DNA of 64,000 nucleotides, taken from positions 1 through 64,000 of the forward strand of contig NZ_JAKZEY010000052.1 in NCBI RefSeq assembly GCF_022808955.1, read 5' to 3'. The notes beneath the pieces were generated by a model that was not told the origin of the DNA, did no database searches, and worked only from the letters and a program-made list of their open reading frames with translations. A program made the position numbers and the translations under genes. Positions 1 to 64,000 of the stretch are shown piece after piece. Origin of the DNA: Anaerococcus sp. AGMB09787 (GTDB taxonomy: Bacteria; Bacillota; Clostridia; Tissierellales; Peptoniphilaceae). Positions within the stretch are counted from its first letter, which is position 1; every line of letters begins with the position of its first letter.

Positions 1-683
1 AATCTTACTAAAGTTTTTTAACATAATTTTTTCTCCATTGATTAAACAATCTAAAGTTATAGCAAATATGTAAATAATTTATTAAGATATTAAACCCATT
101 TAAATTGTTATTTTTGTAATAGATTATACCCCCACACATAACTTTTGCGAATGTTTTTTGTATATAATAGATATGAATCACAATCAGATTGGATCGGTTA
201 ATTTCTATAGAAATATTATAAATACCCATATTCACTTTATGAAGAGCAATGAAATTTTAAGATTTTAATATTATGTATTTATAAATAATTTAAAATATAA
301 AAATGCACACTTATTTAAAGAATTATCAGATATCAATAATGTTAGAGTTTTATAAAGATATTTAATTTATAAAAAGCCTTTGAGTTTTAGATATATTTCA
401 ATAAAGCTAATTAGGTGCGACAAAATTTTAAATAGCTTTTATAACGTATATTATTATAAGTACAGAAATTTATGAATATTTAAATTAGAACATGATGGAG
501 CTCGATTATAGATCTTATAAATGTCTAAATCATCAAGCCCCATTTTAAATATTCATACATTAATTCGTTTTGCATAAACTGGCAAAATATTGTTTATAAT
601 TAGTCTTTAGTATCATATAATTATTAACTACAAATTTAGTTAATACAAATTTATGTTTTTATTTTTTGAAAAATCCTCTAGTT
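1..683. other. AT-rich intergenic stretch, no supported gene
   Basis: This stretch lies downstream of the sugar ABC operon (which reads leftwards). It is very AT-rich. The only open frame of note (8-235, minus) has no ribosome binding site, no recognisable motif and AT-driven composition, so I do not call it. I see no convincing terminator hairpin, tRNA or repeat. Confidence 0.5.
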
Positions 684-1769
684 TTAATTTATATTGTCTA
701 CATTACAAGTAGATTCTTTATCAAAGAATAACAAATTTTTCTTATTTATATAAATATCTATATAATCATTTTGCTTTAATAAGGTTTTCTTATAATCTGT
801 TATTATAATTTCCCTATCTCCCAAGAGTACATATATTATTTGATGATCTCCTAAATTTTCAATTATATTGATTTTGACATTTAAAGGAATTGATTCTTCA
901 AAAGGTGTAAAATGTATCTCTTCTGGTCTTATCGCCATTTTTACTTCTTTATACTTAGCTAAGTTAGGATTTCCCAAAGAAAATTCTTTATCATCTAAAA
1001 TACCATAAATCTTATTATTTTTATTTATTAAAGATATATCTAAAAAATTAATTTGAGGTGATCCTATAAATCCAGCCACAAAAGTATTCACTGGTTTATG
1101 ATATAGATTGTATGGAGTATCTACTTGTTGGATAAATCCATCCTTCATTATTACAATTCTATCACCTAGAGTCATTGCTTCTGTTTGATCATGAGTAACA
1201 TATATAAATGTTGTATTTAGAGACTTATGAAGCTTATTTATCTCTGTTCTCATTTGGCCTCTCAACTTAGCATCTAAGTTTGAAAGTGGTTCATCCATCA
1301 AAAATACTTTAGGATTTCTCACGAGTGCTCTACCCAAAGCAACCCTTTGCTTCTGTCCTCCAGATAATTGCTTAGGTTTTCTATCTAAATATTCTTCTAT
1401 TTGAAGAAGTTTTGCAGCATTGGTAATTTTTTTCTTTATTTCTTCCTTATCAATTTTATCATTTTTTAGGGCATAAGCCATATTATTATAAACTGTCATA
1501 TGAGGATATAGGGCATAATTTTGAAATACCATAGCTATATCTCTATCTTTTGGAGAAATATCGTTTATCACTTTTCCATCTATCGATATTTCACCCTCTG
1601 TTATATCTTCTAGTCCAGCTATCATCCTAAGGGTTGTAGATTTTCCACAACCCGAAGGACCAACAAAAACTATAAATTCATTATCCTTAATTTCTAGGTT
1701 AAAATCGGTTACAGCCTTATAGCCATTTTCATAAACTTTGGATAAATTTTTAAATAAAAGGTTACTCAT
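684..1769 (-). CDS. msmK: Sugar ABC transporter ATPase, MsmK/UgpC type
   Basis: Cytoplasmic ATPase that energises a carbohydrate importer. The 361 residues carry Walker [10 protein letters not shown] (about 37-45), the Q-loop, signature LSGGQ (about 136), Walker B followed by [12 protein letters not shown], and the switch histidine in YVTHDQTEA. The last 120 residues form the TOBE-like regulatory domain typical of MalK/MsmK/UgpC, and the length is normal for that group. It is the last gene of a five-gene operon (binding protein, two permeases, oxidoreductase, ATPase) and starts one base after the oxidoreductase stop. MsmK proteins often serve several sugar transporters, so the substrate cannot be read from this gene. 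Confidence 0.92.
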
Positions 1770-1770
1770 A

Positions 1771-3006
1771 TTAAATTTCTTCCTTAAACTCTACCATCTT
1801 CTTATTGAGTCTGCTATCTTCTGCTGCAAAGCACATTAAGTGGCTTAGTACGGATTCTCTTGCTCCACTTAGTACTTCTGCCTTGTCTCCTTTGATTGCC
1901 TTGTAGAAGGCATCCATTAGTCCATAGTCTCCTCCACCATGACCATGTTCTGCTTGGACTTTGTAGGTTGTGAAGGTGTCTTCCTTAAATCTTCTGATGG
2001 TTATTTCATTTGTGTGGTCATCTGCTATAAGTTCTCCTTTGGTTCCCATTATTTTGATGTTTCTGTGAACTTCATTGGAGAAGGCTGATAGGTTGAATAC
2101 TACGTTTACTCCATCTTCAAAGTCTATGGCTATGGCTTGGTGATCGCATACGGTGTTATTGCTTTCGTATACGCATATTCCATAAGGTCCTTCTTTTAGG
2201 GCTTTTTCTAGACCTTCTTGACTTGGGTCATCTGTTACTACGTTTCTCCAGCCCCTACCTTTGTTTGAGCTATAGAAGTCTTTTGATGAGAATACGCAGG
2301 TGTCTTGGTATTTACAATCGAGGCACCTTGAGCTTGCTCCTTCTGGTTGGTTTTCTTTTGTGAAGTAGGAGAGGTGGCCATAGGCTGATAGGCTTAATGG
2401 TTTTTTTCCTATGAAGTAGAGGAGGATGTCCATGTCATGGCATGATTTTTGTAGGATTAGTGGTGAGCTTTTTTCTGCGTTTGACCAGTTTCCTCTTACG
2501 AAGGAATGGGCAAAGTGGTAGTAGCCTATGTTTTCGTTATGGTTTATGCTCATTATTTTTCCTATTTCTCCCTTATCAAGAAGCTCTTTTATTTTTTTGT
2601 ATAGTGGAGCGTATCTTAATACATGGCAGATCATAAAGACCCTATCCATGTTTTCGGATTTTTTGGCTATATCTACTACTTCTTTTTTGTTTCCACTAAT
2701 TGGTTTTTCGAGTAGGACATGGACAGGATAGTCTAATACTTTCATTGTTGTCTTGTAGTGGTCTCTATCATTTGTCGCAATTATTATTGCATCACAGAAG
2801 ACTTCTTGGTCCATTTTTTTGAAGAAGTCTTCAGTAGATGAGAAGATATATTCTTCATCAAGGTCAACTTCTTTTCTTATTTTTTCTAGTCTTTCTTCAT
2901 CTATATCGCATACAGAGACTAGTTCCATTTCTTCGTTTTCTCTTATATAAGGATAGTATGCTTCATATCCCCTATTGCCTGCTCCTATTACTGCTACTTT
3001 AATCAT
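1771..3006 (-). CDS. Gfo/Idh/MocA family NAD(P)-dependent oxidoreductase
   Basis: Probably oxidises a sugar or cyclitol derivative imported by the surrounding ABC system. The N-terminus has the Rossmann motif GAGNRG, followed by the EKP motif ([10 protein letters not shown]) that supplies the catalytic lysine in this family. A cysteine-rich segment ([11 protein letters not shown], mid-protein) recurs in one Gfo/Idh subgroup and may bind metal. I use the ATG at 3006, preceded by AAAGGATG, rather than a GTG 21 bases upstream that lies inside the permease gene. The product is 411 residues. The substrate is unknown. Confidence 0.85.
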
Positions 3007-3010
3007 TTTT

Positions 3011-3841
3011 TCATCCTTTCGTTCCACTATTTGCTAAACCTTCAATAAATTGTTTTTGGAATAAGGCAAAAGCCAAAATCATTGGCCATACAGCCAAAAC
3101 AGCACTTGCCATATAAACTGGGTAATTTGTAAAATGTTGACCTGATAAATTTGCTATTCCAACAGATAAAGTATATTTTTGTGGAAGAGTATTAACTATC
3201 AATGGCCACATCAGATTGTTCCAGGTAAATAATATACTTGTTATAACTAAGGCTACGATACCTGGTTTTACTAACGGAAGACATATGTCTTTAAAAATTT
3301 TAAAAGTACCTGAACCATCAAGCCTTGCCGCTTCTTCCAATTCAATCGGGATTTTTAAGAAAAACTGTCTCATTAAAAATGTACCAAAAGCTGAAAACAA
3401 GCTTGGAAGAACCAAAGCACTTATAGTATTTAATAGTCCTAATTTTGTCATTATTTGAAATTGTGGTACCAAGAAAATTTGTGAAGGGACCATCAAAACA
3501 GATAATATGATGACAAATATTATATTTCTACCTGGAAAATTTATCCTTGCAAATGCATAGCCAGCCATAGTACACATTATAACCTGACCTATACTTGTAA
3601 TTATAGTATATAGGATTGTATTAATGTATAGAGTTGGGAAATTCATTATCTCTATAGCTTCACTATAATTTTCAAACATAGGTTTTTCTGGAAAAATTTT
3701 AGGTGGTATCATTGTTGACTCAGTTAAGGTCTTTAATGATGTTAAAATCATCCAAATAAAAGGGAAAATTGTAAATATAACCCCTATTATTAAAATTGTG
3801 TGGATTAATAATTTTTTTAAACTTTTATTCATTTTATTCAT
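3011..3841 (-). CDS. Carbohydrate ABC transporter permease, MalG type
   Basis: Inner-membrane subunit of a CUT1-type sugar importer. The 276-residue protein has about six hydrophobic segments and the EAA loop (ELEEAARLDGSGTFKIF), which docks on the ATPase. The gene overlaps the upstream MalF-type permease by eight bases, which suggests translational coupling. Two ATG codons (3841 and 3832) are possible starts and the first is used. Its place directly after the partner permease, in the same operon as the binding protein, makes the assignment firm. The sugar is unknown. Confidence 0.9.
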   Translation of the reverse strand: MNKMNKSLKKLLIHTILIIGVIFTIFPFIWMILTSLKTLTESTMIPPKIFPEKPMFENYSEAIEIMNFPTLYINTILYTIITSIGQVIMCTMAGYAFARINFPGRNIIFVIILSVLMVPSQIFLVPQFQIMTKLGLLNTISALVLPSLFSAFGTFLMRQFFLKIPIELEEAARLDGSGTFKIFKDICLPLVKPGIVALVITSILFTWNNLMWPLIVNTLPQKYTLSVGIANLSGQHFTNYPVYMASAVLAVWPMILAFALFQKQFIEGLANSGTKG

Positions 3842-4724
3842 TCCATTTCTTTTGCAATTTTAGTTGTACAAATGTTATTACGAGAATTATAACAAACAAA
3901 ATACAAGCTATAGCCGCTCCATATCCCTTTTCTCCAAAATCAATAGCATATTGATAGAAAAGATAAACTATGGACATAGTGTTTTTTATAGCTATATTAT
4001 CTTTCCCTATCATAAGATATACTAAATCAAACATTTGTAGAGAACTAATGAATGATGTAATAAGCACAAATGTTATAGTAGGTGCAAGTGATGGTATTGT
4101 AATAGTAAAAAATTGTTTTACTGGGCTTGCTCCATCTAGTGTTGCTGCCTCATAATAAGTCTTTGGTATAGATTGTAATCCAGCCAAAAAATATACTACA
4201 TTCATTCCTATTCCCATCCACACTCCTACTAGAATCAGTGCAAACATGGCTGTATCAGGGTCCGCTAAAAAACTTCTAGGCTCAACATTGAAAACAGCTA
4301 ATATTTGATTCAAAAGACCATACTGACCGTTATATATCCATTTCCAAATCATAGCTGTAGCTGCTGGCATAGTTACTGCTGGTAAAAAATACAAGGTTCT
4401 ATATATTCCTATTCCTTTTATCTTTTGATTTAATAAGTTGGCAATCACCAATGATATAATAACGATTGAAGGAACAGTAAATATAGTATATATAAAAGTA
4501 TTTTTTAAAGCTATGTATATATCTGGATTTTTCAAAATATCCTTATAATTACTAAGACCTACCAATTCGTAATTTCCAAAGGAATTCAAATTAGTAAAAG
4601 AAAAGAAAACATTTTGAAAAAACGGAATTATATAGAATATAGTAAGACCTATAACAACAGGACTTATCATTATAAAACCCCATTTTATGGCCTCTCTATT
4701 TAAGTTGCTTCTTACTTTTTTCAT
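3834..4724 (-). CDS. Carbohydrate ABC transporter permease, MalF/UgpA type
   Basis: Membrane subunit pairing with the MalG-type permease downstream. The 296 residues contain a short cytoplasmic N-terminus, six predicted membrane helices and the EAA motif (YYEAATLDGASPVKQF). The start is set by AGGAG seven bases upstream, within the stop region of the binding-protein gene. The tight packing of binding protein, F-type permease and G-type permease is the standard CUT1 order. Confidence 0.9.
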   Translation of the reverse strand: MKKVRSNLNREAIKWGFIMISPVVIGLTIFYIIPFFQNVFFSFTNLNSFGNYELVGLSNYKDILKNPDIYIALKNTFIYTIFTVPSIVIISLVIANLLNQKIKGIGIYRTLYFLPAVTMPAATAMIWKWIYNGQYGLLNQILAVFNVEPRSFLADPDTAMFALILVGVWMGIGMNVVYFLAGLQSIPKTYYEAATLDGASPVKQFFTITIPSLAPTITFVLITSFISSLQMFDLVYLMIGKDNIAIKNTMSIVYLFYQYAIDFGEKGYGAAIACILFVIILVITFVQLKLQKKWNE

Positions 4725-4725
4725 C

Positions 4726-5988
4726 TTATTTCTCCTCTTGAAGTTTTACATTAATTTCCTCAGCCAATTCATTAAGACCTGTATCTACATCTTTTTGTAG
4801 AGCAAATATCTCATTTAGATACATTGTTTCCAAGTAATTCCATTTAGAAGTATTCTTACTTATCGGATAAGGCTTAGCATATTCTAATTCATCAATATAT
4901 GCCTTAAGGTTGATGTCGGGGTAAGCGTTTGTCCAAATTTCTAAAGAAGCTTCGTTGGCTGGTATAACAGCACCACTCTTAGCCCACTTATCATTAACTT
5001 CCTTACTTGATAGATATGCTAAAAACTTCTTAGCATTTTCTTTATTCTTACTTTGTGATGATAATGCATAAGAAAGACCATGTATTGTAGCTGCTCTTTC
5101 TTTTAGCTTAGGCATAACAACTAAGTCTACTTTATCTTTTATATTCTCACTATTCATATATTCTGGTACATTCCAGCTTGCAGAATATATCATAGCAAGC
5201 TTTCCAGCTTTAAATAGCTCTACAGCACTTGTATCAGTTTGAGTTTGTATATCTGGTGATAGACCATCTTTTAATAAATCAATCCATATTTGTGTTGCTT
5301 CAATAGCTTCTTTACTATTGTATCCACATTTTTTCGCATCTTCTGAAATTATATATCCACCATTTTGAGGAATTGTGTCGTAGAGTCCTTCTTGAGTAGC
5401 CGCTTGAGAAGCTATAGCCCAAATTCCTTCATCTGGATTATTTAATTTTTCAGCAGCATTTTTTAAATCATCCCAAGTCCAGTCATTAGTAGGGTATGGA
5501 ACTCCAGCATTATCAAAAATTTCCTTATTGTACCAAAGAGCTGTTAAATCCCAATCTTTTGGAAGTCCATAAAGTTTTCCTTCGTAAGTATATAGGTCTA
5601 TTAAAGCATCTGGTATGTTGGATAAATCGATTTCTTTATTTTCAACTAAATCATCTAAAGGTTCTAATACATTGTTAGATGCAAATTTTTGAAAGTTTGG
5701 ACCATTCATAAAGAATATATCCGGCATTACAGAACCTGAATATTGTGTTTCTAATTTAGTGAAATGATCTTTAAATGAAGCCATTTCTATTTGAACCTTA
5801 ATATCAGGATTTTCTTTTTCAAAATCTGCTACAATTTCTTTCATAACCTTTTCTTGGTTGGTATCCCACATAGAAAGCCTTACAGCTTCATCACTATTTT
5901 GCTCTTGTTTTGATTGCCCTCCATTGGAAGAACAAGAACAAATCATAGTACACAGGGCTAAACCTAGCAGTACTTTAAAATATTTCAT
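4726..5988 (-). CDS. Sugar ABC transporter substrate-binding lipoprotein (family 1)
   Basis: Extracellular receptor of the importer, anchored by lipid. The signal peptide ends in a lipobox with Cys19 (MICSC), followed by a Ser/Gly/Gln-rich linker. The body (VRLSMWDTNQEKVMKEIVADFEKENP-like start) has the pattern of family 1 oligosaccharide and glycerol-phosphate binding proteins, and 420 residues is a usual length. It is the first gene of the operon and has a perfect sigma-A promoter just upstream. Ligand specificity cannot be deduced. Confidence 0.9.
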   Translation of the reverse strand: MKYFKVLLGLALCTMICSCSSNGGQSKQEQNSDEAVRLSMWDTNQEKVMKEIVADFEKENPDIKVQIEMASFKDHFTKLETQYSGSVMPDIFFMNGPNFQKFASNNVLEPLDDLVENKEIDLSNIPDALIDLYTYEGKLYGLPKDWDLTALWYNKEIFDNAGVPYPTNDWTWDDLKNAAEKLNNPDEGIWAIASQAATQEGLYDTIPQNGGYIISEDAKKCGYNSKEAIEATQIWIDLLKDGLSPDIQTQTDTSAVELFKAGKLAMIYSASWNVPEYMNSENIKDKVDLVVMPKLKERAATIHGLSYALSSQSKNKENAKKFLAYLSSKEVNDKWAKSGAVIPANEASLEIWTNAYPDINLKAYIDELEYAKPYPISKNTSKWNYLETMYLNEIFALQKDVDTGLNELAEEINVKLQEEK

Positions 5989-6033
5989 ATCTCCTCCTTA
6001 ATTATAAAATGATATGGTAATTATCTTAGAACA

Positions 6034-6062
6034 ATTATAAAAAAAAAAAAAACGTTTGTCAA
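6034..6062 (-). promoter_or_regulatory. Consensus sigma-A promoter of the sugar ABC operon
   Basis: Reading leftwards, TTGACA (6057-6062) and TATAAT (6034-6039) are separated by exactly 17 bases, most of them a T tract. The palindrome AAACGTTT (6050-6057) overlaps the -35 edge and resembles the CG-centred half-sites of LacI-family repressors, so sugar-responsive repression is plausible but inferred. Confidence 0.85.
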
Positions 6063-6121
6063 ATCTTTGCATGTATTTTTTTCGATACCATATAAATTTT
6101 TTGACATTTGTTAATTATAAT

Positions 6122-6911
6122 GGGATTGATTTCCTAATACCGATCACTATAGTAAAGCGATTCCTATGGTGTGATTAAGAAAAGCAGACGGAAAATTAAA
6201 TAGGCAGAAGTATGAAAATTTCGATGTTAAAAAGTTGTTTTCGGTCGTAGAATTGGTCTTTTTCGAGTGAAAACCAAAGCTTTCGCCTTACATCTCCTTG
6301 GTACATGGATAGACACAAATTCTTTAGGGAATTTTCAACATAATGTTTATATAAATCAAAACTAAGATAATAAAAATGAGGTCATAGAATATTTAAATAA
6401 GAATAGATCTGAGATGCGGAATAAGAATGTTCCTTACAGTCTAGATGAAAATCCTGACACTAATTTAAGGGATTTCTTGTGGGATAATGGATTACTAGCA
6501 AGGAAGAATATGTAAATTCTATATCTTTATCAAAGGCTCTAGAAAATATTGCCCTCCAAAGGGCTTTTAAACAAATTCGATTAAGAAATTCTTTAATCAA
6601 AGCAAGACCTTATGAATCAAGAATTTTTTGTAGCAAGTCTTCCAGCTCTTTCTAGTAACGATGAGATTCTAGCTGCAAATTCCATACCTATAAGTGCAAA
6701 TGTTTATTTTGACCGCTCTTATGAAGAACGCCCTTACTTCTTGACACGCGAGGGGTTCATAATAGCGATAATAGAGATATTTCCATATTATTTTGAATCA
6801 AGCATACAAGTCTATGCCTTTTTAGCAATTAACTTGGTTAGAGATAATCATAAGTTTACTTATGGTAGTTGAGAGTTTTTTTAGATATTTGGATTATTTG
6901 TTATAGTCATA
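6122..6911. other. Gene-free relic stretch between sugar operon and clpC
   Basis: About 0.8 kb without a credible intact gene. Plus-strand frames contain broken coding-like pieces, for example 6412-6514 and an 86-codon frame at 6612-6872 with no ribosome binding site. I could not match these pieces to a family. They may be remains of one decayed gene. Confidence 0.35.
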
Positions 6912-6950
6912 AAGTAAAATCCCGAGCTTATTGCCCGGGATCTTTTACTT
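6912..6950 (-). terminator. Terminator of the ctsR-clpC operon
   Basis: An inverted repeat (ATCCCGGGC / GCTCGGGAT, one G-U pair) with a longer flanking AAGTAAAA/TTTTACTT extension overlaps the clpC stop codon. A T-rich run follows on the minus strand. Confidence 0.75.
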
Positions 6951-9389
6951 GGAAGTATTAGCTGCTAATTCTTTTTCTTCTTTTTTCTTCCTTTCTTTGC
7001 TTATGTTTCTAAAAACTAGTCCCTTTTGTCTTACTGATATTCTGATGGTTTCGTCTCTATTTAGTTTGCCATCTAGAATCTCTTCTGCCAGTCTATCGTC
7101 TATCATTTTTGTTATATGACGTTCTAGTGGTCTTGCTCCATATTCGCTATCGAAGCCTCCTTCTGCGAGGAGTTTGACTACCTTGTCGTCATAGATTATA
7201 TCAAGGTCAATGTTATTTAGTCTAGCCTTGGTCTTCTCTAGCATTAGGGCTGATATTTGGTCTATATCTTTTTGGTCTAGTGGCTTAAACATAATGACTT
7301 CGTCTAGTCTGTTTAAGAATTCTGGGGCGAAGCTATCTTTTATGGCCTTAGTTATGATTTCACTTGTTCTTTCTTCGTTTATTTTATCGGTGTCACGAGT
7401 TTCAAAGCCTATGGTCTTGTTTTCTTTTAGACTCCTTACTCCGACATTTGAGGTCATTATTATGATGGTGTTTTTGAAGTCCACAGTCCTACCTTGCCCA
7501 TCTGTAAGTCTTCCATCGTCTAGGATTTGGAGGAGGAGGTTAAAGACGTCTGGGTGGGCCTTTTCTATTTCATCAAAGAGAATTACTGAGTAAGGATTGG
7601 TTCTTACAGCCTCTGTTAGTTGGCCTCCCTCTTCATAGCCTACATATCCCGGAGGTGATCCGACTAGCCTTGATACTGCAAATTTCTCCATGTATTCACT
7701 CATGTCCATCCTTATGAGTTTATCAACTGATCCAAAGAGGGACTTAGCTAGGGACTTGGCTAGGTAGGTCTTACCCACTCCAGTAGGTCCTACAAAGATA
7801 AAGGAGCCTATTGGTTTTCTAGGGTCTTTTAATCCGACCCTTGCTCTTTTTATGGATTTTGCTACAGTATCTATGGCCTCGTCTTGACCTATGACGCTTG
7901 TTTTTAGGTCTTGGTCTAATCTTGCGTATTTTTGTTTTTCATCTTCTGTAAGTTTTTCTACAGGAACATTGGACCAACTTGCAACTATGGATGCTATGTC
8001 ATCATAAGATATATATAGTCTTTCTTGGTTGTTTTCTTCTTTTTCCTTGGCTATTTCCATATCAAACTTGGTTTGGTTAATTTTATCCCTTAGTTCTGCT
8101 GCCTTCTCGAAGTCTTGGTCCTTAACTGCTTGCTCTTTCCTCTCCTTTAGCTCTTCTAAGTAAGCTTCTGACGATGCTTCTGGGTTTTCCTCTTGGTAGG
8201 CCTTGATTCTAATCTTTGATCCTGCTTCATCTATTAGGTCTATGGCCTTATCTGGTAAGTACCTATCTGTTATATACCTATCGGATAGGGTTACTGCTGC
8301 ATCTACTGCTTCATATGGTACATCTACTCCATGGTGATCTTCGTATTTGTATTTGATTCCTTCTATGATTTGCCTTGCCTCATCTAGGCTTGGCTCTTTA
8401 ACTAGGATTGGTTGCATACGACGGCTTAGAGCTGGGTCTTTTTCTACGTGTTTTCTGTATTCTTCTACTGTTGTAGCTCCCATAATTTGAATCTCACCCT
8501 TGGCAAGGATTGGCTTTAGGATATTGGCCGCATCCATACTGCCCTCAGCAGCTCCAGCTCCTAGGACCATGTGGAATTCATCTATAAATAGGATAATATC
8601 ATCTCTCTTGCCTAGTTCTTCAAATAGTTTCTTGAGTCTATCTTCAAAGTCTCCCCTGTATTTGGTGCCTGCTATCATTGATGCAAGGTCTAGGCTTAGG
8701 ATTTGCTTTGAAGATATGATTTTTGGCACTTCATTGTCGACTATTCTTTGGGCGAGTCCCTCTGCTATGGCAGTTTTACCAACACCAGGTTCTCCTATGA
8801 GGATAGGGTTGTTCTTGGTCCTCCTCATTAGGATTTGGATAACTCTCTCGATCTCGCTATCCCTACCTATAACCGGGTCTATCTTATTGGCCCTAGCTTC
8901 TTCGTTGAGGTTCTTTGAGAACTTGCTAATATTTTCTGAAAAATCAGACTTTGATGGGGAATCCTTGTAGACTCTCTTGAGCATTGCCTCAAGGTTCTTG
9001 CCTACCACATCCTTTTCTACTCCTGATAGGAGGAACATTAGGTTGGTAAAGGAATCATCATCCATAAGGATAGCTTTAAGGATATCTTCTTCATTTACTA
9101 GGGTTCCCTTCCTATCACTTGCAAGTCTTTTAGCTAGGTCAAAGATTTGCCTTGCTTTCTTAGTGTATTCTGTGGCAGGAGCTGTAGAATTGCCCCTTCC
9201 TATATTATTTATTACAATTGATCTAAATAGGTCGTAGTTGGCCCCACTTTGCTCTAGGGCCTTGCTTGCTATAGAGCCTGTTTTCATCAAGGCTAAAAGC
9301 AAGTGTTCGCTACCTATATAGTCGTGGTTTAGGGAATAGCTTTCTCGTCTTGCTTGCGATGCAAGTCTTCCTAATCTATTATTCTCCAT
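6945..9389 (-). CDS. clpC: ClpC, Hsp100 AAA+ unfoldase of the ClpCP protease
   Basis: ATP-driven unfoldase that feeds damaged proteins to ClpP. The 814 residues show, in order, a double Clp-N repeat (about 1-145, with GSEH and NEED at the positions that bind phospho-arginine in characterised ClpC), AAA module 1 (Walker A GEPGVGKT, about 200), a UVR motif in the middle domain (about 415-445), AAA module 2 (GPTGVGKT, about 540) and the C-terminal D2-small domain. It is the last gene of ctsR-mcsA-mcsB-clpC, with its start overlapping the mcsB stop by one base. Length and order are standard, but the associated McsB is unusual. Confidence 0.95.
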   Translation of the reverse strand: MENNRLGRLASQARRESYSLNHDYIGSEHLLLALMKTGSIASKALEQSGANYDLFRSIVINNIGRGNSTAPATEYTKKARQIFDLAKRLASDRKGTLVNEEDILKAILMDDDSFTNLMFLLSGVEKDVVGKNLEAMLKRVYKDSPSKSDFSENISKFSKNLNEEARANKIDPVIGRDSEIERVIQILMRRTKNNPILIGEPGVGKTAIAEGLAQRIVDNEVPKIISSKQILSLDLASMIAGTKYRGDFEDRLKKLFEELGKRDDIILFIDEFHMVLGAGAAEGSMDAANILKPILAKGEIQIMGATTVEEYRKHVEKDPALSRRMQPILVKEPSLDEARQIIEGIKYKYEDHHGVDVPYEAVDAAVTLSDRYITDRYLPDKAIDLIDEAGSKIRIKAYQEENPEASSEAYLEELKERKEQAVKDQDFEKAAELRDKINQTKFDMEIAKEKEENNQERLYISYDDIASIVASWSNVPVEKLTEDEKQKYARLDQDLKTSVIGQDEAIDTVAKSIKRARVGLKDPRKPIGSFIFVGPTGVGKTYLAKSLAKSLFGSVDKLIRMDMSEYMEKFAVSRLVGSPPGYVGYEEGGQLTEAVRTNPYSVILFDEIEKAHPDVFNLLLQILDDGRLTDGQGRTVDFKNTIIIMTSNVGVRSLKENKTIGFETRDTDKINEERTSEIITKAIKDSFAPEFLNRLDEVIMFKPLDQKDIDQISALMLEKTKARLNNIDLDIIYDDKVVKLLAEGGFDSEYGARPLERHITKMIDDRLAEEILDGKLNRDETIRISVRQKGLVFRNISKERKKKEEKELAANTSK

Positions 9390-10357
9390 TATCTTCCCTC
9401 CATATATGATCTTAGAAATTGATACCTTTCTTCATCCCTATTGTCCTTGTACTTCTTCTTGCTAAGGTTAAAGATTAGGTAGTCAATTTCATTTGAGCTG
9501 AGCTTGGTTTCATAATCAAGGGCCCTATATTTTTTTAGCTCATACAAGGCCTTGAGGATTATATCCAAGTTCTTTAGTAGACCCATAGACAAGTTACTTA
9601 CTATAAGGTCTATCCTATCTTCTATTTCTTCGTCTTTTATGCCATTTAAGGCCTGATAATCTCTTCTAAACCTTCTCTCATTTCTAACTAGGGTATCTAG
9701 GACTTCTTCAAACTTCCTAACATACTTAATAAAGTCTTTCCTGTAATTTCCAATATTTTTTAAAATATATAGACCCTTTATATCATTTTTTATATCTAAG
9801 GGACTTTCGCTACCTATATAGATTCCATCGTTTATTAGAGCTTGTTTTAAGCCAAAGTAAGCCTCATATGATCCAACGAGTCCAAAGAGGAAGGTCTCTA
9901 CAAAAATCTCTAGGCCACTTCCCGTATTTCTAGCATCTGAAGTTAGGTAGCCATACTCAGGGGAGAAGGCAAAGTCAATTATCCTATCGAGGTCCTCTTC
10001 GACCTGCCTTGACTTATCGAGGGCCTTCTTCATATCCATATTGAAGTCCATGATATTTATTGCCACATGGTCCCTATCGTTTATGGTCAAGACATAGTCA
10101 TCCTCTATAACAACTGCCATCTTGATGGACCTATCATCATAGTCTTCGCTTAGGGCAAAGGAAGAGATAAGCTTATTTAGGAAGGTCTCGTCCAAGTCTT
10201 CTAGCAAGACTAGCTTTTCCCCATAGATATTTCTAAAGATATCTATGACCCTTTCACTATCTTCTAGTGTCATGGTTGCCGGAAAGTCCAAGCCCTCTAT
10301 ATTTCTTCTAAGAGTAAGGTTAGAATTTAATATAATATCTTTTGTGTACTCTATCAA
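9389..10357 (-). CDS. mcsB: McsB-like protein with degenerate kinase site
   Basis: Position and overall alignment mark this as McsB, normally the protein-arginine kinase that tags proteins for ClpCP. Recognisable stretches include the segment ending RRNIEGLDFP near the start, NDRDHVAIN, DFAFSPEYGYLTS and DGIY. However, residues that define the phosphagen-kinase site are changed. The family SSRIRLARN is NSNLTLRRN here. CPTNVGTGLR becomes DARNTGSGLE, losing the conserved Cys and Arg. RGIYGEGSEA becomes DGIYIGSESP. At 322 residues it is shorter than the usual 350-360. The frame is intact and coupled at both ends (ATGA with mcsA, one-base overlap with clpC), so it is probably expressed, perhaps as a non-catalytic adaptor. 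Confidence 0.8.
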   Translation of the reverse strand: MIEYTKDIILNSNLTLRRNIEGLDFPATMTLEDSERVIDIFRNIYGEKLVLLEDLDETFLNKLISSFALSEDYDDRSIKMAVVIEDDYVLTINDRDHVAINIMDFNMDMKKALDKSRQVEEDLDRIIDFAFSPEYGYLTSDARNTGSGLEIFVETFLFGLVGSYEAYFGLKQALINDGIYIGSESPLDIKNDIKGLYILKNIGNYRKDFIKYVRKFEEVLDTLVRNERRFRRDYQALNGIKDEEIEDRIDLIVSNLSMGLLKNLDIILKALYELKKYRALDYETKLSSNEIDYLIFNLSKKKYKDNRDEERYQFLRSYMEGR

Positions 10358-10935
10358 TTTTGCACCTTCGTATTAAGCTCATTTATCTTTTCCTTGATAT
10401 CCGCTGCCCTCTCATAGTCTTCAGTTTCAACTGATTGGTTGAGTTTTTCTTGCAAGTCCTTGACCTTGATAGCAACTTCTTTAAACTTCCTATAGGCTCT
10501 TGGATAGCTTCCCTCATAGGTGGAATAATTGTTATAGGTCTTTAGGATCTTATTAGTAAGCTTCTTATCAAGCTTGTAACAATCACTACAGCCAAAGATT
10601 CCTGCCCTTATATTTGATAGGGAATTGCCACAGGATGGACAAGTCTTATCAGAAAGCTTGCTAAGCATATCATAATTATAGTTGTTTTCTCTATATTTAA
10701 AATCATAATAAGAATCTATAATCTCATCAAGGCTTGGGACGAATTTTTTCATAAAGTTCATGATTTGTTCACCTTGTTCCTTCCTAGATCCCTTAAAATT
10801 ACCATCTTCATCGAAGTAAGTTTTTCTTAATTCCATGGCACAATCTCCACACAAGTGGTAGTCATGGTCTACTCCGTTGATTATTGCCTTTACATTCATT
10901 ACAGCTTCGTTCTTGCCGCATTTATCGCATTTCAT
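10354..10935 (-). CDS. mcsA: McsA, zinc-finger/UVR adaptor of McsB and ClpC
   Basis: Activator protein of the McsB/ClpC system. Two zinc-binding pairs of CxxC are visible: CDKC with CGDC at the N-terminus, and CPSC with CSDC in the middle. The C-terminus is a UVR helix pair (KVKDLQEKLNQSVETEDYER onwards), the motif that binds UvrB or Clp proteins. At 193 residues it is of normal size. It lies between ctsR (two-base gap) and mcsB (four-base ATGA overlap). Its zinc sites are intact, in contrast to the altered McsB. Confidence 0.9.
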   Translation of the reverse strand: MKCDKCGKNEAVMNVKAIINGVDHDYHLCGDCAMELRKTYFDEDGNFKGSRKEQGEQIMNFMKKFVPSLDEIIDSYYDFKYRENNYNYDMLSKLSDKTCPSCGNSLSNIRAGIFGCSDCYKLDKKLTNKILKTYNNYSTYEGSYPRAYRKFKEVAIKVKDLQEKLNQSVETEDYERAADIKEKINELNTKVQN

Positions 10936-10937
10936 AA

Positions 10938-11399
10938 CTAACTCCTTGCCATAAGGCTTAACAAAATATACTTTATAATGTCAGACCTTAGAGCCTTCCT
11001 CTTGATCTTATCTTCTACACTCGCAAGGGCCCTATCGCTTGTGGCATACTTGGCCATCAAGTACTCATTTTCACTAAAATATTCTCTCTTATATAGGTCC
11101 TTAAATAGGCTCTCAGCATTAGCCTGACTCATTTCCTTCTTAAGGTTTTTAACTAAATAGGGGATATAAGAATCTTCATCGACAATGGTCATAATCTTAA
11201 TAAAGCCATTGCCACCCCTTTTACTTTCTATGATATACCCATTAAGGGGAGTAAACCTCGTAGAAAGCACATAATTTATTTGACTTGGAGCGCAGTCAAA
11301 ACGAACCGCTAGCTCATTTCTTCCTATCTCGACCATCCCATCGCTGGTTGCTTCAAGCATGGCCTTAAGGAAGTCTTCTATATCTGATGTAAGAGCCAT
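10938..11399 (-). CDS. ctsR: CtsR, heat-shock gene repressor
   Basis: DNA-binding repressor of clp genes, which releases DNA on heat or thiol stress. The N-terminal winged helix is clear (RFDCAPSQINYVLSTRFTPLNGY, with the glycine-rich wing ESKRGGNGFIKI as in the family). I take ATG 11399, preceded by GGTGAT; an in-frame ATG twelve bases upstream (11411) is an alternative. An operator-like sequence lies in its promoter, so it should repress its own four-gene operon. Confidence 0.92.
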   Translation of the reverse strand: MALTSDIEDFLKAMLEATSDGMVEIGRNELAVRFDCAPSQINYVLSTRFTPLNGYIIESKRGGNGFIKIMTIVDEDSYIPYLVKNLKKEMSQANAESLFKDLYKREYFSENEYLMAKYATSDRALASVEDKIKRKALRSDIIKYILLSLMARS

Positions 11400-11430
11400 A
11401 TTATCACCCATCTTTCTCTTATCTTATTAA

Positions 11431-11459
11431 GTAATATTTTCTATAAAAAGCTTAGTCAA
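11431..11459 (-). promoter_or_regulatory. Promoter of ctsR operon
   Basis: Reading leftwards, TTGACT (11454-11459) and TATTAC (11431-11436) are 17 bases apart. The -35 element lies inside the palindrome that forms part of the CtsR site. Confidence 0.6.
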
Positions 11460-11479
11460 TATATTGACTATCTCTGACC
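11454..11479 (-). promoter_or_regulatory. CtsR operator
   Basis: On the minus strand GGTCAGAGATAGTCAAT (11463-11479) matches the known CtsR heptad direct repeat (GGTCAAA-NAN-RGTCAAA) at all but two positions. It runs into a perfect 16-base palindrome AGTCAATATATTGACT (11454-11469). Overlap with the -35 box explains repression. Confidence 0.8.
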
Positions 11480-11570
11480 TTTGTTTTATAAAATAAAGAA
11501 TCAATATGATTCCTAGTAAAATTGTACTATATAAAGCAGCTTTTGCAAGCCACTCTATATATCGACAATA

Positions 11571-12281
11571 TTATCTATCGTCCCTATCCCCAAATAAGAG
11601 GAAGAGCCTCAAGAATTGTAGGGCTGTTGATAGGGTTGCAGCGACATAGGTTAAGGCAGCTGCCCTTAGCATAGCCCTTGCGTGGTCTACTTCTTCTCCT
11701 ACTAGCATCCCACTATCTCTCATAACAGCTATAGCCCTCCTAGAAGCATCAAACTCTACCGGTAGGGTTATTAGCTGAAAGATAAGCATAAAGGAAAATA
11801 GTAAAAGTCCTATGTTGATAAATAATTGGTTAGCCATAAACAAGCCCAAGAGTATCAAAGGGAAGGAAAGGGATGATCCAAAGTTAACTACAGGAACTAT
11901 AAGGGACTTAAGTTTAAGTGGCAAAAATCCTTCCTTATATTGGATAACGTGGCCACACTCATGGCAGGCTACGGCAATAGAGGCAATAGATGTATCCTTC
12001 AAAGTGTGATCAGACAAGGCGATTTGCTTGGTAGCAGGGTTAAAATAATCGCTCATAGATCCCCTCACTTTCTTGATTGATATATCATTATAGGAATTGA
12101 CATCCAAAATATATTTAGCAGCATCTAGGCCTGTTATTGATTTTTTGCTTTTGATTTTGCTATATTTAATAAAAGCACTTTTTACCTTGGCTTGAGCAAA
12201 CATGGTTATAATTAAGCCCAGCAAGACTAAAAGGTAGGTCTTATCAAAATAAAGACCCCTATACATATATGGTCCGAACAT
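11571..12281 (-). CDS. Membrane zinc metallopeptidase, YugP family
   Basis: Putative neutral zinc protease anchored in the membrane. It has an N-terminal hydrophobic helix, then the zinc motif HECGH (about residues 108-112, in ACHECGHVIQYKEG), two further hydrophobic segments in the middle, and a C-terminal membrane helix after the conserved LRAAALTYVAATLSTAL segment. The length of 236 matches the family. It is a single gene between the ctsR and ktr operons. The family's physiological substrate is not known to me. Confidence 0.85.
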   Translation of the reverse strand: MFGPYMYRGLYFDKTYLLVLLGLIITMFAQAKVKSAFIKYSKIKSKKSITGLDAAKYILDVNSYNDISIKKVRGSMSDYFNPATKQIALSDHTLKDTSIASIAVACHECGHVIQYKEGFLPLKLKSLIVPVVNFGSSLSFPLILLGLFMANQLFINIGLLLFSFMLIFQLITLPVEFDASRRAIAVMRDSGMLVGEEVDHARAMLRAAALTYVAATLSTALQFLRLFLLFGDRDDR

Positions 12282-12334
12282 ATTAACCTCATTTCTTTTT
12301 TTATATTATACTAATAACTTATAATTTAAAAAGT

Positions 12335-12362
12335 AAGAGGCCGCTATAAACTGCGACCTCTT
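12335..12362 (-). terminator. Terminator after ktrA
   Basis: AAGAGGTCGC and GCGGCCTCTT form a ten-base stem with one mismatch. On the minus strand it is followed by a T-rich tract (ACTTTTTAAAT). Confidence 0.65.
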
Positions 12363-12550
12363 TCATAGAAAAGAATAAGTTAGTCCTAGTTTTCTAAGGG
12401 AAAACTATAAGGAATTAATAATGAAAAACCTAGCTATTTAATAGCTGATTATATTATAGCACCTTTTTTTGATTTATGCAAACTTTTTCTTAAAAATATT
12501 TTTCTGATTTTCTTATCCCCATAATAAAAACAAGGATTATTAATTACTTA

Positions 12551-13198
12551 CTAGTCTTCAAAGGCTTTAGCGTTTTCACTGCCGCCTATTATAAAGAGGA
12601 CATCTCCCTCTTCGATTACAAAATTAGGCCTTAGGTCCATATCCATCTTCTTATCCCTCTTGGCCCCTATGACTGTCATCTTGTACTTGTTTCTAAAGTC
12701 AAGCTCTACTAGAGATTTGCCTATCCAGTCTTCGTGGGCCTTTACTTCTATAAGGGAATAGTCGCTTGATATCTCGATTAACTCTAGGAGATTGGATCCT
12801 GCTATGGACCTTGCTAGCCTCTCCCCTGTATCAAGCTCAGGAAAGACTATTTGATCTACCCCGATTTTCTTTAGAATCCTAGCGTGGACTAGGCTCTTGG
12901 CCTTGGCAATTACCTTCTCTACCCCACTGTCCTTACATATAAGGGTTGCCTCTATGGATGACTCAAGGTCTGTACCTGTAGCTATAATAGCTACATCATA
13001 GTTGCTTATACCGAGGGACTTAAGAGCTTGCTCTTCCCTTATATCAGCTTGAACTGCATTTGATACATATGATGCTATCTTTTCTACCTTGTCATAATTC
13101 TTATCTACTACTGTTACATAAATACCACTTTCAAATAGTTTTGTAGCCACTTGGCTACCGAACCTTCCTAGTCCTAGGACTATTACATTCTTTTCCAT
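12551..13198 (-). CDS. ktrA: K+ uptake regulatory subunit, KtrA/TrkA type
   Basis: Cytoplasmic gating subunit of a potassium transporter. The RCK-N Rossmann domain opens with GLGRFGSQ and carries an acidic residue at the end of strand 2 (VVDKNYDK), as expected for nucleotide binding. The RCK-C domain (about 135-215) follows. The 215-residue, one-RCK-pair form is typical of KtrA rather than the double-length TrkA of proteobacteria. It lies eleven bases after the channel subunit gene in the same operon. Confidence 0.9.
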   Translation of the reverse strand: MEKNVIVLGLGRFGSQVATKLFESGIYVTVVDKNYDKVEKIASYVSNAVQADIREEQALKSLGISNYDVAIIATGTDLESSIEATLICKDSGVEKVIAKAKSLVHARILKKIGVDQIVFPELDTGERLARSIAGSNLLELIEISSDYSLIEVKAHEDWIGKSLVELDFRNKYKMTVIGAKRDKKMDMDLRPNFVIEEGDVLFIIGGSENAKAFED

Positions 13199-13209
13199 AG
13201 CCTTACCTC

Positions 13210-14559
13210 CTAACCTATACTAATAAAACTTTCTGGATACCTGATCATTCTTTTTTTACTCTTTATTCCAAAGGCAAAGGCCATGGTCATTGGGCCGACT
13301 CTACCAAGATACATACATAGGCCAATTAAAATCTTTCCTAGATTGGATAGTCCACCAGTTATTCCTCTACTAGCTCCAACTGTCGCGAGTGCTGATACAG
13401 TTTCATAGAGGATATCTACTAGATCAAAGCTCTCGCTAAGAGTCAATATAAAGCTTACCAAAAACACTATAGATATTGATATCATAAATATGCTAAGGGC
13501 ATTCTTTATAGTTTCTTCTCCTATGTGCCTATTAAATACTACAGGCTCCTTCTCCTTTTTGATAACTGAGATGGTCGCAAGAACTAGGACTACAAAGGTC
13601 GTTGTCTTTAAACCTCCGGCAGTAGATCCAGGAGATCCTCCTATAAACATCAAAACCATGAGTAATAATACTGATGAATCCTTAATCCTCGCAAGGTTTA
13701 CAGAATAAAAGCCAGCAGTTCTAGCAGATACAGATTGAAAGAGGGACTGATAAATGGCCCCCTTTAGTCCTTCTCCTTCAAGTACTCCCCCATCAAAAGA
13801 CTCTATCATAAAAAATCCAAAAGCCCCAAGGAGTACCAAAATTATGCTCACAAGGATTACAAGCTTAGAGTGGGTAGACAAGTTCTTGAAGGTCCTCTTA
13901 TAGTATATTTCACTAGTAACAATAAAGCCTAGACCACCGACAATTACAAGAGCCATAAGGGTTATATTTACAAGGCCATTATTCCTTAGAGGATAAATAG
14001 AATCTCCCATAATATCAAAACCAGCATTACAAAAGGCAGATATTGAGTGGAAGATAGAAAACCAAATTCCCTTGCCTAACCCATAAGTTGGTACAAAGTT
14101 AAAGCTCAACACCAAGGCTCCAAGACCTTCTGTTATCATAGTAAAAGCTAGGACATACTTAAACAACTTCACCATCCCTTCCATACTATTTACATTTAGC
14201 TGCTCCTTTAGGATTGCCCTGGACTTGATGCCAATCTTCTTTCCTAAAATAAGAGGAATGATTGATGCCAAGGTCATTATCCCAAGACCTCCTATTTGGA
14301 TCAAAATCAAAATAACAAGCTTGCCCCAAAAATTCCAATGGACAGCAGTATTTACCGGTGTAAGACCAGTTACACAGGAGGCACTTGCTGCCACAAAGAA
14401 AGAATCAATTAGGCCCGTCCTCTCTCCAGTATTTGTAACAAAGGGAGTCGTTAATATTAGTCCCCCTAGGCTAATCAAAAGTAAAAATCCAAGAGCCAAG
14501 ATAAAGGTAGGATTTTCCTTAGCCTTATTTATTTTCTTTACAATAATATTTTTTTCCAT
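13210..14559 (-). CDS. ktrB: K+ transporter membrane subunit, KtrB/TrkH type
   Basis: Membrane ion-conducting subunit with four pore-loop repeats. The four selectivity-filter segments are ASCVTGLTP, AFCNAGF, ARTAGFYS and ATVGASRG, each with the key glycine. The 449 residues include the expected eight membrane helices. It is co-transcribed with ktrA from the promoter at 14606-14633. Coupling ion (Na+ or H+) cannot be determined here. Confidence 0.92.
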   Translation of the reverse strand: MEKNIIVKKINKAKENPTFILALGFLLLISLGGLILTTPFVTNTGERTGLIDSFFVAASASCVTGLTPVNTAVHWNFWGKLVILILIQIGGLGIMTLASIIPLILGKKIGIKSRAILKEQLNVNSMEGMVKLFKYVLAFTMITEGLGALVLSFNFVPTYGLGKGIWFSIFHSISAFCNAGFDIMGDSIYPLRNNGLVNITLMALVIVGGLGFIVTSEIYYKRTFKNLSTHSKLVILVSIILVLLGAFGFFMIESFDGGVLEGEGLKGAIYQSLFQSVSARTAGFYSVNLARIKDSSVLLLMVLMFIGGSPGSTAGGLKTTTFVVLVLATISVIKKEKEPVVFNRHIGEETIKNALSIFMISISIVFLVSFILTLSESFDLVDILYETVSALATVGASRGITGGLSNLGKILIGLCMYLGRVGPMTMAFAFGIKSKKRMIRYPESFISIG

Positions 14560-14605
14560 AATTCCTTCTTCATAAGAGTATATAAGAGTATCTTATCAAG
14601 TGATA

Positions 14606-14633
14606 ATTTTACATCTAAAAAATACTTTGTCAA
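14606..14633 (-). promoter_or_regulatory. Promoter of ktrBA
   Basis: Leftward TTGACA (14628-14633), 16-base spacer and TAAAAT (14606-14611). The leader to ktrB is only about 40 bases, so no large riboswitch fits. Confidence 0.65.
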
Positions 14634-14704
14634 AATTTTATTTCTACAAAAATGGGTAAATACTTACTAAGACTATTTATCAAGACTAATAGAAAGGGTA
14701 AACG

Positions 14705-15202
14705 ATGAGAACTTATTACTTTAGAGAAAAACTTATTAAAATAACTGATAAATATCCTATCTTGGATGAGGATAAAGATCCTGTTTTTTATGTCGAGCAA
14801 AATTTTAGGCTAGTTGGATTCAAAGAAAGGGTCTACGACTTAAATAAAACTGAAATTATCACTATCAAGAGAAAACTTGTATCAATCTTTCCAACCTACA
14901 ATATCGAATTTGCCAATGGAGAAGAGATGATGGTCAAGGCCAACCTAAGCCTAATCAAAAGGTCGGTAGATGCAGTCATCAAGGGTGGCAAACTAAAAGT
15001 AAAGGGTAGTATCTTCGACCATGAGTTTAAGGTAGAATTTGACAATGAGCTAGTAGGTGAAGTTTCAAAGAAATTCTTCTCCCTAAGGGACTCCTATACC
15101 CTAAAAGTATATGATGAAAAATATACCCTCCACCTCATAGCCCTCTGCCTATGCCTAAACAATATGCAAGATATAGACGAAAAAAAAGAGGAAGATGATT
15201 AA
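14705..15202 (+). CDS. LURP-one-related (YxjI-like) protein
   Basis: The 165 residues consist of repeated short beta strands: an opening segment FREKLIKITDKYPILDEDKDP, then IITIKRKL and DSYTLKVYDEKYTL. This fits the LURP-one/YxjI tubby-like fold. No catalytic residues are evident, and the role of the bacterial family is unclear. It is followed nine bases later by the M42 peptidase gene, so the two are probably co-transcribed. Confidence 0.7.
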   Translation: MRTYYFREKLIKITDKYPILDEDKDPVFYVEQNFRLVGFKERVYDLNKTEIITIKRKLVSIFPTYNIEFANGEEMMVKANLSLIKRSVDAVIKGGKLKVKGSIFDHEFKVEFDNELVGEVSKKFFSLRDSYTLKVYDEKYTLHLIALCLCLNNMQDIDEKKEEDD

Positions 15203-15211
15203 GGAGTAAGT

Positions 15212-16234
15212 ATGGAAGTATCAACAATAACAAATTACATCAAGAACCTAGTAACAACCCCAAGCCCAACAGGATTTACCAAACTTTGCGAAGGATACCT
15301 AATCGATGAATTGACAAAACTTGGCTATGACCCTTACCAAAATAACAAGGGTAATGTTATAGTTCCTATAGTAGAAGGAGATGCTAATGGACTCTTGCTA
15401 TCTGCCCATATAGATACCCTGGGCCTTATGGTAAGAAGCATCAAAGAAAACGGAAGACTAAGGGTTACTAACCTCGGCGGCTATCCCCTAGCCTATGCCG
15501 AAGGGGAAAATGTAAAAATCCACACCAGGGATGGCAAGGAATATAGTGGAGTCTTTAGACTAAACGAGCCTGCAGTCCATGGGTCAAGGGCTCCCTATGA
15601 TGAGAAACGTGATGATACCACTATGGAAGTTGTAATAGATGCTATCACTAAGTCAGATAAGGAAACAAGGGAGCTTGGTATATCCCCAGGAGACTTCATC
15701 TCCCTCGATCCTAGATTTAGGATAGACAATGGCTTTGTAAAGTCTAGACACCTTGATGATAAGGCAAGCGCAGGAGTCTTGTTAGCCCTTGCCAAGGAGG
15801 TCAAAGAAAAAAATATCGAGATAAACAGACCCCTCTACCTAGAATTTACCATCTACGAAGAAGTAGGTCACGGGGCAGCTTCTGGCCATCCAGGAGGGAT
15901 AAGGGATATGGTAGCAGTGGATATGGGAGTTGTCTATGATGACTTAACTGCTGATGAAACTATGGTTTCAATTTGTGCAAAGGATAGCTCCGGCCCTTAC
16001 AATTATGACCTAACAAATGAGTTAATAGGAATAGCCAAGGACCTAGGCATAGACTACGGAGTAGATGTCTATCCTTTCTATGGATCAGATGCCTCTGCAG
16101 CAGTCTCTTCAGCCAACGACTTCCGTCACGCCCTCCTTGGAGCAGGAATTGCAGCAAGCCATGGCTATGAAAGAACTCACGAAAAGGCACTAATCTCCCT
16201 TTTTGATTTATTGGTAAATTTTATTCAAAAATAA
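15212..16234 (+). CDS. M42 family metallo-aminopeptidase
   Basis: Cytoplasmic two-metal aminopeptidase of the glutamyl-aminopeptidase/endoglucanase-M group, which trims peptides. The metal ligands and catalytic residues are visible in order: AHIDTLG (His/Asp), HLDDKASAG (bridging Asp), YEEVGHGA (catalytic and ligand Glu), VDMGV (Asp) and ASHGYERTH (last His). The length of 340 is typical. The start is preceded by AAGGAG. Substrate preference within the family cannot be told. Confidence 0.9.
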   Translation: MEVSTITNYIKNLVTTPSPTGFTKLCEGYLIDELTKLGYDPYQNNKGNVIVPIVEGDANGLLLSAHIDTLGLMVRSIKENGRLRVTNLGGYPLAYAEGENVKIHTRDGKEYSGVFRLNEPAVHGSRAPYDEKRDDTTMEVVIDAITKSDKETRELGISPGDFISLDPRFRIDNGFVKSRHLDDKASAGVLLALAKEVKEKNIEINRPLYLEFTIYEEVGHGAASGHPGGIRDMVAVDMGVVYDDLTADETMVSICAKDSSGPYNYDLTNELIGIAKDLGIDYGVDVYPFYGSDASAAVSSANDFRHALLGAGIAASHGYERTHEKALISLFDLLVNFIQK

Positions 16235-16236
16235 TT

Positions 16237-16264
16237 TTGATAATAGGTGATTTTATTATATAAT
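16237..16264 (+). promoter_or_regulatory. Promoter of the Mn2+ riboswitch/P-type ATPase gene
   Basis: TTGATA (16237-16242), 16 bases, TATAAT (16259-16264). Transcription would start about seven bases later, right at the riboswitch. Confidence 0.7.
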
Positions 16265-16270
16265 AAAAGT

Positions 16271-16353
16271 AGCAAAAGGGAGTAGCCAAATTATTTAATC
16301 GTCAGAACGGATTAATCCCGGTTAAATAAACCCTGAGGTGGCAAGACTTTTGG
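16271..16353 (+). ncRNA. yybP-ykoY Mn2+ riboswitch
   Basis: The leader has the class hallmarks: AGCAAAAGGGAGTAGCC on the 5' side and CCCTGAGGTGGCAAGACTTT on the 3' side, where CAAAAG pairs with CTTTTG to close the aptamer, and a hairpin arm between them (GATTAAT/ATTTAATC region). Known members bind Mn2+ and commonly control metal-exporting P-type ATPases, as here. The 3' aptamer strand also forms the 5' arm of the terminator, so Mn2+ binding should prevent termination. Confidence 0.85.
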
Positions 16354-16375
16354 CTTTGTGCCAGAGGTCTTTTTT
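16343..16375 (+). terminator. Riboswitch-controlled intrinsic terminator
   Basis: AAGACTTTTGGC and GCCAGAGGTCTT form a 12-base stem with two G-U pairs and a five-base loop, followed by six T. It shares its 5' arm with the aptamer closing helix. Confidence 0.85.
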
Positions 16376-16409
16376 ATATCTTTTTTTGCAAAATTATTAT
16401 GGAGGATTT

Positions 16410-19091
16410 ATGGACTATAAAGGAAGTATAAAAGAAGTAATCAAAAAACTCGATAGCGATCCAAAACGCGGTCTTACTTCAGAAGATGCAGCCAAGAGAT
16501 TTGAAAAATATGGCCCAAACAAGATTGAATCGTCTAACAAAAAATCAATGCTCGCTAAAATTGCTGAGCAGTTAGTCGATCCTATGGTAATTCTATTAAT
16601 AATAGCTGCAATAGTATCTGCTTTTACAGGAGATGTTGTAGAATGTATTATCATAGTGGCCATAGTTGTAATAAATGCAATCATGTCTATCATTCAAGAA
16701 GGGAAGGCTGAAGATTCTGTAGAAGCTCTACAAAAGATGAGCTCGCCTGAAGCGACTATTATCCGTGATGGATCCAAAAAAATTATAAAAGCTGAAGAAA
16801 TAGTTCCTGGAGATATAGTTATCATAGAAACAGGTGATATTATCCCTGCAGATATGAGACTTATCCAATCATCAAACTTAAAAATCGACGAATCATCCCT
16901 AACAGGTGAATCAGTAGCCGTAGAAAAAGACTATAGGGCAGAATTTGATTCAGATGTAGGTATAGGTGATAGGGACAACTTTGCCTTCTCTTCATCAATA
17001 GTAACCTACGGTCATGGAGTTGGTCTTGTAACTGGAACAGGTGAAGATAGTGAAATTGGAAAGATCGCAACTAGCCTTGATGAGGTAGAAGATAAGGACA
17101 CACCACTACAAAGTCAACTCAAGAGACTATCCAAACTCTTGGCAATCTTAGTTGTAATTGTTTGCATCCTAGTATTTGCCGTTGGATACTTTAGAAGTGA
17201 GATGAACCTATTAGATAACTTCATGGTAGCTGTCTCCCTAGCAGTTGCAGCCATACCAGAAGGTCTAACAGCAGTTGTTACCATAGTTTTATCAATCGGT
17301 ATGAACCGTATGGCTGAGAGAAAGGCCATAGTTAAGAACCTACTTTCCGTAGAAACCCTAGGTTCAACTACTGCCATCTGCTCAGATAAAACAGGAACTC
17401 TTACACAAAACGAAATGACCATCAGAAAGGTCTTTACAGATGGCAAGGAATATGAAGTAGAGGGATCAGGATATGAACCAAAGGGAGAAATCAGAGACTC
17501 CAGTGGAGAAGTTGTAAATGATGATAAAACCATCAAGCTCCTTATGAGCATATCTACCCTTTGTAATGATGCCAACCTCCTTAGAGAAGAAGGTCAATAC
17601 AAGATAACAGGCGATCCTACAGAAGGAGCTATGCTTACCCTTTCTGAAAAATGGAATATAAACCAAGAAGATCTAAACGAAAAATATCCTAGACTAAACG
17701 AAATCCCATTTGATTCTGACAGGAAGATGATGACCACCTTCCACGAACTAAAGGGTAAATACTATGCAGCAACCAAGGGTGCTCCTGACGTTGTAATAGG
17801 AAGGTCAACCAAGATCCTCCTCAATGGAGAGGTACAAGACTTCACAGAAGAGCTTAAAAACAAGGTCCTAGAAGAAAATACTGCTCTTGCATCAAACGCC
17901 CTTCGTGTTATGTCCTTTGCCTTTAAGCCAGTAGATAGCGTAGAGGGAGATTTAACTAGTGAAGAGATCGAAAATGATATGATCTTTGTGGGGCTTGCAG
18001 GAATGATAGACCCACCAAGACCAGAAGCCAAAGCAGCCGTAGCAGAGTGCCACAAGTCAGGAATAGATGTCTTCATGATAACAGGAGACTACTTCGAGAC
18101 AGCCCTTGCCATAGCCAAGGACCTAGGAATAGCATCTTCTCGCGACCAAGCCATCGAAGGAAAAGAGCTTAACAACAAGTCTGATGAAGAAATTCGTGAG
18201 ATAGTAAAAACCAAGAGAATCTTTGCCAGGGTATCACCACAAAACAAGGTTCAACTTGTAAAGGCCCTCCAAGAAAATGGAGAAATAGTTGCCATGACAG
18301 GTGATGGTGTAAATGATGCTCCAGCAATAAAGAATGCCGATATAGGTATATCAATGGGAATCACAGGAACTGATGTTGCCAAGGATACCGCAGGAATGAT
18401 CCTAGTTGACGATAACTTCGCAACCATAGTAAACGCAGTCGAAGAAGGAAGAGTTATCTTCTCAAACATCAAGAAATTCGTATCCTTCCTCCTTTCTTGT
18501 AACATAGCCGAAGTCCTTATAGTATTCCTATCAATCCTATTTGGTCTACCAAGCCCACTTACCCCAATCCAACTCTTATGGCTTAACCTAATAACAGATG
18601 CCTTCCCAGCACTTGCCCTAGGTGTAGAGCCAGCAGAACCAGGAATCATGGAAGAAGAACCAAGAGATCCTAGTGAGTCCATCATATCAGGACCTACCAA
18701 GTTCTCCCTAATTAGCCAATCTATCTATATAACTCTAGCAGTGCTACTTGCTTATATAATAGGGCTCAAATTCATCTTCCCTGGATCAATCGAGGGTGCT
18801 CACACAATGGTATTCGCAACACTTATCACAAGTGAATTACTAAGGGCCTTCTCAGTTAGAAGTACAAGATATACCCTTAAAGAACTAGGACTTACATCAA
18901 ACAAGTCCCTCATTAAGGCAGTACTTTTATCATTTGCCCTATTAATCATAGTAATGTATGTACCATTCCTAAGGGACCTATTCGAAATAGTATCCCTAAC
19001 CTGGCAATGGATACCGGTAATAATCCTTGCCCTAATTCCACTAGCCCTAGGTGAGGCTACCAAGGCGATTAGAGAAAAAAAGGATAATTAA
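16410..19091 (+). CDS. P-type cation-transporting ATPase (P2A; Mn2+/Ca2+ exporter)
   Basis: Membrane pump that exports divalent cations. It has an N-terminal cation-ATPase domain, the TGES actuator motif, the M4 motif PEGL, the phosphorylation site DKTGTLT, the hinge TGDGVNDAP and NLITDAFPA in M6. The family is known for Ca2+ and Mn2+; the upstream Mn2+ riboswitch favours Mn2+ export. The start is ATG 16410 with GGAGGA in front; an in-frame ATG at 16338 lies inside the riboswitch and is excluded. The product is 893 residues, a normal length. Confidence 0.92.
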   Translation: MDYKGSIKEVIKKLDSDPKRGLTSEDAAKRFEKYGPNKIESSNKKSMLAKIAEQLVDPMVILLIIAAIVSAFTGDVVECIIIVAIVVINAIMSIIQEGKAEDSVEALQKMSSPEATIIRDGSKKIIKAEEIVPGDIVIIETGDIIPADMRLIQSSNLKIDESSLTGESVAVEKDYRAEFDSDVGIGDRDNFAFSSSIVTYGHGVGLVTGTGEDSEIGKIATSLDEVEDKDTPLQSQLKRLSKLLAILVVIVCILVFAVGYFRSEMNLLDNFMVAVSLAVAAIPEGLTAVVTIVLSIGMNRMAERKAIVKNLLSVETLGSTTAICSDKTGTLTQNEMTIRKVFTDGKEYEVEGSGYEPKGEIRDSSGEVVNDDKTIKLLMSISTLCNDANLLREEGQYKITGDPTEGAMLTLSEKWNINQEDLNEKYPRLNEIPFDSDRKMMTTFHELKGKYYAATKGAPDVVIGRSTKILLNGEVQDFTEELKNKVLEENTALASNALRVMSFAFKPVDSVEGDLTSEEIENDMIFVGLAGMIDPPRPEAKAAVAECHKSGIDVFMITGDYFETALAIAKDLGIASSRDQAIEGKELNNKSDEEIREIVKTKRIFARVSPQNKVQLVKALQENGEIVAMTGDGVNDAPAIKNADIGISMGITGTDVAKDTAGMILVDDNFATIVNAVEEGRVIFSNIKKFVSFLLSCNIAEVLIVFLSILFGLPSPLTPIQLLWLNLITDAFPALALGVEPAEPGIMEEEPRDPSESIISGPTKFSLISQSIYITLAVLLAYIIGLKFIFPGSIEGAHTMVFATLITSELLRAFSVRSTRYTLKELGLTSNKSLIKAVLLSFALLIIVMYVPFLRDLFEIVSLTWQWIPVIILALIPLALGEATKAIREKKDN

Positions 19092-19106
19092 AAATTAACA
19101 AAATAA

Positions 19107-19145
19107 ATGGATGCAAGCTATATCCGGCAAGCATCCATTTTTCTT
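19107..19145. terminator. Bidirectional terminator between P-type ATPase and chromate transporter genes
   Basis: Perfect arms ATGGATGC (19107-19114) and GCATCCAT (19131-19138) have T-rich runs on both sides, serving both converging genes. Confidence 0.8.
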
Positions 19146-19151
19146 TTGCAT

Positions 19152-19712
19152 TTATAGGCCCAAGACAATCCCAAGTAAGGCCCCAGCTCCTATTATATAA
19201 ATAGGACTTAGCTTCTTAAATTTAAACAAGACAAATAAGAATATCCCAAAGAGGACCAAGGGAAGAAACCTAAACAAGTCAAAAATATTTAGACTCACCC
19301 TAAAGCTATCAAAGTCAAACAAACTTATAATAAGGACCTCACTCATAGCTCCAAGGATAAGTCCAGCTGTTGCAGGTCTTAGGGTAGAGAAAATATCCTT
19401 AACAGATTTAGAAGTCTTAAACTTATCCATCATCTTGGCTATTATCAAAATAATAATAACAGGTCCTGCCACAAGAGAAAGAGTCGCAGCTATTCCACCC
19501 CAAAAACCATGGGCCTTGATTCCTGCAAAGGTCGCCATATTTATCCCTATAGCTCCAGGAGTGGACTCAGATACAGCTATCATATCCAAAAGCTCATTTG
19601 AGCTATAAAATCCAAAGCTCTCTCCGATCTCATATAAGAAAGGAATGGTCGCCATCCCTCCACCTACTGCAAATAGACCAGCCTTAAAAAACTCCCACAT
19701 CAACCTAAGCAT
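19152..19712 (-). CDS. chrA: Chromate transporter family protein, second half-size subunit
   Basis: One of two adjacent single-domain CHR proteins. Such pairs form a bipartite transporter, whereas many bacteria have both domains in one ChrA. The conserved start FFKAGLFAVGGGMATIPFL and the downstream ESTPGAIGINMATFAG motif are diagnostic. About five hydrophobic segments fit in 186 residues. It overlaps the first subunit gene by eight bases. Family members export chromate, but in anaerobes the real substrate is often unknown. Confidence 0.85.
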   Translation of the reverse strand: MLRLMWEFFKAGLFAVGGGMATIPFLYEIGESFGFYSSNELLDMIAVSESTPGAIGINMATFAGIKAHGFWGGIAATLSLVAGPVIIILIIAKMMDKFKTSKSVKDIFSTLRPATAGLILGAMSEVLIISLFDFDSFRVSLNIFDLFRFLPLVLFGIFLFVLFKFKKLSPIYIIGAGALLGIVLGL

Positions 19713-20244
19713 TTTTACCCATCCTTCCTAAAACAAAACCTACAAAGCCAACAACAAGTACAACTACTATAGGTGATAGCGAAAATATCCCTATGGCCAC
19801 AAAGGTCAAGAAGAAAATCAAGAGCTTAAACTTCGTATCGGCATTCTTCCTTAGCATATTTATCACAGAATAAAGGACAAGGGCGCACACCGCAATCCTA
19901 ATCCCAGCAAAGGCATGTTGAACTAAAGCAAACTCCGAGAAGGTCTCCAAAAACTTAGCAATAAGGGTAATGATTATAATAGATGGGGTTATAAAACCAA
20001 GGGAGGCTATGACCCCTCCGAGGTTTCCCCCAACCCTATGGCCACAGAAGGTCGCAGTATTAATGGCAATAATCCCTGGCGTCGATTGACCTATAGCATA
20101 ATAATCCAAAATCTCATCAGAAGTCGCCCACTTCTTCTTATCAACTACTTCCCTTTCCAAGAGAGGCAGCATGGCATAGCCTCCTCCAAAGGTAAAAAAT
20201 CCAAGCTTTACAAAAGTTAAATACAATTCTACAAATTTATTCAT
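19705..20244 (-). CDS. chrA: Chromate transporter family protein, first half-size subunit
   Basis: The 179-residue partner of the downstream CHR protein. It shows FVKLGFFTFGGGYAMLPLLE and GQSTPGIIAINTATFCG, the counterpart motifs of the CHR domain, and several membrane helices. The two genes overlap, so equal expression is likely. The start is preceded by AAGGAGATG. Confidence 0.85.
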   Translation of the reverse strand: MNKFVELYLTFVKLGFFTFGGGYAMLPLLEREVVDKKKWATSDEILDYYAIGQSTPGIIAINTATFCGHRVGGNLGGVIASLGFITPSIIIITLIAKFLETFSEFALVQHAFAGIRIAVCALVLYSVINMLRKNADTKFKLLIFFLTFVAIGIFSLSPIVVVLVVGFVGFVLGRMGKNA

Positions 20245-20347
20245 AACATCTCCTTAGGTCAATTATATAACAAAATCCTTGTTCAATAAAGGAAATTAAA
20301 AGAGTATAGTGTATGCAAGAAAACAAAAAGACGACTTAGGAGGAATA

Positions 20348-21004
20348 ATGAAAGCAATATTATTTGACGTAGACGGAACATTACTTGATAGTATGGGAGT
20401 ATGGAAAAACCTAAACAAAAACTTCCTAGCCAAATATAACTTCACTGTCCCTAAACTAAGCAAGGAAGAAAAGGGCAAGCTAGAAGCCTTGTCCATAACA
20501 GATACAGCCATCTTGATAGCAAAAGACATAGCAAAAGATATGACCCATGAAGAAATCTTAGATTATTATAGAAATTCTTTGGATAAGTCATATAGCTATG
20601 ACGTTTTACCAAAAGAAGGGGTAGAAGACCTATTAAAAAATATCAAGAACCTAGGAATAAAAATGGCAGTCGCATCCTCAACTGACTACACCTACCTAGA
20701 AAAAGCCTTTAAGAGACTAGGAATCTTCGACTACTTCGACTTCTTTGCCACACCTGATATAGTTAAGTCCCAAAAATCAAAAAGCGACTTCTGGGCCTAT
20801 TGCATAGCAAAACTCGGATGCGAACCAGAGGAAATCGCCCTCTTCGATGATGCCCTCTACGCCTTAAAGGCAGCAAAAAAAGAAGGCATAAAGACAGTGG
20901 GCATAAAAGACTTCCCCTACAACAAAAGAGAATGGGACGATATACAAAAAGAAGCCGATACAGTCCTAGATAAGGCAAGTGATATAGATATAAAATCAAT
21001 ATAA
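20348..21004 (+). CDS. HAD-superfamily phosphatase, beta-phosphoglucomutase-like
   Basis: Cytoplasmic phosphohydrolase or phosphomutase. Motif I is DVDGTLLD at the extreme N-terminus, motif II is ASSTDYTY, motif III is the lysine in KSQKSKSDFW and motif IV is ALFDDALYALKAAKKEG. An alpha-helical cap sits after motif I (about 15-80). The start is ATG 20348 with TAGGAGGAATA directly upstream; a 13-codon longer frame has no such site. The product is 218 residues. The substrate is unknown. Confidence 0.85.
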   Translation: MKAILFDVDGTLLDSMGVWKNLNKNFLAKYNFTVPKLSKEEKGKLEALSITDTAILIAKDIAKDMTHEEILDYYRNSLDKSYSYDVLPKEGVEDLLKNIKNLGIKMAVASSTDYTYLEKAFKRLGIFDYFDFFATPDIVKSQKSKSDFWAYCIAKLGCEPEEIALFDDALYALKAAKKEGIKTVGIKDFPYNKREWDDIQKEADTVLDKASDIDIKSI

Positions 21005-21017
21005 TATACTTTTCCCG

Positions 21018-21044
21018 AAAAGTTGGATCACAAATCCAACTTTA
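21018..21044. terminator. Terminator between HAD gene and DpnII operon
   Basis: Perfect ten-base arms AAAGTTGGAT and ATCCAACTTT with a five-base loop lie between two converging genes. The T-rich tails are modest on both sides. Confidence 0.7.
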
Positions 21045-21059
21045 GGTATTTTATATAGA

Positions 21060-21899
21060 TTAGTAATTTTTGATTATAACTTCATTAATTTTACCACGTT
21101 TTTTAGAGTTAGAATTTATCATTCTGTTAGCACCGACAACTATAATATTATCTTTATAATTTTTATACAATTCATAGACTATAGGAGAAGACGAATTGGA
21201 AAGCATTACATAAACACCCTTTTTGTCCAACTCTATAAAAGTATCTCTTAATTTCTTTTGATCTTCTAAAGAAAATCCATCTTTAGTATATGAAGTAAAA
21301 GAACTACTTTCTGATATCGGGATATAAGGAGGATCAAAATATACGAAATCACCTTTTTTGGCATCAGATACTGCTTCAAAAAATTGTGTACTTAATATTT
21401 TGATATTTGTATTATTTAAATATTCACTTATTTCTCTGAGCAAACTTTCATTAACAATTTTTGGATTTTTATATTTACCATAAGGTACATTAAATTGCCC
21501 TTTTCTATTAACCCTATACAGTCCGTTAAAATCGACTCTTAGCATGTACATTAGTCTAGCAGCTTTCTCCGTACTGCATAAATTTTTATATGAAATATTT
21601 CTGTCAATATCTCGAACCTTTAGATAATATTCTTTGCTATTATTTTCTTCATGTATTTTTAATAGGTATATTAAATTGTCTACATCATTTTTAATAGCCT
21701 TATAACAAAGCATTAAATCTTCATTCAAATCATTTATGACTGCATTTTGGGGCATCAAATCAAAAAAAAGTGCACCACCACCTACAAACGGCTCATAATA
21801 AGTATTATAATCCACTGGTAGATTGTCATTTAACTCTCTAAGTAGCTGTCTTTTTCCACCAGTCCATTTAGTAAAAGGGATCAATTTTTTTCTATTCAA
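21060..21899 (-). CDS. dpnM: DNA adenine methyltransferase, DpnM type (GATC)
   Basis: Type II N6-adenine methyltransferase of the D12/Dam class that protects GATC on duplex DNA. The SAM-binding motif is PFTKWTGGKRQLL near the N-terminus, and the catalytic motif is DPPYIPIS. Between them lies YEPFVGGGALFFDL. The length of 279 fits DpnM and Dam enzymes. It is the last gene of an operon with a beta-class methylase and a DpnII-like endonuclease. The region is more AT-rich than its neighbours and lies next to IS relics, consistent with transfer. Confidence 0.92.
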   Translation of the reverse strand: MNRKKLIPFTKWTGGKRQLLRELNDNLPVDYNTYYEPFVGGGALFFDLMPQNAVINDLNEDLMLCYKAIKNDVDNLIYLLKIHEENNSKEYYLKVRDIDRNISYKNLCSTEKAARLMYMLRVDFNGLYRVNRKGQFNVPYGKYKNPKIVNESLLREISEYLNNTNIKILSTQFFEAVSDAKKGDFVYFDPPYIPISESSSFTSYTKDGFSLEDQKKLRDTFIELDKKGVYVMLSNSSSPIVYELYKNYKDNIIVVGANRMINSNSKKRGKINEVIIKNY

Positions 21900-21906
21900 T
21901 ATATTC

Positions 21907-22812
21907 CTACCTTAATAATAAATCATTAAGAAAATCATCCTCAATCATTTTAAGATTAAAAATATTTTCTATATTTTCCATAGCTTCTTCTAATGGTATT
22001 TTTGAGCTTTTCCATCCTTGACCATCAGTTATCCAAACAAATACGACATCATCATTTGAAGTATTGACTAGGTTATTAAGGGTTTGAAATTCTCCAGATA
22101 CAGACTTGAGTTTTGAACCCCCTCCTCCATAATAGTTTGTTTCAAATACATAAAGTTTATTTTTTTCTTTATCAAATAAGACTCCGTCAAATCTTCTTTT
22201 TGACTTATCGACAGGGACATTTATATTCCATTCTTTTAAAATTTTATCTGAAGTAGCTTGTTCCATGTGTTCAAATTTAAATTTTTCAGATATATCTTCA
22301 AGTATTCTTGTTAAGATTTTCTCCATATTAGTACCAGACCTATTTTTTCTAGCATTGGTGTCTAATCCTGTCTCAACACCATAAACATAATCTACCAAGC
22401 TTCTCTTAGCGTCTTTCTTCAAAAAATCTAACAAGCCCGATTTTTTTAAAAAGTCAACATATTTTTCAATATTATTTGTATCTATATTATGAAAATTTAA
22501 ACTTTCTATTTCCATATTCTTCCCTTTTAGAAATAGTATATCTATTTTACTATCCCTACAAGCTATTAATGAAGGGATCGCTTTTAGTAAGTTTGGTTGA
22601 GAGGTAAATAAATTAGTAGCTTCTTCTACTATGTTCTCTTTTCCAATTAAATAATTTAATGTATTTAGTTCCACCTCGTATTTTCTTGTATTATTAACAA
22701 CCTTCTCCCAGTTCACAAAAAAATCAGGTGTTTTATTTGTTACACTTAAAGTATCAATAAAATACTTTATCTTTTCATTAGTTTTTAAATTTTGGTACTC
22801 GCTTAAAATCAT
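21907..22812 (-). CDS. dpnB: DpnII-type restriction endonuclease (GATC)
   Basis: Restriction enzyme expected to cut unmethylated GATC. The 301 residues match the layout of the DpnII/MboI group by eye: a helical N-terminus (KNLKTNEKIKYFIDTL-like), the central IACRDSKIDIL segment, and a C-terminal nuclease region with DGVLFDKEKNKLYVFETNYYGGGGSK, giving a D..ExN pattern. I start at ATG 22812 (GAGG eight bases upstream) rather than a TTG fifteen bases earlier. It sits between the two methylase genes. Confidence 0.85.
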   Translation of the reverse strand: MILSEYQNLKTNEKIKYFIDTLSVTNKTPDFFVNWEKVVNNTRKYEVELNTLNYLIGKENIVEEATNLFTSQPNLLKAIPSLIACRDSKIDILFLKGKNMEIESLNFHNIDTNNIEKYVDFLKKSGLLDFLKKDAKRSLVDYVYGVETGLDTNARKNRSGTNMEKILTRILEDISEKFKFEHMEQATSDKILKEWNINVPVDKSKRRFDGVLFDKEKNKLYVFETNYYGGGGSKLKSVSGEFQTLNNLVNTSNDDVVFVWITDGQGWKSSKIPLEEAMENIENIFNLKMIEDDFLNDLLLR

Positions 22813-22823
22813 ATTTAATTTCC

Positions 22824-23582
22824 TCAATTATACTTATTATTTATTGTAAAAATCAGTCTGTTTTTAGCTATATCATAAAATTCTTTTTCTTTCTCAATTC
22901 CTATTGCTCTTCTATCTAATTTAATACAAGCTTCTAGGGTAGTTCCAGAGCCCATAAAACAATCAAGTACAAGATCATTTTCAGCAGATGATGCTAATAC
23001 TATTCTTTCAATTATACTTATAGGTTTTTGAGTTGGATGGTAGCCAAATCTTTTTTCTTTTTTTGAAACTGTAGATGTTGTCCGTACATCTTTCATTTGC
23101 TTTCCGTTGTTTAATTCTTTCATTAATTCATAATTAAAATAATGCTTACTTTTAGAACTTTTTTTTGCCCATAAAATAGTTTCTGTTGAATGGGTAAACA
23201 TCCTACAAGATAAATTAGGTGCTGGATTTGTTTTTTGCCACGTTATATTATTTAGTATCTTGAATTTTAATTTGTTCATAAGATATCCTATATAATAAAT
23301 ATTGTGCATAGTTCCAAACACCCATATACTACCATTTGGTTTTAATATTCTCTTTGATTCTTTTAAAAATTCAAAATAAAACGTCTCTACTGGAATTTTG
23401 GCTTTGTCCCAATCGCCTTTATTTACGGATGATACTTTGCCAGATTTACAAGTTATGCCATCATTAGATAAAAAATAAGGAGGATCTGTAACTATAAGAT
23501 CTATACTATCGCTTTTTATTTTTGGCAATACAGTAAAAGCATCTTGATTAAATATGACTGTTTTTTTATCTAATTTTTCCAT
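22824..23582 (-). CDS. dpnA: DNA adenine methyltransferase, DpnA type
   Basis: Beta-class N6-adenine methylase: the catalytic TDPPYFLSNDG comes first and the SAM motif (LDCFMGSGTT) is near the C-terminus. In the pneumococcal DpnII system the equivalent DpnA methylates single-stranded DNA and protects incoming transforming DNA. The start is ATG 23582, with AAGGTGG upstream; a GTG 15 bases earlier is less likely. The product is 252 residues. It is the first gene of the operon, which runs A-B-M, unlike the M-A-B order in Streptococcus pneumoniae. Confidence 0.9.
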   Translation of the reverse strand: MEKLDKKTVIFNQDAFTVLPKIKSDSIDLIVTDPPYFLSNDGITCKSGKVSSVNKGDWDKAKIPVETFYFEFLKESKRILKPNGSIWVFGTMHNIYYIGYLMNKLKFKILNNITWQKTNPAPNLSCRMFTHSTETILWAKKSSKSKHYFNYELMKELNNGKQMKDVRTTSTVSKKEKRFGYHPTQKPISIIERIVLASSAENDLVLDCFMGSGTTLEACIKLDRRAIGIEKEKEFYDIAKNRLIFTINNKYN

Positions 23583-23634
23583 TCTAATATGCCCCACCTT
23601 ATAACTACCTTAAATAATTGGATTTGATATTTAT

Positions 23635-23663
23635 ATAATAACAATAATAAAAAATATAGTCAA
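23635..23663 (-). promoter_or_regulatory. Promoter of the DpnII-type operon
   Basis: Leftward TTGACT (23658-23663), 17 bases, TATTAT (23635-23640), about 50 bases upstream of dpnA. It abuts the 3' end of the decayed transposase. Confidence 0.6.
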
Positions 23664-24525
23664 AAATGAAATTAATTCTTCTAATTCAATTTTAGATAAA
23701 TCTGTTTTCTTTGGGTAATATTTTCTTAGTACTCCATTCGAATTTTCGTTAATTCCTCTTTGCCATGCTGAATATGGATCAGCAAAGTAAAAGTCAATTC
23801 CTAGCTTTTAAGCTTCAACATAACAAGAAATTCTTTACCTCTATCTGAAGTAAAACTCTTCAAAGATTCTTTTGGAAGTGAGTGATATAGTTTTTTTATT
23901 GTTTCAAAGATAGAAGACTTACTTCTATCTTACATTGGTAATGCTATATAAAATCTTGTTTTTCTATCAACGAATGTAGCTAAGCATCCTTTACTTTTTC
24001 CTCTAGATGATACTCCTGTATCTAATTGCTAGTGTCCAAACTCTACTCTTTTCTTGACTTTGATTGGTCTGTTTCTTATGGATGTTCCAAGGTTAAATCT
24101 GCCTCGAGTTTCCTTAGTTTTTCTTGATTTTCCTTTTCTTCTAAGTTTACTTATGTCAAATTGAATTCGTCCTGAATAAAGCCAATTGTATATAGTCTTA
24201 AAAGAAACTACACCTTTTAATACAGTAGCAGCAATTTGTTCTGGAGACCACTTACAATTCAATTTCTCAATGATTTTATCTTTTATTTTTTCTGTAACTT
24301 TGCTTTTTCTTCCTTTATGTGAAGATTTGGCATCTCTATCTTTGCTTGCTTCTATAGCCGAATAAGTGTTATTGCATCTTTTTAACTCTCTAGAAATAGT
24401 CGAGTGATAAAATCCAAGAATTTTTGCTATTGTTCGTAATGATACCCCCTCTTGTTTTAATACCTCTATCTTATTTATACCTCTATCTTATTTCTATCAT
24501 TTAGGCTAAGATGTATATAACTCAT
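23664..24525 (-). pseudogene. IS30-family transposase, decayed
   Basis: Joining frames gives an almost complete IS30-type transposase: an N-terminal helix-turn-helix segment, a helical segment WSPEQIAA, and the DDE core starting GH-stop-QLDTGV where the family has GHW-LDT. Disruptions seen: a 17-base tandem duplication (24461-24493) near the N-terminus, a TAG replacing the tryptophan codon after GH, a TAA after ALPM, and a frameshift before [16 protein letters not shown]. It starts at ATG 24525. It is inactive. I could not define terminal repeats with confidence. Confidence 0.8.
24461..24493. repeat. 17-base tandem duplication inside IS30 relic
   Basis: The unit tacctctatcttattta occurs twice in direct succession (the second copy differs in the last base). 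Seventeen is not a multiple of three, so it shifts the reading frame of the transposase. Confidence 0.85.
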
Positions 24526-24845
24526 ATAAACCTCCGTAAATGTTTTTGTCGTTATTACATTTTATACGAAGTTAGTATGAGTTTTTTCTTACATATACTG
24601 TCGCATTTGATTTTACACGTTATAAAACTTATAAAGATTAAATACTTTCGATTGAAATTTGATAATAATATCAACAAATTACAAAACAACTTAAGGATTA
24701 TTTGTACTTTATTTCCAATATTTTCTTACTCTTTACTTAATAATATTATATTGCCTTTGTTATTAATTTAGGGTCTATAACATATCGTGTTGGTAATGGT
24801 TATTGATGATTTGTCACTTTTTATAATTCGATTTTTAAAAAAAGA

Positions 24846-24916
24846 AGACATATTTAATCATTTACCTTATGATTGAATTAGCTACAACAAAACATTAAAT
24901 CAGATTAAATATGTCT
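24846..24916. repeat. 14-base inverted repeat inside ISL3 remnant
   Basis: AGACATATTTAATC (24846-24859) and GATTAAATATGTCT (24903-24916) are perfect complements 43 bases apart, directly before the transposase start. In an RNA they would form a stem over the start region, a common way to limit read-through expression of transposases. Confidence 0.7.
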
Positions 24917-25329
24917 ATTTCTTATTTTTTTACAAATTTGCTAAATGTCAAAGACCCTAATATAGAATTTTAGAATGCTATTGACCATAAGGTTATTAGG
25001 AGAGTTAAGTATTCGCTTATTAATGCTAACCAATCATTCTTGTCCTAATTTCTCTTGTAAGACTTTTATTATACTCTTATTATTTACTTGAAGAAATAAA
25101 ATATGTTTTGCAAGTCTTATGGTCGTTATTTTCTTGTTTCTTCTATTATTGTTGATGAGTATTGTTGTATTTCCAATCAAGTTAAGAGGTCTATTTTATT
25201 CGCTCTTACTACGAAGGTTTCTATAAATGATATGGCTTTTGATAATTTTGTTTCCTCCTATACTATTTCCAGGGTTTTAGCTAAGTTTGATAATTGTTTT
25301 TTACCAAGACGATTTGACAAAGAGCCTTA
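24911..25329 (+). pseudogene. ISL3-family transposase, N-terminal fragment
   Basis: From ATG 24911 the translation reads MSISYFFTNLLNVKDPNI, the usual ISL3 opening. Stop codons and a deletion interrupt it around 24970-25085. It resumes with CKSYGRYFLVSSIIVDEYCC and ISNQVKRSILFAL, which is the zinc-ribbon and helical N-terminal domain. It then ends abruptly in the right terminal repeat. The DDE catalytic region is absent. Confidence 0.8.
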
Positions 25330-25351
25330 ATTTATATATTACACCCTATAT

Positions 25352-25837
25352 TTATATGATATAATTTTTTATATTTCTTATTATAAAAAAATATATGAAC
25401 AAATTACCTAATCCATGGTATAAATCAAAAGGTAAAGAACTTAAATATAAAACACAAAAATTATTCAACCCTGTTAATAACAGACTTTGTAAAATCGTAA
25501 TAAAAAATCCGTAAACAAAGCCTGATAAAAACATAATAAGAGAAATATAGTAACTATTCTTATTAGCAAATTTATTAAATGTATAAGCAAATATTATCAC
25601 TACAAAATAAGACAGTATCTGTAAAATAATCCAAAAATCCGGACTTATCAAAAAATCGCTTATTATCAAAACCAATGTACTTATAATATTTGCCTCACAC
25701 ATCTTTCTTTTAATTGCATAATAAACAACCATAGGTGTTAAGATTTGAACATTGGGTAATACTCTAACATATACTCTAAATATTACACAAATAGCTATAA
25801 TAGCGGCAAGCCTACATATATCTTGTGCTTTTTTCAT
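25352..25837 (-). CDS. Small multi-pass membrane protein, ECF S-component-like
   Basis: The 161-residue protein is almost entirely hydrophobic with about five membrane segments. The early segment RVLPNVQILTPMVVYYAI resembles the first loop of substrate-binding (S) components of ECF vitamin transporters, but I cannot assign a ligand. It is the last gene of the radical SAM/ABC operon, 36 bases after the exporter gene and with its own AAGGAT ribosome site. It could import a cofactor or precursor for the modifying enzymes (for example a cobalamin-related compound) or serve in immunity. Both are guesses. Confidence 0.5.
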   Translation of the reverse strand: MKKAQDICRLAAIIAICVIFRVYVRVLPNVQILTPMVVYYAIKRKMCEANIISTLVLIISDFLISPDFWIILQILSYFVVIIFAYTFNKFANKNSYYISLIMFLSGFVYGFFITILQSLLLTGLNNFCVLYLSSLPFDLYHGLGNLFIYFFIIRNIKNYII

Positions 25838-25873
25838 AAATCCTTATATCTATTGAAAATTCTAGCATTATTA

Positions 25874-27388
25874 CTATATCTCAATAACTTCATCAAATTT
25901 CTTGATAATATTATCATCCATTTTGTGGGAGATTATTATTACTGTTGAATCCAAGGAAAGTAGCTCATTCAATATTGTATTTGAATTTACCTGATCTATA
26001 GCTGAAGTCGGTTCATCGTATATCATTATAGGATTTACATCGACCAGAGATCTTAATATAGCTATCCTCATCATCTCTCCACCAGATAGACCTTCTTCGG
26101 AGCTAACTAAGTTATCTTGATTTTTCTTTAAATTAACTTTTCCCATCAAGGCCTTTATATCCATATTACTTGATCTATAGAATTTTATGTTCTCTTCTAC
26201 ACTTTTATCCAATATAGTAGGCTTTTGATCTACATACAAAATATAATCTCTAAAGTCAAAACTGGATATATCTTGATTATTTAACAAAACTTCACCATTT
26301 TTAGGAGATATTTCACCGGCTAGAATTTTGGCAAGGGTAGACTTTCCCTTTCCGCTTTCTCCCCTAATCAAATATTTTTTACCATAGTTAAATTTATAGG
26401 AAAAATCTTTTAATATAACTTTATCGTCATAAGAAAAATCAATATTTTTAGCTATTAATTCAATTGGTTTTGATAACTGTACTTTTTCTCTTTCTACTAT
26501 AGGAGTAACTAGAGAATCTTTTACCTTATCGTATATAGGCTTAGCTTCCTTGTACATATTCATAAGTGATGCCAGAGAAATGACAGGATCAACTAAATAA
26601 TTCATAAGTTGTACAACTGCCAGTATTGCTCCTATTTCTATCTCTCCCTTAAAAGCCAAATAACCACCTGACAAATATATAAGTAAATAAGATAATGAAC
26701 CTAAACTTTGTGAACTTATGTTGGATAGGATATTTATAGACTTTAAATCTCTTCTATTTTGTTCATGTTGTGTTTCAATTAGATTTTTTTCTTTTACAAC
26801 TTCTTCTTCAATCTGATACCTTATAAATTCATTTTTATTTCCTATTCTCTTTGCAATATACTTTTGATAAAAATCATAAAAACTGTTAAAAGCCTTGGAT
26901 TTTTTCTCGATATTTTTTCCGAAAATTATAGGTCCTACTAGAGGCAAAGCTGAAGCTATTACAGCTATAGGTAGCAATTTGAAATTTACATAAATTATTG
27001 AAAGTACAGCAAAAATCATGGTAAAAAATAAATTTATCATATTAAAGATAACCATAAATCTGCTAGAATAAAGTGCCTCCGTATTAGTGGTATAATTGGC
27101 TATATTTGCCTCCGATTTACTTCTTATGTCCCTTTTAAAGATTTCATTCTTTAAAAAGGTAAACTCTTCCATACCTAGATTAAATATCATTCTAAAAGCT
27201 ATGTTTGAAGATGTAAAATTAATAATTACAAGAAGAAGCATAACAAATAAGCTTATATTAAAAGCGTTTAAATCCAAATTTGAAATAGCTGTTACAATTT
27301 TTCCTGTGTATATTCCCATCATAGATAAGGTTAAAGCTGTAATAAGCAACAGCAAACTTATTAATATATAATATATTTTCTTTTTCAT
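25874..27388 (-). CDS. ABC exporter (membrane domain fused to ATPase)
   Basis: A 504-residue half-transporter. An N-terminal membrane domain of about six helices (1-300) is followed by an ATPase with Walker A GESGKGKST (about 345), signature LSGGE, Walker B IMIYDEPTSAID and switch histidine ISHKMDD. The gene starts by a one-base overlap (TAATG) with the stop of the radical SAM gene, so the two are coupled. It is paralogous to the exporters at 52272-53813 and, more distantly, 60676-62259. Within this operon it most likely exports the modified peptide. No peptidase C39 domain is present, so leader removal would need another protease. Confidence 0.85.
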   Translation of the reverse strand: MKKKIYYILISLLLLITALTLSMMGIYTGKIVTAISNLDLNAFNISLFVMLLLVIINFTSSNIAFRMIFNLGMEEFTFLKNEIFKRDIRSKSEANIANYTTNTEALYSSRFMVIFNMINLFFTMIFAVLSIIYVNFKLLPIAVIASALPLVGPIIFGKNIEKKSKAFNSFYDFYQKYIAKRIGNKNEFIRYQIEEEVVKEKNLIETQHEQNRRDLKSINILSNISSQSLGSLSYLLIYLSGGYLAFKGEIEIGAILAVVQLMNYLVDPVISLASLMNMYKEAKPIYDKVKDSLVTPIVEREKVQLSKPIELIAKNIDFSYDDKVILKDFSYKFNYGKKYLIRGESGKGKSTLAKILAGEISPKNGEVLLNNQDISSFDFRDYILYVDQKPTILDKSVEENIKFYRSSNMDIKALMGKVNLKKNQDNLVSSEEGLSGGEMMRIAILRSLVDVNPIMIYDEPTSAIDQVNSNTILNELLSLDSTVIIISHKMDDNIIKKFDEVIEI

Positions 27389-28311
27389 TATTTCTCCTTT
27401 GTCAAGTAATCATTAAGTGATAAAATATAATCAAGATACTTATTATCTGAAAAAAGGTAATAACACAATTCACAAGATGAGGTTACTCTATCAGGGTAAG
27501 CTATACCTTTTGATTCAGCTATTTTAATAAAAGGTCTAAATCCTTTATTTCTAAGATATAAAAGTATTAAATGATTCTCAAGATTTTTAAAAATCTTAAA
27601 TATACTGTCATGATAAATATTTCCCAAATGTAAATCTATATATTTAGCATAAGGTGAACAACAAGGATTAACTGATCCGTCATACTCTATTTCGAAAGAA
27701 TATCCTTTTCCGCATTTTAAATTATCATACAAATTATAATTAATTATTTCCTCTTTTTGTATTATACTAGCCCTGCCAATCGGATAAACAGGGAAAACTC
27801 TGATATTTGATCTTGCTAAATATTTTTTTATAGGGTTTATATTTTCAGATAAGTTACTGCTATTAATAATTGCAATCTGCACTTCACTTTTAATATTTAA
27901 TTTATTACAAACCTTCAACAAATTTATTAAATTTTGACTTTTGACAAATTTATAATGAAACTCATCTACACTAATTGTTATCATTTTTAAGCCAAGTTTA
28001 TTTAATTTAATTAGAAGTGAATAAGTAAATTCATAGTTATTAGCCCGTAACCCACTCGTTACTAACGTTAGATACCTACCGGTATTAGCCAATATTTCAA
28101 AATACTTGATTAATATATCAGTATTCGAAAAAGGTTCTCCTCCAGTTAGACATATTGCTTTAATTCTATCACATTTACATATTTCATCTATCATTTTTTT
28201 GAAATAAGAAAAAGAAATATACTCATAACCATACTTATAATCTTGACAACAATGTGCACATGATAAAATACATTTTTTATTTACTTCAATTGCACAAGAA
28301 TTATAATTCAT
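27388..28311 (-). CDS. Radical SAM protein with C-terminal cysteine region
   Basis: Radical SAM enzyme with the canonical cluster site C14-x3-C18-x2-C21 (CILSCAHC) and the SAM-binding LTGGEPF. The C-terminal third contains CGKGYSFEIEYDGSVNPCC and later SCELCYY, a SPASM/Twitch-like pattern that may bind an auxiliary iron-sulphur cluster. The 307 residues fit peptide-modifying radical SAM proteins. It overlaps the B12-radical SAM gene by eleven bases and has GGAGAG before its start. The substrate is presumably one or both of the small proteins encoded upstream. This is inferred from context. Confidence 0.75.
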   Translation of the reverse strand: MNYNSCAIEVNKKCILSCAHCCQDYKYGYEYISFSYFKKMIDEICKCDRIKAICLTGGEPFSNTDILIKYFEILANTGRYLTLVTSGLRANNYEFTYSLLIKLNKLGLKMITISVDEFHYKFVKSQNLINLLKVCNKLNIKSEVQIAIINSSNLSENINPIKKYLARSNIRVFPVYPIGRASIIQKEEIINYNLYDNLKCGKGYSFEIEYDGSVNPCCSPYAKYIDLHLGNIYHDSIFKIFKNLENHLILLYLRNKGFRPFIKIAESKGIAYPDRVTSSCELCYYLFSDNKYLDYILSLNDYLTKEK

Positions 28312-30136
28312 TTAACTCTCCAATAGGCTCATAGCCTGATTTAATAAGTATTTTTTCCCTTATTTCATAGTCTTTCTCATTAGTGCAATAAGAAAAATCG
28401 AAGTTAAATAAATCCCCATATATCACATATATTCCGGAATTTAATTCAATTTCTTTATTTAAATACAATTTCTTTATATTTACTTTTGAGCATAGAGAAA
28501 AAAAGCATTTTTTATTTACAAATAATAATTTATTCAGAATTTTTAACTCTAAAAAATATATATATTTGAAATCTCCAATTAATATCGGCTTAAAATACTC
28601 TTCATTAATTAAATTCTTTATTTTGTTTATATATTTATATTCGAAGTCATCATCTATTTCTTCAATTTTAGATATATCTGACTTAATTGACTTTAAATCC
28701 TTTTCCATCATTTTATATAATTTCAGCATACCAATTTTTTTGACTGAATTTTCTATAATAATTGGAAAATATATTTTCATAGTCATTAGGATCTCATTCA
28801 AAGTTGATATAACAGCGTAATCCTGTCTTATTTCACTATCAAAATCATAAAAAGAGGATGATAATTCTTTGTTATTTTCTACAAATACTTTACAATCTTT
28901 GTTCTTTAATATTTTGTACTGATGTAATGGTAAATGTAAAGATTCTTCATTCAAAAATAATTTATCTACTACTTTATTAGTCTCTTCAGTTTTAGGGTAC
29001 GGTGAAAAGATATGTAATTGTAAATTTATATTATTATATTCAAAAAAATCCTCATAAAAATTGATAGTTTTCTTAAATTCATTTAAAGTTTCATTGGCAA
29101 AGCCATATATCAACGAAACAGTTACATCAATTCCTATATTTGCTAAATATTTAATAATTTTTTTTGCATATCCTATATTTAAATTCTTATTTATATCATT
29201 TTGTATAACATCAGATGCCGATTCTATACCCATGTAAATGCTTTTTAATCCTGATGATTTCATTAAATCTATTATTTTATTATCTAAAGTATCTGCTCTA
29301 GACGAACACGACCATAATATATTTATATTTTTCTCTAATATTTTATTACAGAAATCGGTTATATATATTCTATTAGAAGTAAATAGATCATCAATTATGT
29401 TAAAATTATTTATTCTGTATCTCTCTATATAATATTCAATTTCAGAAATCAAATCTTCGACAGGCTTCAATCTCGCTTTTCTTTTCCAAAATATAGATGT
29501 TGTACAAAATGAACAATTGTACGGGCAACCCCTGCCACCTTCCAAGTTGACACTTGAATTGTTATCACAAAATTTCATCAAATCTTTAATATAATACTTA
29601 TGTAAATTTATATTGGCTACTAGTTCAGGTGAACTGGTTTTCATAATCTCATCTTCTTTTCTATAATAGATACCTTTGATTTGTGATAAATCGACATTCT
29701 TCTTTATCAAACAATTCAATATATCAGATACAACATATTCTCCCTCACTATAAGCAACAATATCGACATAATCTAGATTAATCAAAATTTCATTTCCCAA
29801 CAAAGAAGCATGAGGTCCAGCAAATATAATAAAAATACTATCATTCTTACTTTTAATATATTTAGCTAATAAACAGGTCAGTGGAAATGTCTCACATACA
29901 GTATATAAGCTTATTATTTTAGGATCTAGTTCAAGAATATGATTTCCTACCTTTTCAATAGACTCTAAAGTATAATAATTTCCTATATCGTTATCATTGT
30001 AAAAATCAAAAGTATTAAAGACAAAAGAGTTATACCCTTTATCTTTTAAAATTTGATTTAAAATAAGCTGACCTATATAAGGAGAATTCCCGTTATTATA
30101 TATAACAAGCTCACCAACAAATATTATATCAAACAT
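28301..30136 (-). CDS. B12-binding domain radical SAM enzyme
   Basis: The 611-residue protein has an N-terminal cobalamin-binding-like Rossmann domain (about 1-150, with FAGPHASLLGNEIL), then a radical SAM core with CPYNCSFC (about 205-212), followed by the GIESAS segment and PYPKTEE. The last 200 residues are lysine/isoleucine-rich and not recognised. Enzymes of this class methylate unactivated carbons or make unusual C-C bonds, for example in peptide natural products. The gene follows two small paralogous genes by six bases. The region is strikingly AT-rich, suggesting transfer. Confidence 0.82.
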   Translation of the reverse strand: MFDIIFVGELVIYNNGNSPYIGQLILNQILKDKGYNSFVFNTFDFYNDNDIGNYYTLESIEKVGNHILELDPKIISLYTVCETFPLTCLLAKYIKSKNDSIFIIFAGPHASLLGNEILINLDYVDIVAYSEGEYVVSDILNCLIKKNVDLSQIKGIYYRKEDEIMKTSSPELVANINLHKYYIKDLMKFCDNNSSVNLEGGRGCPYNCSFCTTSIFWKRKARLKPVEDLISEIEYYIERYRINNFNIIDDLFTSNRIYITDFCNKILEKNINILWSCSSRADTLDNKIIDLMKSSGLKSIYMGIESASDVIQNDINKNLNIGYAKKIIKYLANIGIDVTVSLIYGFANETLNEFKKTINFYEDFFEYNNINLQLHIFSPYPKTEETNKVVDKLFLNEESLHLPLHQYKILKNKDCKVFVENNKELSSSFYDFDSEIRQDYAVISTLNEILMTMKIYFPIIIENSVKKIGMLKLYKMMEKDLKSIKSDISKIEEIDDDFEYKYINKIKNLINEEYFKPILIGDFKYIYFLELKILNKLLFVNKKCFFSLCSKVNIKKLYLNKEIELNSGIYVIYGDLFNFDFSYCTNEKDYEIREKILIKSGYEPIGELNEL

Positions 30137-30142
30137 TGCTCA

Positions 30143-30352
30143 TCATTTCTCTATATAAAAAGAGCCAATGCTAGCATTATTGTCTATATTCTTATATTCT
30201 AATTTATTATTCTTAACAAAGCACATAAACTCTTCATAAGTAATATCTATAAACAAATCATTATCTATGTATAGATCTAAATAAGATTTTTTTCTAAAAT
30301 CCCCTCTTTCAATGTAATCTTCCAATATCTTTTTCAATTTTTCTTCTAACAT
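30143..30352 (-). CDS. Small protein, candidate RiPP precursor 2
   Basis: The 69-residue acidic/lysine-rich protein has no signal peptide. It aligns with the preceding small protein: KSYLDLYIDND followed by an aromatic acidic helix (YEEFMCFVKNN) corresponds to KSLLDIYVDNN and FEDFCNLIQYN. The C-terminus ends NNASIGSFYIEK, matching KIGSLYLNV of the partner. A conserved N-terminal part and a short conserved C-terminal motif fit a leader plus core peptide for the radical SAM enzymes directly downstream. The ribosome site is GAGG. Alternatively, the pair could be accessory subunits of the enzymes. Confidence 0.6.
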   Translation of the reverse strand: MLEEKLKKILEDYIERGDFRKKSYLDLYIDNDLFIDITYEEFMCFVKNNKLEYKNIDNNASIGSFYIEK

Positions 30353-30365
30353 TTAAAAACCTCAA

Positions 30366-30605
30366 TTATACATTAAGATACAAAGATCCAATTTTAATGC
30401 CACATTGAACATCCGTATTATCTTTTATTAGCGATTTGTCAAGTGGACTTGTATTGTATTGAATTAGATTACAAAAGTCTTCAAAATCAATTAATTCATC
30501 AAAATTATTATCAACGTATATATCCAATAACGATTTATCCTGATTTATACTTAAGCTCATCATTTTGTTTATTAAAACTTCTTTTTTATCCAAAGTGACT
30601 TCCAT
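30366..30605 (-). CDS. Small protein, candidate RiPP precursor 1
   Basis: The 79-residue first gene of the radical SAM operon. Its start is ATG 30605, ten bases after AGGAGG; a longer frame from 30635 would begin inside the -10 box of the promoter and is impossible. It shares with the next protein the SLLDIYVDNN-type helix and the terminal IGS(F/L)Y motif. It differs in the segment before that motif (NTDVQCGIK), which includes a cysteine. The absence of a secretion signal, the duplication, and the neighbouring B12-radical SAM, radical SAM and exporter genes suggest a ribosomal peptide that is modified near its C-terminus. Confidence 0.6.
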   Translation of the reverse strand: MEVTLDKKEVLINKMMSLSINQDKSLLDIYVDNNFDELIDFEDFCNLIQYNTSPLDKSLIKDNTDVQCGIKIGSLYLNV

Positions 30606-30633
30606 ATAATGTTTTCCTCCTATATTTTTTCCC

Positions 30634-30661
30634 ATTTTACCAGCATTATTTTCTTTGTCAA
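30634..30661 (-). promoter_or_regulatory. Promoter of the radical SAM/peptide operon
   Basis: Leftward TTGACA (30656-30661), 16-base spacer, and TAAAAT (30634-30639) preceded by TGG, an extended -10. The leader is about 22 bases, ending in AGGAGG. Confidence 0.78.
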
Positions 30662-30750
30662 GTATTTTTATTAATTAATTTTTTATAACTATGAAATTTA
30701 TATAAATACTAAGGATTACTATAAATAATGTAAAATATTATCAAGTTAGC

Positions 30751-31407
30751 TTAAAGATTTTTCTTTTCAACCTCCTTGAATAGACCATCCACTATTGTCA
30801 AGATTCTATCCGATATTTTTTTTACAAAATCAAGGTCGTGGCTTACTATTATCACAAGTATGTCTTGTACTTTAAGAATTTTTATTATTTTTATCAAATT
30901 TTCTATGGCTTCCTTATCAAGGGCACTAGTCGGCTCGTCCAAACAAAGGATTTTGGGATCTAGCATGCAAGCTCTAGCTATGGCTACTCTTTGGGCTTGA
31001 CCACCAGAAAGCGTCGAAATTTTTTGATCTTTATAATCTGAAATCTCCAATAAATTTAATAACTTATTTGCTTTTTCTTCCATAGTCTTTATATCCATTT
31101 TATGGTATTTAGGCCCTAAGGTTAGATTTTGCCAGACATTCATATTTGCAAATAGGTTATATGATTGGAATACCATGCCGATTTGTCTTTTTTCTTGGTT
31201 TTGAGGATTATAAATTTTATCATCTATGAGTATTTGACCTGAGTCAAAGTCTTCTAGTCCGTTTATAACTCTCAAAAAGGTAGTCTTTCCTTCACCACTC
31301 CTCCCAAGGATTGAAACAATTTCTCCTGACCTAAGATTACAAGAGAGCTTGTCCCAAATTATTTTTTTATCAAATGATTTTTTTAGATTTCTTATTTTTA
31401 CTTCCAT
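30751..31407 (-). CDS. Polar amino-acid ABC transporter ATPase, GlnQ type
   Basis: ATPase of an amino-acid importer. Walker A GRSGEGKTT, signature LSGGQAQRVAIARA, Walker B ILCLDEPTSALD and switch histidine VSHDLDF are present in 218 residues, slightly short of the usual 240. It follows the permease gene by eight bases and the binding-protein gene further upstream, which completes the three-gene importer. Confidence 0.9.
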   Translation of the reverse strand: MEVKIRNLKKSFDKKIIWDKLSCNLRSGEIVSILGRSGEGKTTFLRVINGLEDFDSGQILIDDKIYNPQNQEKRQIGMVFQSYNLFANMNVWQNLTLGPKYHKMDIKTMEEKANKLLNLLEISDYKDQKISTLSGGQAQRVAIARACMLDPKILCLDEPTSALDKEAIENLIKIIKILKVQDILVIIVSHDLDFVKKISDRILTIVDGLFKEVEKKNL

Positions 31408-31415
31408 AGTATTTC

Positions 31416-32060
31416 CTAAATTGATACTTTTTCTTCTATTTTCTCTAATATTTTTGTTAAGATTGCAACTATCAAGAGGTATATTATACCGATATATAGG
31501 TAGGGCAGGATTGATGCCATAGTGTTTGATACTGATTTTGCTGCTTTTAGTATATCGGTAACTCCTAAAATATATATTAATGATGTATCCTTGACCAAGG
31601 ATATTACTTCATTGGATATAGATGGAAATACCCTGTAAAGGGCTTGGGGAAATATTACCCTAGCAAAGGTATAAGTTTTGGAAAGTCCCAATACCTTAGC
31701 ACCTTCCCATTGTCCCCTATCTATTGATTGGATGCCTCCCCTATATATCTCTGCAAAGTATGCCGTATAATTTAGTATAAATGCGAGATATATCGACGGG
31801 AACCTATCTAGGCTTATGGCTACGCCTGGAAGCATAGGCAAACCGAAAAATATAAACATTAATTGTAGTAGTAGGGGCGTCGCCCTCATTACATATATGT
31901 ATGTTTTAACTGCGGAGCTTAATAGCTTATTTTTAGAAAGCCTAGCACAAGAGATAGGTATGGCCATAACAATTGAAACCACAAGGGTTATTATAAATAC
32001 TTTCGATGAATTGTAAAATCCTTCTTTTAGAAGGGGATACAACCTTTGTATAATTTCCAT
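31416..32060 (-). CDS. Polar amino-acid ABC transporter permease
   Basis: The 214-residue membrane subunit has about five helices, a HisM/GlnP-like N-terminus (LYPLLKEGFYNSSKVFIIT) and the permease docking loop GQWEGAKVLGLSKTYTFARVI. The gene lies two bases after the binding-protein stop. A single permease gene means it probably acts as a homodimer. Confidence 0.9.
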   Translation of the reverse strand: MEIIQRLYPLLKEGFYNSSKVFIITLVVSIVMAIPISCARLSKNKLLSSAVKTYIYVMRATPLLLQLMFIFFGLPMLPGVAISLDRFPSIYLAFILNYTAYFAEIYRGGIQSIDRGQWEGAKVLGLSKTYTFARVIFPQALYRVFPSISNEVISLVKDTSLIYILGVTDILKAAKSVSNTMASILPYLYIGIIYLLIVAILTKILEKIEEKVSI

Positions 32061-32062
32061 AA

Positions 32063-32875
32063 TTATTCAGCTAACCATTTCTTATATATTTTGTCGTAGC
32101 TACCATCTTCTCTTTGCTCTTTTAGAGCCTTATTTACTGCTTCTACCAAATCCTTATCTTCTTTTCTCATCCCAATAGCAAAGTCTTCTTTGTCAAAAGT
32201 TTCATCAAGTATTTTAAATTTATCTTCTTTGTTGCTGGTTTTTATATAATAGCGTGCATACAGTTCATCTATTACTATGGCATCGCATCTTTTACTCTCT
32301 ACATCAGCAAAGCATTCGTTATTAGTAGGATATTCTACTTGTTTTCCAATAGAGTCTACAAATTCTTGGTCCTTGTTCATAGCATCTATGGCTGAAGAGT
32401 TTTCTTGAACTGTTATTGTTTTGCCAGCTAGATCCTTTTTGCTATTTATATTAGACTCCTTTAGGGTAACTATAAATTGCCTATCGCTCATATAAGGGTC
32501 AGAAAAGGCAACTTTTTCCTTTCTTTCTTCTGTTATAGAGTAACCATTCCAAATCATATCAATATTTCCTTGATTTAGTTCGGTCTCTTTCATTGACCAA
32601 TCAATAGGTAGAAATTCTATTTCTATATCGAGTTTATTTGCAAGGTCCTTGGCAAGGTCAATATCAAAACCTACAAGCTCTCCCTTTTCATCCCTAAATC
32701 CCATAGGAGCAAAGGTATCATCAAGTCCTATTATGTAGGTCTTATCTTCTAGCCCCTTATTATCAGCCGTCTCATCCGAACTAGTACTCGCTTGATTTTC
32801 AGTACTATTATTGCCACAAGCTGTAAAAGAACATATAGCTAGCAGGCAAAAAATCTCTCTAATTATCTTTTTCAT
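32063..32875 (-). CDS. Amino-acid ABC transporter substrate-binding lipoprotein
   Basis: Extracellular receptor. The signal sequence ends in lipobox FTAC with Cys20. The mature part has the family 3 pattern: YIIGLDDTFAPMGFRDEKGE, then LVGFDIDLAKDLANKL, then WNGYSITEERKEKVAFSDPY. The length of 270 is typical of glutamine, cystine or arginine receptors. Which amino acid is bound cannot be fixed by eye. Confidence 0.88.
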   Translation of the reverse strand: MKKIIREIFCLLAICSFTACGNNSTENQASTSSDETADNKGLEDKTYIIGLDDTFAPMGFRDEKGELVGFDIDLAKDLANKLDIEIEFLPIDWSMKETELNQGNIDMIWNGYSITEERKEKVAFSDPYMSDRQFIVTLKESNINSKKDLAGKTITVQENSSAIDAMNKDQEFVDSIGKQVEYPTNNECFADVESKRCDAIVIDELYARYYIKTSNKEDKFKILDETFDKEDFAIGMRKEDKDLVEAVNKALKEQREDGSYDKIYKKWLAE

Positions 32876-32925
32876 TTTATCTCCTTTAATTAATTATTGT
32901 ATTATCAAGATGATTTGATAAAATT

Positions 32926-32953
32926 ATTATAACTTCTTTTTAAATAATTTCAA
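32926..32953 (-). promoter_or_regulatory. Promoter of the amino-acid ABC operon
   Basis: Leftward TTGAAA (32948-32953), 16 bases, TATAAT (32926-32931), about 50 bases before the binding-protein start. Confidence 0.65.
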
Positions 32954-33133
32954 ATTTTTTTGTAAAATATATTGCCTAACCCAAAGTTTATGGCTCAAAA
33001 AGCATTTATGCCCTATATTTATATAAACTTTCATCTTGGTTTTTATTTTTTATTTTCCAAATTCTCTTAGCTTCATTAATAAAAATATGCTTAGTCTTAT
33101 CCTTATATGATTAAGTAATATTATAGACATAAT

Positions 33134-33162
33134 TTGAATAATTCTTATCCTAATACTATAAT
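33134..33162 (+). promoter_or_regulatory. Promoter of the folate operon
   Basis: TTGAAT (33134-33139), 17 bases, TATAAT (33157-33162). The expected start site falls at the first base of the riboswitch stem (about 33169). Confidence 0.78.
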
Positions 33163-33168
33163 GAACTT

Positions 33169-33257
33169 ACAAAGAGTAGATAGACGATGTTAGATGGAGT
33201 TTATGGGATGTGGAAACTCGCATTAAGGTTAAAAGGCGTCTATCGCTTCCGCTTTGT
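33169..33257 (+). ncRNA. THF riboswitch upstream of folE
   Basis: The leader shows tetrahydrofolate riboswitch hallmarks: AGAGTAGATAGACG at the 5' side, GGGATGTGG in the centre and CGTCTATCGCTTCCGCTTTGT at the 3' side. ACAAAG pairs with CTTTGT, and TAGACG with CGTCTA. This class senses reduced folates and lowers folate biosynthesis or uptake. A terminator follows directly. Confidence 0.85.
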
Positions 33258-33272
33258 AAATATGTATTTACT

Positions 33273-33303
33273 AGGGGAAGTTTCTAAAGGCTTCCCCTTT
33301 TCA
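33273..33303 (+). terminator. Terminator controlled by the THF riboswitch
   Basis: AGGGGAAG (33273-33280) and CTTCCCCT (33291-33298) are followed by T residues. CTTCC in the 3' strand of the aptamer (about 33246-33250) can pair with GGAAG of the terminator, which would act as antiterminator when no folate is bound. Confidence 0.78.
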
Positions 33304-33320
33304 CATCCTTTAGGAGAAAA

Positions 33321-33860
33321 ATGGATAGAGAAAAAATTGAAAAAGCAGTAAGTATGATAATAGATGCGATTGGAGAAAATCCTAATAGAGAGGGGCTAAT
33401 CGAAACTCCTCAGAGGGTTGCTAGGATGTATGAGGAGATCTTCCAAGGGCTAAACCAAGATCCAAAGGAGCACCTAGCCAAAACCTTTGAACTGGTATCT
33501 GAGACTATGGTAGCAGAAAATGATATTCCCTTTTTTTCTATGTGTGAGCACCACTTGCTTCCTTTCTGGGGCAAGTGTTCTATTGCCTATGTCCCAAATG
33601 GCAGGGTAGCAGGCCTATCTAAGCTTGCTAGGACTGTGGATGTTTTTGCCAAGAGACCCCAACTCCAAGAGAGGATCACACTCCAAGTAGCAAAGGCTAT
33701 TATGGATGACCTAGACGCTAAGGGTGTTGTGGTTGTTACTGATGCTGAGCATATGTGTATGAATATGAGGGGTGTCAAAAAGCCTGGCACCTATACAAGG
33801 TCTGTGGTGAGTCTGGGTGATATTGACAAGGACGAGGCCTTCAAGATGATGGGTCTATGA
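33321..33860 (+). CDS. folE: GTP cyclohydrolase I
   Basis: First enzyme of folate synthesis, converting GTP to 7,8-dihydroneopterin triphosphate. The 179 residues contain the zinc-site cysteine and histidines ([12 protein letters not shown]), the conserved [11 protein letters not shown] segment and RPQLQERIT. The start follows TTTAGGAG. It is the first gene behind a THF riboswitch and overlaps the HD-domain gene by four bases (ATGA). Confidence 0.95.
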
Positions 33861-34333
33861 AAAACACTAACAAGATTTTCTTTTCAGAAAAATACCAAAG
33901 GCTTCTAAAAGAGCTTGTCTTTTTGGAAAGGGATAGGATTTTTTGCAGGCACGACCTAGAGCATTTCTTGTCGGTCGCAAGGATCTCCTATATCCTCACC
34001 CTAGAAGCAGAGCTCGATATAAGTAAGGATTTAATTTATACCACTGCCCTCCTCCACGATATAGGGAGGGTGAGCGAGTATAAGACTGGCAGGGAGCACG
34101 ACCAAGCAAGTTCTGACTTAGCCAAGGATTTTTTGGAAGATAGTGATTTTGATGAAGACCAAAGGGATATGATCCTAGGAGCTATAAGAAGTCATAGGCA
34201 GGATAAGGGTGAGGATGACTTCTCTGCTATTTTCTATAAGGCAGATAAGCTCTCAAGGCCCTGCCTAGTATGCCCTGCCCAACAAAAGTGTAATTGGCCT
34301 AAGAAAAAAATGAACCTAGAGATAAGCTACTAA
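33857..34333 (+). CDS. HD-domain phosphohydrolase in folate operon
   Basis: The 158-residue metal-dependent phosphohydrolase has the HD signature in [11 protein letters not shown] and [11 protein letters not shown], and a cysteine cluster near the C-terminus ([10 protein letters not shown]). It is translationally coupled to folE (ATGA overlap) and followed by folP. The operon has no Nudix-type FolQ. This protein is therefore a candidate for removing phosphates from dihydroneopterin triphosphate. That role is inferred from position only. Confidence 0.7.
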
Positions 34334-34342
34334 GGAGGAAGT

Positions 34343-35179
34343 ATGAAGATTAGAAATACAGAATTTGATTTTGAGAACGAAAAATATATTATGGGCATAC
34401 TAAACGTTACCCCTGATTCCTTTTCTGATGGAGGACATTTTGATACAGTTGAGAAGGCAGTGAGCCACGCTAGGCAAATGATAGAAGAAGGGGTTGATAT
34501 AATAGATATAGGTGGCGAATCTACCAGACCTGGTCACACTCCCCTATCTTCCAAGGAAGAGATGGATAGGGTCTTGCCTGTTATAGAAAAAATAAGGGAG
34601 TTTTCTGATATTCCTATATCAATAGACACCTACAAAGCTGAGTCTATGGACCTTGCCCTAAGCGCTGGAGCAGACATAGCCAACGATATATGGGGTTTCA
34701 AAAAGGATCCCGATATGAAAGATGTTGTCAAAAAACACGATTCCCCAGTTATCCTTATGCACAATAAGGAAGTGGCAGAATATAAGGACTTTAAAATTAA
34801 CTATGTAGAAGATATCAAGGAGTCCATAAAGCTTGCCAAGGAAGCAGGCATTGGGGACGATAAGATAATCCTCGATCCTGGAGTAGGCTTTGCCAAAAAC
34901 TACAAGCGGGACCTCCAAGCCATAAAATACCTAGACTCTTATGTAAAACTTGGCTACCCAGTCCTTCTAGCAACTTCTAGGAAAAGATTTATAGGAGCTG
35001 CAACCGGAGTAGATAATCCCCTAGATAGATTAGCTGGTACTATCGCGACCACTGTCTATGGAGCGACTCTTGGTGCTTCTATCTTTAGGGTCCATGATGT
35101 AAAAGCAAACAAGGAAGCCTTAGCCATGACTACAGAAATTATGGCAGAGGGAAAGAAAAAGAGTTCCTACAATGGATAG
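34343..35179 (+). CDS. folP: Dihydropteroate synthase
   Basis: Condenses 6-hydroxymethyl-dihydropterin diphosphate with p-aminobenzoate. Diagnostic motifs are GILNVTPDSFSDGG, IDIGGESTRPGHTP, SIDTYKAE and DPGVGFAKN. The length of 278 is typical. GGAGG lies upstream of ATG 34343. It overlaps the folB-folK fusion by eight bases. It is the target of sulfonamides; no resistance-type insertion is evident by eye. Confidence 0.95.
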   Translation: MKIRNTEFDFENEKYIMGILNVTPDSFSDGGHFDTVEKAVSHARQMIEEGVDIIDIGGESTRPGHTPLSSKEEMDRVLPVIEKIREFSDIPISIDTYKAESMDLALSAGADIANDIWGFKKDPDMKDVVKKHDSPVILMHNKEVAEYKDFKINYVEDIKESIKLAKEAGIGDDKIILDPGVGFAKNYKRDLQAIKYLDSYVKLGYPVLLATSRKRFIGAATGVDNPLDRLAGTIATTVYGATLGASIFRVHDVKANKEALAMTTEIMAEGKKKSSYNG

Positions 35180-35987
35180 GATAGTTGCAAGGGACTTGGT
35201 AGTCTTTGCCAACCACGGAGTCTTCCCTGAGGAAAAGACACTGGGTCAAAAGTTTCTCATTGATATAGACCTAGGACTTGATTGCCAAGAGGCAGCTATA
35301 AAGGAAGACCTCACAAAGAGCGTTCACTACGGGGATCTAGCCCATGGAGTAAAAAAAGTCTTTACCGACAAGTCCCATGACCTCATAGAAAGTGCTAGCG
35401 AAGAAGTCGCCCAATATATCCTAAGGACCTACCCCCTTGTAAATGAAGTAAGGCTAAGGGTCAAAAAACCCTGGGCACCAGTAGGTCTAGATCTAGATAC
35501 TGTCTATATAGAAATAAAGAGAAAACGACATAGGGCCCTCATCTCCCTAGGATCAAATATGGGAGATAAAAAATCCAACCTCGATAAGGCTATCTCCCTT
35601 ATAGAAGATGACTACACCAAGATAAAGAAAAAATCTTCCTACTACGAAACCAAGGCCTGGGGCAAGGAAGACCAGGATGACTTCCTAAATGCAGGAGTAG
35701 AAATATCCACATTTTACACTCCCCACAACCTCCTTGCTCACCTACAAGGTATAGAAAATACTATGGGTAGGGTAAGAAAAGAAGCTCGGGGGCCTAGAAA
35801 CATAGACATCGACATAATCCTTATAGATGACCTTGTCATAAACACACAAAGACTAAGTCTCCCCCATCCCTATATGAGAGAAAGGGCTTTCGTCCTAGAA
35901 CCCCTAAAGGAAATAGCACCCAAATATGTAGATCCCATAAGCCACAAAACCATAGAACAGCTACTAAGGGACCTAAACTCAAATTAA
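35172..35987 (+). CDS. folBK: Dihydroneopterin aldolase/HPPK fusion
   Basis: Bifunctional protein. Residues 1-118 are FolB (DLVVFANHGVFPEEKTLGQK and a terminal KKPWAPVGLDLDTVYIEIKR). Residues 124-271 are FolK, 6-hydroxymethyl-dihydropterin pyrophosphokinase (LISLGSNMGDKKSNLDKAI, the GPRNIDIDIILID motif). The FolB-FolK fusion is known in several Firmicutes, such as SulD of pneumococcus. It is the last gene of the operon, followed by a terminator. folC and folA are not in the window. Confidence 0.93.
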   Translation: MDRIVARDLVVFANHGVFPEEKTLGQKFLIDIDLGLDCQEAAIKEDLTKSVHYGDLAHGVKKVFTDKSHDLIESASEEVAQYILRTYPLVNEVRLRVKKPWAPVGLDLDTVYIEIKRKRHRALISLGSNMGDKKSNLDKAISLIEDDYTKIKKKSSYYETKAWGKEDQDDFLNAGVEISTFYTPHNLLAHLQGIENTMGRVRKEARGPRNIDIDIILIDDLVINTQRLSLPHPYMRERAFVLEPLKEIAPKYVDPISHKTIEQLLRDLNSN

Positions 35988-36001
35988 GCCCCAATACAAA
36001 T

Positions 36002-36037
36002 AGAGTCTCTACCTTAATTGGTAAAGGCTCTTATTTT
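36002..36037 (+). terminator. Terminator of the folate operon
   Basis: AGAGTCTCTACC and GGTAAAGGCTCT form a stem with one mismatch and one G-U pair, followed by TATTTTAG. Confidence 0.6.
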
Positions 36038-36270
36038 AGATTGCTTTTAAATTGCCTATTATACACCCTATGGCAAGGATTATAAATCCTAGGATCTGGT
36101 AAGCTATCTTCCTCTTTTTGCTAACTTTTCCCTCAAGAGATAGGGCACGGATATATTATTAGCCCTAGGATAATCACTAGATAATGGTATTTTTCTCTTA
36201 TTAAATCCATATATTTATTAAACCGATATTTTTTCTCCTTATTATCTTAAAAATAAATCAGATCATTAAA

Positions 36271-36477
36271 TTATCCTTTTATTAAAGACCTTATTTCTAA
36301 ATACATTACTAAAAATGTGCATACTATTCCCAAAACAAGTCCTAATATATAGGCGAATTTCTTGAATTTATGATCTATTTTCTTATATCTTCTTTCCTTA
36401 AAAGCTAGTTTAATAAAAATAATAAAATTAAATAAAGCTAGTAGGAATAAAATAGGATTAGACATGTTATATCTCAT
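36271..36477 (-). CDS. Small two-helix membrane protein, immunity-like
   Basis: The 68-residue protein has two hydrophobic segments separated by a basic loop (KERRYKKIDHKFKK). It starts five bases after the stop of the secreted protein gene upstream. Its size, topology and coupling resemble immunity proteins that follow bacteriocin genes, but no family is recognised. An internal ATG (36465) is an alternative start. Neither start has a strong ribosome site. Confidence 0.45.
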   Translation of the reverse strand: MRYNMSNPILFLLALFNFIIFIKLAFKERRYKKIDHKFKKFAYILGLVLGIVCTFLVMYLEIRSLIKG

Positions 36478-36482
36478 AACTT

Positions 36483-37118
36483 CTATTTTACTTTTAAGAA
36501 TGCTTCCCTGGCTCTATCGTAATGTTCTAACATAGTACTACCTTCTTTAGTTAAACCAAATACTGCAGAAATAGCTGCTGGCAATGAAAGACCACCAGTG
36601 TAAATAGCACTAAGAGCACCAAATCCAATTGTTCCAATTAATGCTAGCTCATCTCCTTTTACATCTTCAACAGCATCTATAAATCTATCAATATTTCCTA
36701 CATTTTCACCTGTATATGAGGCAGTTTTTGTTACTGTTTTCGTATCAATGACAGCGGTTAAAGTATAAGATTTCCCATCTTTACTATAATCCCATGGAGA
36801 AAAGTAAGTGTATAAAATAGGATCACTATTTTTATAAATGTTAGTGCTTATTTTACCATTAGAAATTTTCTTTACTATTAAAAATTTCGCATTTTTATAG
36901 TAAATCAATGTAAAATCGACATTTTTTTCTGCATAAGTAACGATCCTAACTTCTTCATTATCCTTTACTACTTTACATCTATCATTTTTGATTGGTACCA
37001 CATCTTCTTTAGTATTGTTAATAACCATATCTGAAGCAAAAGATGGTGTTAATAAAGTTGGAGTCGTTATTGTAAGTGAAGTTAATAATGCAAGTATTCT
37101 AAATTTTGCTTTTTTCAT
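36483..37118 (-). CDS. Secreted protein with hydrophobic C-terminal segment, bacteriocin-like
   Basis: The 211-residue protein has a clear Sec signal peptide (AKFRILALLTSLTITTPTLL, cleavage near SFA-SD), a polar middle with Thr/Lys-rich strands, and a glycine/alanine-rich hydrophobic stretch near the end (GTIGFGALSAIYTGG, SLPAAISAVFG). This architecture recalls large Sec-exported bacteriocins. No motif fixes the function. It is followed by a small membrane protein gene that could give immunity. Confidence 0.5.
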   Translation of the reverse strand: MKKAKFRILALLTSLTITTPTLLTPSFASDMVINNTKEDVVPIKNDRCKVVKDNEEVRIVTYAEKNVDFTLIYYKNAKFLIVKKISNGKISTNIYKNSDPILYTYFSPWDYSKDGKSYTLTAVIDTKTVTKTASYTGENVGNIDRFIDAVEDVKGDELALIGTIGFGALSAIYTGGLSLPAAISAVFGLTKEGSTMLEHYDRAREAFLKVK

Positions 37119-37197
37119 AAACCCTCCTTAAATTATTTGAAACCTTTTCCTTACTTTCTTACCCATTTTTTTGATTTATAACAAATTATTATAATGA

Positions 37198-37235
37198 AAG
37201 ACTTGCCGAGCTTTATTTATCTCCCAGCAAGTCTT
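37198..37235 (-). terminator. Terminator of the MATE exporter gene
   Basis: Perfect nine-base arms AAGACTTGC and GCAAGTCTT with a 20-base loop; the tail on the minus strand is T-containing (TCATTATAA) rather than a pure T run. Confidence 0.55.
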
Positions 37236-37240
37236 AGCTT

Positions 37241-38581
37241 TTAACTTCCAATCTTTCTTAGTTTTTTTACTATAAGAGCCATGGCGAGGCTTCCCTTGAA
37301 GATTGAGCTTATGGACATTGATGCCCATACTCCATGGACTCCTATAAAATTCATTAAGATAAGGGCCATAGGTATCCTCAAGAGGTTCATGCTTATGCCT
37401 ATAAGGGCAGGGGTCATAGTGTCGGATAGACCATTGAAGCATCCTGCAAGACCTATCTCAACTGCCATAAAGAACTGGCTAAATGATAAGATAAAGAGGT
37501 AGTCAGCCCCTAGTCTTATAGCTTCCAAGTCTCCTGGAGTAAATAAGGCAAAGAGCCTGTACCTAAAGATAAATAGGACGAGAGATCCCACAAGTCCAAT
37601 CCCTGCTACTAGGCTAAAGCTTACCTTAACAGAATCCCTTACCCTAGCAAGGTTCTCGGCGCCATAATTCTGCCCTACCAGAGCCTGGATACCGACCTGG
37701 ATACCCTCGGTTGTATTCCATGAGATAGACTCTATCTGTGAGCCGATAGATGCAACTGCCACAGGTGTCGGCCCAAAGTTTGCCATAAACCTATTTAATA
37801 TCATAGAAATAGAAGCATGGAAGCCACTTAATAGTCCTGCAGGAAGGCCTAGTTTAAAAATCTCCACCTGCCAATTGTCCCTAAAATCAACCCTAGTTAA
37901 GGCCTTTCTTATAAGTCCCTTATCTTTTATAATAGAAATTATAAAGGCAAGGCTTACAAGGACCTGACTTAAAACAGTAGCAAGGGCCGCTCCCCTCACT
38001 CCAAGGTAGGCAAAGGGTCCATAGCCAAAAATCATCAAGGGATCAAGGATCATATTTGCCACAAGGCCCAGGGCATTAATCTTAAAGGGGGTCAAACTAT
38101 CTCCTAGGGCTGTATAAACTTGAGAAAACATCGGATTTATAAAAAAGAATATAAGTCCAAGCCCTATTATAAAAAGATATTCCTTGGCTGCCCTCTCTGC
38201 TGGCCCTCCCAAGCTATAAAGCTCTATAAACTTATTTCTGATTAGCAAGACAAAGACTGAAAAGACAAGGCCTATAAAGACTGCCTGGATCATTCCATTA
38301 TTAATAACCCTGACCGTTTCATCTTCATTACCCTCACCATAAGCCTGAGAAGCAAAGACACCTGTACCGACCTTGGGGATAAGGCCTAGGGAATTTGCTA
38401 TCCAAAAGACAAAGCCTGCTATGCCGACCCCTGCCACAGCATCAGTTCCAATCCTTGCTATCCAAATAGTATCAACAAAACCATAGGCTATTTGAATAAA
38501 TGCCGTTAGAGCAAGGGGAATAGAAAGTCTGACAAGGGTTTTAAATATAGGTCCCTTAGTTAAATCTATATTCTTATCCAT
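37241..38581 (-). CDS. MATE family efflux transporter
   Basis: Twelve-helix cation antiporter that exports drugs or metabolites. It has the MATE opening GPIFKTLVRLSIPLALTAFIQ and an internal duplication (repeat at LPAGLLSGFHASISMILNRF). The length of 446 is typical. I start at ATG 38581, seven bases after AGGAG; two codons upstream another start exists. The substrate is unknown. It sits between two gene pairs for secreted and membrane proteins and may have no link with them. Confidence 0.9.
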   Translation of the reverse strand: MDKNIDLTKGPIFKTLVRLSIPLALTAFIQIAYGFVDTIWIARIGTDAVAGVGIAGFVFWIANSLGLIPKVGTGVFASQAYGEGNEDETVRVINNGMIQAVFIGLVFSVFVLLIRNKFIELYSLGGPAERAAKEYLFIIGLGLIFFFINPMFSQVYTALGDSLTPFKINALGLVANMILDPLMIFGYGPFAYLGVRGAALATVLSQVLVSLAFIISIIKDKGLIRKALTRVDFRDNWQVEIFKLGLPAGLLSGFHASISMILNRFMANFGPTPVAVASIGSQIESISWNTTEGIQVGIQALVGQNYGAENLARVRDSVKVSFSLVAGIGLVGSLVLFIFRYRLFALFTPGDLEAIRLGADYLFILSFSQFFMAVEIGLAGCFNGLSDTMTPALIGISMNLLRIPMALILMNFIGVHGVWASMSISSIFKGSLAMALIVKKLRKIGS

Positions 38582-38743
38582 ACACATCTCCTATTTATAT
38601 TCGCCTTAATATTTAACAATACAAAAGCCAACTTGTCAAAGTATATTTGAATCTTGGTTATACCACAAACAATTGTTTAAAACATTTTCATACGGGTATA
38701 TAACTATTAACAGGGAATAAATCAAATAATTTAGGAGGATTTT

Positions 38744-39301
38744 ATGAAGAATTTAAAACAATTTAAAATTAAAATTTTTGCAGTGATGATGACTTTTGCT
38801 ATGGTTTTCCCTTTTGTGGCTCAACCTGTATTAGCATCAAAAGAAAATGTGAATAACGAAACAATAAGTGAGCAAGAATTAGAAAAAGCTACAAAGAGAT
38901 TAGCTGATGAATTAGAATTATACTTCGATAAAATAGGTTATTTGGATGAAAATGGCTATTACATAATAAAAAACGTTGACTTACTTAAAGAGCAAATTGC
39001 CAAAGGCGATAAAGACGCTGAGCAAATCTATGAAATATACTTATCAAGACAAGATAGAAGTGTAAAAGACGGCATAGTTTGTGTAGTTAGTGATCAATAT
39101 GGTTGGATTGCGGACTTATTTACCGGAGATTTACTACAAGCATTACAAGACTTTATAGCAGACAAAGCTTGGGGAGAAGCTGCTGATTTGATAATATCTG
39201 TTGCAGCAAAGGCTCTTGGAAAAAGCGTTGATGACTTAAATCTTATTGTTAAGGGAGCATCTATCGCACTTAGTATATATAATTGTAGAGGTGAATTTTA
39301 G
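38744..39301 (+). CDS. Secreted bacteriocin-like protein
   Basis: The 185-residue protein has a Sec signal peptide (about 1-31, ending QPVLA-SKE), a helical acidic middle (SEQELEKATKRLADELELYF), and a C-terminal region with amphipathic alanine-rich helices (AWGEAADLIISVAAKALGK, then IVKGASIALSIYNC). Its size and layout resemble unmodified Sec-secreted bacteriocins of the streptococcin A-M57/geobacillin 26 type, but I see no decisive motif. TAGGAGG precedes the start. A membrane protein gene with TTG start is coupled behind it. Confidence 0.5.
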   Translation: MKNLKQFKIKIFAVMMTFAMVFPFVAQPVLASKENVNNETISEQELEKATKRLADELELYFDKIGYLDENGYYIIKNVDLLKEQIAKGDKDAEQIYEIYLSRQDRSVKDGIVCVVSDQYGWIADLFTGDLLQALQDFIADKAWGEAADLIISVAAKALGKSVDDLNLIVKGASIALSIYNCRGEF

Positions 39302-39303
39302 AT

Positions 39304-39645
39304 TTGAATAAATTTAAAAAACTACTTATGACCTTAATATATCAAAAAGCTGAAAAGCCTGATGATGCTTTTGGTTATGTCGCTACCCTAATTGGTTGGG
39401 CAGTTGTTATTTTCCTAATAGTAGGATTTAATATTGTCTTCGGTGAACTCAATATAAACAAGTATATAATTTTATTTTTAAGGATTTGGGCTACAGTAAC
39501 AATTCCTTTTGTATTCCCAGCTTGGAGTATAGCTACAAATAAAAAACTACCTGGCACATGGTATTTATTTCGTTTTAAAAGTATAATAGGTATGTTTATA
39601 GCACCTATTTATGTTTACAAAAACTTGGATGAAGTTACTTTCTAA
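39304..39645 (+). CDS. Three-helix membrane protein, candidate immunity protein (copy 1)
   Basis: The 113-residue protein starts with TTG at 39304, two bases after the stop of the secreted protein. The ribosome site AGAGGTG lies inside the end of that gene, so the two are coupled. Three hydrophobic segments occur, including VVIFLIVGFNIVFGELNINK. It is closely related to the protein at 40605-40922, and their 3' ends and terminators are nearly identical. Immunity to the upstream secreted protein is a reasonable inference, not shown by sequence. Confidence 0.6.
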   Translation: MNKFKKLLMTLIYQKAEKPDDAFGYVATLIGWAVVIFLIVGFNIVFGELNINKYIILFLRIWATVTIPFVFPAWSIATNKKLPGTWYLFRFKSIIGMFIAPIYVYKNLDEVTF

Positions 39646-39652
39646 GAAAAAA

Positions 39653-39692
39653 CTCTCGCAATATTCCCTGTGGCTTGCGAGAGTTTCTTTTT
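39653..39692 (+). terminator. Terminator after membrane protein copy 1
   Basis: CTCTCGCAA and TTGCGAGAG arms, then TTTCTTTTT. A near-identical copy is at 40930-40971. Confidence 0.85.
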
Positions 39693-39760
39693 ATATAATT
39701 CCTAGGGAGTTTTGAAATGCTCGATGGCGAATCCATGGTCTGTAGGGTTGAACTTTCTAC
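39693..39760 (-). pseudogene. Copied 3' tail of the nicotinamidase-like gene
   Basis: This stretch (cctagggagttttgaaatgctc and following) closely resembles 40980-41035, the 3' end of the intact nicotinamidase-like gene. It is a fragment left by the tandem duplication that produced the two membrane-protein copies. No intact frame remains. Confidence 0.75.
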
Positions 39761-39892
39761 TCTTTGATATTTAACAACACTAGGTGCAACTTGTCAAAGT
39801 ATAGAAAACAAAATTTGTTTTGATGGGAAAATTTATATTTAAATATTTTCCCTAAGCATAAAAATAAGAAGAATTAATGGAGGGATGGTCTT

Positions 39893-40162
39893 ATGGATGA
39901 TAATAGAAGAAAAAAATATAAAAAATTAAAGGTTTATGAGATTATATTTCTAATAATGCTTCCTTTAGGTATCTACTTTCACTACCATCAGTCCCTTGTA
40001 GGAGAAGTGTTTAATATCCTTGCAAGCTTAGGACTTATAGTAATGGCCTACCTGGAAGATGGCAAAAAATTAAATTTGGATTTTGCTTTAGTCTGCATTA
40101 TCTGTTCTCTAAATATTATTTTGACAATTATATTATTATTTAGAGATTACCCTATAATCTAA
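39893..40162 (+). CDS. Small membrane protein, paralogue of 40291-40548
   Basis: The 89-residue protein has a basic N-terminus and three hydrophobic segments. It shares KVYEIIFLIMLPLGIYFHY and FNILASLGLI with the next small protein, in which these read KVYQVLFVLLIPFEIYFHY and FNIVSTLALA. GGAGGGATGG lies upstream of its start. The function is unknown. It forms part of the duplicated secreted/membrane gene array and could be an immunity-type protein. Confidence 0.6.
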   Translation: MDDNRRKKYKKLKVYEIIFLIMLPLGIYFHYHQSLVGEVFNILASLGLIVMAYLEDGKKLNLDFALVCIICSLNIILTIILLFRDYPII

Positions 40163-40290
40163 GAATTTTAATTACAGCTTATCTAATAAGCAAAACAATC
40201 CTTTATTACAGTTAAAATCACTGACAAAAACATTTTCCTATGATTATATAATAATAACAGGGAAATAAATAAAGTATTGAGGAGGGTTTT

Positions 40291-40548
40291 ATGAAAAATA
40301 CCGATTTAAAAGTTTATCAGGTTTTATTTGTACTTTTGATACCTTTTGAAATCTATTTTCATTACAATAGCCCATCACCAGCAACGTATATTTTTAATAT
40401 AGTATCAACGCTAGCCCTTGCTTTGGTAACTTGGCTTGACAAAGATAAAAAGATTAGCATATCCGTTGTACTTATATGGTTATTTTGCTTTTTGTACATT
40501 ATCACAATAACCAAACCCGACTTTTTTGTAAACCTTTTCGGAAATTAA
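40291..40548 (+). CDS. Small membrane protein, paralogue of 39893-40162
   Basis: The 85-residue, three-segment hydrophobic protein has TGAGGAGGG before the start. Its upstream region (attataataataacagggaaataaat) resembles that of the secreted protein gene at 38744, so the promoter region was copied too. It is followed by the second copy of the larger membrane protein. Unknown function. Confidence 0.6.
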   Translation: MKNTDLKVYQVLFVLLIPFEIYFHYNSPSPATYIFNIVSTLALALVTWLDKDKKISISVVLIWLFCFLYIITITKPDFFVNLFGN

Positions 40549-40604
40549 ATTATAGGATAATATAAAGAAAGGAAATATATATGAATAAATTTTAAAAACT
40601 CCTT

Positions 40605-40922
40605 ATGACCTTATTATACCAAGGACTCGGTAAGCCGAAAACAGTCCTTGACTATATAGTAATCATAGGTCTTTGGCTAGTTGTTATTTTCCTAATAGTA
40701 GGATTTAATATTGTGGTTGGTGAACTCAATATAAACAAGTACCTAGTTTTATTTTTAAGGATTTGGGCTACAATAACAATTCCTTTTTCCTACCCAGCCT
40801 ATATAATAGCCCATAACAAGAAAAGTTCCTCTAGTTGGCTTTTGTTTTGGTCATATGACATACTTGGCTTGCTAGTAGCACCCTTTTATGTTTATAAAAA
40901 CTTGGATGAAGTTACTTTCTAA
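40605..40922 (+). CDS. Membrane protein (copy 2), N-terminus interrupted by a stop codon
   Basis: This is the second copy of the protein at 39304-39645, sharing VVIFLIVGFNIV, GELNINKY and KNLDEVTF. An ATG with AGGAAA upstream lies at 40581, but its fifth codon is TAA (MNKF-stop) where copy 1 has a lysine codon: an in-frame nonsense change. Translation could restart at ATG 40605, giving 105 residues with all membrane segments, but without a good ribosome site. Expression is uncertain. Confidence 0.55.
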   Translation: MTLLYQGLGKPKTVLDYIVIIGLWLVVIFLIVGFNIVVGELNINKYLVLFLRIWATITIPFSYPAYIIAHNKKSSSSWLLFWSYDILGLLVAPFYVYKNLDEVTF

Positions 40923-40929
40923 GAAAAAA

Positions 40930-40971
40930 CTCTCGCAATATCCCTTGTGGCTTGCGAGAGTATATTTTTTA
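40930..40971 (+). terminator. Terminator after membrane protein copy 2
   Basis: CTCTCGCAA and TTGCGAGAG arms followed by TATATTTTTT. Likely also used by the converging nicotinamidase-like gene. Confidence 0.85.
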
Positions 40972-41514
40972 TACGATTCTTGCTCCTAGGGAGTTTTTGA
41001 AATGCTCTAGGGCAAAATCATGGCCTGCCTGGTTGAAGGATGCTACGGCCTTCTCATGGATGACTATGTCATAGCCTAGGTTGTAGGCATCTACTGCTGT
41101 GTGGAGGATGCATATATCTGTGCAAACTCCTACTAGGTGGACTTCTTTTATATCTCTTTCCCTTAGTCTTAGGTCAAGGTCAGTCCCTGCAAAGGCTGAG
41201 TATCTGGTCTTGTAGTAATAGTGGACATTGTCGTCATTTTCTATTTCCTTGTAGTAGTCAAGGAGTCTTCCGTAGAGGTCTTGGCCCTCTGTCTTGTGGA
41301 TGTTGTGAGCTGGAAATAGTTTGGTTTCTGGGTGAAACTCATCGCCCGCTTTGTGATCGTCTATGGCAAATACTATATAGTCTCCCTCATCGTGCATTTC
41401 TTTTGTGATTTTTACGATTTCTTCTTCAATGTCTTGGGCTGGTTCTCCTGCTGTCAAGGCCCCATCTTCTGCCACAAAGTCATAGGTGTAGTCAACGTTT
41501 ATTAGTGCTTTCAT
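40969..41514 (-). CDS. Isochorismatase-family hydrolase, nicotinamidase-like
   Basis: The 181-residue hydrolase has the catalytic Asp near the N-terminus (NVDYTYDF), the metal-binding segment AIDDHKAGDEFHP, a catalytic Lys in the YYYKTRYSAF segment, and the nucleophilic Cys in VGVCTDICI. These fit nicotinamidase/PncA, which deaminates nicotinamide for NAD salvage. It is a single gene. A copy of its 3' tail lies at 39693-39760 because of a local duplication. Confidence 0.85.
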   Translation of the reverse strand: MKALINVDYTYDFVAEDGALTAGEPAQDIEEEIVKITKEMHDEGDYIVFAIDDHKAGDEFHPETKLFPAHNIHKTEGQDLYGRLLDYYKEIENDDNVHYYYKTRYSAFAGTDLDLRLRERDIKEVHLVGVCTDICILHTAVDAYNLGYDIVIHEKAVASFNQAGHDFALEHFKNSLGARIV

Positions 41515-41547
41515 TGTTTTCCCCTTTTTTGTTTATTATATGGGAAT

Positions 41548-41581
41548 TTAAAAAATAGTCCACAGGAAACCCATGGACTAT
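41548..41581 (-). terminator. Terminator of the serine dehydratase operon
   Basis: ATAGTCCA and TGGACTAT form an eight-base perfect stem, followed on the minus strand by TTTTTTAAA. Confidence 0.75.
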
Positions 41582-41584
41582 ATT

Positions 41585-42463
41585 TTAGTCTTCTTTGTCT
41601 ATATATTTTGCCTTTAGTTTGAGGGCTGAAGGACAAACAGCTATGCCGCCTTCTCCTGTTTCTCTAAGTCTTTCCGGCAAAGAATCTCCTACTCTCTTTA
41701 GAGCATCTACCGCCTCATCAAAGCTTACTACCATTTTTACATGGGCCATGGCCATATCGGCACTGGCAAGGGCATTCATGACTCCGTTGGCATTTCTAAT
41801 ATTACAAGGGAATTCTACCATGCCCCCTATAGGGTCACAGACAAGTCCTAGGATGTTGAGAATGGCTGCTGTTGCAGCATTTTCTTGAATGTCTATGTCA
41901 TAACCCCTGAGGTAGACTACTGCTGCCGCAGCCATAGCTGCTGCTGATCCTGTTTCTGCCTGACATCCTCCCTCAGCACCTGCAAAGGTCGCATTGTCAA
42001 AGATTACTTGACCTATAGCACTTGCTACTAGGAGGGCTTTTTTGAGTTCCTCGTCGCTGTAGTGGTACTTGTAGGCCATGGTCATTAGGCTTGCTGGAAG
42101 GATACCAGATGATCCTGCAGTTGGTGCTGCAGCTATTATTCCCATGGCAGCATTTATTTCTGATGTTGATAGGGCCATAGCCATAGCTATTGACGGAATT
42201 TCTCCAAGTATTGATTCGCCCTTCAAGAAGTAATCGTGCATGGACTTGGCATTGCCCCCAGTCATGCCTGTAACCGATCTTACTTCTGTTTCGAGTGCTG
42301 CCTTGGCTGAGTTTCTCATTACATCTAGGGTTCTTTGTAGTCTATCCCAGATTTCTTCTTCACTCCTATCGCCTATGGCAAGCTCGTCTTTTAGGGCAAG
42401 CTCCCAAAGTTCGATTCCCTCTTCTCGACATCTTTCTTTTAGTAGTTTCATAGTAGTTTTCAT
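41585..42463 (-). CDS. sdaAA: L-serine dehydratase, alpha subunit (Fe-S)
   Basis: Converts L-serine to pyruvate and ammonia with an oxygen-sensitive 4Fe-4S cluster. The 292 residues include AAPTAGSSGILPA, the cysteine in EGGCQAETGSAAAMAAA, and the pair in LVCDPIGGMVEFPCNIRNA, which bind the cluster. It starts one base after the beta subunit, so the two-subunit Gram-positive form is encoded. Confidence 0.95.
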   Translation of the reverse strand: MKTTMKLLKERCREEGIELWELALKDELAIGDRSEEEIWDRLQRTLDVMRNSAKAALETEVRSVTGMTGGNAKSMHDYFLKGESILGEIPSIAMAMALSTSEINAAMGIIAAAPTAGSSGILPASLMTMAYKYHYSDEELKKALLVASAIGQVIFDNATFAGAEGGCQAETGSAAAMAAAAVVYLRGYDIDIQENAATAAILNILGLVCDPIGGMVEFPCNIRNANGVMNALASADMAMAHVKMVVSFDEAVDALKRVGDSLPERLRETGEGGIAVCPSALKLKAKYIDKED

Positions 42464-42464
42464 A

Positions 42465-43127
42465 TTAAACTCCTATATATTTGATAAAGGTAAAGTCTTT
42501 ACCATTTCTAATTGTTTCTAAGGCTTCATCTGTCAATGGTTCATCTAATTCACAGACTAGCATTACATTGTCATTTTCTTTGATGGTTTTCATGGTGTTT
42601 ATATTATAGCCATTGTCTAGTAGGACTCCAGATACAAAGGCTATAACTCCCTTTTGTTCTCCATAAGACATAAACAAGGTTGGTTTGTTTGCCTTAAATT
42701 CTATAGAGTTGCCATTTATCTTTGTAATTACTATGGATCCCCCACCTATGGATGATCCTTGAACGGACAGGGCTGACCTATTTGGATATTTGAAGACAAT
42801 TTTTACAGTATTTGGATGAACATCTCCAAGGTCTGTTTCAACAAAGCTATATTTTATTCCTGCTTCATCTGCGTAGTCAAAGGAATTTATTATTCTTTCG
42901 TCTTCTGGATCAAATCCTAAGACTCCTCCAACCAAGGCCCTATTGGTACCATGACCCTTGTAGGTCTTGGCAAAGGAGCCATGGAGGTAGAATATTACTT
43001 CATTAAAGTTCCTATCGACCATCCTTCTTGCTGTATGGGCGATTTTACACGCTCCTGCTGTATGGGAACTCGATGGTCCTACCATATTAGGACCTATTAT
43101 GTCAAAAAGAGAAACATTTACTGTCAT
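42465..43127 (-). CDS. sdaAB: L-serine dehydratase, beta subunit
   Basis: Partner of SdaAA. The N-terminal domain has the serine-binding motif MVGPSSSHTAGACKIA, and the C-terminus has an ACT regulatory domain (about 148-220). The length of 220 is normal. It lies between the serine symporter gene and sdaAA. Together these three genes import serine and deaminate it to pyruvate for energy. Confidence 0.94.
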   Translation of the reverse strand: MTVNVSLFDIIGPNMVGPSSSHTAGACKIAHTARRMVDRNFNEVIFYLHGSFAKTYKGHGTNRALVGGVLGFDPEDERIINSFDYADEAGIKYSFVETDLGDVHPNTVKIVFKYPNRSALSVQGSSIGGGSIVITKINGNSIEFKANKPTLFMSYGEQKGVIAFVSGVLLDNGYNINTMKTIKENDNVMLVCELDEPLTDEALETIRNGKDFTFIKYIGV

Positions 43128-43148
43128 AACTCCTCCTTTTTAATTCTC

Positions 43149-44375
43149 TTATTTCTTTACAACCTCGCCAGGTGTCCAGTCTTTTTTGCCTAGGATTATT
43201 TTATTATAGATCTTATCAACGGCAACTGCAAGAGCTGTATCTCCTGATATATTGGCAGCTGTACCAAATGAATCTTGGGTTAGATATAGGCTTATCAAAA
43301 GTGATGCCATAGTTGATTCTGGAGAAATTCCTACTACTGGTAAGAAAGGTAGGGCAGACATAACAGCTCCTCCTGGAGCTCCTGGTGCTGCAACCATTGC
43401 TACCCCTAAAATCATTATAAGTCTTAGGATAAGACTAAAAGAGTGATCCATATTATACATAGTTAGGATTGTAAATGTACAAGCTGTAATTGTAATCATA
43501 GAGCCAGGCATATGAACTGTTGCTCCCAAAGGTATAACAAATTCTGATATTTCTCTACTTACACCATTACTTTTTGCACACTCTAAATTTACAGGAATTG
43601 TAGCCGCAGAAGATTGAGTTCCTACCGCTGTAAAATATCCTCTTACTTGATTTTTAAGCATAGCTAAAGGATTTTTTCCAGTATATGAACCTGCTATTAT
43701 AAATAAAGCTGATGTATACAATAAATGTAGACCGATAATGCAAATGAAAATCTTCCAGAATATTGAAAGAACTGCAAATACTGATCCTTGGTAAGCCATA
43801 TTAGCAAAGTTTCCTAAAATAAAAAATGGAAGGAAAGGTACGATAGCTGTGGCTAAAACCTTAGTTATAATTGTATTAAATTCTGTAACAGCCTTATAAA
43901 GGATATCTCCTTGGCTTGTTTTTCTAAGCCATGATATACATATACCCATCATAAAGGCAAAGATAATCGCACTTGTTACATCAAAGAATGGTTCTATTGG
44001 AACTTCAAAATACGCACTTAACTTATTAGCATCTGAGGTTTTGATAGCTTCAACTTGATCAGGTGAAATAAAGTTTGGGAATATAGCACTTGCCATAAAA
44101 TAAGACAAGGATCCACCTATTAAAGTTGATAAGTAGGCTAAAAATACTGTTATAGCTAAAAGTCTACCAGCTCCTTCTCCTAAATCTGCTATACCCTTTG
44201 TTACAAAAGCTAAAATCATAAGTGGAATTATGAAATTTAGGAAAGAACCAAAAATCTCTGAAAATGTTATAGGTATCCTAACTATACCTTCTGGCAAATA
44301 TAAGCCAACTAAGATACCTACAACAATACCTAAAATCATTCTTGGTATTAAACCAATTTTCTTAATACTTTTCAT
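43149..44375 (-). CDS. sstT: Dicarboxylate/amino-acid:cation symporter, SstT-like
   Basis: The 408-residue symporter of the DAACS family, with about eight helices and two hairpins. Recognisable parts are GIVVGILVGLYLPEG, the segment VGTQSSAATIPVNLECAK (serine-rich hairpin 1), and APGAPGGAVMSALPFLPVVG. SstT proteins take up serine and threonine with Na+, and the two serine dehydratase genes downstream support serine as substrate. It has a perfect consensus promoter and a structured leader. Confidence 0.85.
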   Translation of the reverse strand: MKSIKKIGLIPRMILGIVVGILVGLYLPEGIVRIPITFSEIFGSFLNFIIPLMILAFVTKGIADLGEGAGRLLAITVFLAYLSTLIGGSLSYFMASAIFPNFISPDQVEAIKTSDANKLSAYFEVPIEPFFDVTSAIIFAFMMGICISWLRKTSQGDILYKAVTEFNTIITKVLATAIVPFLPFFILGNFANMAYQGSVFAVLSIFWKIFICIIGLHLLYTSALFIIAGSYTGKNPLAMLKNQVRGYFTAVGTQSSAATIPVNLECAKSNGVSREISEFVIPLGATVHMPGSMITITACTFTILTMYNMDHSFSLILRLIMILGVAMVAAPGAPGGAVMSALPFLPVVGISPESTMASLLISLYLTQDSFGTAANISGDTALAVAVDKIYNKIILGKKDWTPGEVVKK

Positions 44376-44411
44376 ATGTACTCCTTTTCATGTAAACCTT
44401 TTTCAAGGCGT

Positions 44412-44474
44412 GAGAGTAGGTCAGATTTATAAGCTAGCAAATGATTTTTTATCTAGCATATCCTATCTCTCGGG
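44412..44474 (-). ncRNA. Structured leader of the serine operon (unassigned element)
   Basis: On the minus strand GAGAGATAGG (44462-44471) pairs with CCTACTCTC (44412-44420) with one bulged A. The closed region holds an inner hairpin, GCTAG/CTAGC (44453-44457 and 44433-44437). A short CCTT-GAAA-AAGG hairpin follows before the AAGGAG site. I cannot match it to a known riboswitch family. There is no terminator, so control would be translational or by protein binding. Confidence 0.5.
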
Positions 44475-44480
44475 ACTTTT

Positions 44481-44509
44481 ATTATATAATGTAAAAAGTT
44501 TTTTGTCAA
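44481..44509 (-). promoter_or_regulatory. Consensus promoter of sstT-sdaAB-sdaAA
   Basis: Leftward TTGACA (44504-44509), exactly 17 bases, TATAAT (44481-44486). The predicted start leaves a leader of about 100 bases. Confidence 0.85.
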
Positions 44510-44610
44510 CGAGTACCGAATTATTTAAAGCCTTTAAATTTATTAGTTTTTAAAAATGTAAATACTTGTGCAAATTTTTATATATTTGCAAAATTTAAAT
44601 AAAGATTTGC

Positions 44611-45048
44611 TTAGCTTTTGGCTACCAGTCCATCAACTATAAAATCTAGTACAAGATTTCCCTCTTTATCCTTTGCCTTCATATTAAAAGTAACTATTCC
44701 ATCTTTGCCAGAAGATCTTAACTTTTTATCTACTATTTCTACACTTATCTTATAGCTTACATCTGGAAGAACTGGACTAAGCCACTTACAAGATTTAACC
44801 TCAACTCCTGCTATAATTCCATCCATATCTATACCTGTCCTAACCCAAGATCCCCAAAAGGCCATGGCTGAATATAAGCCAGATGATATTATCGATCCAA
44901 AGCGGCTATTTTTTGCAGCTTTCCTATCAATATGAATTGGTCTTGGATCAAATACTCTTGCATTAGCTATAATTTCCTCTTCACTTAAAACTACATCTTC
45001 TATTTCCTTATCAAAAACTTGACCTATTTTATAATCTTGATAAAACAT
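44611..45048 (-). CDS. MaoC-like hot-dog dehydratase
   Basis: The 145-residue hot-dog fold protein has FDPRPIHIDRKAA, carrying the Asp and His that act in (R)-specific enoyl-CoA hydratases, followed by SRFGSIISSGLYSAM. It likely hydrates or dehydrates an acyl-CoA or acyl-ACP. It is a single gene, between the serine operon and brnQ. The exact substrate is unknown. Confidence 0.82.
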   Translation of the reverse strand: MFYQDYKIGQVFDKEIEDVVLSEEEIIANARVFDPRPIHIDRKAAKNSRFGSIISSGLYSAMAFWGSWVRTGIDMDGIIAGVEVKSCKWLSPVLPDVSYKISVEIVDKKLRSSGKDGIVTFNMKAKDKEGNLVLDFIVDGLVAKS

Positions 45049-45127
45049 ATATCCTCCTTACTAATTGATACCCCTTATCAGCTTATAAAAATTATTAAAA
45101 ATCTTTTTACTAATTTTAAATTATTAC

Positions 45128-45156
45128 TTGACATATTATAACAATTAATGTATGCT
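45128..45156 (+). promoter_or_regulatory. Promoter of the T-box/brnQ unit
   Basis: TTGACA (45128-45133), 17 bases, TATGCT (45151-45156). The -10 is weak but correctly placed before the T-box. Confidence 0.6.
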
Positions 45157-45194
45157 TATGCTAACAATAGTTTTATTTATAAAAATTTATGAAA

Positions 45195-45434
45195 AAACAG
45201 TAGGTTTATCTGATAAGCACAGAGAGTTGGGAGTAGGTGAGAGCCAATCTTTAGGATAAAACTGAAGATCATTTTTCTTTTGCAAACCTGAATTATAGTA
45301 GGGTCTGTCGCCGTGGTTGGCGTTATCAAAACCCAGCATTGCTAGATGCTAGAGAGCTTATTTTTATAATAAGAATAAAAGGTGGTACCGCGGAATTTTC
45401 GTCCTTTGTCTATTTTTAGGCAAGGGACTTTTTT
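45195..45434 (+). ncRNA. T-box leader, probable isoleucine specifier
   Basis: The diagnostic T-box sequence AGGTGGTACCGCGG is at 45380-45393, and stem I elements (AGAGAGTTGGGAGTAGGTGAGAGCC) lie at 45220-45244. In the 3' side of the specifier loop, GAAG-ATC-A offers the codon ATC (45268-45270), isoleucine. Uncharged tRNA would stabilise the antiterminator and allow expression of the transporter. Confidence 0.88.
45401..45434 (+). terminator. T-box terminator
   Basis: GTCCTTTGTC and GGCAAGGGAC form a stem with G-U pairs, followed by six T. It competes with the antiterminator formed by the T-box sequence. Confidence 0.85.
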
Positions 45435-45469
45435 ATATATAAAATTATGAAAATTTATTAGGAGGAAGT

Positions 45470-46816
45470 ATGAAAAAATTAAGTAGAAGTGAGTTTTTGC
45501 AAATATCAGTTATGTTATTTGGATTGTTTTTTGGAGCTGGAAATTTAATTTTCCCTCCACTTTTGGGAAATCAAGCAGGATCTGCTAGTTTAGTCGCTCT
45601 TTTAGGTTTTTCTATTACAGCGGTAATATTTCCTGTTTTAGGATCTATAGTTGTAGGAAAAACAGAAGGTTTAACCAACTTATCTAATAGGGTTGGAGCT
45701 ATATTTTCTGTAGTATTTACTACAGCAATCTACCTATCCATAGGCCCTGGACTTGGAATACCTAGAGCAGGTTCAGTGCCTTTTGAAATGGCTATTGCCC
45801 CTTATGTGCCAGAAGGATTTAATATTAATTTGGCAAGATTTATTTATACCCTTATATTTTTTAGCCTAGCCTTGCTTATATGTTTTAAACCTAATAAATT
45901 GGTAAAGAGAGTAGGAAAATATCTAACACCTACCTTGTTAGTTATGATACTTATAATGTTTATAAAGGTTATGAATATGGATAAAAATATAGCCGCACCT
46001 ACCCAAGGCTATGAACAAAATACTCTACTTAAGGGATTTTTAGCTGGATATGATACTATGGATGCTGTAGCAGCCTTAAACTTTGGTTTTGTAATAGCTC
46101 AAGCATTAAAAAGATTTGGCATAAAAGATAAAAACGAGCTTACCAAATACAGTATAAAAGCAGGTGCTCTCGCAGGTTCTGTCTTATTTTTAGTATATGC
46201 TATGCTTACAAGTATAGGTGCTATAGGGTCTAGCAAATTTGTTAGAGCAGTAAATGGAGCAGAAATCTTAACAAAGTCAGTCTATGCAGTTTTTGGTAAT
46301 TTTGGAATAATATTACTTGCGGCTATATTTACTCTAGCTTGTCTTACAACTTGTGTAGGCCTTATAACTAGCGGTGGAGAATACTTTGAAAGTTTATTTA
46401 ACCATAGACTATCTTATGAGGCTTGGGTATCTATTTGGACTTTATTTTCATTTTTAATGGCAAACTTCGGACTAAATAAGTTATTAGAATTTTCTGTACC
46501 ATTATTAGGTATAATCTATCCTGTAGCCTTGGTTTTAATAGTGATGGGTATAAGTCATGATTATGTTAAATATCCACCTCTAGCCTACAAATTAGCAGGA
46601 TTTGTTTCGGTTGTCCTACCTATATTACAAGTTTTATCTAAAAGCTTTAACTTAGGATTTATAAGTAAAGTTATATCAGCCCTTCCTCTTTATGAAGAAG
46701 GTCTATACTGGCTATTACCAAGCCTAATAGTTGTAATTATAGCAATCCTTTGTGTAAAGATCTTAGATACTACAAAAGAAAGTGAGAATCTAGAGTCAAA
46801 GCAAAAAGCCCTATAA
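45470..46816 (+). CDS. brnQ: Branched-chain amino-acid:cation symporter, LIVCS family
   Basis: The 448-residue, twelve-helix transporter for leucine, isoleucine and valine. The N-terminus FGLFFGAGNLIFPPLLG and SIGPGLGIPRAGSVPFE are typical of BrnQ. AGGAGG stands before the start. Control by a T-box with an isoleucine codon fits uptake under isoleucine shortage. Confidence 0.93.
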   Translation: MKKLSRSEFLQISVMLFGLFFGAGNLIFPPLLGNQAGSASLVALLGFSITAVIFPVLGSIVVGKTEGLTNLSNRVGAIFSVVFTTAIYLSIGPGLGIPRAGSVPFEMAIAPYVPEGFNINLARFIYTLIFFSLALLICFKPNKLVKRVGKYLTPTLLVMILIMFIKVMNMDKNIAAPTQGYEQNTLLKGFLAGYDTMDAVAALNFGFVIAQALKRFGIKDKNELTKYSIKAGALAGSVLFLVYAMLTSIGAIGSSKFVRAVNGAEILTKSVYAVFGNFGIILLAAIFTLACLTTCVGLITSGGEYFESLFNHRLSYEAWVSIWTLFSFLMANFGLNKLLEFSVPLLGIIYPVALVLIVMGISHDYVKYPPLAYKLAGFVSVVLPILQVLSKSFNLGFISKVISALPLYEEGLYWLLPSLIVVIIAILCVKILDTTKESENLESKQKAL

Positions 46817-46834
46817 TTAAATTTAATTAATCAT

Positions 46835-46878
46835 AAACTTACCCCAAAGCTAGATAAAACTAACTTAGGGGTAAGTTT
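46835..46878. terminator. Terminator after brnQ
   Basis: Perfect arms AAACTTACCCC and GGGGTAAGTTT, 22 bases apart, with AATTTAAGTTT downstream. It lies between converging genes. Confidence 0.75.
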
Positions 46879-46930
46879 AATTTAAGTTTGATATTATAAC
46901 TAAATCTTTATTAACTTTTATTTAGATCAT

Positions 46931-47557
46931 CTAGATATCAATACTATCGCCAACTTTTAAGGGATAGAAACTAGCCTCAACTTCTTTTGATAATTCTTCC
47001 ATATTTTTTAATTTAAAATTTACACCAAGCTCATTTAATATTAAATCATGTATTGGCAAAACTACTTTCGGCCTATATTCTCTTAAATATTTCTGAATAT
47101 CGATAGTTTTTGCCCAAGGAGCTGCCAAAGGTAATAGGATCGTGTCAATATTTTTTATCTTTGGGAGACAATCCCCTGGATGAAGCACTTTATCGTCTAT
47201 AATATATCCTATATTTTCAATAGGAGGATCATTTAAATTTGCTATATCTTGATAATTTTTAATAGCCTGTATTTTAAATCCATCTAGATCAAATATATCT
47301 CCACTTTGAGGACTTATTACTGGGAAATCTACCTTATTAGCAAAGGATTTAGTCCCATATATTTTAAGATTTTTATTATTTTCATAACACTTCTTAACAT
47401 CTGAAATACTTACATGGTCAAAATGATCATGTGTTATAAGTATTGCAGATGCTTCTTGTAAGTTATCTGGTAGTCCAAACTCTCCAGGATCTATAAAAAT
47501 ATGCTTTCCATCCTTTACAAATTCTACACAAGCATGAACATGACGAATTAATTTCAT
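46931..47557 (-). CDS. Metallo-beta-lactamase-fold hydrolase (UlaG-like, COG2220 type)
   Basis: The 208-residue hydrolase has the metal motif ITHDHFDHVS (HxHxDH) and further ligands in HPGDCLP and LPIHD. It resembles the UlaG/UPF0173 branch of the MBL fold. The start is preceded by AAGGTGATTTT. The substrate is unknown. Confidence 0.82.
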   Translation of the reverse strand: MKLIRHVHACVEFVKDGKHIFIDPGEFGLPDNLQEASAILITHDHFDHVSISDVKKCYENNKNLKIYGTKSFANKVDFPVISPQSGDIFDLDGFKIQAIKNYQDIANLNDPPIENIGYIIDDKVLHPGDCLPKIKNIDTILLPLAAPWAKTIDIQKYLREYRPKVVLPIHDLILNELGVNFKLKNMEELSKEVEASFYPLKVGDSIDI

Positions 47558-47777
47558 AAAATCACCTTCTAATAAAAAATAACAAGAGTAAGATGATAAA
47601 TTATTTCTATCTGAAAAATTTTCCTCTATATTTTCCTATAGAAATCTAAAGGGCATTATCGATACTATTTATCACCTAAGTCGCTAAGCTTTTAACACCA
47701 ACAAATATATTCATTAATCTTATACCCAAATACCTATACTACAGTGATTATTAAAATTTATTAGCTCTGATATTTTT
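47558..47777. other. Intergenic stretch without gene
   Basis: About 220 bases between the MBL-fold gene and the fprA terminator. I see no frame with a ribosome site, no repeat and no RNA hallmark. Confidence 0.5.
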
Positions 47778-47817
47778 AAAAAAATACCACCAAAGTTAGT
47801 TTTAGTCTAACTCTGGT
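47778..47817 (-). terminator. Terminator of the acyl-CoA dehydrogenase/fprA operon
   Basis: ACCAGAGTTAG and CTAACTTTGGT form an 11-base stem with one G-U pair, followed on the minus strand by GGTATTTTTTT. Confidence 0.85.
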
Positions 47818-47877
47818 TGTATTTCAAACTCTATTGGTAAACCATTAGTTTTATTTTAATATTTAAAACTATATCTT

Positions 47878-49134
47878 CTATTTTTTAGTTCCAGATTTTT
47901 GAGATTTAGCTTTTGCTTTTTCTTCTCTACGTTTCTTCATATTGTCTTTGATTCCTTCAACTATAGCATCAACATCTGCTTCCTTGCTTGGTTTTAAGCT
48001 TGATACTATGTCAAGACCTTCTGGAAGGACATCCATAAGTCTCATTTCTTCGTCTAGGAATTTTTCCATTTTTTCTGCAGCTTGTGGAGCCCAGGTACCA
48101 TTTCCTATGATAGATACTCCCCTATTTTGAACATTTAGGGCAGCCATATCGTTTAGGAAGTCCTTCATCTTTGGATAGATGTTTAGGTTGTAGGTGACTG
48201 ATGCAAGCACAAGATTTGAATATTTAAAAGTTTCTGCAATTAGAACTGATACATCTGTACTAGATACATCTCTAAGGGATATGTTTGTTATTCCAGCTTG
48301 GCATAGTTTATTGGCTAGGGTTTGAGCTGCATATTCTGTATTACCATACATTGATGCATAGGCAATTAGTACCCCTTCTTCTTCAGGTTCGTAGGTTGCC
48401 CAGTGGATATATTTATCTAATAAATAACCAATGTCTTCTCTCCATACAAGTCCGTGAAGTGGGCAAATATAGGCAATATCAAGTCCACCAGCTTTTTCTA
48501 GGGCCTTTTGAACAAAGGTTCCATACTTACCAACTATGTTTGTATAGTATCTACGAGCTTCGTCTAGGTAGTCCCTGTCCCAATTTACTTCATCAGCAAA
48601 GAGTCTTCCGTTATTTGCTATAAAGGATCCGAAGGCATCAGCTGAGAAGAGTACCTTATCTTTTGTATCATAGGTCATAAGAACTTCTGGCCAGTGAACC
48701 ATAGGTGCTTCAACGAAGGCTAGTGTATGTTTACCAAAGTTCATTGTATCGCCTTCTTTGACTTCTATATACCTATCATCAACATCAAAGCCAAATTGTC
48801 TCATGAAGAGAATAGCCTTTTCTGATGCGATTAGGGTAGCATTTGGATACTTGCTTAGCATAAGTCCTATAGCTGCACAGTGGTCAGGTTCCATGTGGTT
48901 AATAAGCAAGTAGTCTAGATCTCTTCCATCAAGGACATACTCTACATTGCTCATATATTCTCTAGCTATAGACCAGTCAACTGTATCGATTAGTACTGTT
49001 TTTTCATCCATCAATAGGTATGAGTTGTAGGATACCCCTTGAGGAATAGGAAAAATATTTTCAAATAGGGCAAGTCTTCTGTCGTCCCCACCTACATAAT
49101 ATAAATCTTCTGTTATATTTCTAACTGTATACAT
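47878..49134 (-). CDS. fprA: FprA-family diiron flavoprotein (O2/NO reductase)
   Basis: A-type flavoprotein that reduces O2 to water (or NO to N2O) in anaerobes. It has an N-terminal metallo-beta-lactamase-like diiron domain (NHMEPDHCA, HWPEVL, CPLHGLVW) and a C-terminal flavodoxin domain (IAYASMYGNTEYAAQ, then NGTWAPQAAEKM). It is slightly longer than usual owing to a lysine-rich tail (KKRREEKAKAKSQKSGTKK). It lies nine bases after the acyl-CoA dehydrogenase fusion gene. FprA proteins normally take electrons from rubredoxin, which makes the rubredoxin-like end of the neighbour notable. Confidence 0.92.
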   Translation of the reverse strand: MYTVRNITEDLYYVGGDDRRLALFENIFPIPQGVSYNSYLLMDEKTVLIDTVDWSIAREYMSNVEYVLDGRDLDYLLINHMEPDHCAAIGLMLSKYPNATLIASEKAILFMRQFGFDVDDRYIEVKEGDTMNFGKHTLAFVEAPMVHWPEVLMTYDTKDKVLFSADAFGSFIANNGRLFADEVNWDRDYLDEARRYYTNIVGKYGTFVQKALEKAGGLDIAYICPLHGLVWREDIGYLLDKYIHWATYEPEEEGVLIAYASMYGNTEYAAQTLANKLCQAGITNISLRDVSSTDVSVLIAETFKYSNLVLASVTYNLNIYPKMKDFLNDMAALNVQNRGVSIIGNGTWAPQAAEKMEKFLDEEMRLMDVLPEGLDIVSSLKPSKEADVDAIVEGIKDNMKKRREEKAKAKSQKSGTKK

Positions 49135-49143
49135 ATAATCCTC

Positions 49144-51084
49144 CTACTTTCTATCTTCAGGGAATTCTAATTTGATGAATTCTTCTTTAGCTTCACCTGA
49201 AACAGGGCTTACCCAAGCATCTGGTAGTTTATCAAATGGTGTTCCAGGTTCGATTCCTTGGCTTGGATCTCCTACTTCTGGGTCATATTCATAACCTGAT
49301 CCCAAATCCAAATAAACATCTTCTTTAGGTGCCATTTTTCTTGGTTTTGATCTTTTGATTTTTTTCATAGGTGGAGCAGGTTTTTTCTCCTCTCCATTGT
49401 CAAGTTCTTCTATTAGTAGAGGTAGGACTTCCTTGAAGTCTCCAACTATACCATAGTCTGCATTGTTAAAGATTGGAGCGTTGGCATTGTTGTTGATGGC
49501 AACTATAGTTGATGCATCCTTCATGCCCTTTAAGTGTTGGCCTGCTCCTGATACGCCGACTCCGATGTAGAGGTTACCCTTAAAGCTTTGTCCACTCATT
49601 CCAATATACCTATCTAGTGGAATGTATTTTAGGGTTTCAGCTACTGGCCTTGATGATGAAATAGCAGCTCCTGCTTGATAAGCAAGCTCTTCGATATATT
49701 TCATATTTTCTTTTTCACCAATACCACGACCTGCTACTACTACCCTTTGAGCATCAGGAATTGGAGTGTTTGGATCGACACCTACTGTGAAGTCGTATCC
49801 GTCCTTTTTTAAGTTTTCTACCAACTTTTTTACAGCTTCTTTAGGATCTCCTGTATAGATTTCTCCCTTACGAACTCCAGCTATAGGACCTGCTTGCTTT
49901 TTTGATCCAACAGCCTTCATCTTTGGTGCCTTACCTACTGTATTAGATCCAACTACAACTCTCATGATTTCATTGGTACCTTCATATATTTGTGTAATCT
50001 TAGCATCTCTGAAGAATCTCTCAACATCAACACCCTTGATATAACCAGAACCACCGTATAATTGGATAGCTTCTGTGGTGATCTTCATTGCAAGGTCAGA
50101 TGCAACTTGCTTAGCCATAGCAGCCTCTGCACTGTATCTTTCGTGGTGTTCTTTAAGTTCTGCTGCTGAATAAATCATAAGTCTAGCACCTCTTAGATAT
50201 GTTGCCATATCTGCAAGTTTGAAAGTATTTCTTTGAAGATGGGCAATAGGCATACCGAATTGCTCACGCTCCTTTGCATAAGCGAGGGCTGATTCATAGG
50301 CACCTTGACCTATACCTAGGGCTTGAGATGCTATACCAATTCTACCACCATCAAGGGTAGCCATAGCTATCTTAAATCCTTGACCTTCCTTGCCAAGTAG
50401 GTTTTCCTTTGGAACCTTAACATTGTCAAAATGAAGTTCCGCTGTTGATGAAGACCTAATACCTAATTTGTCATAATGATCTGAAAAACTAAAGCCCTCA
50501 AAATCCTTCTCAACTATAAATGCTGATATACCATGAGTACCAATACCTGGTGTTGTAACTGCCATTACAACGTATGTATCAGCCTTAGGAGCGTTTGTTA
50601 TAAATATCTTCTTGCCGTTTAGGATGTAGTGGTCGCCATCAAGGACAGCTGTTGTTTCAGTTCCACCTGCATCAGATCCTGCATTTTCTTCTGTAAGACC
50701 AAATGCACCAATCTTTTCTCCCTTTGCTAATGGAACAAGGTATTTTTGTTTTTGTTCTTCTGTACCAAAAGCAAATATTGGCCATGAACCAAGTGAAGTG
50801 TGGGCTGAACAAATAACTCCGACACCGCCATCAACTCTTGAAAGTTCTTCAACAACGATTGCATAAGAGATAACGTCTAGACCTGCTCCACCATATTCTT
50901 TAGGATAAGGTATTCCCATAAAGCCTAGTTCACCCATTTCTTTAACTAAATCATCAGGGAATTCATTATTTTGATCTAAATCAAAGGCTCTTGGTTTAAC
51001 TTTTTCTTCTGCGAATGCTCTTACTCTTTTACGTAAGGCTTCATGTTCTTCTGTAGTTTTGAAAAGCATATAATCCTCCTTCAT
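49144..51084 (-). CDS. Acyl-CoA dehydrogenase / EtfA C-domain / rubredoxin-like fusion
   Basis: A 646-residue three-part protein. Residues 1-385 are a complete acyl-CoA dehydrogenase (catalytic Glu in IYEGTNEI). Residues about 400-565 are the FAD-binding C-domain of electron-transfer flavoprotein alpha ([47 protein letters not shown]). After a Lys/Pro linker, residues about 590-646 follow the rubredoxin fold closely ([20 protein letters not shown], then LPDAW). All four iron-binding cysteines are replaced, with WVSPVSG where rubredoxin has WVCPVCG. It is co-transcribed with fprA. Start ATG 51066 (six codons in) is also possible. Confidence 0.9.
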
Positions 51085-51101
51085 TCTTATCTACTAACTA
51101 A

Positions 51102-51130
51102 ATTATAAATTAAAAAAAGATTTTTGTCAA
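51102..51130 (-). promoter_or_regulatory. Consensus promoter of the acyl-CoA dehydrogenase/fprA operon
   Basis: Leftward TTGACA (51125-51130), exactly 17 bases, TATAAT (51102-51107), close to the gene start. Confidence 0.85.
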
Positions 51131-51402
51131 CAATATTTTATTTTGTAAATATAATTAAAATTTCTAAGTATTTCTAAAATTTTTATGAAATAGCTTTCAG
51201 CAGAAATAAAATTTATTTACGTAAACCAAATATTATCTTCTCAGAAAAAAAGCTTTTCTTAATTCTATCTTACCCGAATTTAACCCTAGTCAAAGGCTAA
51301 ATTTACAAATAAAAGACCCAAACCTCAAATAATTTGAAAATATTTAATCCATCAATTTTCCCCTTTATAATTTTAGAATTAGAAATATAATAAATACTAT
51401 CA

Positions 51403-51482
51403 GGTAGAGTAGGACTAAGGCGTTAAGTGCTAGAAAATGGGATGTTGTTTCTAGACGAAGATCTTAGCCCGCATCCGCTATC
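51403..51482 (+). ncRNA. THF riboswitch upstream of folT
   Basis: The second tetrahydrofolate riboswitch in the window: GGTAGAGTAGGACTAAGGCG, GTTAAGTG, GGGATGTTG and GCATCCGCTATC are all in the class positions, with GGTAG pairing with CTATC to close it. No terminator follows. Instead ATTTCCT (about 51486-51492) can pair with AGGAAAT, part of the ribosome site, so control looks translational. Confidence 0.88.
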
Positions 51483-51527
51483 ATAATTTCCTTTGATGGC
51501 CATCTACCCGGATAAGGAGGAAATAAT

Positions 51528-52076
51528 ATGAAAAGTTTAAAGAACACCCGTACCCTAATTTTGCTATCATTTTTTATAGCATTGTCAATTGTAGTATCCA
51601 AATTTTTTTCTATCACTACAGTTTCGAGAAAGATTGGCCTGGGCTTTATCGTAACAGCCGCTATGTGCTCAATCTTTAGCCCATCATTATCGGTTATTGC
51701 ATCAATAATTATCGACTTTGTATCAAACGGCCTATTCCCAACAGCAGGAGGTTTTTACCTACCCTTTGTAACAACCAAGATATCAGCAGCCCTTATATAC
51801 ACATTCTTCTTGTATAGGAAGGATATAACCAGACCAAATATAATTATGGCTACTATATCCAACTCGCTAATAACGAGCCTATTTTTGAACACCTTGTGGA
51901 CAAGCCAACTTACAGGCAATCCCTTTATGGCACAATTTGTACTCAGGATACCAACTATGGCCTTTAACTTAGTTTTCCATACCATAGTCTTGGTAATAAT
52001 CCTTCCTAAGCTAAGTGATCTACTAAGAAAACAAGTCAAAAAACTCGGTGCAGAGCCAATAAATGCACCATATTAA
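51528..52076 (+). CDS. folT: ECF transporter S component for folate
   Basis: The 182-residue membrane protein has about six helices: an N-terminal KNTRTLILLSFFIALSIV, then LGFIVTAAMCSIFSPSLSVI and GGFYLPFVTTKISAALIYTFFLYRK. This is the FolT pattern. It needs the shared ECF energy module (not in the window). The THF riboswitch ahead of it confirms folate as substrate. AAGGAGG precedes the start. Confidence 0.9.
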   Translation: MKSLKNTRTLILLSFFIALSIVVSKFFSITTVSRKIGLGFIVTAAMCSIFSPSLSVIASIIIDFVSNGLFPTAGGFYLPFVTTKISAALIYTFFLYRKDITRPNIIMATISNSLITSLFLNTLWTSQLTGNPFMAQFVLRIPTMAFNLVFHTIVLVIILPKLSDLLRKQVKKLGAEPINAPY

Positions 52077-52083
52077 TCAAAAG

Positions 52084-52119
52084 TATGTCCTCCCTTCTAA
52101 GTATCGGAGGGTATATTTA
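52084..52119 (+). terminator. Terminator after folT
   Basis: TATGTCCTCC and GGAGGGTATA pair over ten bases with two wobble pairs, followed by TTTATTAG. Confidence 0.55.
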
Positions 52120-52197
52120 TTAGACCCACTCATATCTTATTTAAGAATCCCATAAATAAGCTATAAGTAACGGGGATTTTGCTAACAATTGCAAACA

Positions 52198-52237
52198 AAG
52201 AAAAAAACGGAGCCTACTAGCACTTTCGCCTAGGCTC
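52198..52237 (-). terminator. Terminator of the ABC exporter gene
   Basis: GGAGCCTA and TAGGCTCC are perfect arms. On the minus strand GTTTTTTTC follows. Confidence 0.85.
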
Positions 52238-52271
52238 CATTTATATTTGATATTAACTATTTTATTTAATT

Positions 52272-53813
52272 TTATAGGGTGATAACCTCATCAAACTTAT
52301 TAGAGAAGTTGATATCGCTAATATGAGATATAACTATAACAGTTGATGGTAGGCTCAAAATTTTCTCAGTTATAGCTTCTGATAATTCATCATTAAGACC
52401 AGTTGTTGGCTCATCGAATATCATGACATCCCTAACTTCCAGCAAGGCTCTTGATAAGGCTACTAGGGTTTTTTCTCCACCAGATAGACCTAAGTTTGGC
52501 TCAACTATCTTATCCAAGGCTGGCTTCAAATTAACATTATCATGCATATTTTTAACAGCTTCTGGGTCATAGCTACGGTAGAAGTCTATATTGTCAAATA
52601 AGCTTCCAGTAAAAATCTTATTTACTTGGTTTTGATAACCTATGTTTGAAGACTTGATATCTTTATTATAAATATCTTGGCCATTAAAGTAGATAGCACC
52701 CTCGCTTGGCTTCAATTCTCCAGCTATGATAGATGCAAGGGTTGACTTACCACGACCTGATTGACCTTGGATTAGGTACTTCTTGCCCTTTTCAAACTTC
52801 TTGGAGAAACCATCAAACAATTCTTCTCCATCAGGATATGAGAAATGAATATCCTTTAGTTCCAAGTCTCCATCTTCTAGTTTAACAGGGTCCTTAAATT
52901 CATACTCTTCACCAAACTTAAAGGAATTAAAGATAGGTCTTGATGACTCATAGGTAGACTTGATATTTGATAATTGAACAATTGGCGCTACTAGGCTTGA
53001 TGTTAACTGCATAACAGATACTATCATACCAACTGTCAAGATACCACGTGATACCAAGATGCCTGCAAATAAAAGCACTATTAATATAGACAAGGTCCCC
53101 AAGCCAGAACTTAAAATTGTAGCAAAGTAGAGGATATTCTCGAATTTAAAACGAGCATCTTCTTGAACTGCACTGTGCTTGCGGTATTTATCATACACCT
53201 CATCTTCTACATTATAACGGTTTATCTCATCCTTTATATTCAAATGATCAAAAGAAAATCTTTGGAAGATTTGGGACTTAGCAGCATAGTCCAAGGAATT
53301 CTTACGGATCTTACCTTGGGTTAAGATAGGTGATAAGATAGGGATTAAGGCTCCCAAAACACCGATAATAACAGCTCTCCAATCAATACTAAATAAAGTA
53401 AATATTGCAAAAAATAAGGTAATTACATTATCAATAGAAGTATAGATTGTAAAATAACGGTTAGCATAAATTATTTCCAAATTAGTACTATAGTCTACAT
53501 TCTTCCATCCGTCTTTAATAAGGTCTTTCCTAAATAACTTATCCTTAACTTCCAATAACTTATCACAACAAATTCTAAAAATTAACCTATAAGCTAAAGT
53601 CTGGGCCAAAAAACGAACAACAACCAAAATAAGACTTATAAGGATAAACATAAAAAATTTATCAATCAAGCCCTTTTCAGCTGAATCAATTGCCATCCCC
53701 ATCAAAAGACTTATGATGGACATAATAAAAGCGTGAACCATAAGCATGAGAACAATGACGGCATTGCTCATAATAACTTTGCTCTTACCAGGTCCTTTTT
53801 TCTCATTTTCCAT
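52272..53813 (-). CDS. ABC exporter (membrane domain fused to ATPase)
   Basis: The 513-residue half-transporter has an N-terminal membrane domain, Walker A GQSGRGKST, signature LSGGEKTLVALSRA, Walker B VMIFDEPTTGLND and VISHISD. It is clearly paralogous to the exporter of the radical SAM operon (25874-27388): compare KYLIQGQSGRGKSTLASIIA with KYLIRGESGKGKSTLAKILA. It stands alone, without radical SAM or precursor genes. The substrate is unknown. Confidence 0.85.
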   Translation of the reverse strand: MENEKKGPGKSKVIMSNAVIVLMLMVHAFIMSIISLLMGMAIDSAEKGLIDKFFMFILISLILVVVRFLAQTLAYRLIFRICCDKLLEVKDKLFRKDLIKDGWKNVDYSTNLEIIYANRYFTIYTSIDNVITLFFAIFTLFSIDWRAVIIGVLGALIPILSPILTQGKIRKNSLDYAAKSQIFQRFSFDHLNIKDEINRYNVEDEVYDKYRKHSAVQEDARFKFENILYFATILSSGLGTLSILIVLLFAGILVSRGILTVGMIVSVMQLTSSLVAPIVQLSNIKSTYESSRPIFNSFKFGEEYEFKDPVKLEDGDLELKDIHFSYPDGEELFDGFSKKFEKGKKYLIQGQSGRGKSTLASIIAGELKPSEGAIYFNGQDIYNKDIKSSNIGYQNQVNKIFTGSLFDNIDFYRSYDPEAVKNMHDNVNLKPALDKIVEPNLGLSGGEKTLVALSRALLEVRDVMIFDEPTTGLNDELSEAITEKILSLPSTVIVISHISDINFSNKFDEVITL

Positions 53814-53951
53814 AAATACTCCTCATATTCATTTTTATATTATGCAATAATATAAATTATTATTATCGTACATTAGTTACAAACAATGTCAACCTTTAAG
53901 GGAAATATAAGCTAAACTCTAAAAAAACAATACTCCCATCAATCATACAAT

Positions 53952-55029
53952 TTAATCATTTTTGGTAACAATTGGTGATTCTTCCAAGACCTTTTCTACC
54001 ACTTTGTCAAACTCAACCTTAAATACCATAGTGCTGTCTGTAGCCCTAGCTATTAGTTCAGATAACTCATCACTAAAGAAATATTTTTCCATAGCTCCTT
54101 CTATATTGCTTGACCACATCTTGTAGAAATCATTAAAGGACATGGACTCTACTTCGCCATTTTTAAGCTTTTCAAAGTAGTCTTCAAAAATCTCTTGAGA
54201 CCTTGAGAAGGCAACTCCCATACTATCAGCCAAGAAATCTGACATGGCTATCATCATATCGACCATGGCATCTACTGCCCTATTATTTTGCTCTACAATC
54301 TCCTTAGAAGCTTCCACTACAGGACTCTTTACCAAGAGAGCGAAGGTCTTGTTATAGGTATCCTTCCAGATCCTAATAGAATAAGAGAACTTCATAGAGT
54401 CAGTTAGTATAGCCTCCATATCACGATAACCTTGCCTCATAGACCTAATAAGTCGCTTATAGTATTTAGGTAAGTATTAAAACAAGAATTGGTAATCTTA
54501 GGAATCCTTGAACTTCTACTGTCATTAGAGGAATATAGTTCTCCATGAACATCTTATTATAAAAATCTACATGCTTATTTAATTCTACTTCATAATTCTC
54601 GGTAAATGGTTTAGCTATATTTTTATTAAAAGCCTCCCAGTTCTGATACAAGGAATTATAGAGATTACCTCCATTAAACATCTTCATAAAAAACTGATAG
54701 TTACTTGGATCCATAAAGTTCATAGCTTAGTAAGGGTTAAAATTATTAAAGTAATTTGTCCAGATACCGTAAGAGTTCTTCATTGTATCAAAATAATCTC
54801 CTCCATTAAAGGTGCCCTTCTTACTTCCTTCAAAATTCATTCACTTAATGGCCATTTCATTCCAATTTTCAAAAAAAGTCTTTTGATAATTTACGAAATC
54901 TTCAGAGTATGAATTTTCTTTCTTAGCATCACTTCCCTTATCAGGATTTGGAATAAAACTCTTCCAAGCCTCCATCATTTCTCGATTAGCCTTAAACATA
55001 TTTTCGAATGGTTTAAAATTCATATTCAT
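53952..55029 (-). pseudogene. PhaE/phasin-like gene, decayed
   Basis: Helical, Met/Asn/Phe-rich reading frames occur in succession: NFKPFENMFKANREMMEAWK, then after an in-frame TGA and a TAA the part FMDPSNYQFFMKMFNGGN, and after a frameshift near 54450-54480 a 162-codon part with FNDFYKMWSSNIEGAMEKYF. The last resembles the C-terminal region of PhaE, the small subunit of class III polyhydroxyalkanoate synthase, or phasins. Multiple disruptions mean it is not functional as one protein. The 3' piece (53952-54440) is still open and might be made. No phaC is present nearby. Confidence 0.5.
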
Positions 55030-55451
55030 ATTTCCTCCTAATTGAGAATCATAATATAATTGCCCAGATATTAGAGTATCCTCTTATATTCATAACACTT
55101 AAGAAAACGATTATGTCGATAGTTCTATATAGATATTTTTACAAACATTTCCTTTTATGTGTTGTATTTTGTTGGCTAAGGTTTGGTATCGGACTTTAAA
55201 AATTCACTTATCTGTGTATAAGTTTTTAAGATATAAAAACGATTTTGATTACGAAGGCAAACTAGGTCTTATTTTTTTAAACTTAAGGCTCCCTTACCTA
55301 CTTATCCCTTGTCTCTTTGCTATGGTGTCTTGATATTAAATTATTTTGGCTTAAGGTTTTTTTAGGTAATTGGAGTCTTTTGGGAAAGTTGAATTTTCAG
55401 AACTCATACAAGATTTTATTATATTTATTCAAGTGCCATAAATTTTTGGGG
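55030..55451. other. Intergenic stretch without supported gene
   Basis: About 420 bases between the decayed PhaE-like gene and the lacD terminator. A plus-strand frame from 55317 lacks a ribosome site and runs into the antisense of lacD, so it is not called. I see no RNA element. Confidence 0.45.
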
Positions 55452-55483
55452 ACAAAAAAACCGGGGATTTATCTTTCCCCGGC
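55452..55483 (-). terminator. Terminator of nagA-lacC-lacD
   Basis: CCGGGG and CCCCGG arms with a ten-base loop; on the minus strand seven T follow. Confidence 0.88.
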
Positions 55484-55495
55484 AACATTTTTTTA

Positions 55496-56479
55496 TTATT
55501 CTTCGATTTTATCAAATACTGAGCAAGCTGTTTCTTTTAGTACAGCGTTTAGGTTTTCGATATTCTCTTTTCCTTGTGTCTTTAGCCATTCAATAGCTTC
55601 TTCTTCGCTCTTACCGTAGATATCTACGCTATCTTTCCATGTTGCTCTACCACATAGAACGCCGTTGAAGTTTGATCCTGCTTCTTTGGCAAGTTTTAGG
55701 GTTTCTTGGAAGATTTCTGCTGTTACTCCACCTGATAAGAAGATGAATGGTAGGTTGGTTGCTTCTGCTTGTTCTTTGAAGTATTTTTTAGCTTCTTCTC
55801 TTGAGTAAACTGGTTCTTCTGTTCCAATTCCTTCTACAAAGTTCATGTTGGTTGGTGTTTCTACCTTTAGTACGTCTACCTTGTATCTTGGATCTGAGAA
55901 TACTCTAATTGCTTCGTTTACCTTTCTTGGTCTAACTTTTGCATATTCAGCACCTTTTTCGCTATCGATGTTTCTATCGTAGGTTACAAGTTCTAGGAAG
56001 TGTGGTAGGCCTAGGGCTTCACATTCGTAGCTTACTCTTTCTACCCAGCTTTTTTTGATGTCGTTGATTTCTTCTTCATCATCGCAGTCGTAATAAAGTA
56101 GGGTCTTGATTGCATTAGCTCCCATTTCTTTAGCTTTAAGTCCACTCATAAAGTTGATTAGTCTAGGTAGTCTTCCTTCATCATATTCATCATAACCTGT
56201 TTGTTCATATGATAGGATAAGTCCAGCTCCCTCATCTCTTGCTCCTATTCCTTCTTTTCCGTATATTGGGTCAAGGAGGATAGATGATGCGAATGGTGTT
56301 AGTTCTTTAGATACTAGTTCTTTGTATCTTGAGATTCCTTCAACGTTACTTAGGTCAGGATTAGCCTTGGTCATCATTTTTTCCATTGACCCTCTTTGGT
56401 CAATGGCTAGTGCTGCGATTGCTCCGTCTTCGTTAATTAGCTTCTTTAGGTTTTCTAGTTTTTCTTGTGAGATTTTCAT
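55496..56479 (-). CDS. lacD: Tagatose-1,6-bisphosphate aldolase, class I
   Basis: Cleaves tagatose-1,6-bisphosphate to dihydroxyacetone phosphate and glyceraldehyde-3-phosphate. The 327 residues begin with AIAALAIDQRGSMEKMM, continue with LLDPIYGKEG, the likely Schiff-base lysine region DVLKVETPTNM, and LPFIFLSGGVTAEIFQETL. It lies one base after lacC. Confidence 0.93.
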   Translation of the reverse strand: MKISQEKLENLKKLINEDGAIAALAIDQRGSMEKMMTKANPDLSNVEGISRYKELVSKELTPFASSILLDPIYGKEGIGARDEGAGLILSYEQTGYDEYDEGRLPRLINFMSGLKAKEMGANAIKTLLYYDCDDEEEINDIKKSWVERVSYECEALGLPHFLELVTYDRNIDSEKGAEYAKVRPRKVNEAIRVFSDPRYKVDVLKVETPTNMNFVEGIGTEEPVYSREEAKKYFKEQAEATNLPFIFLSGGVTAEIFQETLKLAKEAGSNFNGVLCGRATWKDSVDIYGKSEEEAIEWLKTQGKENIENLNAVLKETACSVFDKIEE

Positions 56480-56480
56480 A

Positions 56481-57407
56481 TTATAGCTCCTTTACTTGTA
56501 TTTGTTGGTAGTATTCATCGAATTTTTCTATTTCTATATGGGCTATTTCTTCTGTTAGTACATTGAGTAGGCCACATGTCATAGATGTTTTTATTATGTC
56601 TTGGTCGTCTTTGCCTTGCTCTATTGCGTATAGGGCTCCTGCGAGGGATGAGTCCCCACTGCCGACAGGGTTTATTGCCAAGACCTTTGGAACGCTTGCG
56701 TTATAGATCTTATCTCCAGCCTTTACCAAGGCTCCATCCTTGCCCATAGATACTATTATATATTTTATATCTTTAAATGGTTCTTGGACTAGGACATCTT
56801 TTAGCTCTTCTTTACCTATTACCCTACCCAAGACTTGGGCAATCTCTGTTTCGTTTGGCTTGATTAGGTCAGGTTTTACTTCTGCACCTATGATATCTTT
56901 TAGGGTTTGTCCTGATGTATCAACTGATACAAAAATGTTATTTGCCTTGGCATATTTTATAATTTCCTTATAAAAATCACTTGTTAGTCCCTTTGGTAGG
57001 GAGCCAGACATATTTATTACTTGGCATCCTTCAGCAATTTTTCCGATGTTGTCGAGGAAGTTTTTGGCTTCCTCTTCGCTTATGCTTGGACCTTGTTCTA
57101 GGATTTCTGTTTGGTTTCCTTCGTGGAGGATTGCTATACAGTTACGGGTAGGGGAGGATATTTTTACAAATCTTGAATCTTGACCTTTTTTGCCAAGTTC
57201 TTCTTCTATATATTCTCCAAGTTTTCCTCCGACAAAACCTGAGTGGATTACATCAGCTCCTAGTTCTTTTAGGACAAAGCCTACGTGGATTCCCTTACCA
57301 CCTGCATCCTTTGATGCATGCTCAGTCCTTGTTACATCGTCTATGTTGAATTTGTCTAGTCTATAGGAAATATCAACTGAAGGATTGGCTGTTATTGTTA
57401 AAATCAT
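56481..57407 (-). CDS. lacC: Tagatose-6-phosphate kinase / 1-phosphofructokinase (PfkB)
   Basis: PfkB-family sugar kinase. It has the N-terminal TITANPSVDISY, KDAGGKGIHVG for substrate binding, and the C-terminal ATP/anion-hole motif NPVGSGDSSLAGA with the catalytic Asp. The length of 308 fits LacC. Position between nagA (four-base overlap) and lacD supports tagatose-6-phosphate as substrate. FruK-type activity cannot be excluded. Confidence 0.9.
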   Translation of the reverse strand: MILTITANPSVDISYRLDKFNIDDVTRTEHASKDAGGKGIHVGFVLKELGADVIHSGFVGGKLGEYIEEELGKKGQDSRFVKISSPTRNCIAILHEGNQTEILEQGPSISEEEAKNFLDNIGKIAEGCQVINMSGSLPKGLTSDFYKEIIKYAKANNIFVSVDTSGQTLKDIIGAEVKPDLIKPNETEIAQVLGRVIGKEELKDVLVQEPFKDIKYIIVSMGKDGALVKAGDKIYNASVPKVLAINPVGSGDSSLAGALYAIEQGKDDQDIIKTSMTCGLLNVLTEEIAHIEIEKFDEYYQQIQVKEL

Positions 57408-58531
57408 CCATATACCCTTTCACCATTTAGGTAGGTTGCTTGTAGGTCTAGATTTTCATCTAGGATTATAAAGTCTGCATCATAACCTACGTGTAGTTTA
57501 CCACATACATCGTCTATATCGACTGATTTGGCAGGTACTAGGCTTGCCATTTGGATAGCTTCAAATACATCTGCTATTTGCCAGTCTACTACGTTCTTTA
57601 CAGCTTCCTTTAGTCTTAGGATTGAGCCTGCTAATGAGCCACCATCTTTAAGTCTAGCTGTTCCATCTTTTACAATTACTGGGAATTCTCCTAGTTTGTA
57701 GTCTCCTTCAGGCATACCACCTGCTGACATACAATCTGTGATTAGGGCAACCTTATCTCTTCCCTTTTGGTCCATTAGGATCTCTGCAGCCTTAGGTGAT
57801 ACATGGTGGCCATCGCAGATTAATTCCCCATAAGAATCAGTAGTCATAGCTGCTCCTACCATACCAGGATTTCTGTGGTGGAGTCCACTCATACCATTAT
57901 ATACGTGAACAAAGATATTTGCTCCTGCATCAACTGCTTCTACTGCCCTATCATAGCTTGCATCTGAGTGACCAAGGGCGACCTTCACTCCCATAGCATT
58001 GGCTTCTTTGATAAATTCTATAGAACCATCTCTTTCTGGTGCTATAGCAATCTTATTTACTAGGCCATCAGAAAGGTCCTTCCACCTCTTTAGCTTATCA
58101 ATAGCTGGGTCAGACATATATCCAGGATTTTGGGCTCCTTTATATTTTTCTGTAAAGAATGGGCCTTCTAGGAAGACTCCCCTTACCTTAGCTCCCTCTA
58201 CACCTTCATGTTCTTTTCCAATAATCTCACAAGCCTTATCTAACTTTTCTACAGTATCTGTAAGAGTTGTAGGTAAAAAGCTTGTTACACCACATTCTAG
58301 GATTCCCTTGGATATTTCATTTAAGTATCCTGGTTCACAATCCATGATATCCTTTCCACCGTAACCGTGGATGTGAGTATCAACCAACCCTGGTGCCATT
58401 ATTTCTCCAAGGTCTTCATAGTCCTCAGGCTCTTTTTTTGAAAAAGCTTTTATCTTGCCATTTTCAACTTCCATATAGGCATCTTCCAAGATCCTATCTT
58501 CAAGTACGATATATTTTGCTTTGTAAAACAT
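57404..58531 (-). CDS. nagA: N-acetylhexosamine-6-phosphate deacetylase
   Basis: Amidohydrolase removing acetate from GlcNAc-6-P, or possibly GalNAc-6-P. Motifs are PGLVDTHIHGYGGKDIMD, the metal-ligand glutamate in GVFLEGPF, ALGHSDA, FVHVYNGMSGLHHR and the catalytic Asp in LITDCMSAGG. The start is ATG 58531, four bases after AAAGGAGG; a longer frame lacks such a site. It has 375 residues. Grouping with lacC and lacD, not with nagB, suggests it may feed amino sugars to the tagatose pathway, as AgaA does. Confidence 0.9.
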   Translation of the reverse strand: MFYKAKYIVLEDRILEDAYMEVENGKIKAFSKKEPEDYEDLGEIMAPGLVDTHIHGYGGKDIMDCEPGYLNEISKGILECGVTSFLPTTLTDTVEKLDKACEIIGKEHEGVEGAKVRGVFLEGPFFTEKYKGAQNPGYMSDPAIDKLKRWKDLSDGLVNKIAIAPERDGSIEFIKEANAMGVKVALGHSDASYDRAVEAVDAGANIFVHVYNGMSGLHHRNPGMVGAAMTTDSYGELICDGHHVSPKAAEILMDQKGRDKVALITDCMSAGGMPEGDYKLGEFPVIVKDGTARLKDGGSLAGSILRLKEAVKNVVDWQIADVFEAIQMASLVPAKSVDIDDVCGKLHVGYDADFIILDENLDLQATYLNGERVYG

Positions 58532-58630
58532 ATACCCTCCTTTGCTCCTAAAGCGAAACACTCAATATATCATTCTAAGTCCATTATACTTAAATTTAAT
58601 AATTATAATAGTAAAATTTTAAATCCTCAT

Positions 58631-58650
58631 ATAATGGTAACTACCATTAT
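58631..58650. promoter_or_regulatory. Inverted-repeat operator upstream of nagA-lacCD
   Basis: ATAATGGTA-GT-TACCATTAT is a perfect 9-2-9 inverted repeat, about 100 bases before nagA and just after lacR. Its form (GGT..ACC) is like GntR-family sites and could also bind LacR. The regulator is not determined. Confidence 0.65.
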
Positions 58651-58674
58651 TATATAATATTTTTATAAATTTCG

Positions 58675-59424
58675 CTAGTTAATTAGTCTGGCAAATTTCC
58701 TAATAAGGTCAGCATTCTTGTCTGATATGTCCTTATCCGATATTACTGTGCAAGCTTCTATATTATAAAAAGAATAAAAATCCTTGCGGCCGATCTTAGA
58801 TGAGTCAGCTATTATATATGATTTTTGGGCATTATCCAAGATCCTAGCCTGGAGGAGGCCCTCATCTACGCTATAGGTATAGGCTCTGCCTTGGTCAATC
58901 CCATTGACCCCTATAAAGGCCTTGGTAAAGGATACATCCTTGGCAAAGTCTATAGCTAGACTTCCTACAAAGGCCCCAGTAATTTCCCTAAACTCTCCAC
59001 CTATCAAATACAACTTGATACCCTTGATCTTATTAAGCTTCTTAAAGAGATAGAGGGAGTTGGTATAGATAGTACATTTTTTGTTGGCAAGATATTCGCT
59101 GACATACTCAATAGTAGTTCCTGCCCCCAAAAATACAATCTCATCCTCATTGATGTTACTGGCAATAATTTGAGCTATATACTCCTTCTTATCCTTATTC
59201 TTTAGCATCTTCTCATCATTAGAAAACTCACGGCCTAGGGTTTTATTAAGGGACTTGGCTCCCCCGTGGACCCTGACCAAAAGATTCTTATCCTCAAGTT
59301 CCTGGAGGTCCCTCCTTACTGTCATATCAGTAACACCAAGGAGGTCCTTCAACTTGCTAACCTGGATAAAGCCATAATCTTCTATCCAGTCTAATATAAG
59401 TTCATGACGCTTTTCTCTTAACAT
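58675..59424 (-). CDS. lacR: DeoR/LacR-family transcriptional repressor
   Basis: The 249-residue repressor has an N-terminal DeoR helix-turn-helix (VSKLKDLLGVTDMTVRRDLQ, then VRVHGGAKSL) and a C-terminal sugar-phosphate sensor domain (DEIVFLGAGTTIEYV, YTNSLYLF, YLIGGEFRE). In lactococci and streptococci LacR is induced by tagatose-6-phosphate. It follows lacB by 18 bases, so it probably regulates its own operon and perhaps nagA-lacCD. Confidence 0.9.
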   Translation of the reverse strand: MLREKRHELILDWIEDYGFIQVSKLKDLLGVTDMTVRRDLQELEDKNLLVRVHGGAKSLNKTLGREFSNDEKMLKNKDKKEYIAQIIASNINEDEIVFLGAGTTIEYVSEYLANKKCTIYTNSLYLFKKLNKIKGIKLYLIGGEFREITGAFVGSLAIDFAKDVSFTKAFIGVNGIDQGRAYTYSVDEGLLQARILDNAQKSYIIADSSKIGRKDFYSFYNIEACTVISDKDISDKNADLIRKFARLIN

Positions 59425-59442
59425 CTTTACTTCCTATGATGC

Positions 59443-59973
59443 TTAATCGTGGTATTCTCCTCGGTCCCATTTTTCCAAGAACTCATTAAAGAATTCCCTA
59501 TTTTGAACTTGAGAGTCCCTATCGTCCTTGTAGGATTCTTCTATAGCCATAAGTTTCTCAATCATCTTTTCCTTCTCAGGACTTGCTTCATATTCTGTAT
59601 CAATAAAATTATCTATAATCTCAAAGGCCAAGTCCCTTCCTACAATCATACCACCAAAGGCTATAACATTGGCATTGAGATCGCTCTTTGCATAACGAGC
59701 AGTAGCGCAGTCCCTTACCAAGGCACACCTTGTACCAAAAGCCTTATTTACAGCTGTAGAAATTCCAACGCCTGTACCGCAAAGAACAACTCCTAGGTCG
59801 CACTCTCCACTTGCCACAAGCTCTCCCACCAACTTTCCAAAAATAGGGTAGTGGGTTCTAGTATTGTCATAAGTTCCTACATCTACAACTTCAAAACCCC
59901 TAGATTTTAAATGATCGCTAACTTCCATCTTTAAACTTGTAACTATATGGTCACATCCTAATGCTATCTTCAT
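59443..59973 (-). CDS. lacB: Galactose-6-phosphate isomerase subunit B
   Basis: Part of the LacAB isomerase that turns galactose-6-phosphate into tagatose-6-phosphate. The RpiB-like 176 residues contain [35 protein letters not shown] with the catalytic Cys, and [19 protein letters not shown]. The length matches LacB. It lies nine bases after lacA. Confidence 0.94.
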
Positions 59974-59982
59974 TCCTACCTC

Positions 59983-60435
59983 CTACATCATCTTATTAAG
60001 CATATCTATTCTGATTTGGTGACGGCCTCCATCATAGCCATGACTTAGGAAACTTCTAAGACAAGACTTAGCAAGCTCTTCACCAACAATTCCACTACCC
60101 ATAACCAAAATCCTGGCTCCGTTGTGTCTCTTAGTCATAAGGGCGCTTCTCTCCTCAGTTACTTCAGCTGCAACCATTCCCTTATGTTTGCTACAAGCCA
60201 TATAGCTTCCTGCACCATATTTATCAATAACGACACCTACACTTGCATCATCAGATCCTGTAGTCAAAACTCCGTCCACTTCCAAAAGCTTCTCACAAAC
60301 AGCCTTAGAAGAATCGACAAAGTCAAAATCCTCCTCTGTCAAATCCTCATAATCATAATCCAATCTTTCCAATTCCTCTATTAAGGCGTCCTTTAAACTA
60401 AGACCATCCATATCTGAAGAAATATAAACTTTCAT
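59983..60435 (-). CDS. lacA: Galactose-6-phosphate isomerase subunit A
   Basis: Partner of LacB. It has VVIDKYGAGSYMACSKHKGM, AAEVTEERSALMTKRHNGAR and the LacA-type end YDGGRHQIRIDMLNKMM. The start is ATG 60435, directly after AAGGAGGACTT. The product is 150 residues. It is the first gene of lacA-lacB-lacR. No lactose PTS or phospho-beta-galactosidase gene occurs in the window. Confidence 0.94.
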   Translation of the reverse strand: MKVYISSDMDGLSLKDALIEELERLDYDYEDLTEEDFDFVDSSKAVCEKLLEVDGVLTTGSDDASVGVVIDKYGAGSYMACSKHKGMVAAEVTEERSALMTKRHNGARILVMGSGIVGEELAKSCLRSFLSHGYDGGRHQIRIDMLNKMM

Positions 60436-60489
60436 AAGTCCTCCTTGTTTATAATTGTTCATTTATTTCTTGTTTTGTTTACTAATTTC

Positions 60490-60518
60490 ATAGTAGTATA
60501 ATTTTTCTTAAATGTCAA
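60490..60518 (-). promoter_or_regulatory. Promoter of lacA-lacB-lacR
   Basis: Leftward TTGACA (60513-60518), 17 bases, TACTAT (60490-60495). Confidence 0.65.
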
Positions 60519-60675
60519 GCATTTTCAGTGCTTTAAATATCTTAATAAAAATCTATCCTTTTATTAAAGTTTACCCACTATCTTATTAATTTACACACAA
60601 AAAGCCAAGCTTATAGCAGTTAAATTAATCTTAACTAAACTATTAGCCTGACTTATAATATTACTTGACTAACTA

Positions 60676-62259
60676 TTAAATTTTATCGAAAATAATTTTT
60701 CCTCCCTTAATTCTAATTATCTTATCAGCAATTTCATCTAGATCATCCGAATGCATTATAGCAAGGATAGTTTTATTTCCTTTAATCGATTTTAAATACT
60801 CATTTAGCCTATCTTGAGTAAACCTATCTAGATTACTATAAGGCTCATCTAAGATCAAAACATCCTTATCCTTTGACAAAACCCTAAGTAAATTAATCTT
60901 TTGTTGCTCTCCAAAACTTAAGTTTATAGGATTTTCTATTATTTGCTTATCTTTAAAATTGATATTTAAAATATCTAGGAGACTTTCATCCATCTTTTCA
61001 CCAAACATATTTTCAGATAAATCCCCATTTACTACAATTAAAGGATATGTTTGGTAGGCCACATCCCTAAATTTTGCATCTATTTTAAAAGATCCATCTG
61101 CACTCTTACTTTCAGAAAATCCAGTTAAATAATTTACTAATAAACTCTTACCGCTACCATTATCTCCCTTTATAACTACAAAATTTCCCTTATCTATCTC
61201 TAAGCTATCAATATCAAAAAGTTTCCTCTCTCTTTTATCGCTTGTATATAAGCTTACATTTTTTAAAATAACAGCCTTATCAGCATTTTCTATATAATTA
61301 TCTTCAAAACCTGACTTAGCCTTAGAAAGCTCATCAAAATCTTCAATTCTTTCTATATGAGGTTTTTGCATTTGCCTATAAGTCAAAACTTCTACACAAT
61401 CATAGACAGGCTCTTTAAGAACTGATGAAAGTTGATAGACCATAATAACCGTTCCTATAGTTATCGATCCATTCTTAATTAAATTAACAGAAACTGCCAA
61501 TAAAATTACTTGAAAAAAGGCAGTAAATATTTGTGGAGCATTGGTTGATAAAGTTTCATAAAATCTTAAGCTTTTAATAAAATTAAGATAAGAATATATA
61601 CTTTCCCTAAACTTTTCAAAAAAATAATTATCAGCCTTAGCTATATTTATCTCTCTTTTTATCTCGACAATCTTCTTAGTTTGATTTAAAAACTTATCTT
61701 GGGTCTCAAGACCTTTTCTTTGATAATCGGATATCTTTTCGGCAGGTTTTCTAGTAATTAGCCAACATAAAGGAATAAAAAGCAAAAAGGCAATCCCAAA
61801 ATAAATATTCACATACATTGCTACACCAACTAGTATAATAGCAGAAATCAAATTTCCTATAAAGATAACCAGAAATTGAGTATACAAGTCTCCATATGTA
61901 AAAGCTGACGATGTCAACAAATTCATATAATAACCCTTTTCGCGATCATTATAAACTTTTTGACTAGAATTAAGTAAATCCTTAGTTATAATCTCTTGTA
62001 CCTCTATTGCAGCATCACAACCTAGGCCCACAGGATAATATTGCTTCAAAACTGCATTAAAAAGTCCAGAAATAACAACAACTGCTGCTAGCAAAATAAA
62101 AGTAGCATAATTTAACTTACTTATATCATTAGAAATATTATCAATAACTCTAGAAGTTAATAAACTAGCTAAAATAGAAAATACAGTAGCTAAAACAATA
62201 CCAAATATCCCTAAAAGATATTGCTTTTTAAAAGTTAATAATTTTTGTTTCATATTCAC
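60676..62259 (-). CDS. ABC exporter paired with a radical SAM/SPASM maturase
   Basis: The 527-residue half-transporter has a six-helix membrane domain (about 1-310) and an ATPase with Walker A GDNGSGKS, signature LSFGEQQKINLLR, Walker B VLILDEPYSNLD and switch region IMHSDD. It is the third exporter of this general type in the window, though the most divergent. It follows the radical SAM/SPASM gene by 21 bases, so it likely exports that enzyme's peptide product. Confidence 0.82.
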   Translation of the reverse strand: MNMKQKLLTFKKQYLLGIFGIVLATVFSILASLLTSRVIDNISNDISKLNYATFILLAAVVVISGLFNAVLKQYYPVGLGCDAAIEVQEIITKDLLNSSQKVYNDREKGYYMNLLTSSAFTYGDLYTQFLVIFIGNLISAIILVGVAMYVNIYFGIAFLLFIPLCWLITRKPAEKISDYQRKGLETQDKFLNQTKKIVEIKREINIAKADNYFFEKFRESIYSYLNFIKSLRFYETLSTNAPQIFTAFFQVILLAVSVNLIKNGSITIGTVIMVYQLSSVLKEPVYDCVEVLTYRQMQKPHIERIEDFDELSKAKSGFEDNYIENADKAVILKNVSLYTSDKRERKLFDIDSLEIDKGNFVVIKGDNGSGKSLLVNYLTGFSESKSADGSFKIDAKFRDVAYQTYPLIVVNGDLSENMFGEKMDESLLDILNINFKDKQIIENPINLSFGEQQKINLLRVLSKDKDVLILDEPYSNLDRFTQDRLNEYLKSIKGNKTILAIMHSDDLDEIADKIIRIKGGKIIFDKI

Positions 62260-62280
62260 TCCTTTTTGTTAATGTCAAAA

Positions 62281-63494
62281 TTAATATATCCATTTTTCTC
62301 TATTTTCTAAAAAGTATATTACCATTTGATTTATTTTAAATTTTTCTGTAGGACATCCTCTTTGATTTTTTTCTAAATACCTACATGCATTTAAACACAA
62401 AGGCAAAATTTCACAATTAATACATTCCCTAGTCAAATGTAAACTTCTATTAATTTTATTAAATTTACTAATTAATTTTTCGAAATCATCATTTTCGTCA
62501 AAAGAAGATGTGCAATAATATGATTTTAAACTAGGACCAGTACATATCGCTAATTTATAGGGAAATTTACAAGGAGTTTTTAATCTTTTAGGGAAACTTA
62601 ATTTAATTCCGTATTCAGTCAAAATTTTTCTTAAATCCCAATCAATATCACTGAATTCTTCAGGACTAAGCTCAGTAAAAGAATTAGTATTTGTCAAATT
62701 TCTCAATGGGCTGAAATAAAAATTGAGTCTTTTTAAATCTTTATGGTATACTTCCAATATGTTTTTCAATACTTTTTCAAAATATAGCTTATTTTCTTTA
62801 GATATATTAAATCTAATTCTAACAAAACTATCAGATTCCTTTAGTATTAGATTTATTTTTTAAAAAGATCCTCATATCCAAAGTTATTAGATACTTTAAA
62901 CTTTTCATGGATTTCTTTATCGCCATCAAAAGTTAATTGTATTTTATCAAAATTAATATTATTGAGTAATTTTTTATTTAATAATGATCCATTAGTTGTT
63001 ATATGACTATGATATGTAATATTATATTTTTGAGATAGATCTAGAAAATTTTTGTGTAAATAATATAATTCACCTAAATTCAGGGCTGGTTCCCCACCAA
63101 AATAATGTACATTTATTATCTTAATACCATCATTTATAAGCTTCTCTATATTATTTATTATTAACTTACTTTCATCTCTACTTAGAAAAGTATCTTTTTT
63201 ATCTTGATAACAATACACGCATCTAAAATTACATGTATTTGTTAATATTATTGTAATATCAAGTTGATAAGATTTTTTATTCATAGTTTCATTAATATTA
63301 TTGACTAGGAATTTTATTTCATCATCTTTTTCGTTTACTAAAAATCTTTTTTTATATAGATAATCAGCATATTTAGTATTTTCCAATTCATCAATATTAT
63401 TTATATTCTCATCTAACTGGATAATCCCCCTATTATAAGAATTATATATAATCTTCCTTCCATCAAAAAACAATGTAGTCATATTTCTATACAT
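62281..63494 (-). pseudogene. Radical SAM/SPASM peptide maturase, split by one-base frameshift
   Basis: The N-terminal part (63494-62853) has the radical SAM site CNFRCVYC and VHYFGGEPALN. The C-terminal part (ending 62281) has a SPASM pattern: CKFPYKLAICTGP, YYCTSS, ECINCEILPLCLNAC and GCP. Adding one A to the A6 run at 62858-62863 joins them without a gap (LFKK-INLILKESDSFVRI onwards, coding through the region between the two frames). The full protein would be about 404 residues, normal for maturases of radical SAM peptides. It may be a real mutation, slippage-tolerant coding or a sequencing error. No precursor peptide is recognised nearby. Confidence 0.8.
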
Positions 63495-63497
63495 CAA

Positions 63498-64000
63498 TTA
63501 TAAAATGTTGAAAAACCAGTATTTTTAAATAATTTAAGAAATTCTGTTATCACAAAATATCATAAAATATTATAGTTTTTGTGACGGATTTGTGACGGGT
63601 ACAAACAGAAATAGATTTAATATGTAAGAATATAAATATTGAAATCAAGGGGATCGTTAATTCCGAAATGACCTCAATTTTTCACGCAATTGGAAAAGGT
63701 CCCCGAACCCGTTCATATATCAACGTTTGTGAGAATTGCAAAGGGGGCGGGGGTATTTTATTTTTATACTGGTATATGCATAATTATAAATATTTATTTT
63801 TAAGGATTTTACAGGGTGATCAAAAAAAAAATAAAAAAAAATAAAAAATTTTAAAAAAAAAATAAAAAAATAAAATTAATTAAAATAATATTAATATAAT
63901 ATATATTTATATAGATATACAAATATACGATTATATATTAATATACTTTATACTTATATATTACTATAACAACGGCATACACTTATCCACCAAACCACCA
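63498..64000. other. AT-rich right edge with tandem motif
   Basis: No gene is supported here. A direct repeat TTTGTGACGG occurs at 63578-63587 and 63589-63598, an eleven-base period, upstream of the radical SAM gene. TCACAAAA nearby (about 63549) is complementary to TTTTGTGA. From about 63815 the sequence is almost pure A/T (A runs, then alternating TA). One DnaA-box-like TTATCCACC lies at the very end, too little to call an origin. Confidence 0.45.

Follow-up and report, generated by a model that had tools for sequence, protein, structure and literature searches.

The window, the whole 64,000-nucleotide stretch of Anaerococcus sp. AGMB09787 DNA that was analysed, carries on its minus strand a set of six closely packed genes. 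All of the open reading frames were located in place between positions 25352 and 30605, as the initial annotation had described. The intergenic gaps are, in gene order, 13, 6, -11, -1 and 36 bases, and the six genes are presumably carried on one transcript. The features of the locus are as follows.

30634..30661, minus strand: promoter, TTGACA-16-TAAAAT with a TG extension (extended -10), found by motif scan
30366..30605, minus strand: pepA, proposed precursor peptide of 79 amino acids (aa) with the C-terminus GIKIGSLYLNV, from its open reading frame and paralogy
30143..30352, minus strand: pepB, proposed precursor peptide of 69 aa with the C-terminus NASIGSFYIEK, from its open reading frame, a paralogue of pepA
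28301..30136, minus strand: B12-binding radical SAM enzyme of 611 aa, proposed peptide C-methyltransferase, from profiles and fold matches
27388..28311, minus strand: YydG/EpeE-like radical SAM enzyme of 307 aa, proposed peptide epimerase, from a profile, structures and a fold search
25874..27388, minus strand: ABC exporter of 504 aa (membrane domain and ATPase), from NCBIfam and Pfam
25352..25837, minus strand: CbrT-like ECF S-component of 161 aa, proposed to take up vitamin B12 (corrinoid), from its match to 6fnp_A

The promoter, read from 30661 to 30634, has 11 of 12 matches and a TG before the -10 box, and is the top-ranking of 53 sites in 24800-31000. Its description as a strong extended -10 promoter holds in that it is the best site, but sites of this kind are no more numerous than chance predicts (53 observed versus a shuffle mean of 51.7). 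The start of pepA was placed at the ATG at 30605, which is preceded by AGGAGG and gives 79 aa; an alternative reading of 89 aa would begin inside the -10 box. The ABC exporter of the earlier description was recovered with both its membrane domain and its ATPase, and no peptidase domain was matched in it in Pfam. There is no protease gene among the six operon genes, and no cobalamin riboswitch was found within the window.

The two small proteins had been described as paralogues of 79 and 69 residues that lack a secretion signal and share an IGSLY/IGSFY end, and each of these points was upheld. Their local alignment scores 61, where shuffles average 30.5 and 0 of 2000 reach that score; KSxLDxYxDN recurs in both as a leader box, and IGS[LF]Y as the core box at the C-terminus; and a signal-like hydrophobic stretch is absent from both. 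Neither PepA nor PepB gave an NCBIfam match at E 1 or a Pfam match over cut-off (the PepA searches were run with an 88-codon frame containing the 79), and this applies to the YydF precursor family (TIGR04077, NCBIfam, E 1) and to the nitrile-hydratase-like leader of proteusins (over cut-off). Both proteins are acidic (charge -7 for PepA and -4 for PepB) and without a double-Gly cleavage site; together with the missing secretion signal and protease gene, this could suit regulators or accessory proteins, with the enzymes acting on something else. Such a role is very improbable, as PepA and PepB head the operon and are paralogous, the C-terminal box recurs in a peptide of the related locus G045 described below, and YydG adjoins an annotated YydF precursor in a plasmid record. 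We read the two proteins as putative leader-core precursors, the leader box and the core box being the parts named above.

The second radical SAM protein was expected to carry CILSCAHC and extra C-terminal cysteines, and it does: the motif begins at residue 14, and C217, C218, C280 and C283 are conserved in relatives. It had been classed as SPASM-type, of which the radical SAM assignment stands, but the enzyme is YydG/EpeE-like rather than a generic SPASM protein. The nine top chains of a fold search were all EpeE (TM (query) 0.86-0.89, about 0.87; E 7e-21 to 9e-20, with the next fold at 1e-6), and by sequence the EpeE/YydG structures matched at E 4e-28. Its score against NCBIfam TIGR04078 is 155 bits, below the cut-off of 300; a canonical-looking YydG of the same genome, at 142 bits, is also below 300, and the Macrococcus YydG scores 431. 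The catalytic Cys of EpeE (Ala in the C223A structures) is kept as C218, and the radical SAM Cys and C-terminal Cys of EpeE are kept as well. EpeE D210, which is mutated in structure 8ai6, is Ser205 here. In an alignment of seven enzymes this position is acidic in two (Asp in the YydG of contig C40, Glu in Macrococcus) and Ser or Thr in five; it is Thr in both G045 enzymes, and at G018 and L121, which lack a B12 enzyme, it is likewise Ser or Thr. An acidic residue at this position has been probed by mutation in EpeE structures, and we know of no publication that makes it a defining feature. The 307-aa protein is distantly related to the EpeE/YydG peptide epimerases and, judged from this homology, probably epimerises amino acids to their mirror form. 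No relative of it was found in viral and phage collections.

The combination of genes had been proposed as an unnamed RiPP class. This stands in so far as the locus is not a canonical epipeptide locus, but because the second radical SAM enzyme is YydG/EpeE-like the system belongs beside that named class. The epipeptide locus yydFGHIJ/epeXEPAB (Bacillus subtilis; Macrococcus plasmid p18KM1742-1) likewise combines a YydG/EpeE-type enzyme with a small precursor gene, and the EpeE fold and catalytic Cys are common to the 307-aa enzyme. Epipeptides have a YydF precursor, a YydH/LiaK protease and separate YydI/YydJ (gene roles as given in the relevant passages of PMC7026026), whereas the operon is without these, with no YydH match or split ABC pair among its six genes in NCBIfam and Pfam, and it adds a further small peptide, the B12-radical SAM enzyme, the CbrT-like gene and an exporter made in one piece. 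In the Macrococcus plasmid record the annotated YydF precursor adjoins YydG, and a peptidase and two ABC genes are present. A separate, canonical-looking yyd locus with a YydH/LiaK match lies on contig C40 of the same genome; against TIGR04077 (cut-off 35) its peptide scores 22 bits and the Macrococcus YydF 75. Direct kinship of PepA and PepB with YydF was rejected, as the score with the C40 peptide was reached by 1761 of 2000 shuffles for PepA and 710 of 2000 for PepB. In searches of an open-licence library we found no published description of this gene combination.

A B12-binding radical SAM protein with CPYNCSFC is indeed encoded by the third gene. The motif begins at residue 204, and the model of the protein matches cobalamin-dependent enzymes first (OxsB, MgmA, TokK, AprD4, CysS, TsrM). 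Pfam Radical_SAM scored 77.9 bits and Pfam B12-binding 18.7 bits, under its cut-off of 32.1, so that the call of a B12-binding domain rests on the fold and family profiles. Class B radical SAM enzymes are marked by a B12-binding domain at the N-terminus, by CxxxCxxC and by their fold, all of which were found, with cobalamin binding predicted; towards the C-terminus the model is helical, and it is not confident over the last 71 residues. On the profiles and the model, we assign the 611-aa protein to the B12-type radical SAM enzymes, the nearest named family being ApyD of aminopyruvatide (NCBIfam NF050148, 199.5 bits, with the cut-off of 750 not reached). ApyD, which is described as RRE-containing, makes beta-methyl-Tyr near a peptide C-terminus (PMC10635010); the operon differs in having no MNIO or P450 among its six genes. 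Polytheonamide-type proteusins (PoyD with PoyB/PoyC) pair epimerisation with B12-dependent C-methylation in one pathway, as outlined in PMC5682303, but their leader family is unmatched in PepA and PepB, and a passage of PMC8326336 gives the proteusin epimerase no significant homology to EpeE. Another possibility is that the YydG-like enzyme epimerises and the B12-radical SAM enzyme joins side chains by cross-links, or carries out another radical reaction, to give a macrocyclic D-residue peptide. The B12-radical SAM enzyme of biphenomycin-like RiPPs is described as cross-linking tyrosines (PMC12257519), and the likeness of the 611-aa enzyme to methylating families is distant throughout; however, ApyD is a C-beta methyltransferase, and Y76 is the single aromatic among the last 22 residues of PepA, leaving no aromatic partner there. 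We consider a cross-link or other such reaction unlikely and prefer C-methylation.

A related locus, in genome G045 of another genus (g16), encodes a 44-aa peptide, two YydG-like enzymes, a B12-radical SAM enzyme and an ABC protein. The peptide ends in GVKVGNVYVDVA and has a C-terminal motif, G[VI]K[VI]G[SN]xY, in common with PepA, their score being reached by 13 of 2000 shuffles. PepB alone did not match the G045 peptide (689 of 2000 shuffles); the G045 and C40 peptides gave 71 of 2000, and no YydF-family (TIGR04077) match to the G045 peptide was found at E 0.001. The ABC proteins of the two loci share 29% identity over 396 aligned columns. The B12-radical SAM gene of G045 is interrupted by a transposase, and in a tree its product groups with that of G089, not with the window's enzyme. 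With a pair of peptides and a pair of radical SAM enzymes, the operon could also encode a two-component RiPP in which each enzyme serves one peptide and no peptide is doubly modified; thuricin CD is described as a RiPP of two peptides whose pathway has two radical SAM enzymes (PMC12093266). The leader and core boxes common to both peptides argue against this, as does G045, where one core-box peptide (among open reading frames of at least 28 aa) stands beside three radical SAM genes, and we hold such a division to be quite unlikely. Precursors that are each epimerised and C-methylated are our preferred reading.

In a sample of the order, the B12-radical SAM enzyme was matched at E 1e-45 in 10 of 249 genomes, the YydG-like enzyme at E 1e-15 in 11, and both in three (G000, G023 and G045). 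Relatives of the B12-radical SAM enzyme thus occur in genomes without a YydG-like match, so this enzyme alone is not defining. Among 17 other YydG-family loci, a strong B12-radical SAM relative was found at L031 and L026 and a weak one at L049, some genes away; the other 14 had none at E 1e-6. Plasmids held only distant relatives of YydG and of the B12-radical SAM enzyme, all below 60% identity. The linkage of the two enzymes is rare. Homologues of the peptides were expected beside the B12-radical SAM gene, and they are found there in G000, G023 and G045, although the cases are few and PepB alone does not match the G045 peptide.

The operon recurs in G023, another genome from this genus: the products of the four larger genes are 97-99% identical, PepA is 91% identical, and PepB agrees at 66 of 69 residues. 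The enzymes and exporter have a dN/dS of about 0.12-0.16, indicating purifying selection (folE control, 0.11), and the CbrT-like gene a higher value of 0.41, with H141Y in G023. Changes in the peptides are mostly replacements (seven residue changes from eight base changes in PepA, three from three in PepB), and PepA residues 58-79 are unchanged. A genome-contig scan returned one distinct locus, in a near-identical Anaerococcus MAG (L001, SUG356) that is apparently the same record as G023.

The small membrane protein, previously called ECF-S-like, could be narrowed to CbrT-like, as its only match among solved structures up to E 10 was 6fnp_A (E 1.2e-12); Pfam and NCBIfam gave none. 6FNP is the structure of the vitamin B12 S-component CbrT of Lactobacillus delbrueckii, with which the 161-aa protein is homologous across residues 5-150. 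The paper behind 6FNP describes ATP-driven transport of cobalamin by ECF-CbrT. The homology suggests uptake of B12 or a corrinoid, which ties the protein to the operon's B12 enzyme. It is the sole match in its own genome at E 0.001, and a search for EcfT (CbiQ family) gave one match, on contig C11 (163.9 bits). In the loci read from five other same-genus genomes, related S-components stand in one common gene order among corrinoid-linked-looking genes (RACo, DUF4430 and URO-D-family proteins at L079, the one of the five scanned in full), whereas here the gene lies inside a peptide-modification operon. Of 20 S-component loci, with that of the window included, 4 have a cobalamin riboswitch, and all four belong to distant relatives. 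CobQ (cut-off 309.9) gave partial 52-bit matches in G000 and G023, and in G045 a match over cut-off that spans the first 267 of 477 positions; on this one gene, the host may not make B12.

Homologies, folds, the catalytic Cys, gene order, paralogy and conservation in G023 support the earlier proposal of leader-core substrates modified near IGSxY and exported. On balance we favour, with some reserve, a RiPP operon in which twin precursors are epimerised and C-methylated near this motif and exported, with dedicated B12 uptake. For this organism we infer the chemical steps and their sites, leader cleavage and the transported substrate as follows. The YydG/EpeE-like enzyme would epimerise at least one core residue, most likely the beta-branched Ile before GS (PepA I72, PepB I62). 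The B12-radical SAM enzyme would C-methylate a nearby unactivated carbon, either the Tyr C-beta (Y76, Y66), on the model of ApyD, or one in an aliphatic side chain. The product would leave the cell through the ABC protein, and its leader would be cleaved by a protease encoded outside the operon. Corrinoid for the methylating enzyme would come through the CbrT-like S-component, working with a presumed general ECF module of the cell. More tentatively, and falling somewhat short of what we would call likely, these loci may represent a RiPP class in which an EpeE-type epimerase and a B12-radical SAM methyltransferase act on IGSxY peptides, with its own B12 importer subunit and with production gated by the B12 of neighbours. 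If so, the short precursors (44-79 aa) would allow epimerisation and C-methylation to be studied jointly outside the large polytheonamide system, the importer gene would build cofactor supply into a biosynthetic cluster, and peptide production would be linked to B12 exchange in the microbial community.

The 611-aa protein was also considered as the sole B12 enzyme of the genome, and this was rejected, as contigs C31 and C52 carry further class-B-like radical SAM proteins. A genome search with Pfam B12-binding missed these proteins and returned the 611-aa gene and one other place, which was read by eye as IMP dehydrogenase.

The six genes that the initial annotation had described as tightly packed do lie so, over 25352-30605 on the minus strand with intergenic gaps of 13, 6, -11, -1 and 36 bases, and the extended -10 promoter placed ahead of pepA is borne out, its end preceding the pepA ribosome-binding site. 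The proposed precursors are indeed kin, their local score being reached by 0 of 2000 shuffles. PepA and PepB have in common the boxes KS[LY]LD[IL]Y[VI]DN and IGS[LF]Y (the C-terminal core box); neither has an NCBIfam match at E 1 or a Pfam match over cut-off. Against G023, a second Anaerococcus genome with the operon, PepA shows 8 base changes giving 7 residue changes (six in residues 4-22, one at 57, none in 58-79) and PepB 3 base changes giving 3 residue changes, among them A60V adjoining the core box, all of these being small numbers. The best reading, which we consider moderately probable, is a RiPP operon in which an epipeptide-type epimerase is joined by a B12-type enzyme and by uptake of B12; we infer the chemistry of both enzymes and the transported substrate. 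No description of this combination was found in titles and abstract beginnings among the matches listed, in a search of open-licence literature with few subscription journals.

The YydG-like enzyme scores 155 bits against TIGR04078, under the 300-bit cut-off, and the solved structures matching it at E <=0.01 comprise three distinct sequences, all YydG/EpeE. When its model (mean pLDDT 72.9, built on a five-row alignment) was used in a fold search, the nine best chains were EpeE, with TM (query) of 0.86-0.89 and a gap before the next fold. C218 occupies the Cys position replaced in the EpeE C223A structures, while Ser205 stands where EpeE has D210, the residue replaced in structure 8ai6. Across a seven-row alignment this position is Ser or Thr in 5/7 (the window's enzyme, both enzymes of G045, a genome of another genus, and those of genome G018 and locus L121) and acidic in 2/7 (the enzyme on C40, another contig of the window's genome, and the Macrococcus enzyme). 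The departure at Ser205 could mean altered chemistry.

For the 611-aa B12-radical SAM enzyme the top NCBIfam match is ApyD, and a fold search with its model (mean pLDDT 77.4; residues 541-611 under 50) ranks cobalamin-dependent enzymes first, AprD4 included. A 16-row tree groups it with the proteins of genomes G482, G463, G089 and G045 (five-row set, support 96/97), within which G045 pairs with G089. In G463 and G089, YcaO proteins share the cluster with the relatives of this enzyme. The family thus acts in peptide clusters of several types, and its combination with a YydG-like gene may have had one or two origins. At L026 of G045 (3559-10701) the B12-radical SAM gene is interrupted by a transposase. 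Genes for cobalamin biosynthesis, CbiB and CobQ-type, stand next to this related cluster; the match to CobQ spans 267/477 positions.

The CbrT-like S-component has a single solved-structure match by sequence, 6fnp_A (E 1.2e-12); 6FNP is the structure deposited with the ECF-CbrT cobalamin transporter paper (PMC5997447). No second copy was found in the same genome at E 0.001. Matches occur in 33 of the 150 genomes searched, the window's own included. The five same-genus loci read (L079, L081, L083, L085 and L086) have one neighbour layout; a Pfam search covered the four proteins of L079, giving URO-D, the S-component (below two cut-offs), DUF4430 and RACo, and also the DUF4430 protein of L081. 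A cobalamin riboswitch is present in 4/20 S-component loci, each a distant relative, and none was found in the window. The window also holds a T-box leader (45178-45409, plus strand) and a tetrahydrofolate riboswitch (51403-51482, plus strand).

YydG-family genes are rare. With the window's protein as query at E 1e-15 they were matched in 11/249 genomes of the order, and with TIGR04078 at E 1e-30 in 3/398 genomes of the phylum and 6/391 of the class; these samples overlap, and each figure counts the window's own genome. The B12-radical SAM enzyme was matched in 10/249 genomes of the order (E 1e-45) and 9/391 of the class (E 1e-55). Both were matched in three genomes of the order (that of the window, G000, with G023 and G045) and, in the class, in G000, G045 and G442, the two genes being far apart in the last. 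A tblastn search with the window's B12 enzyme against 17 other YydG-family loci showed strong relatives at L031 (G023) and L026 and a weak one at L049; the remaining 14 gave no match at E 1e-6. YydG-like genes combine with other machinery too, such as LanM at L119. There (6576-10941) a small ORF, a YydG-like enzyme, a 170-aa protein and a LanM synthetase follow one another, the YydG-like gene lying two genes ahead of LanM; an epimerised lanthipeptide is a possible product.

GC content is 0.236-0.293 in all ten one-kb steps over 21-31 kb, against a window mean of 0.339. The same AT-rich stretch as the operon also contains:

21907-23597, minus strand, DpnII-family restriction endonuclease and adjoining N6/N4 DNA methylase

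On account of this AT-richness and these two genes, the 21-31 kb stretch looks like an acquired island. The operon is kept in G023, of the same genus. At L031 (5468-6717) of that genome, both transporter genes adjoining the operon are broken into two reading frames each, while they are intact in the window; the splits may be an error of metagenome assembly.

Other clusters are found in the genome of the window. A separate epipeptide-like locus on contig C40 (L032, 7156-10336) has a YydG-like gene, a YydH/LiaK protease match of 69.5 bits (cut-off 225), a weak YydF-family peptide (22 bits against a cut-off of 35) and genes resembling an ABC pair. On contig C31 (L135, 341-10111), three consecutive class-B-like radical SAM proteins precede one YcaO protein and a further two that, judged by eye, are ABC transporter-like; this is possibly another peptide-modification cluster. 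Contig C52 (L134, 4814-9352) encodes a radical SAM maturase resembling FibroRumin maturases, an ABC exporter-like protein and a radical SAM protein that is class-B-like, together with an ORF of 78 aa that contains Cys; repeats of one gene pair flank the group.
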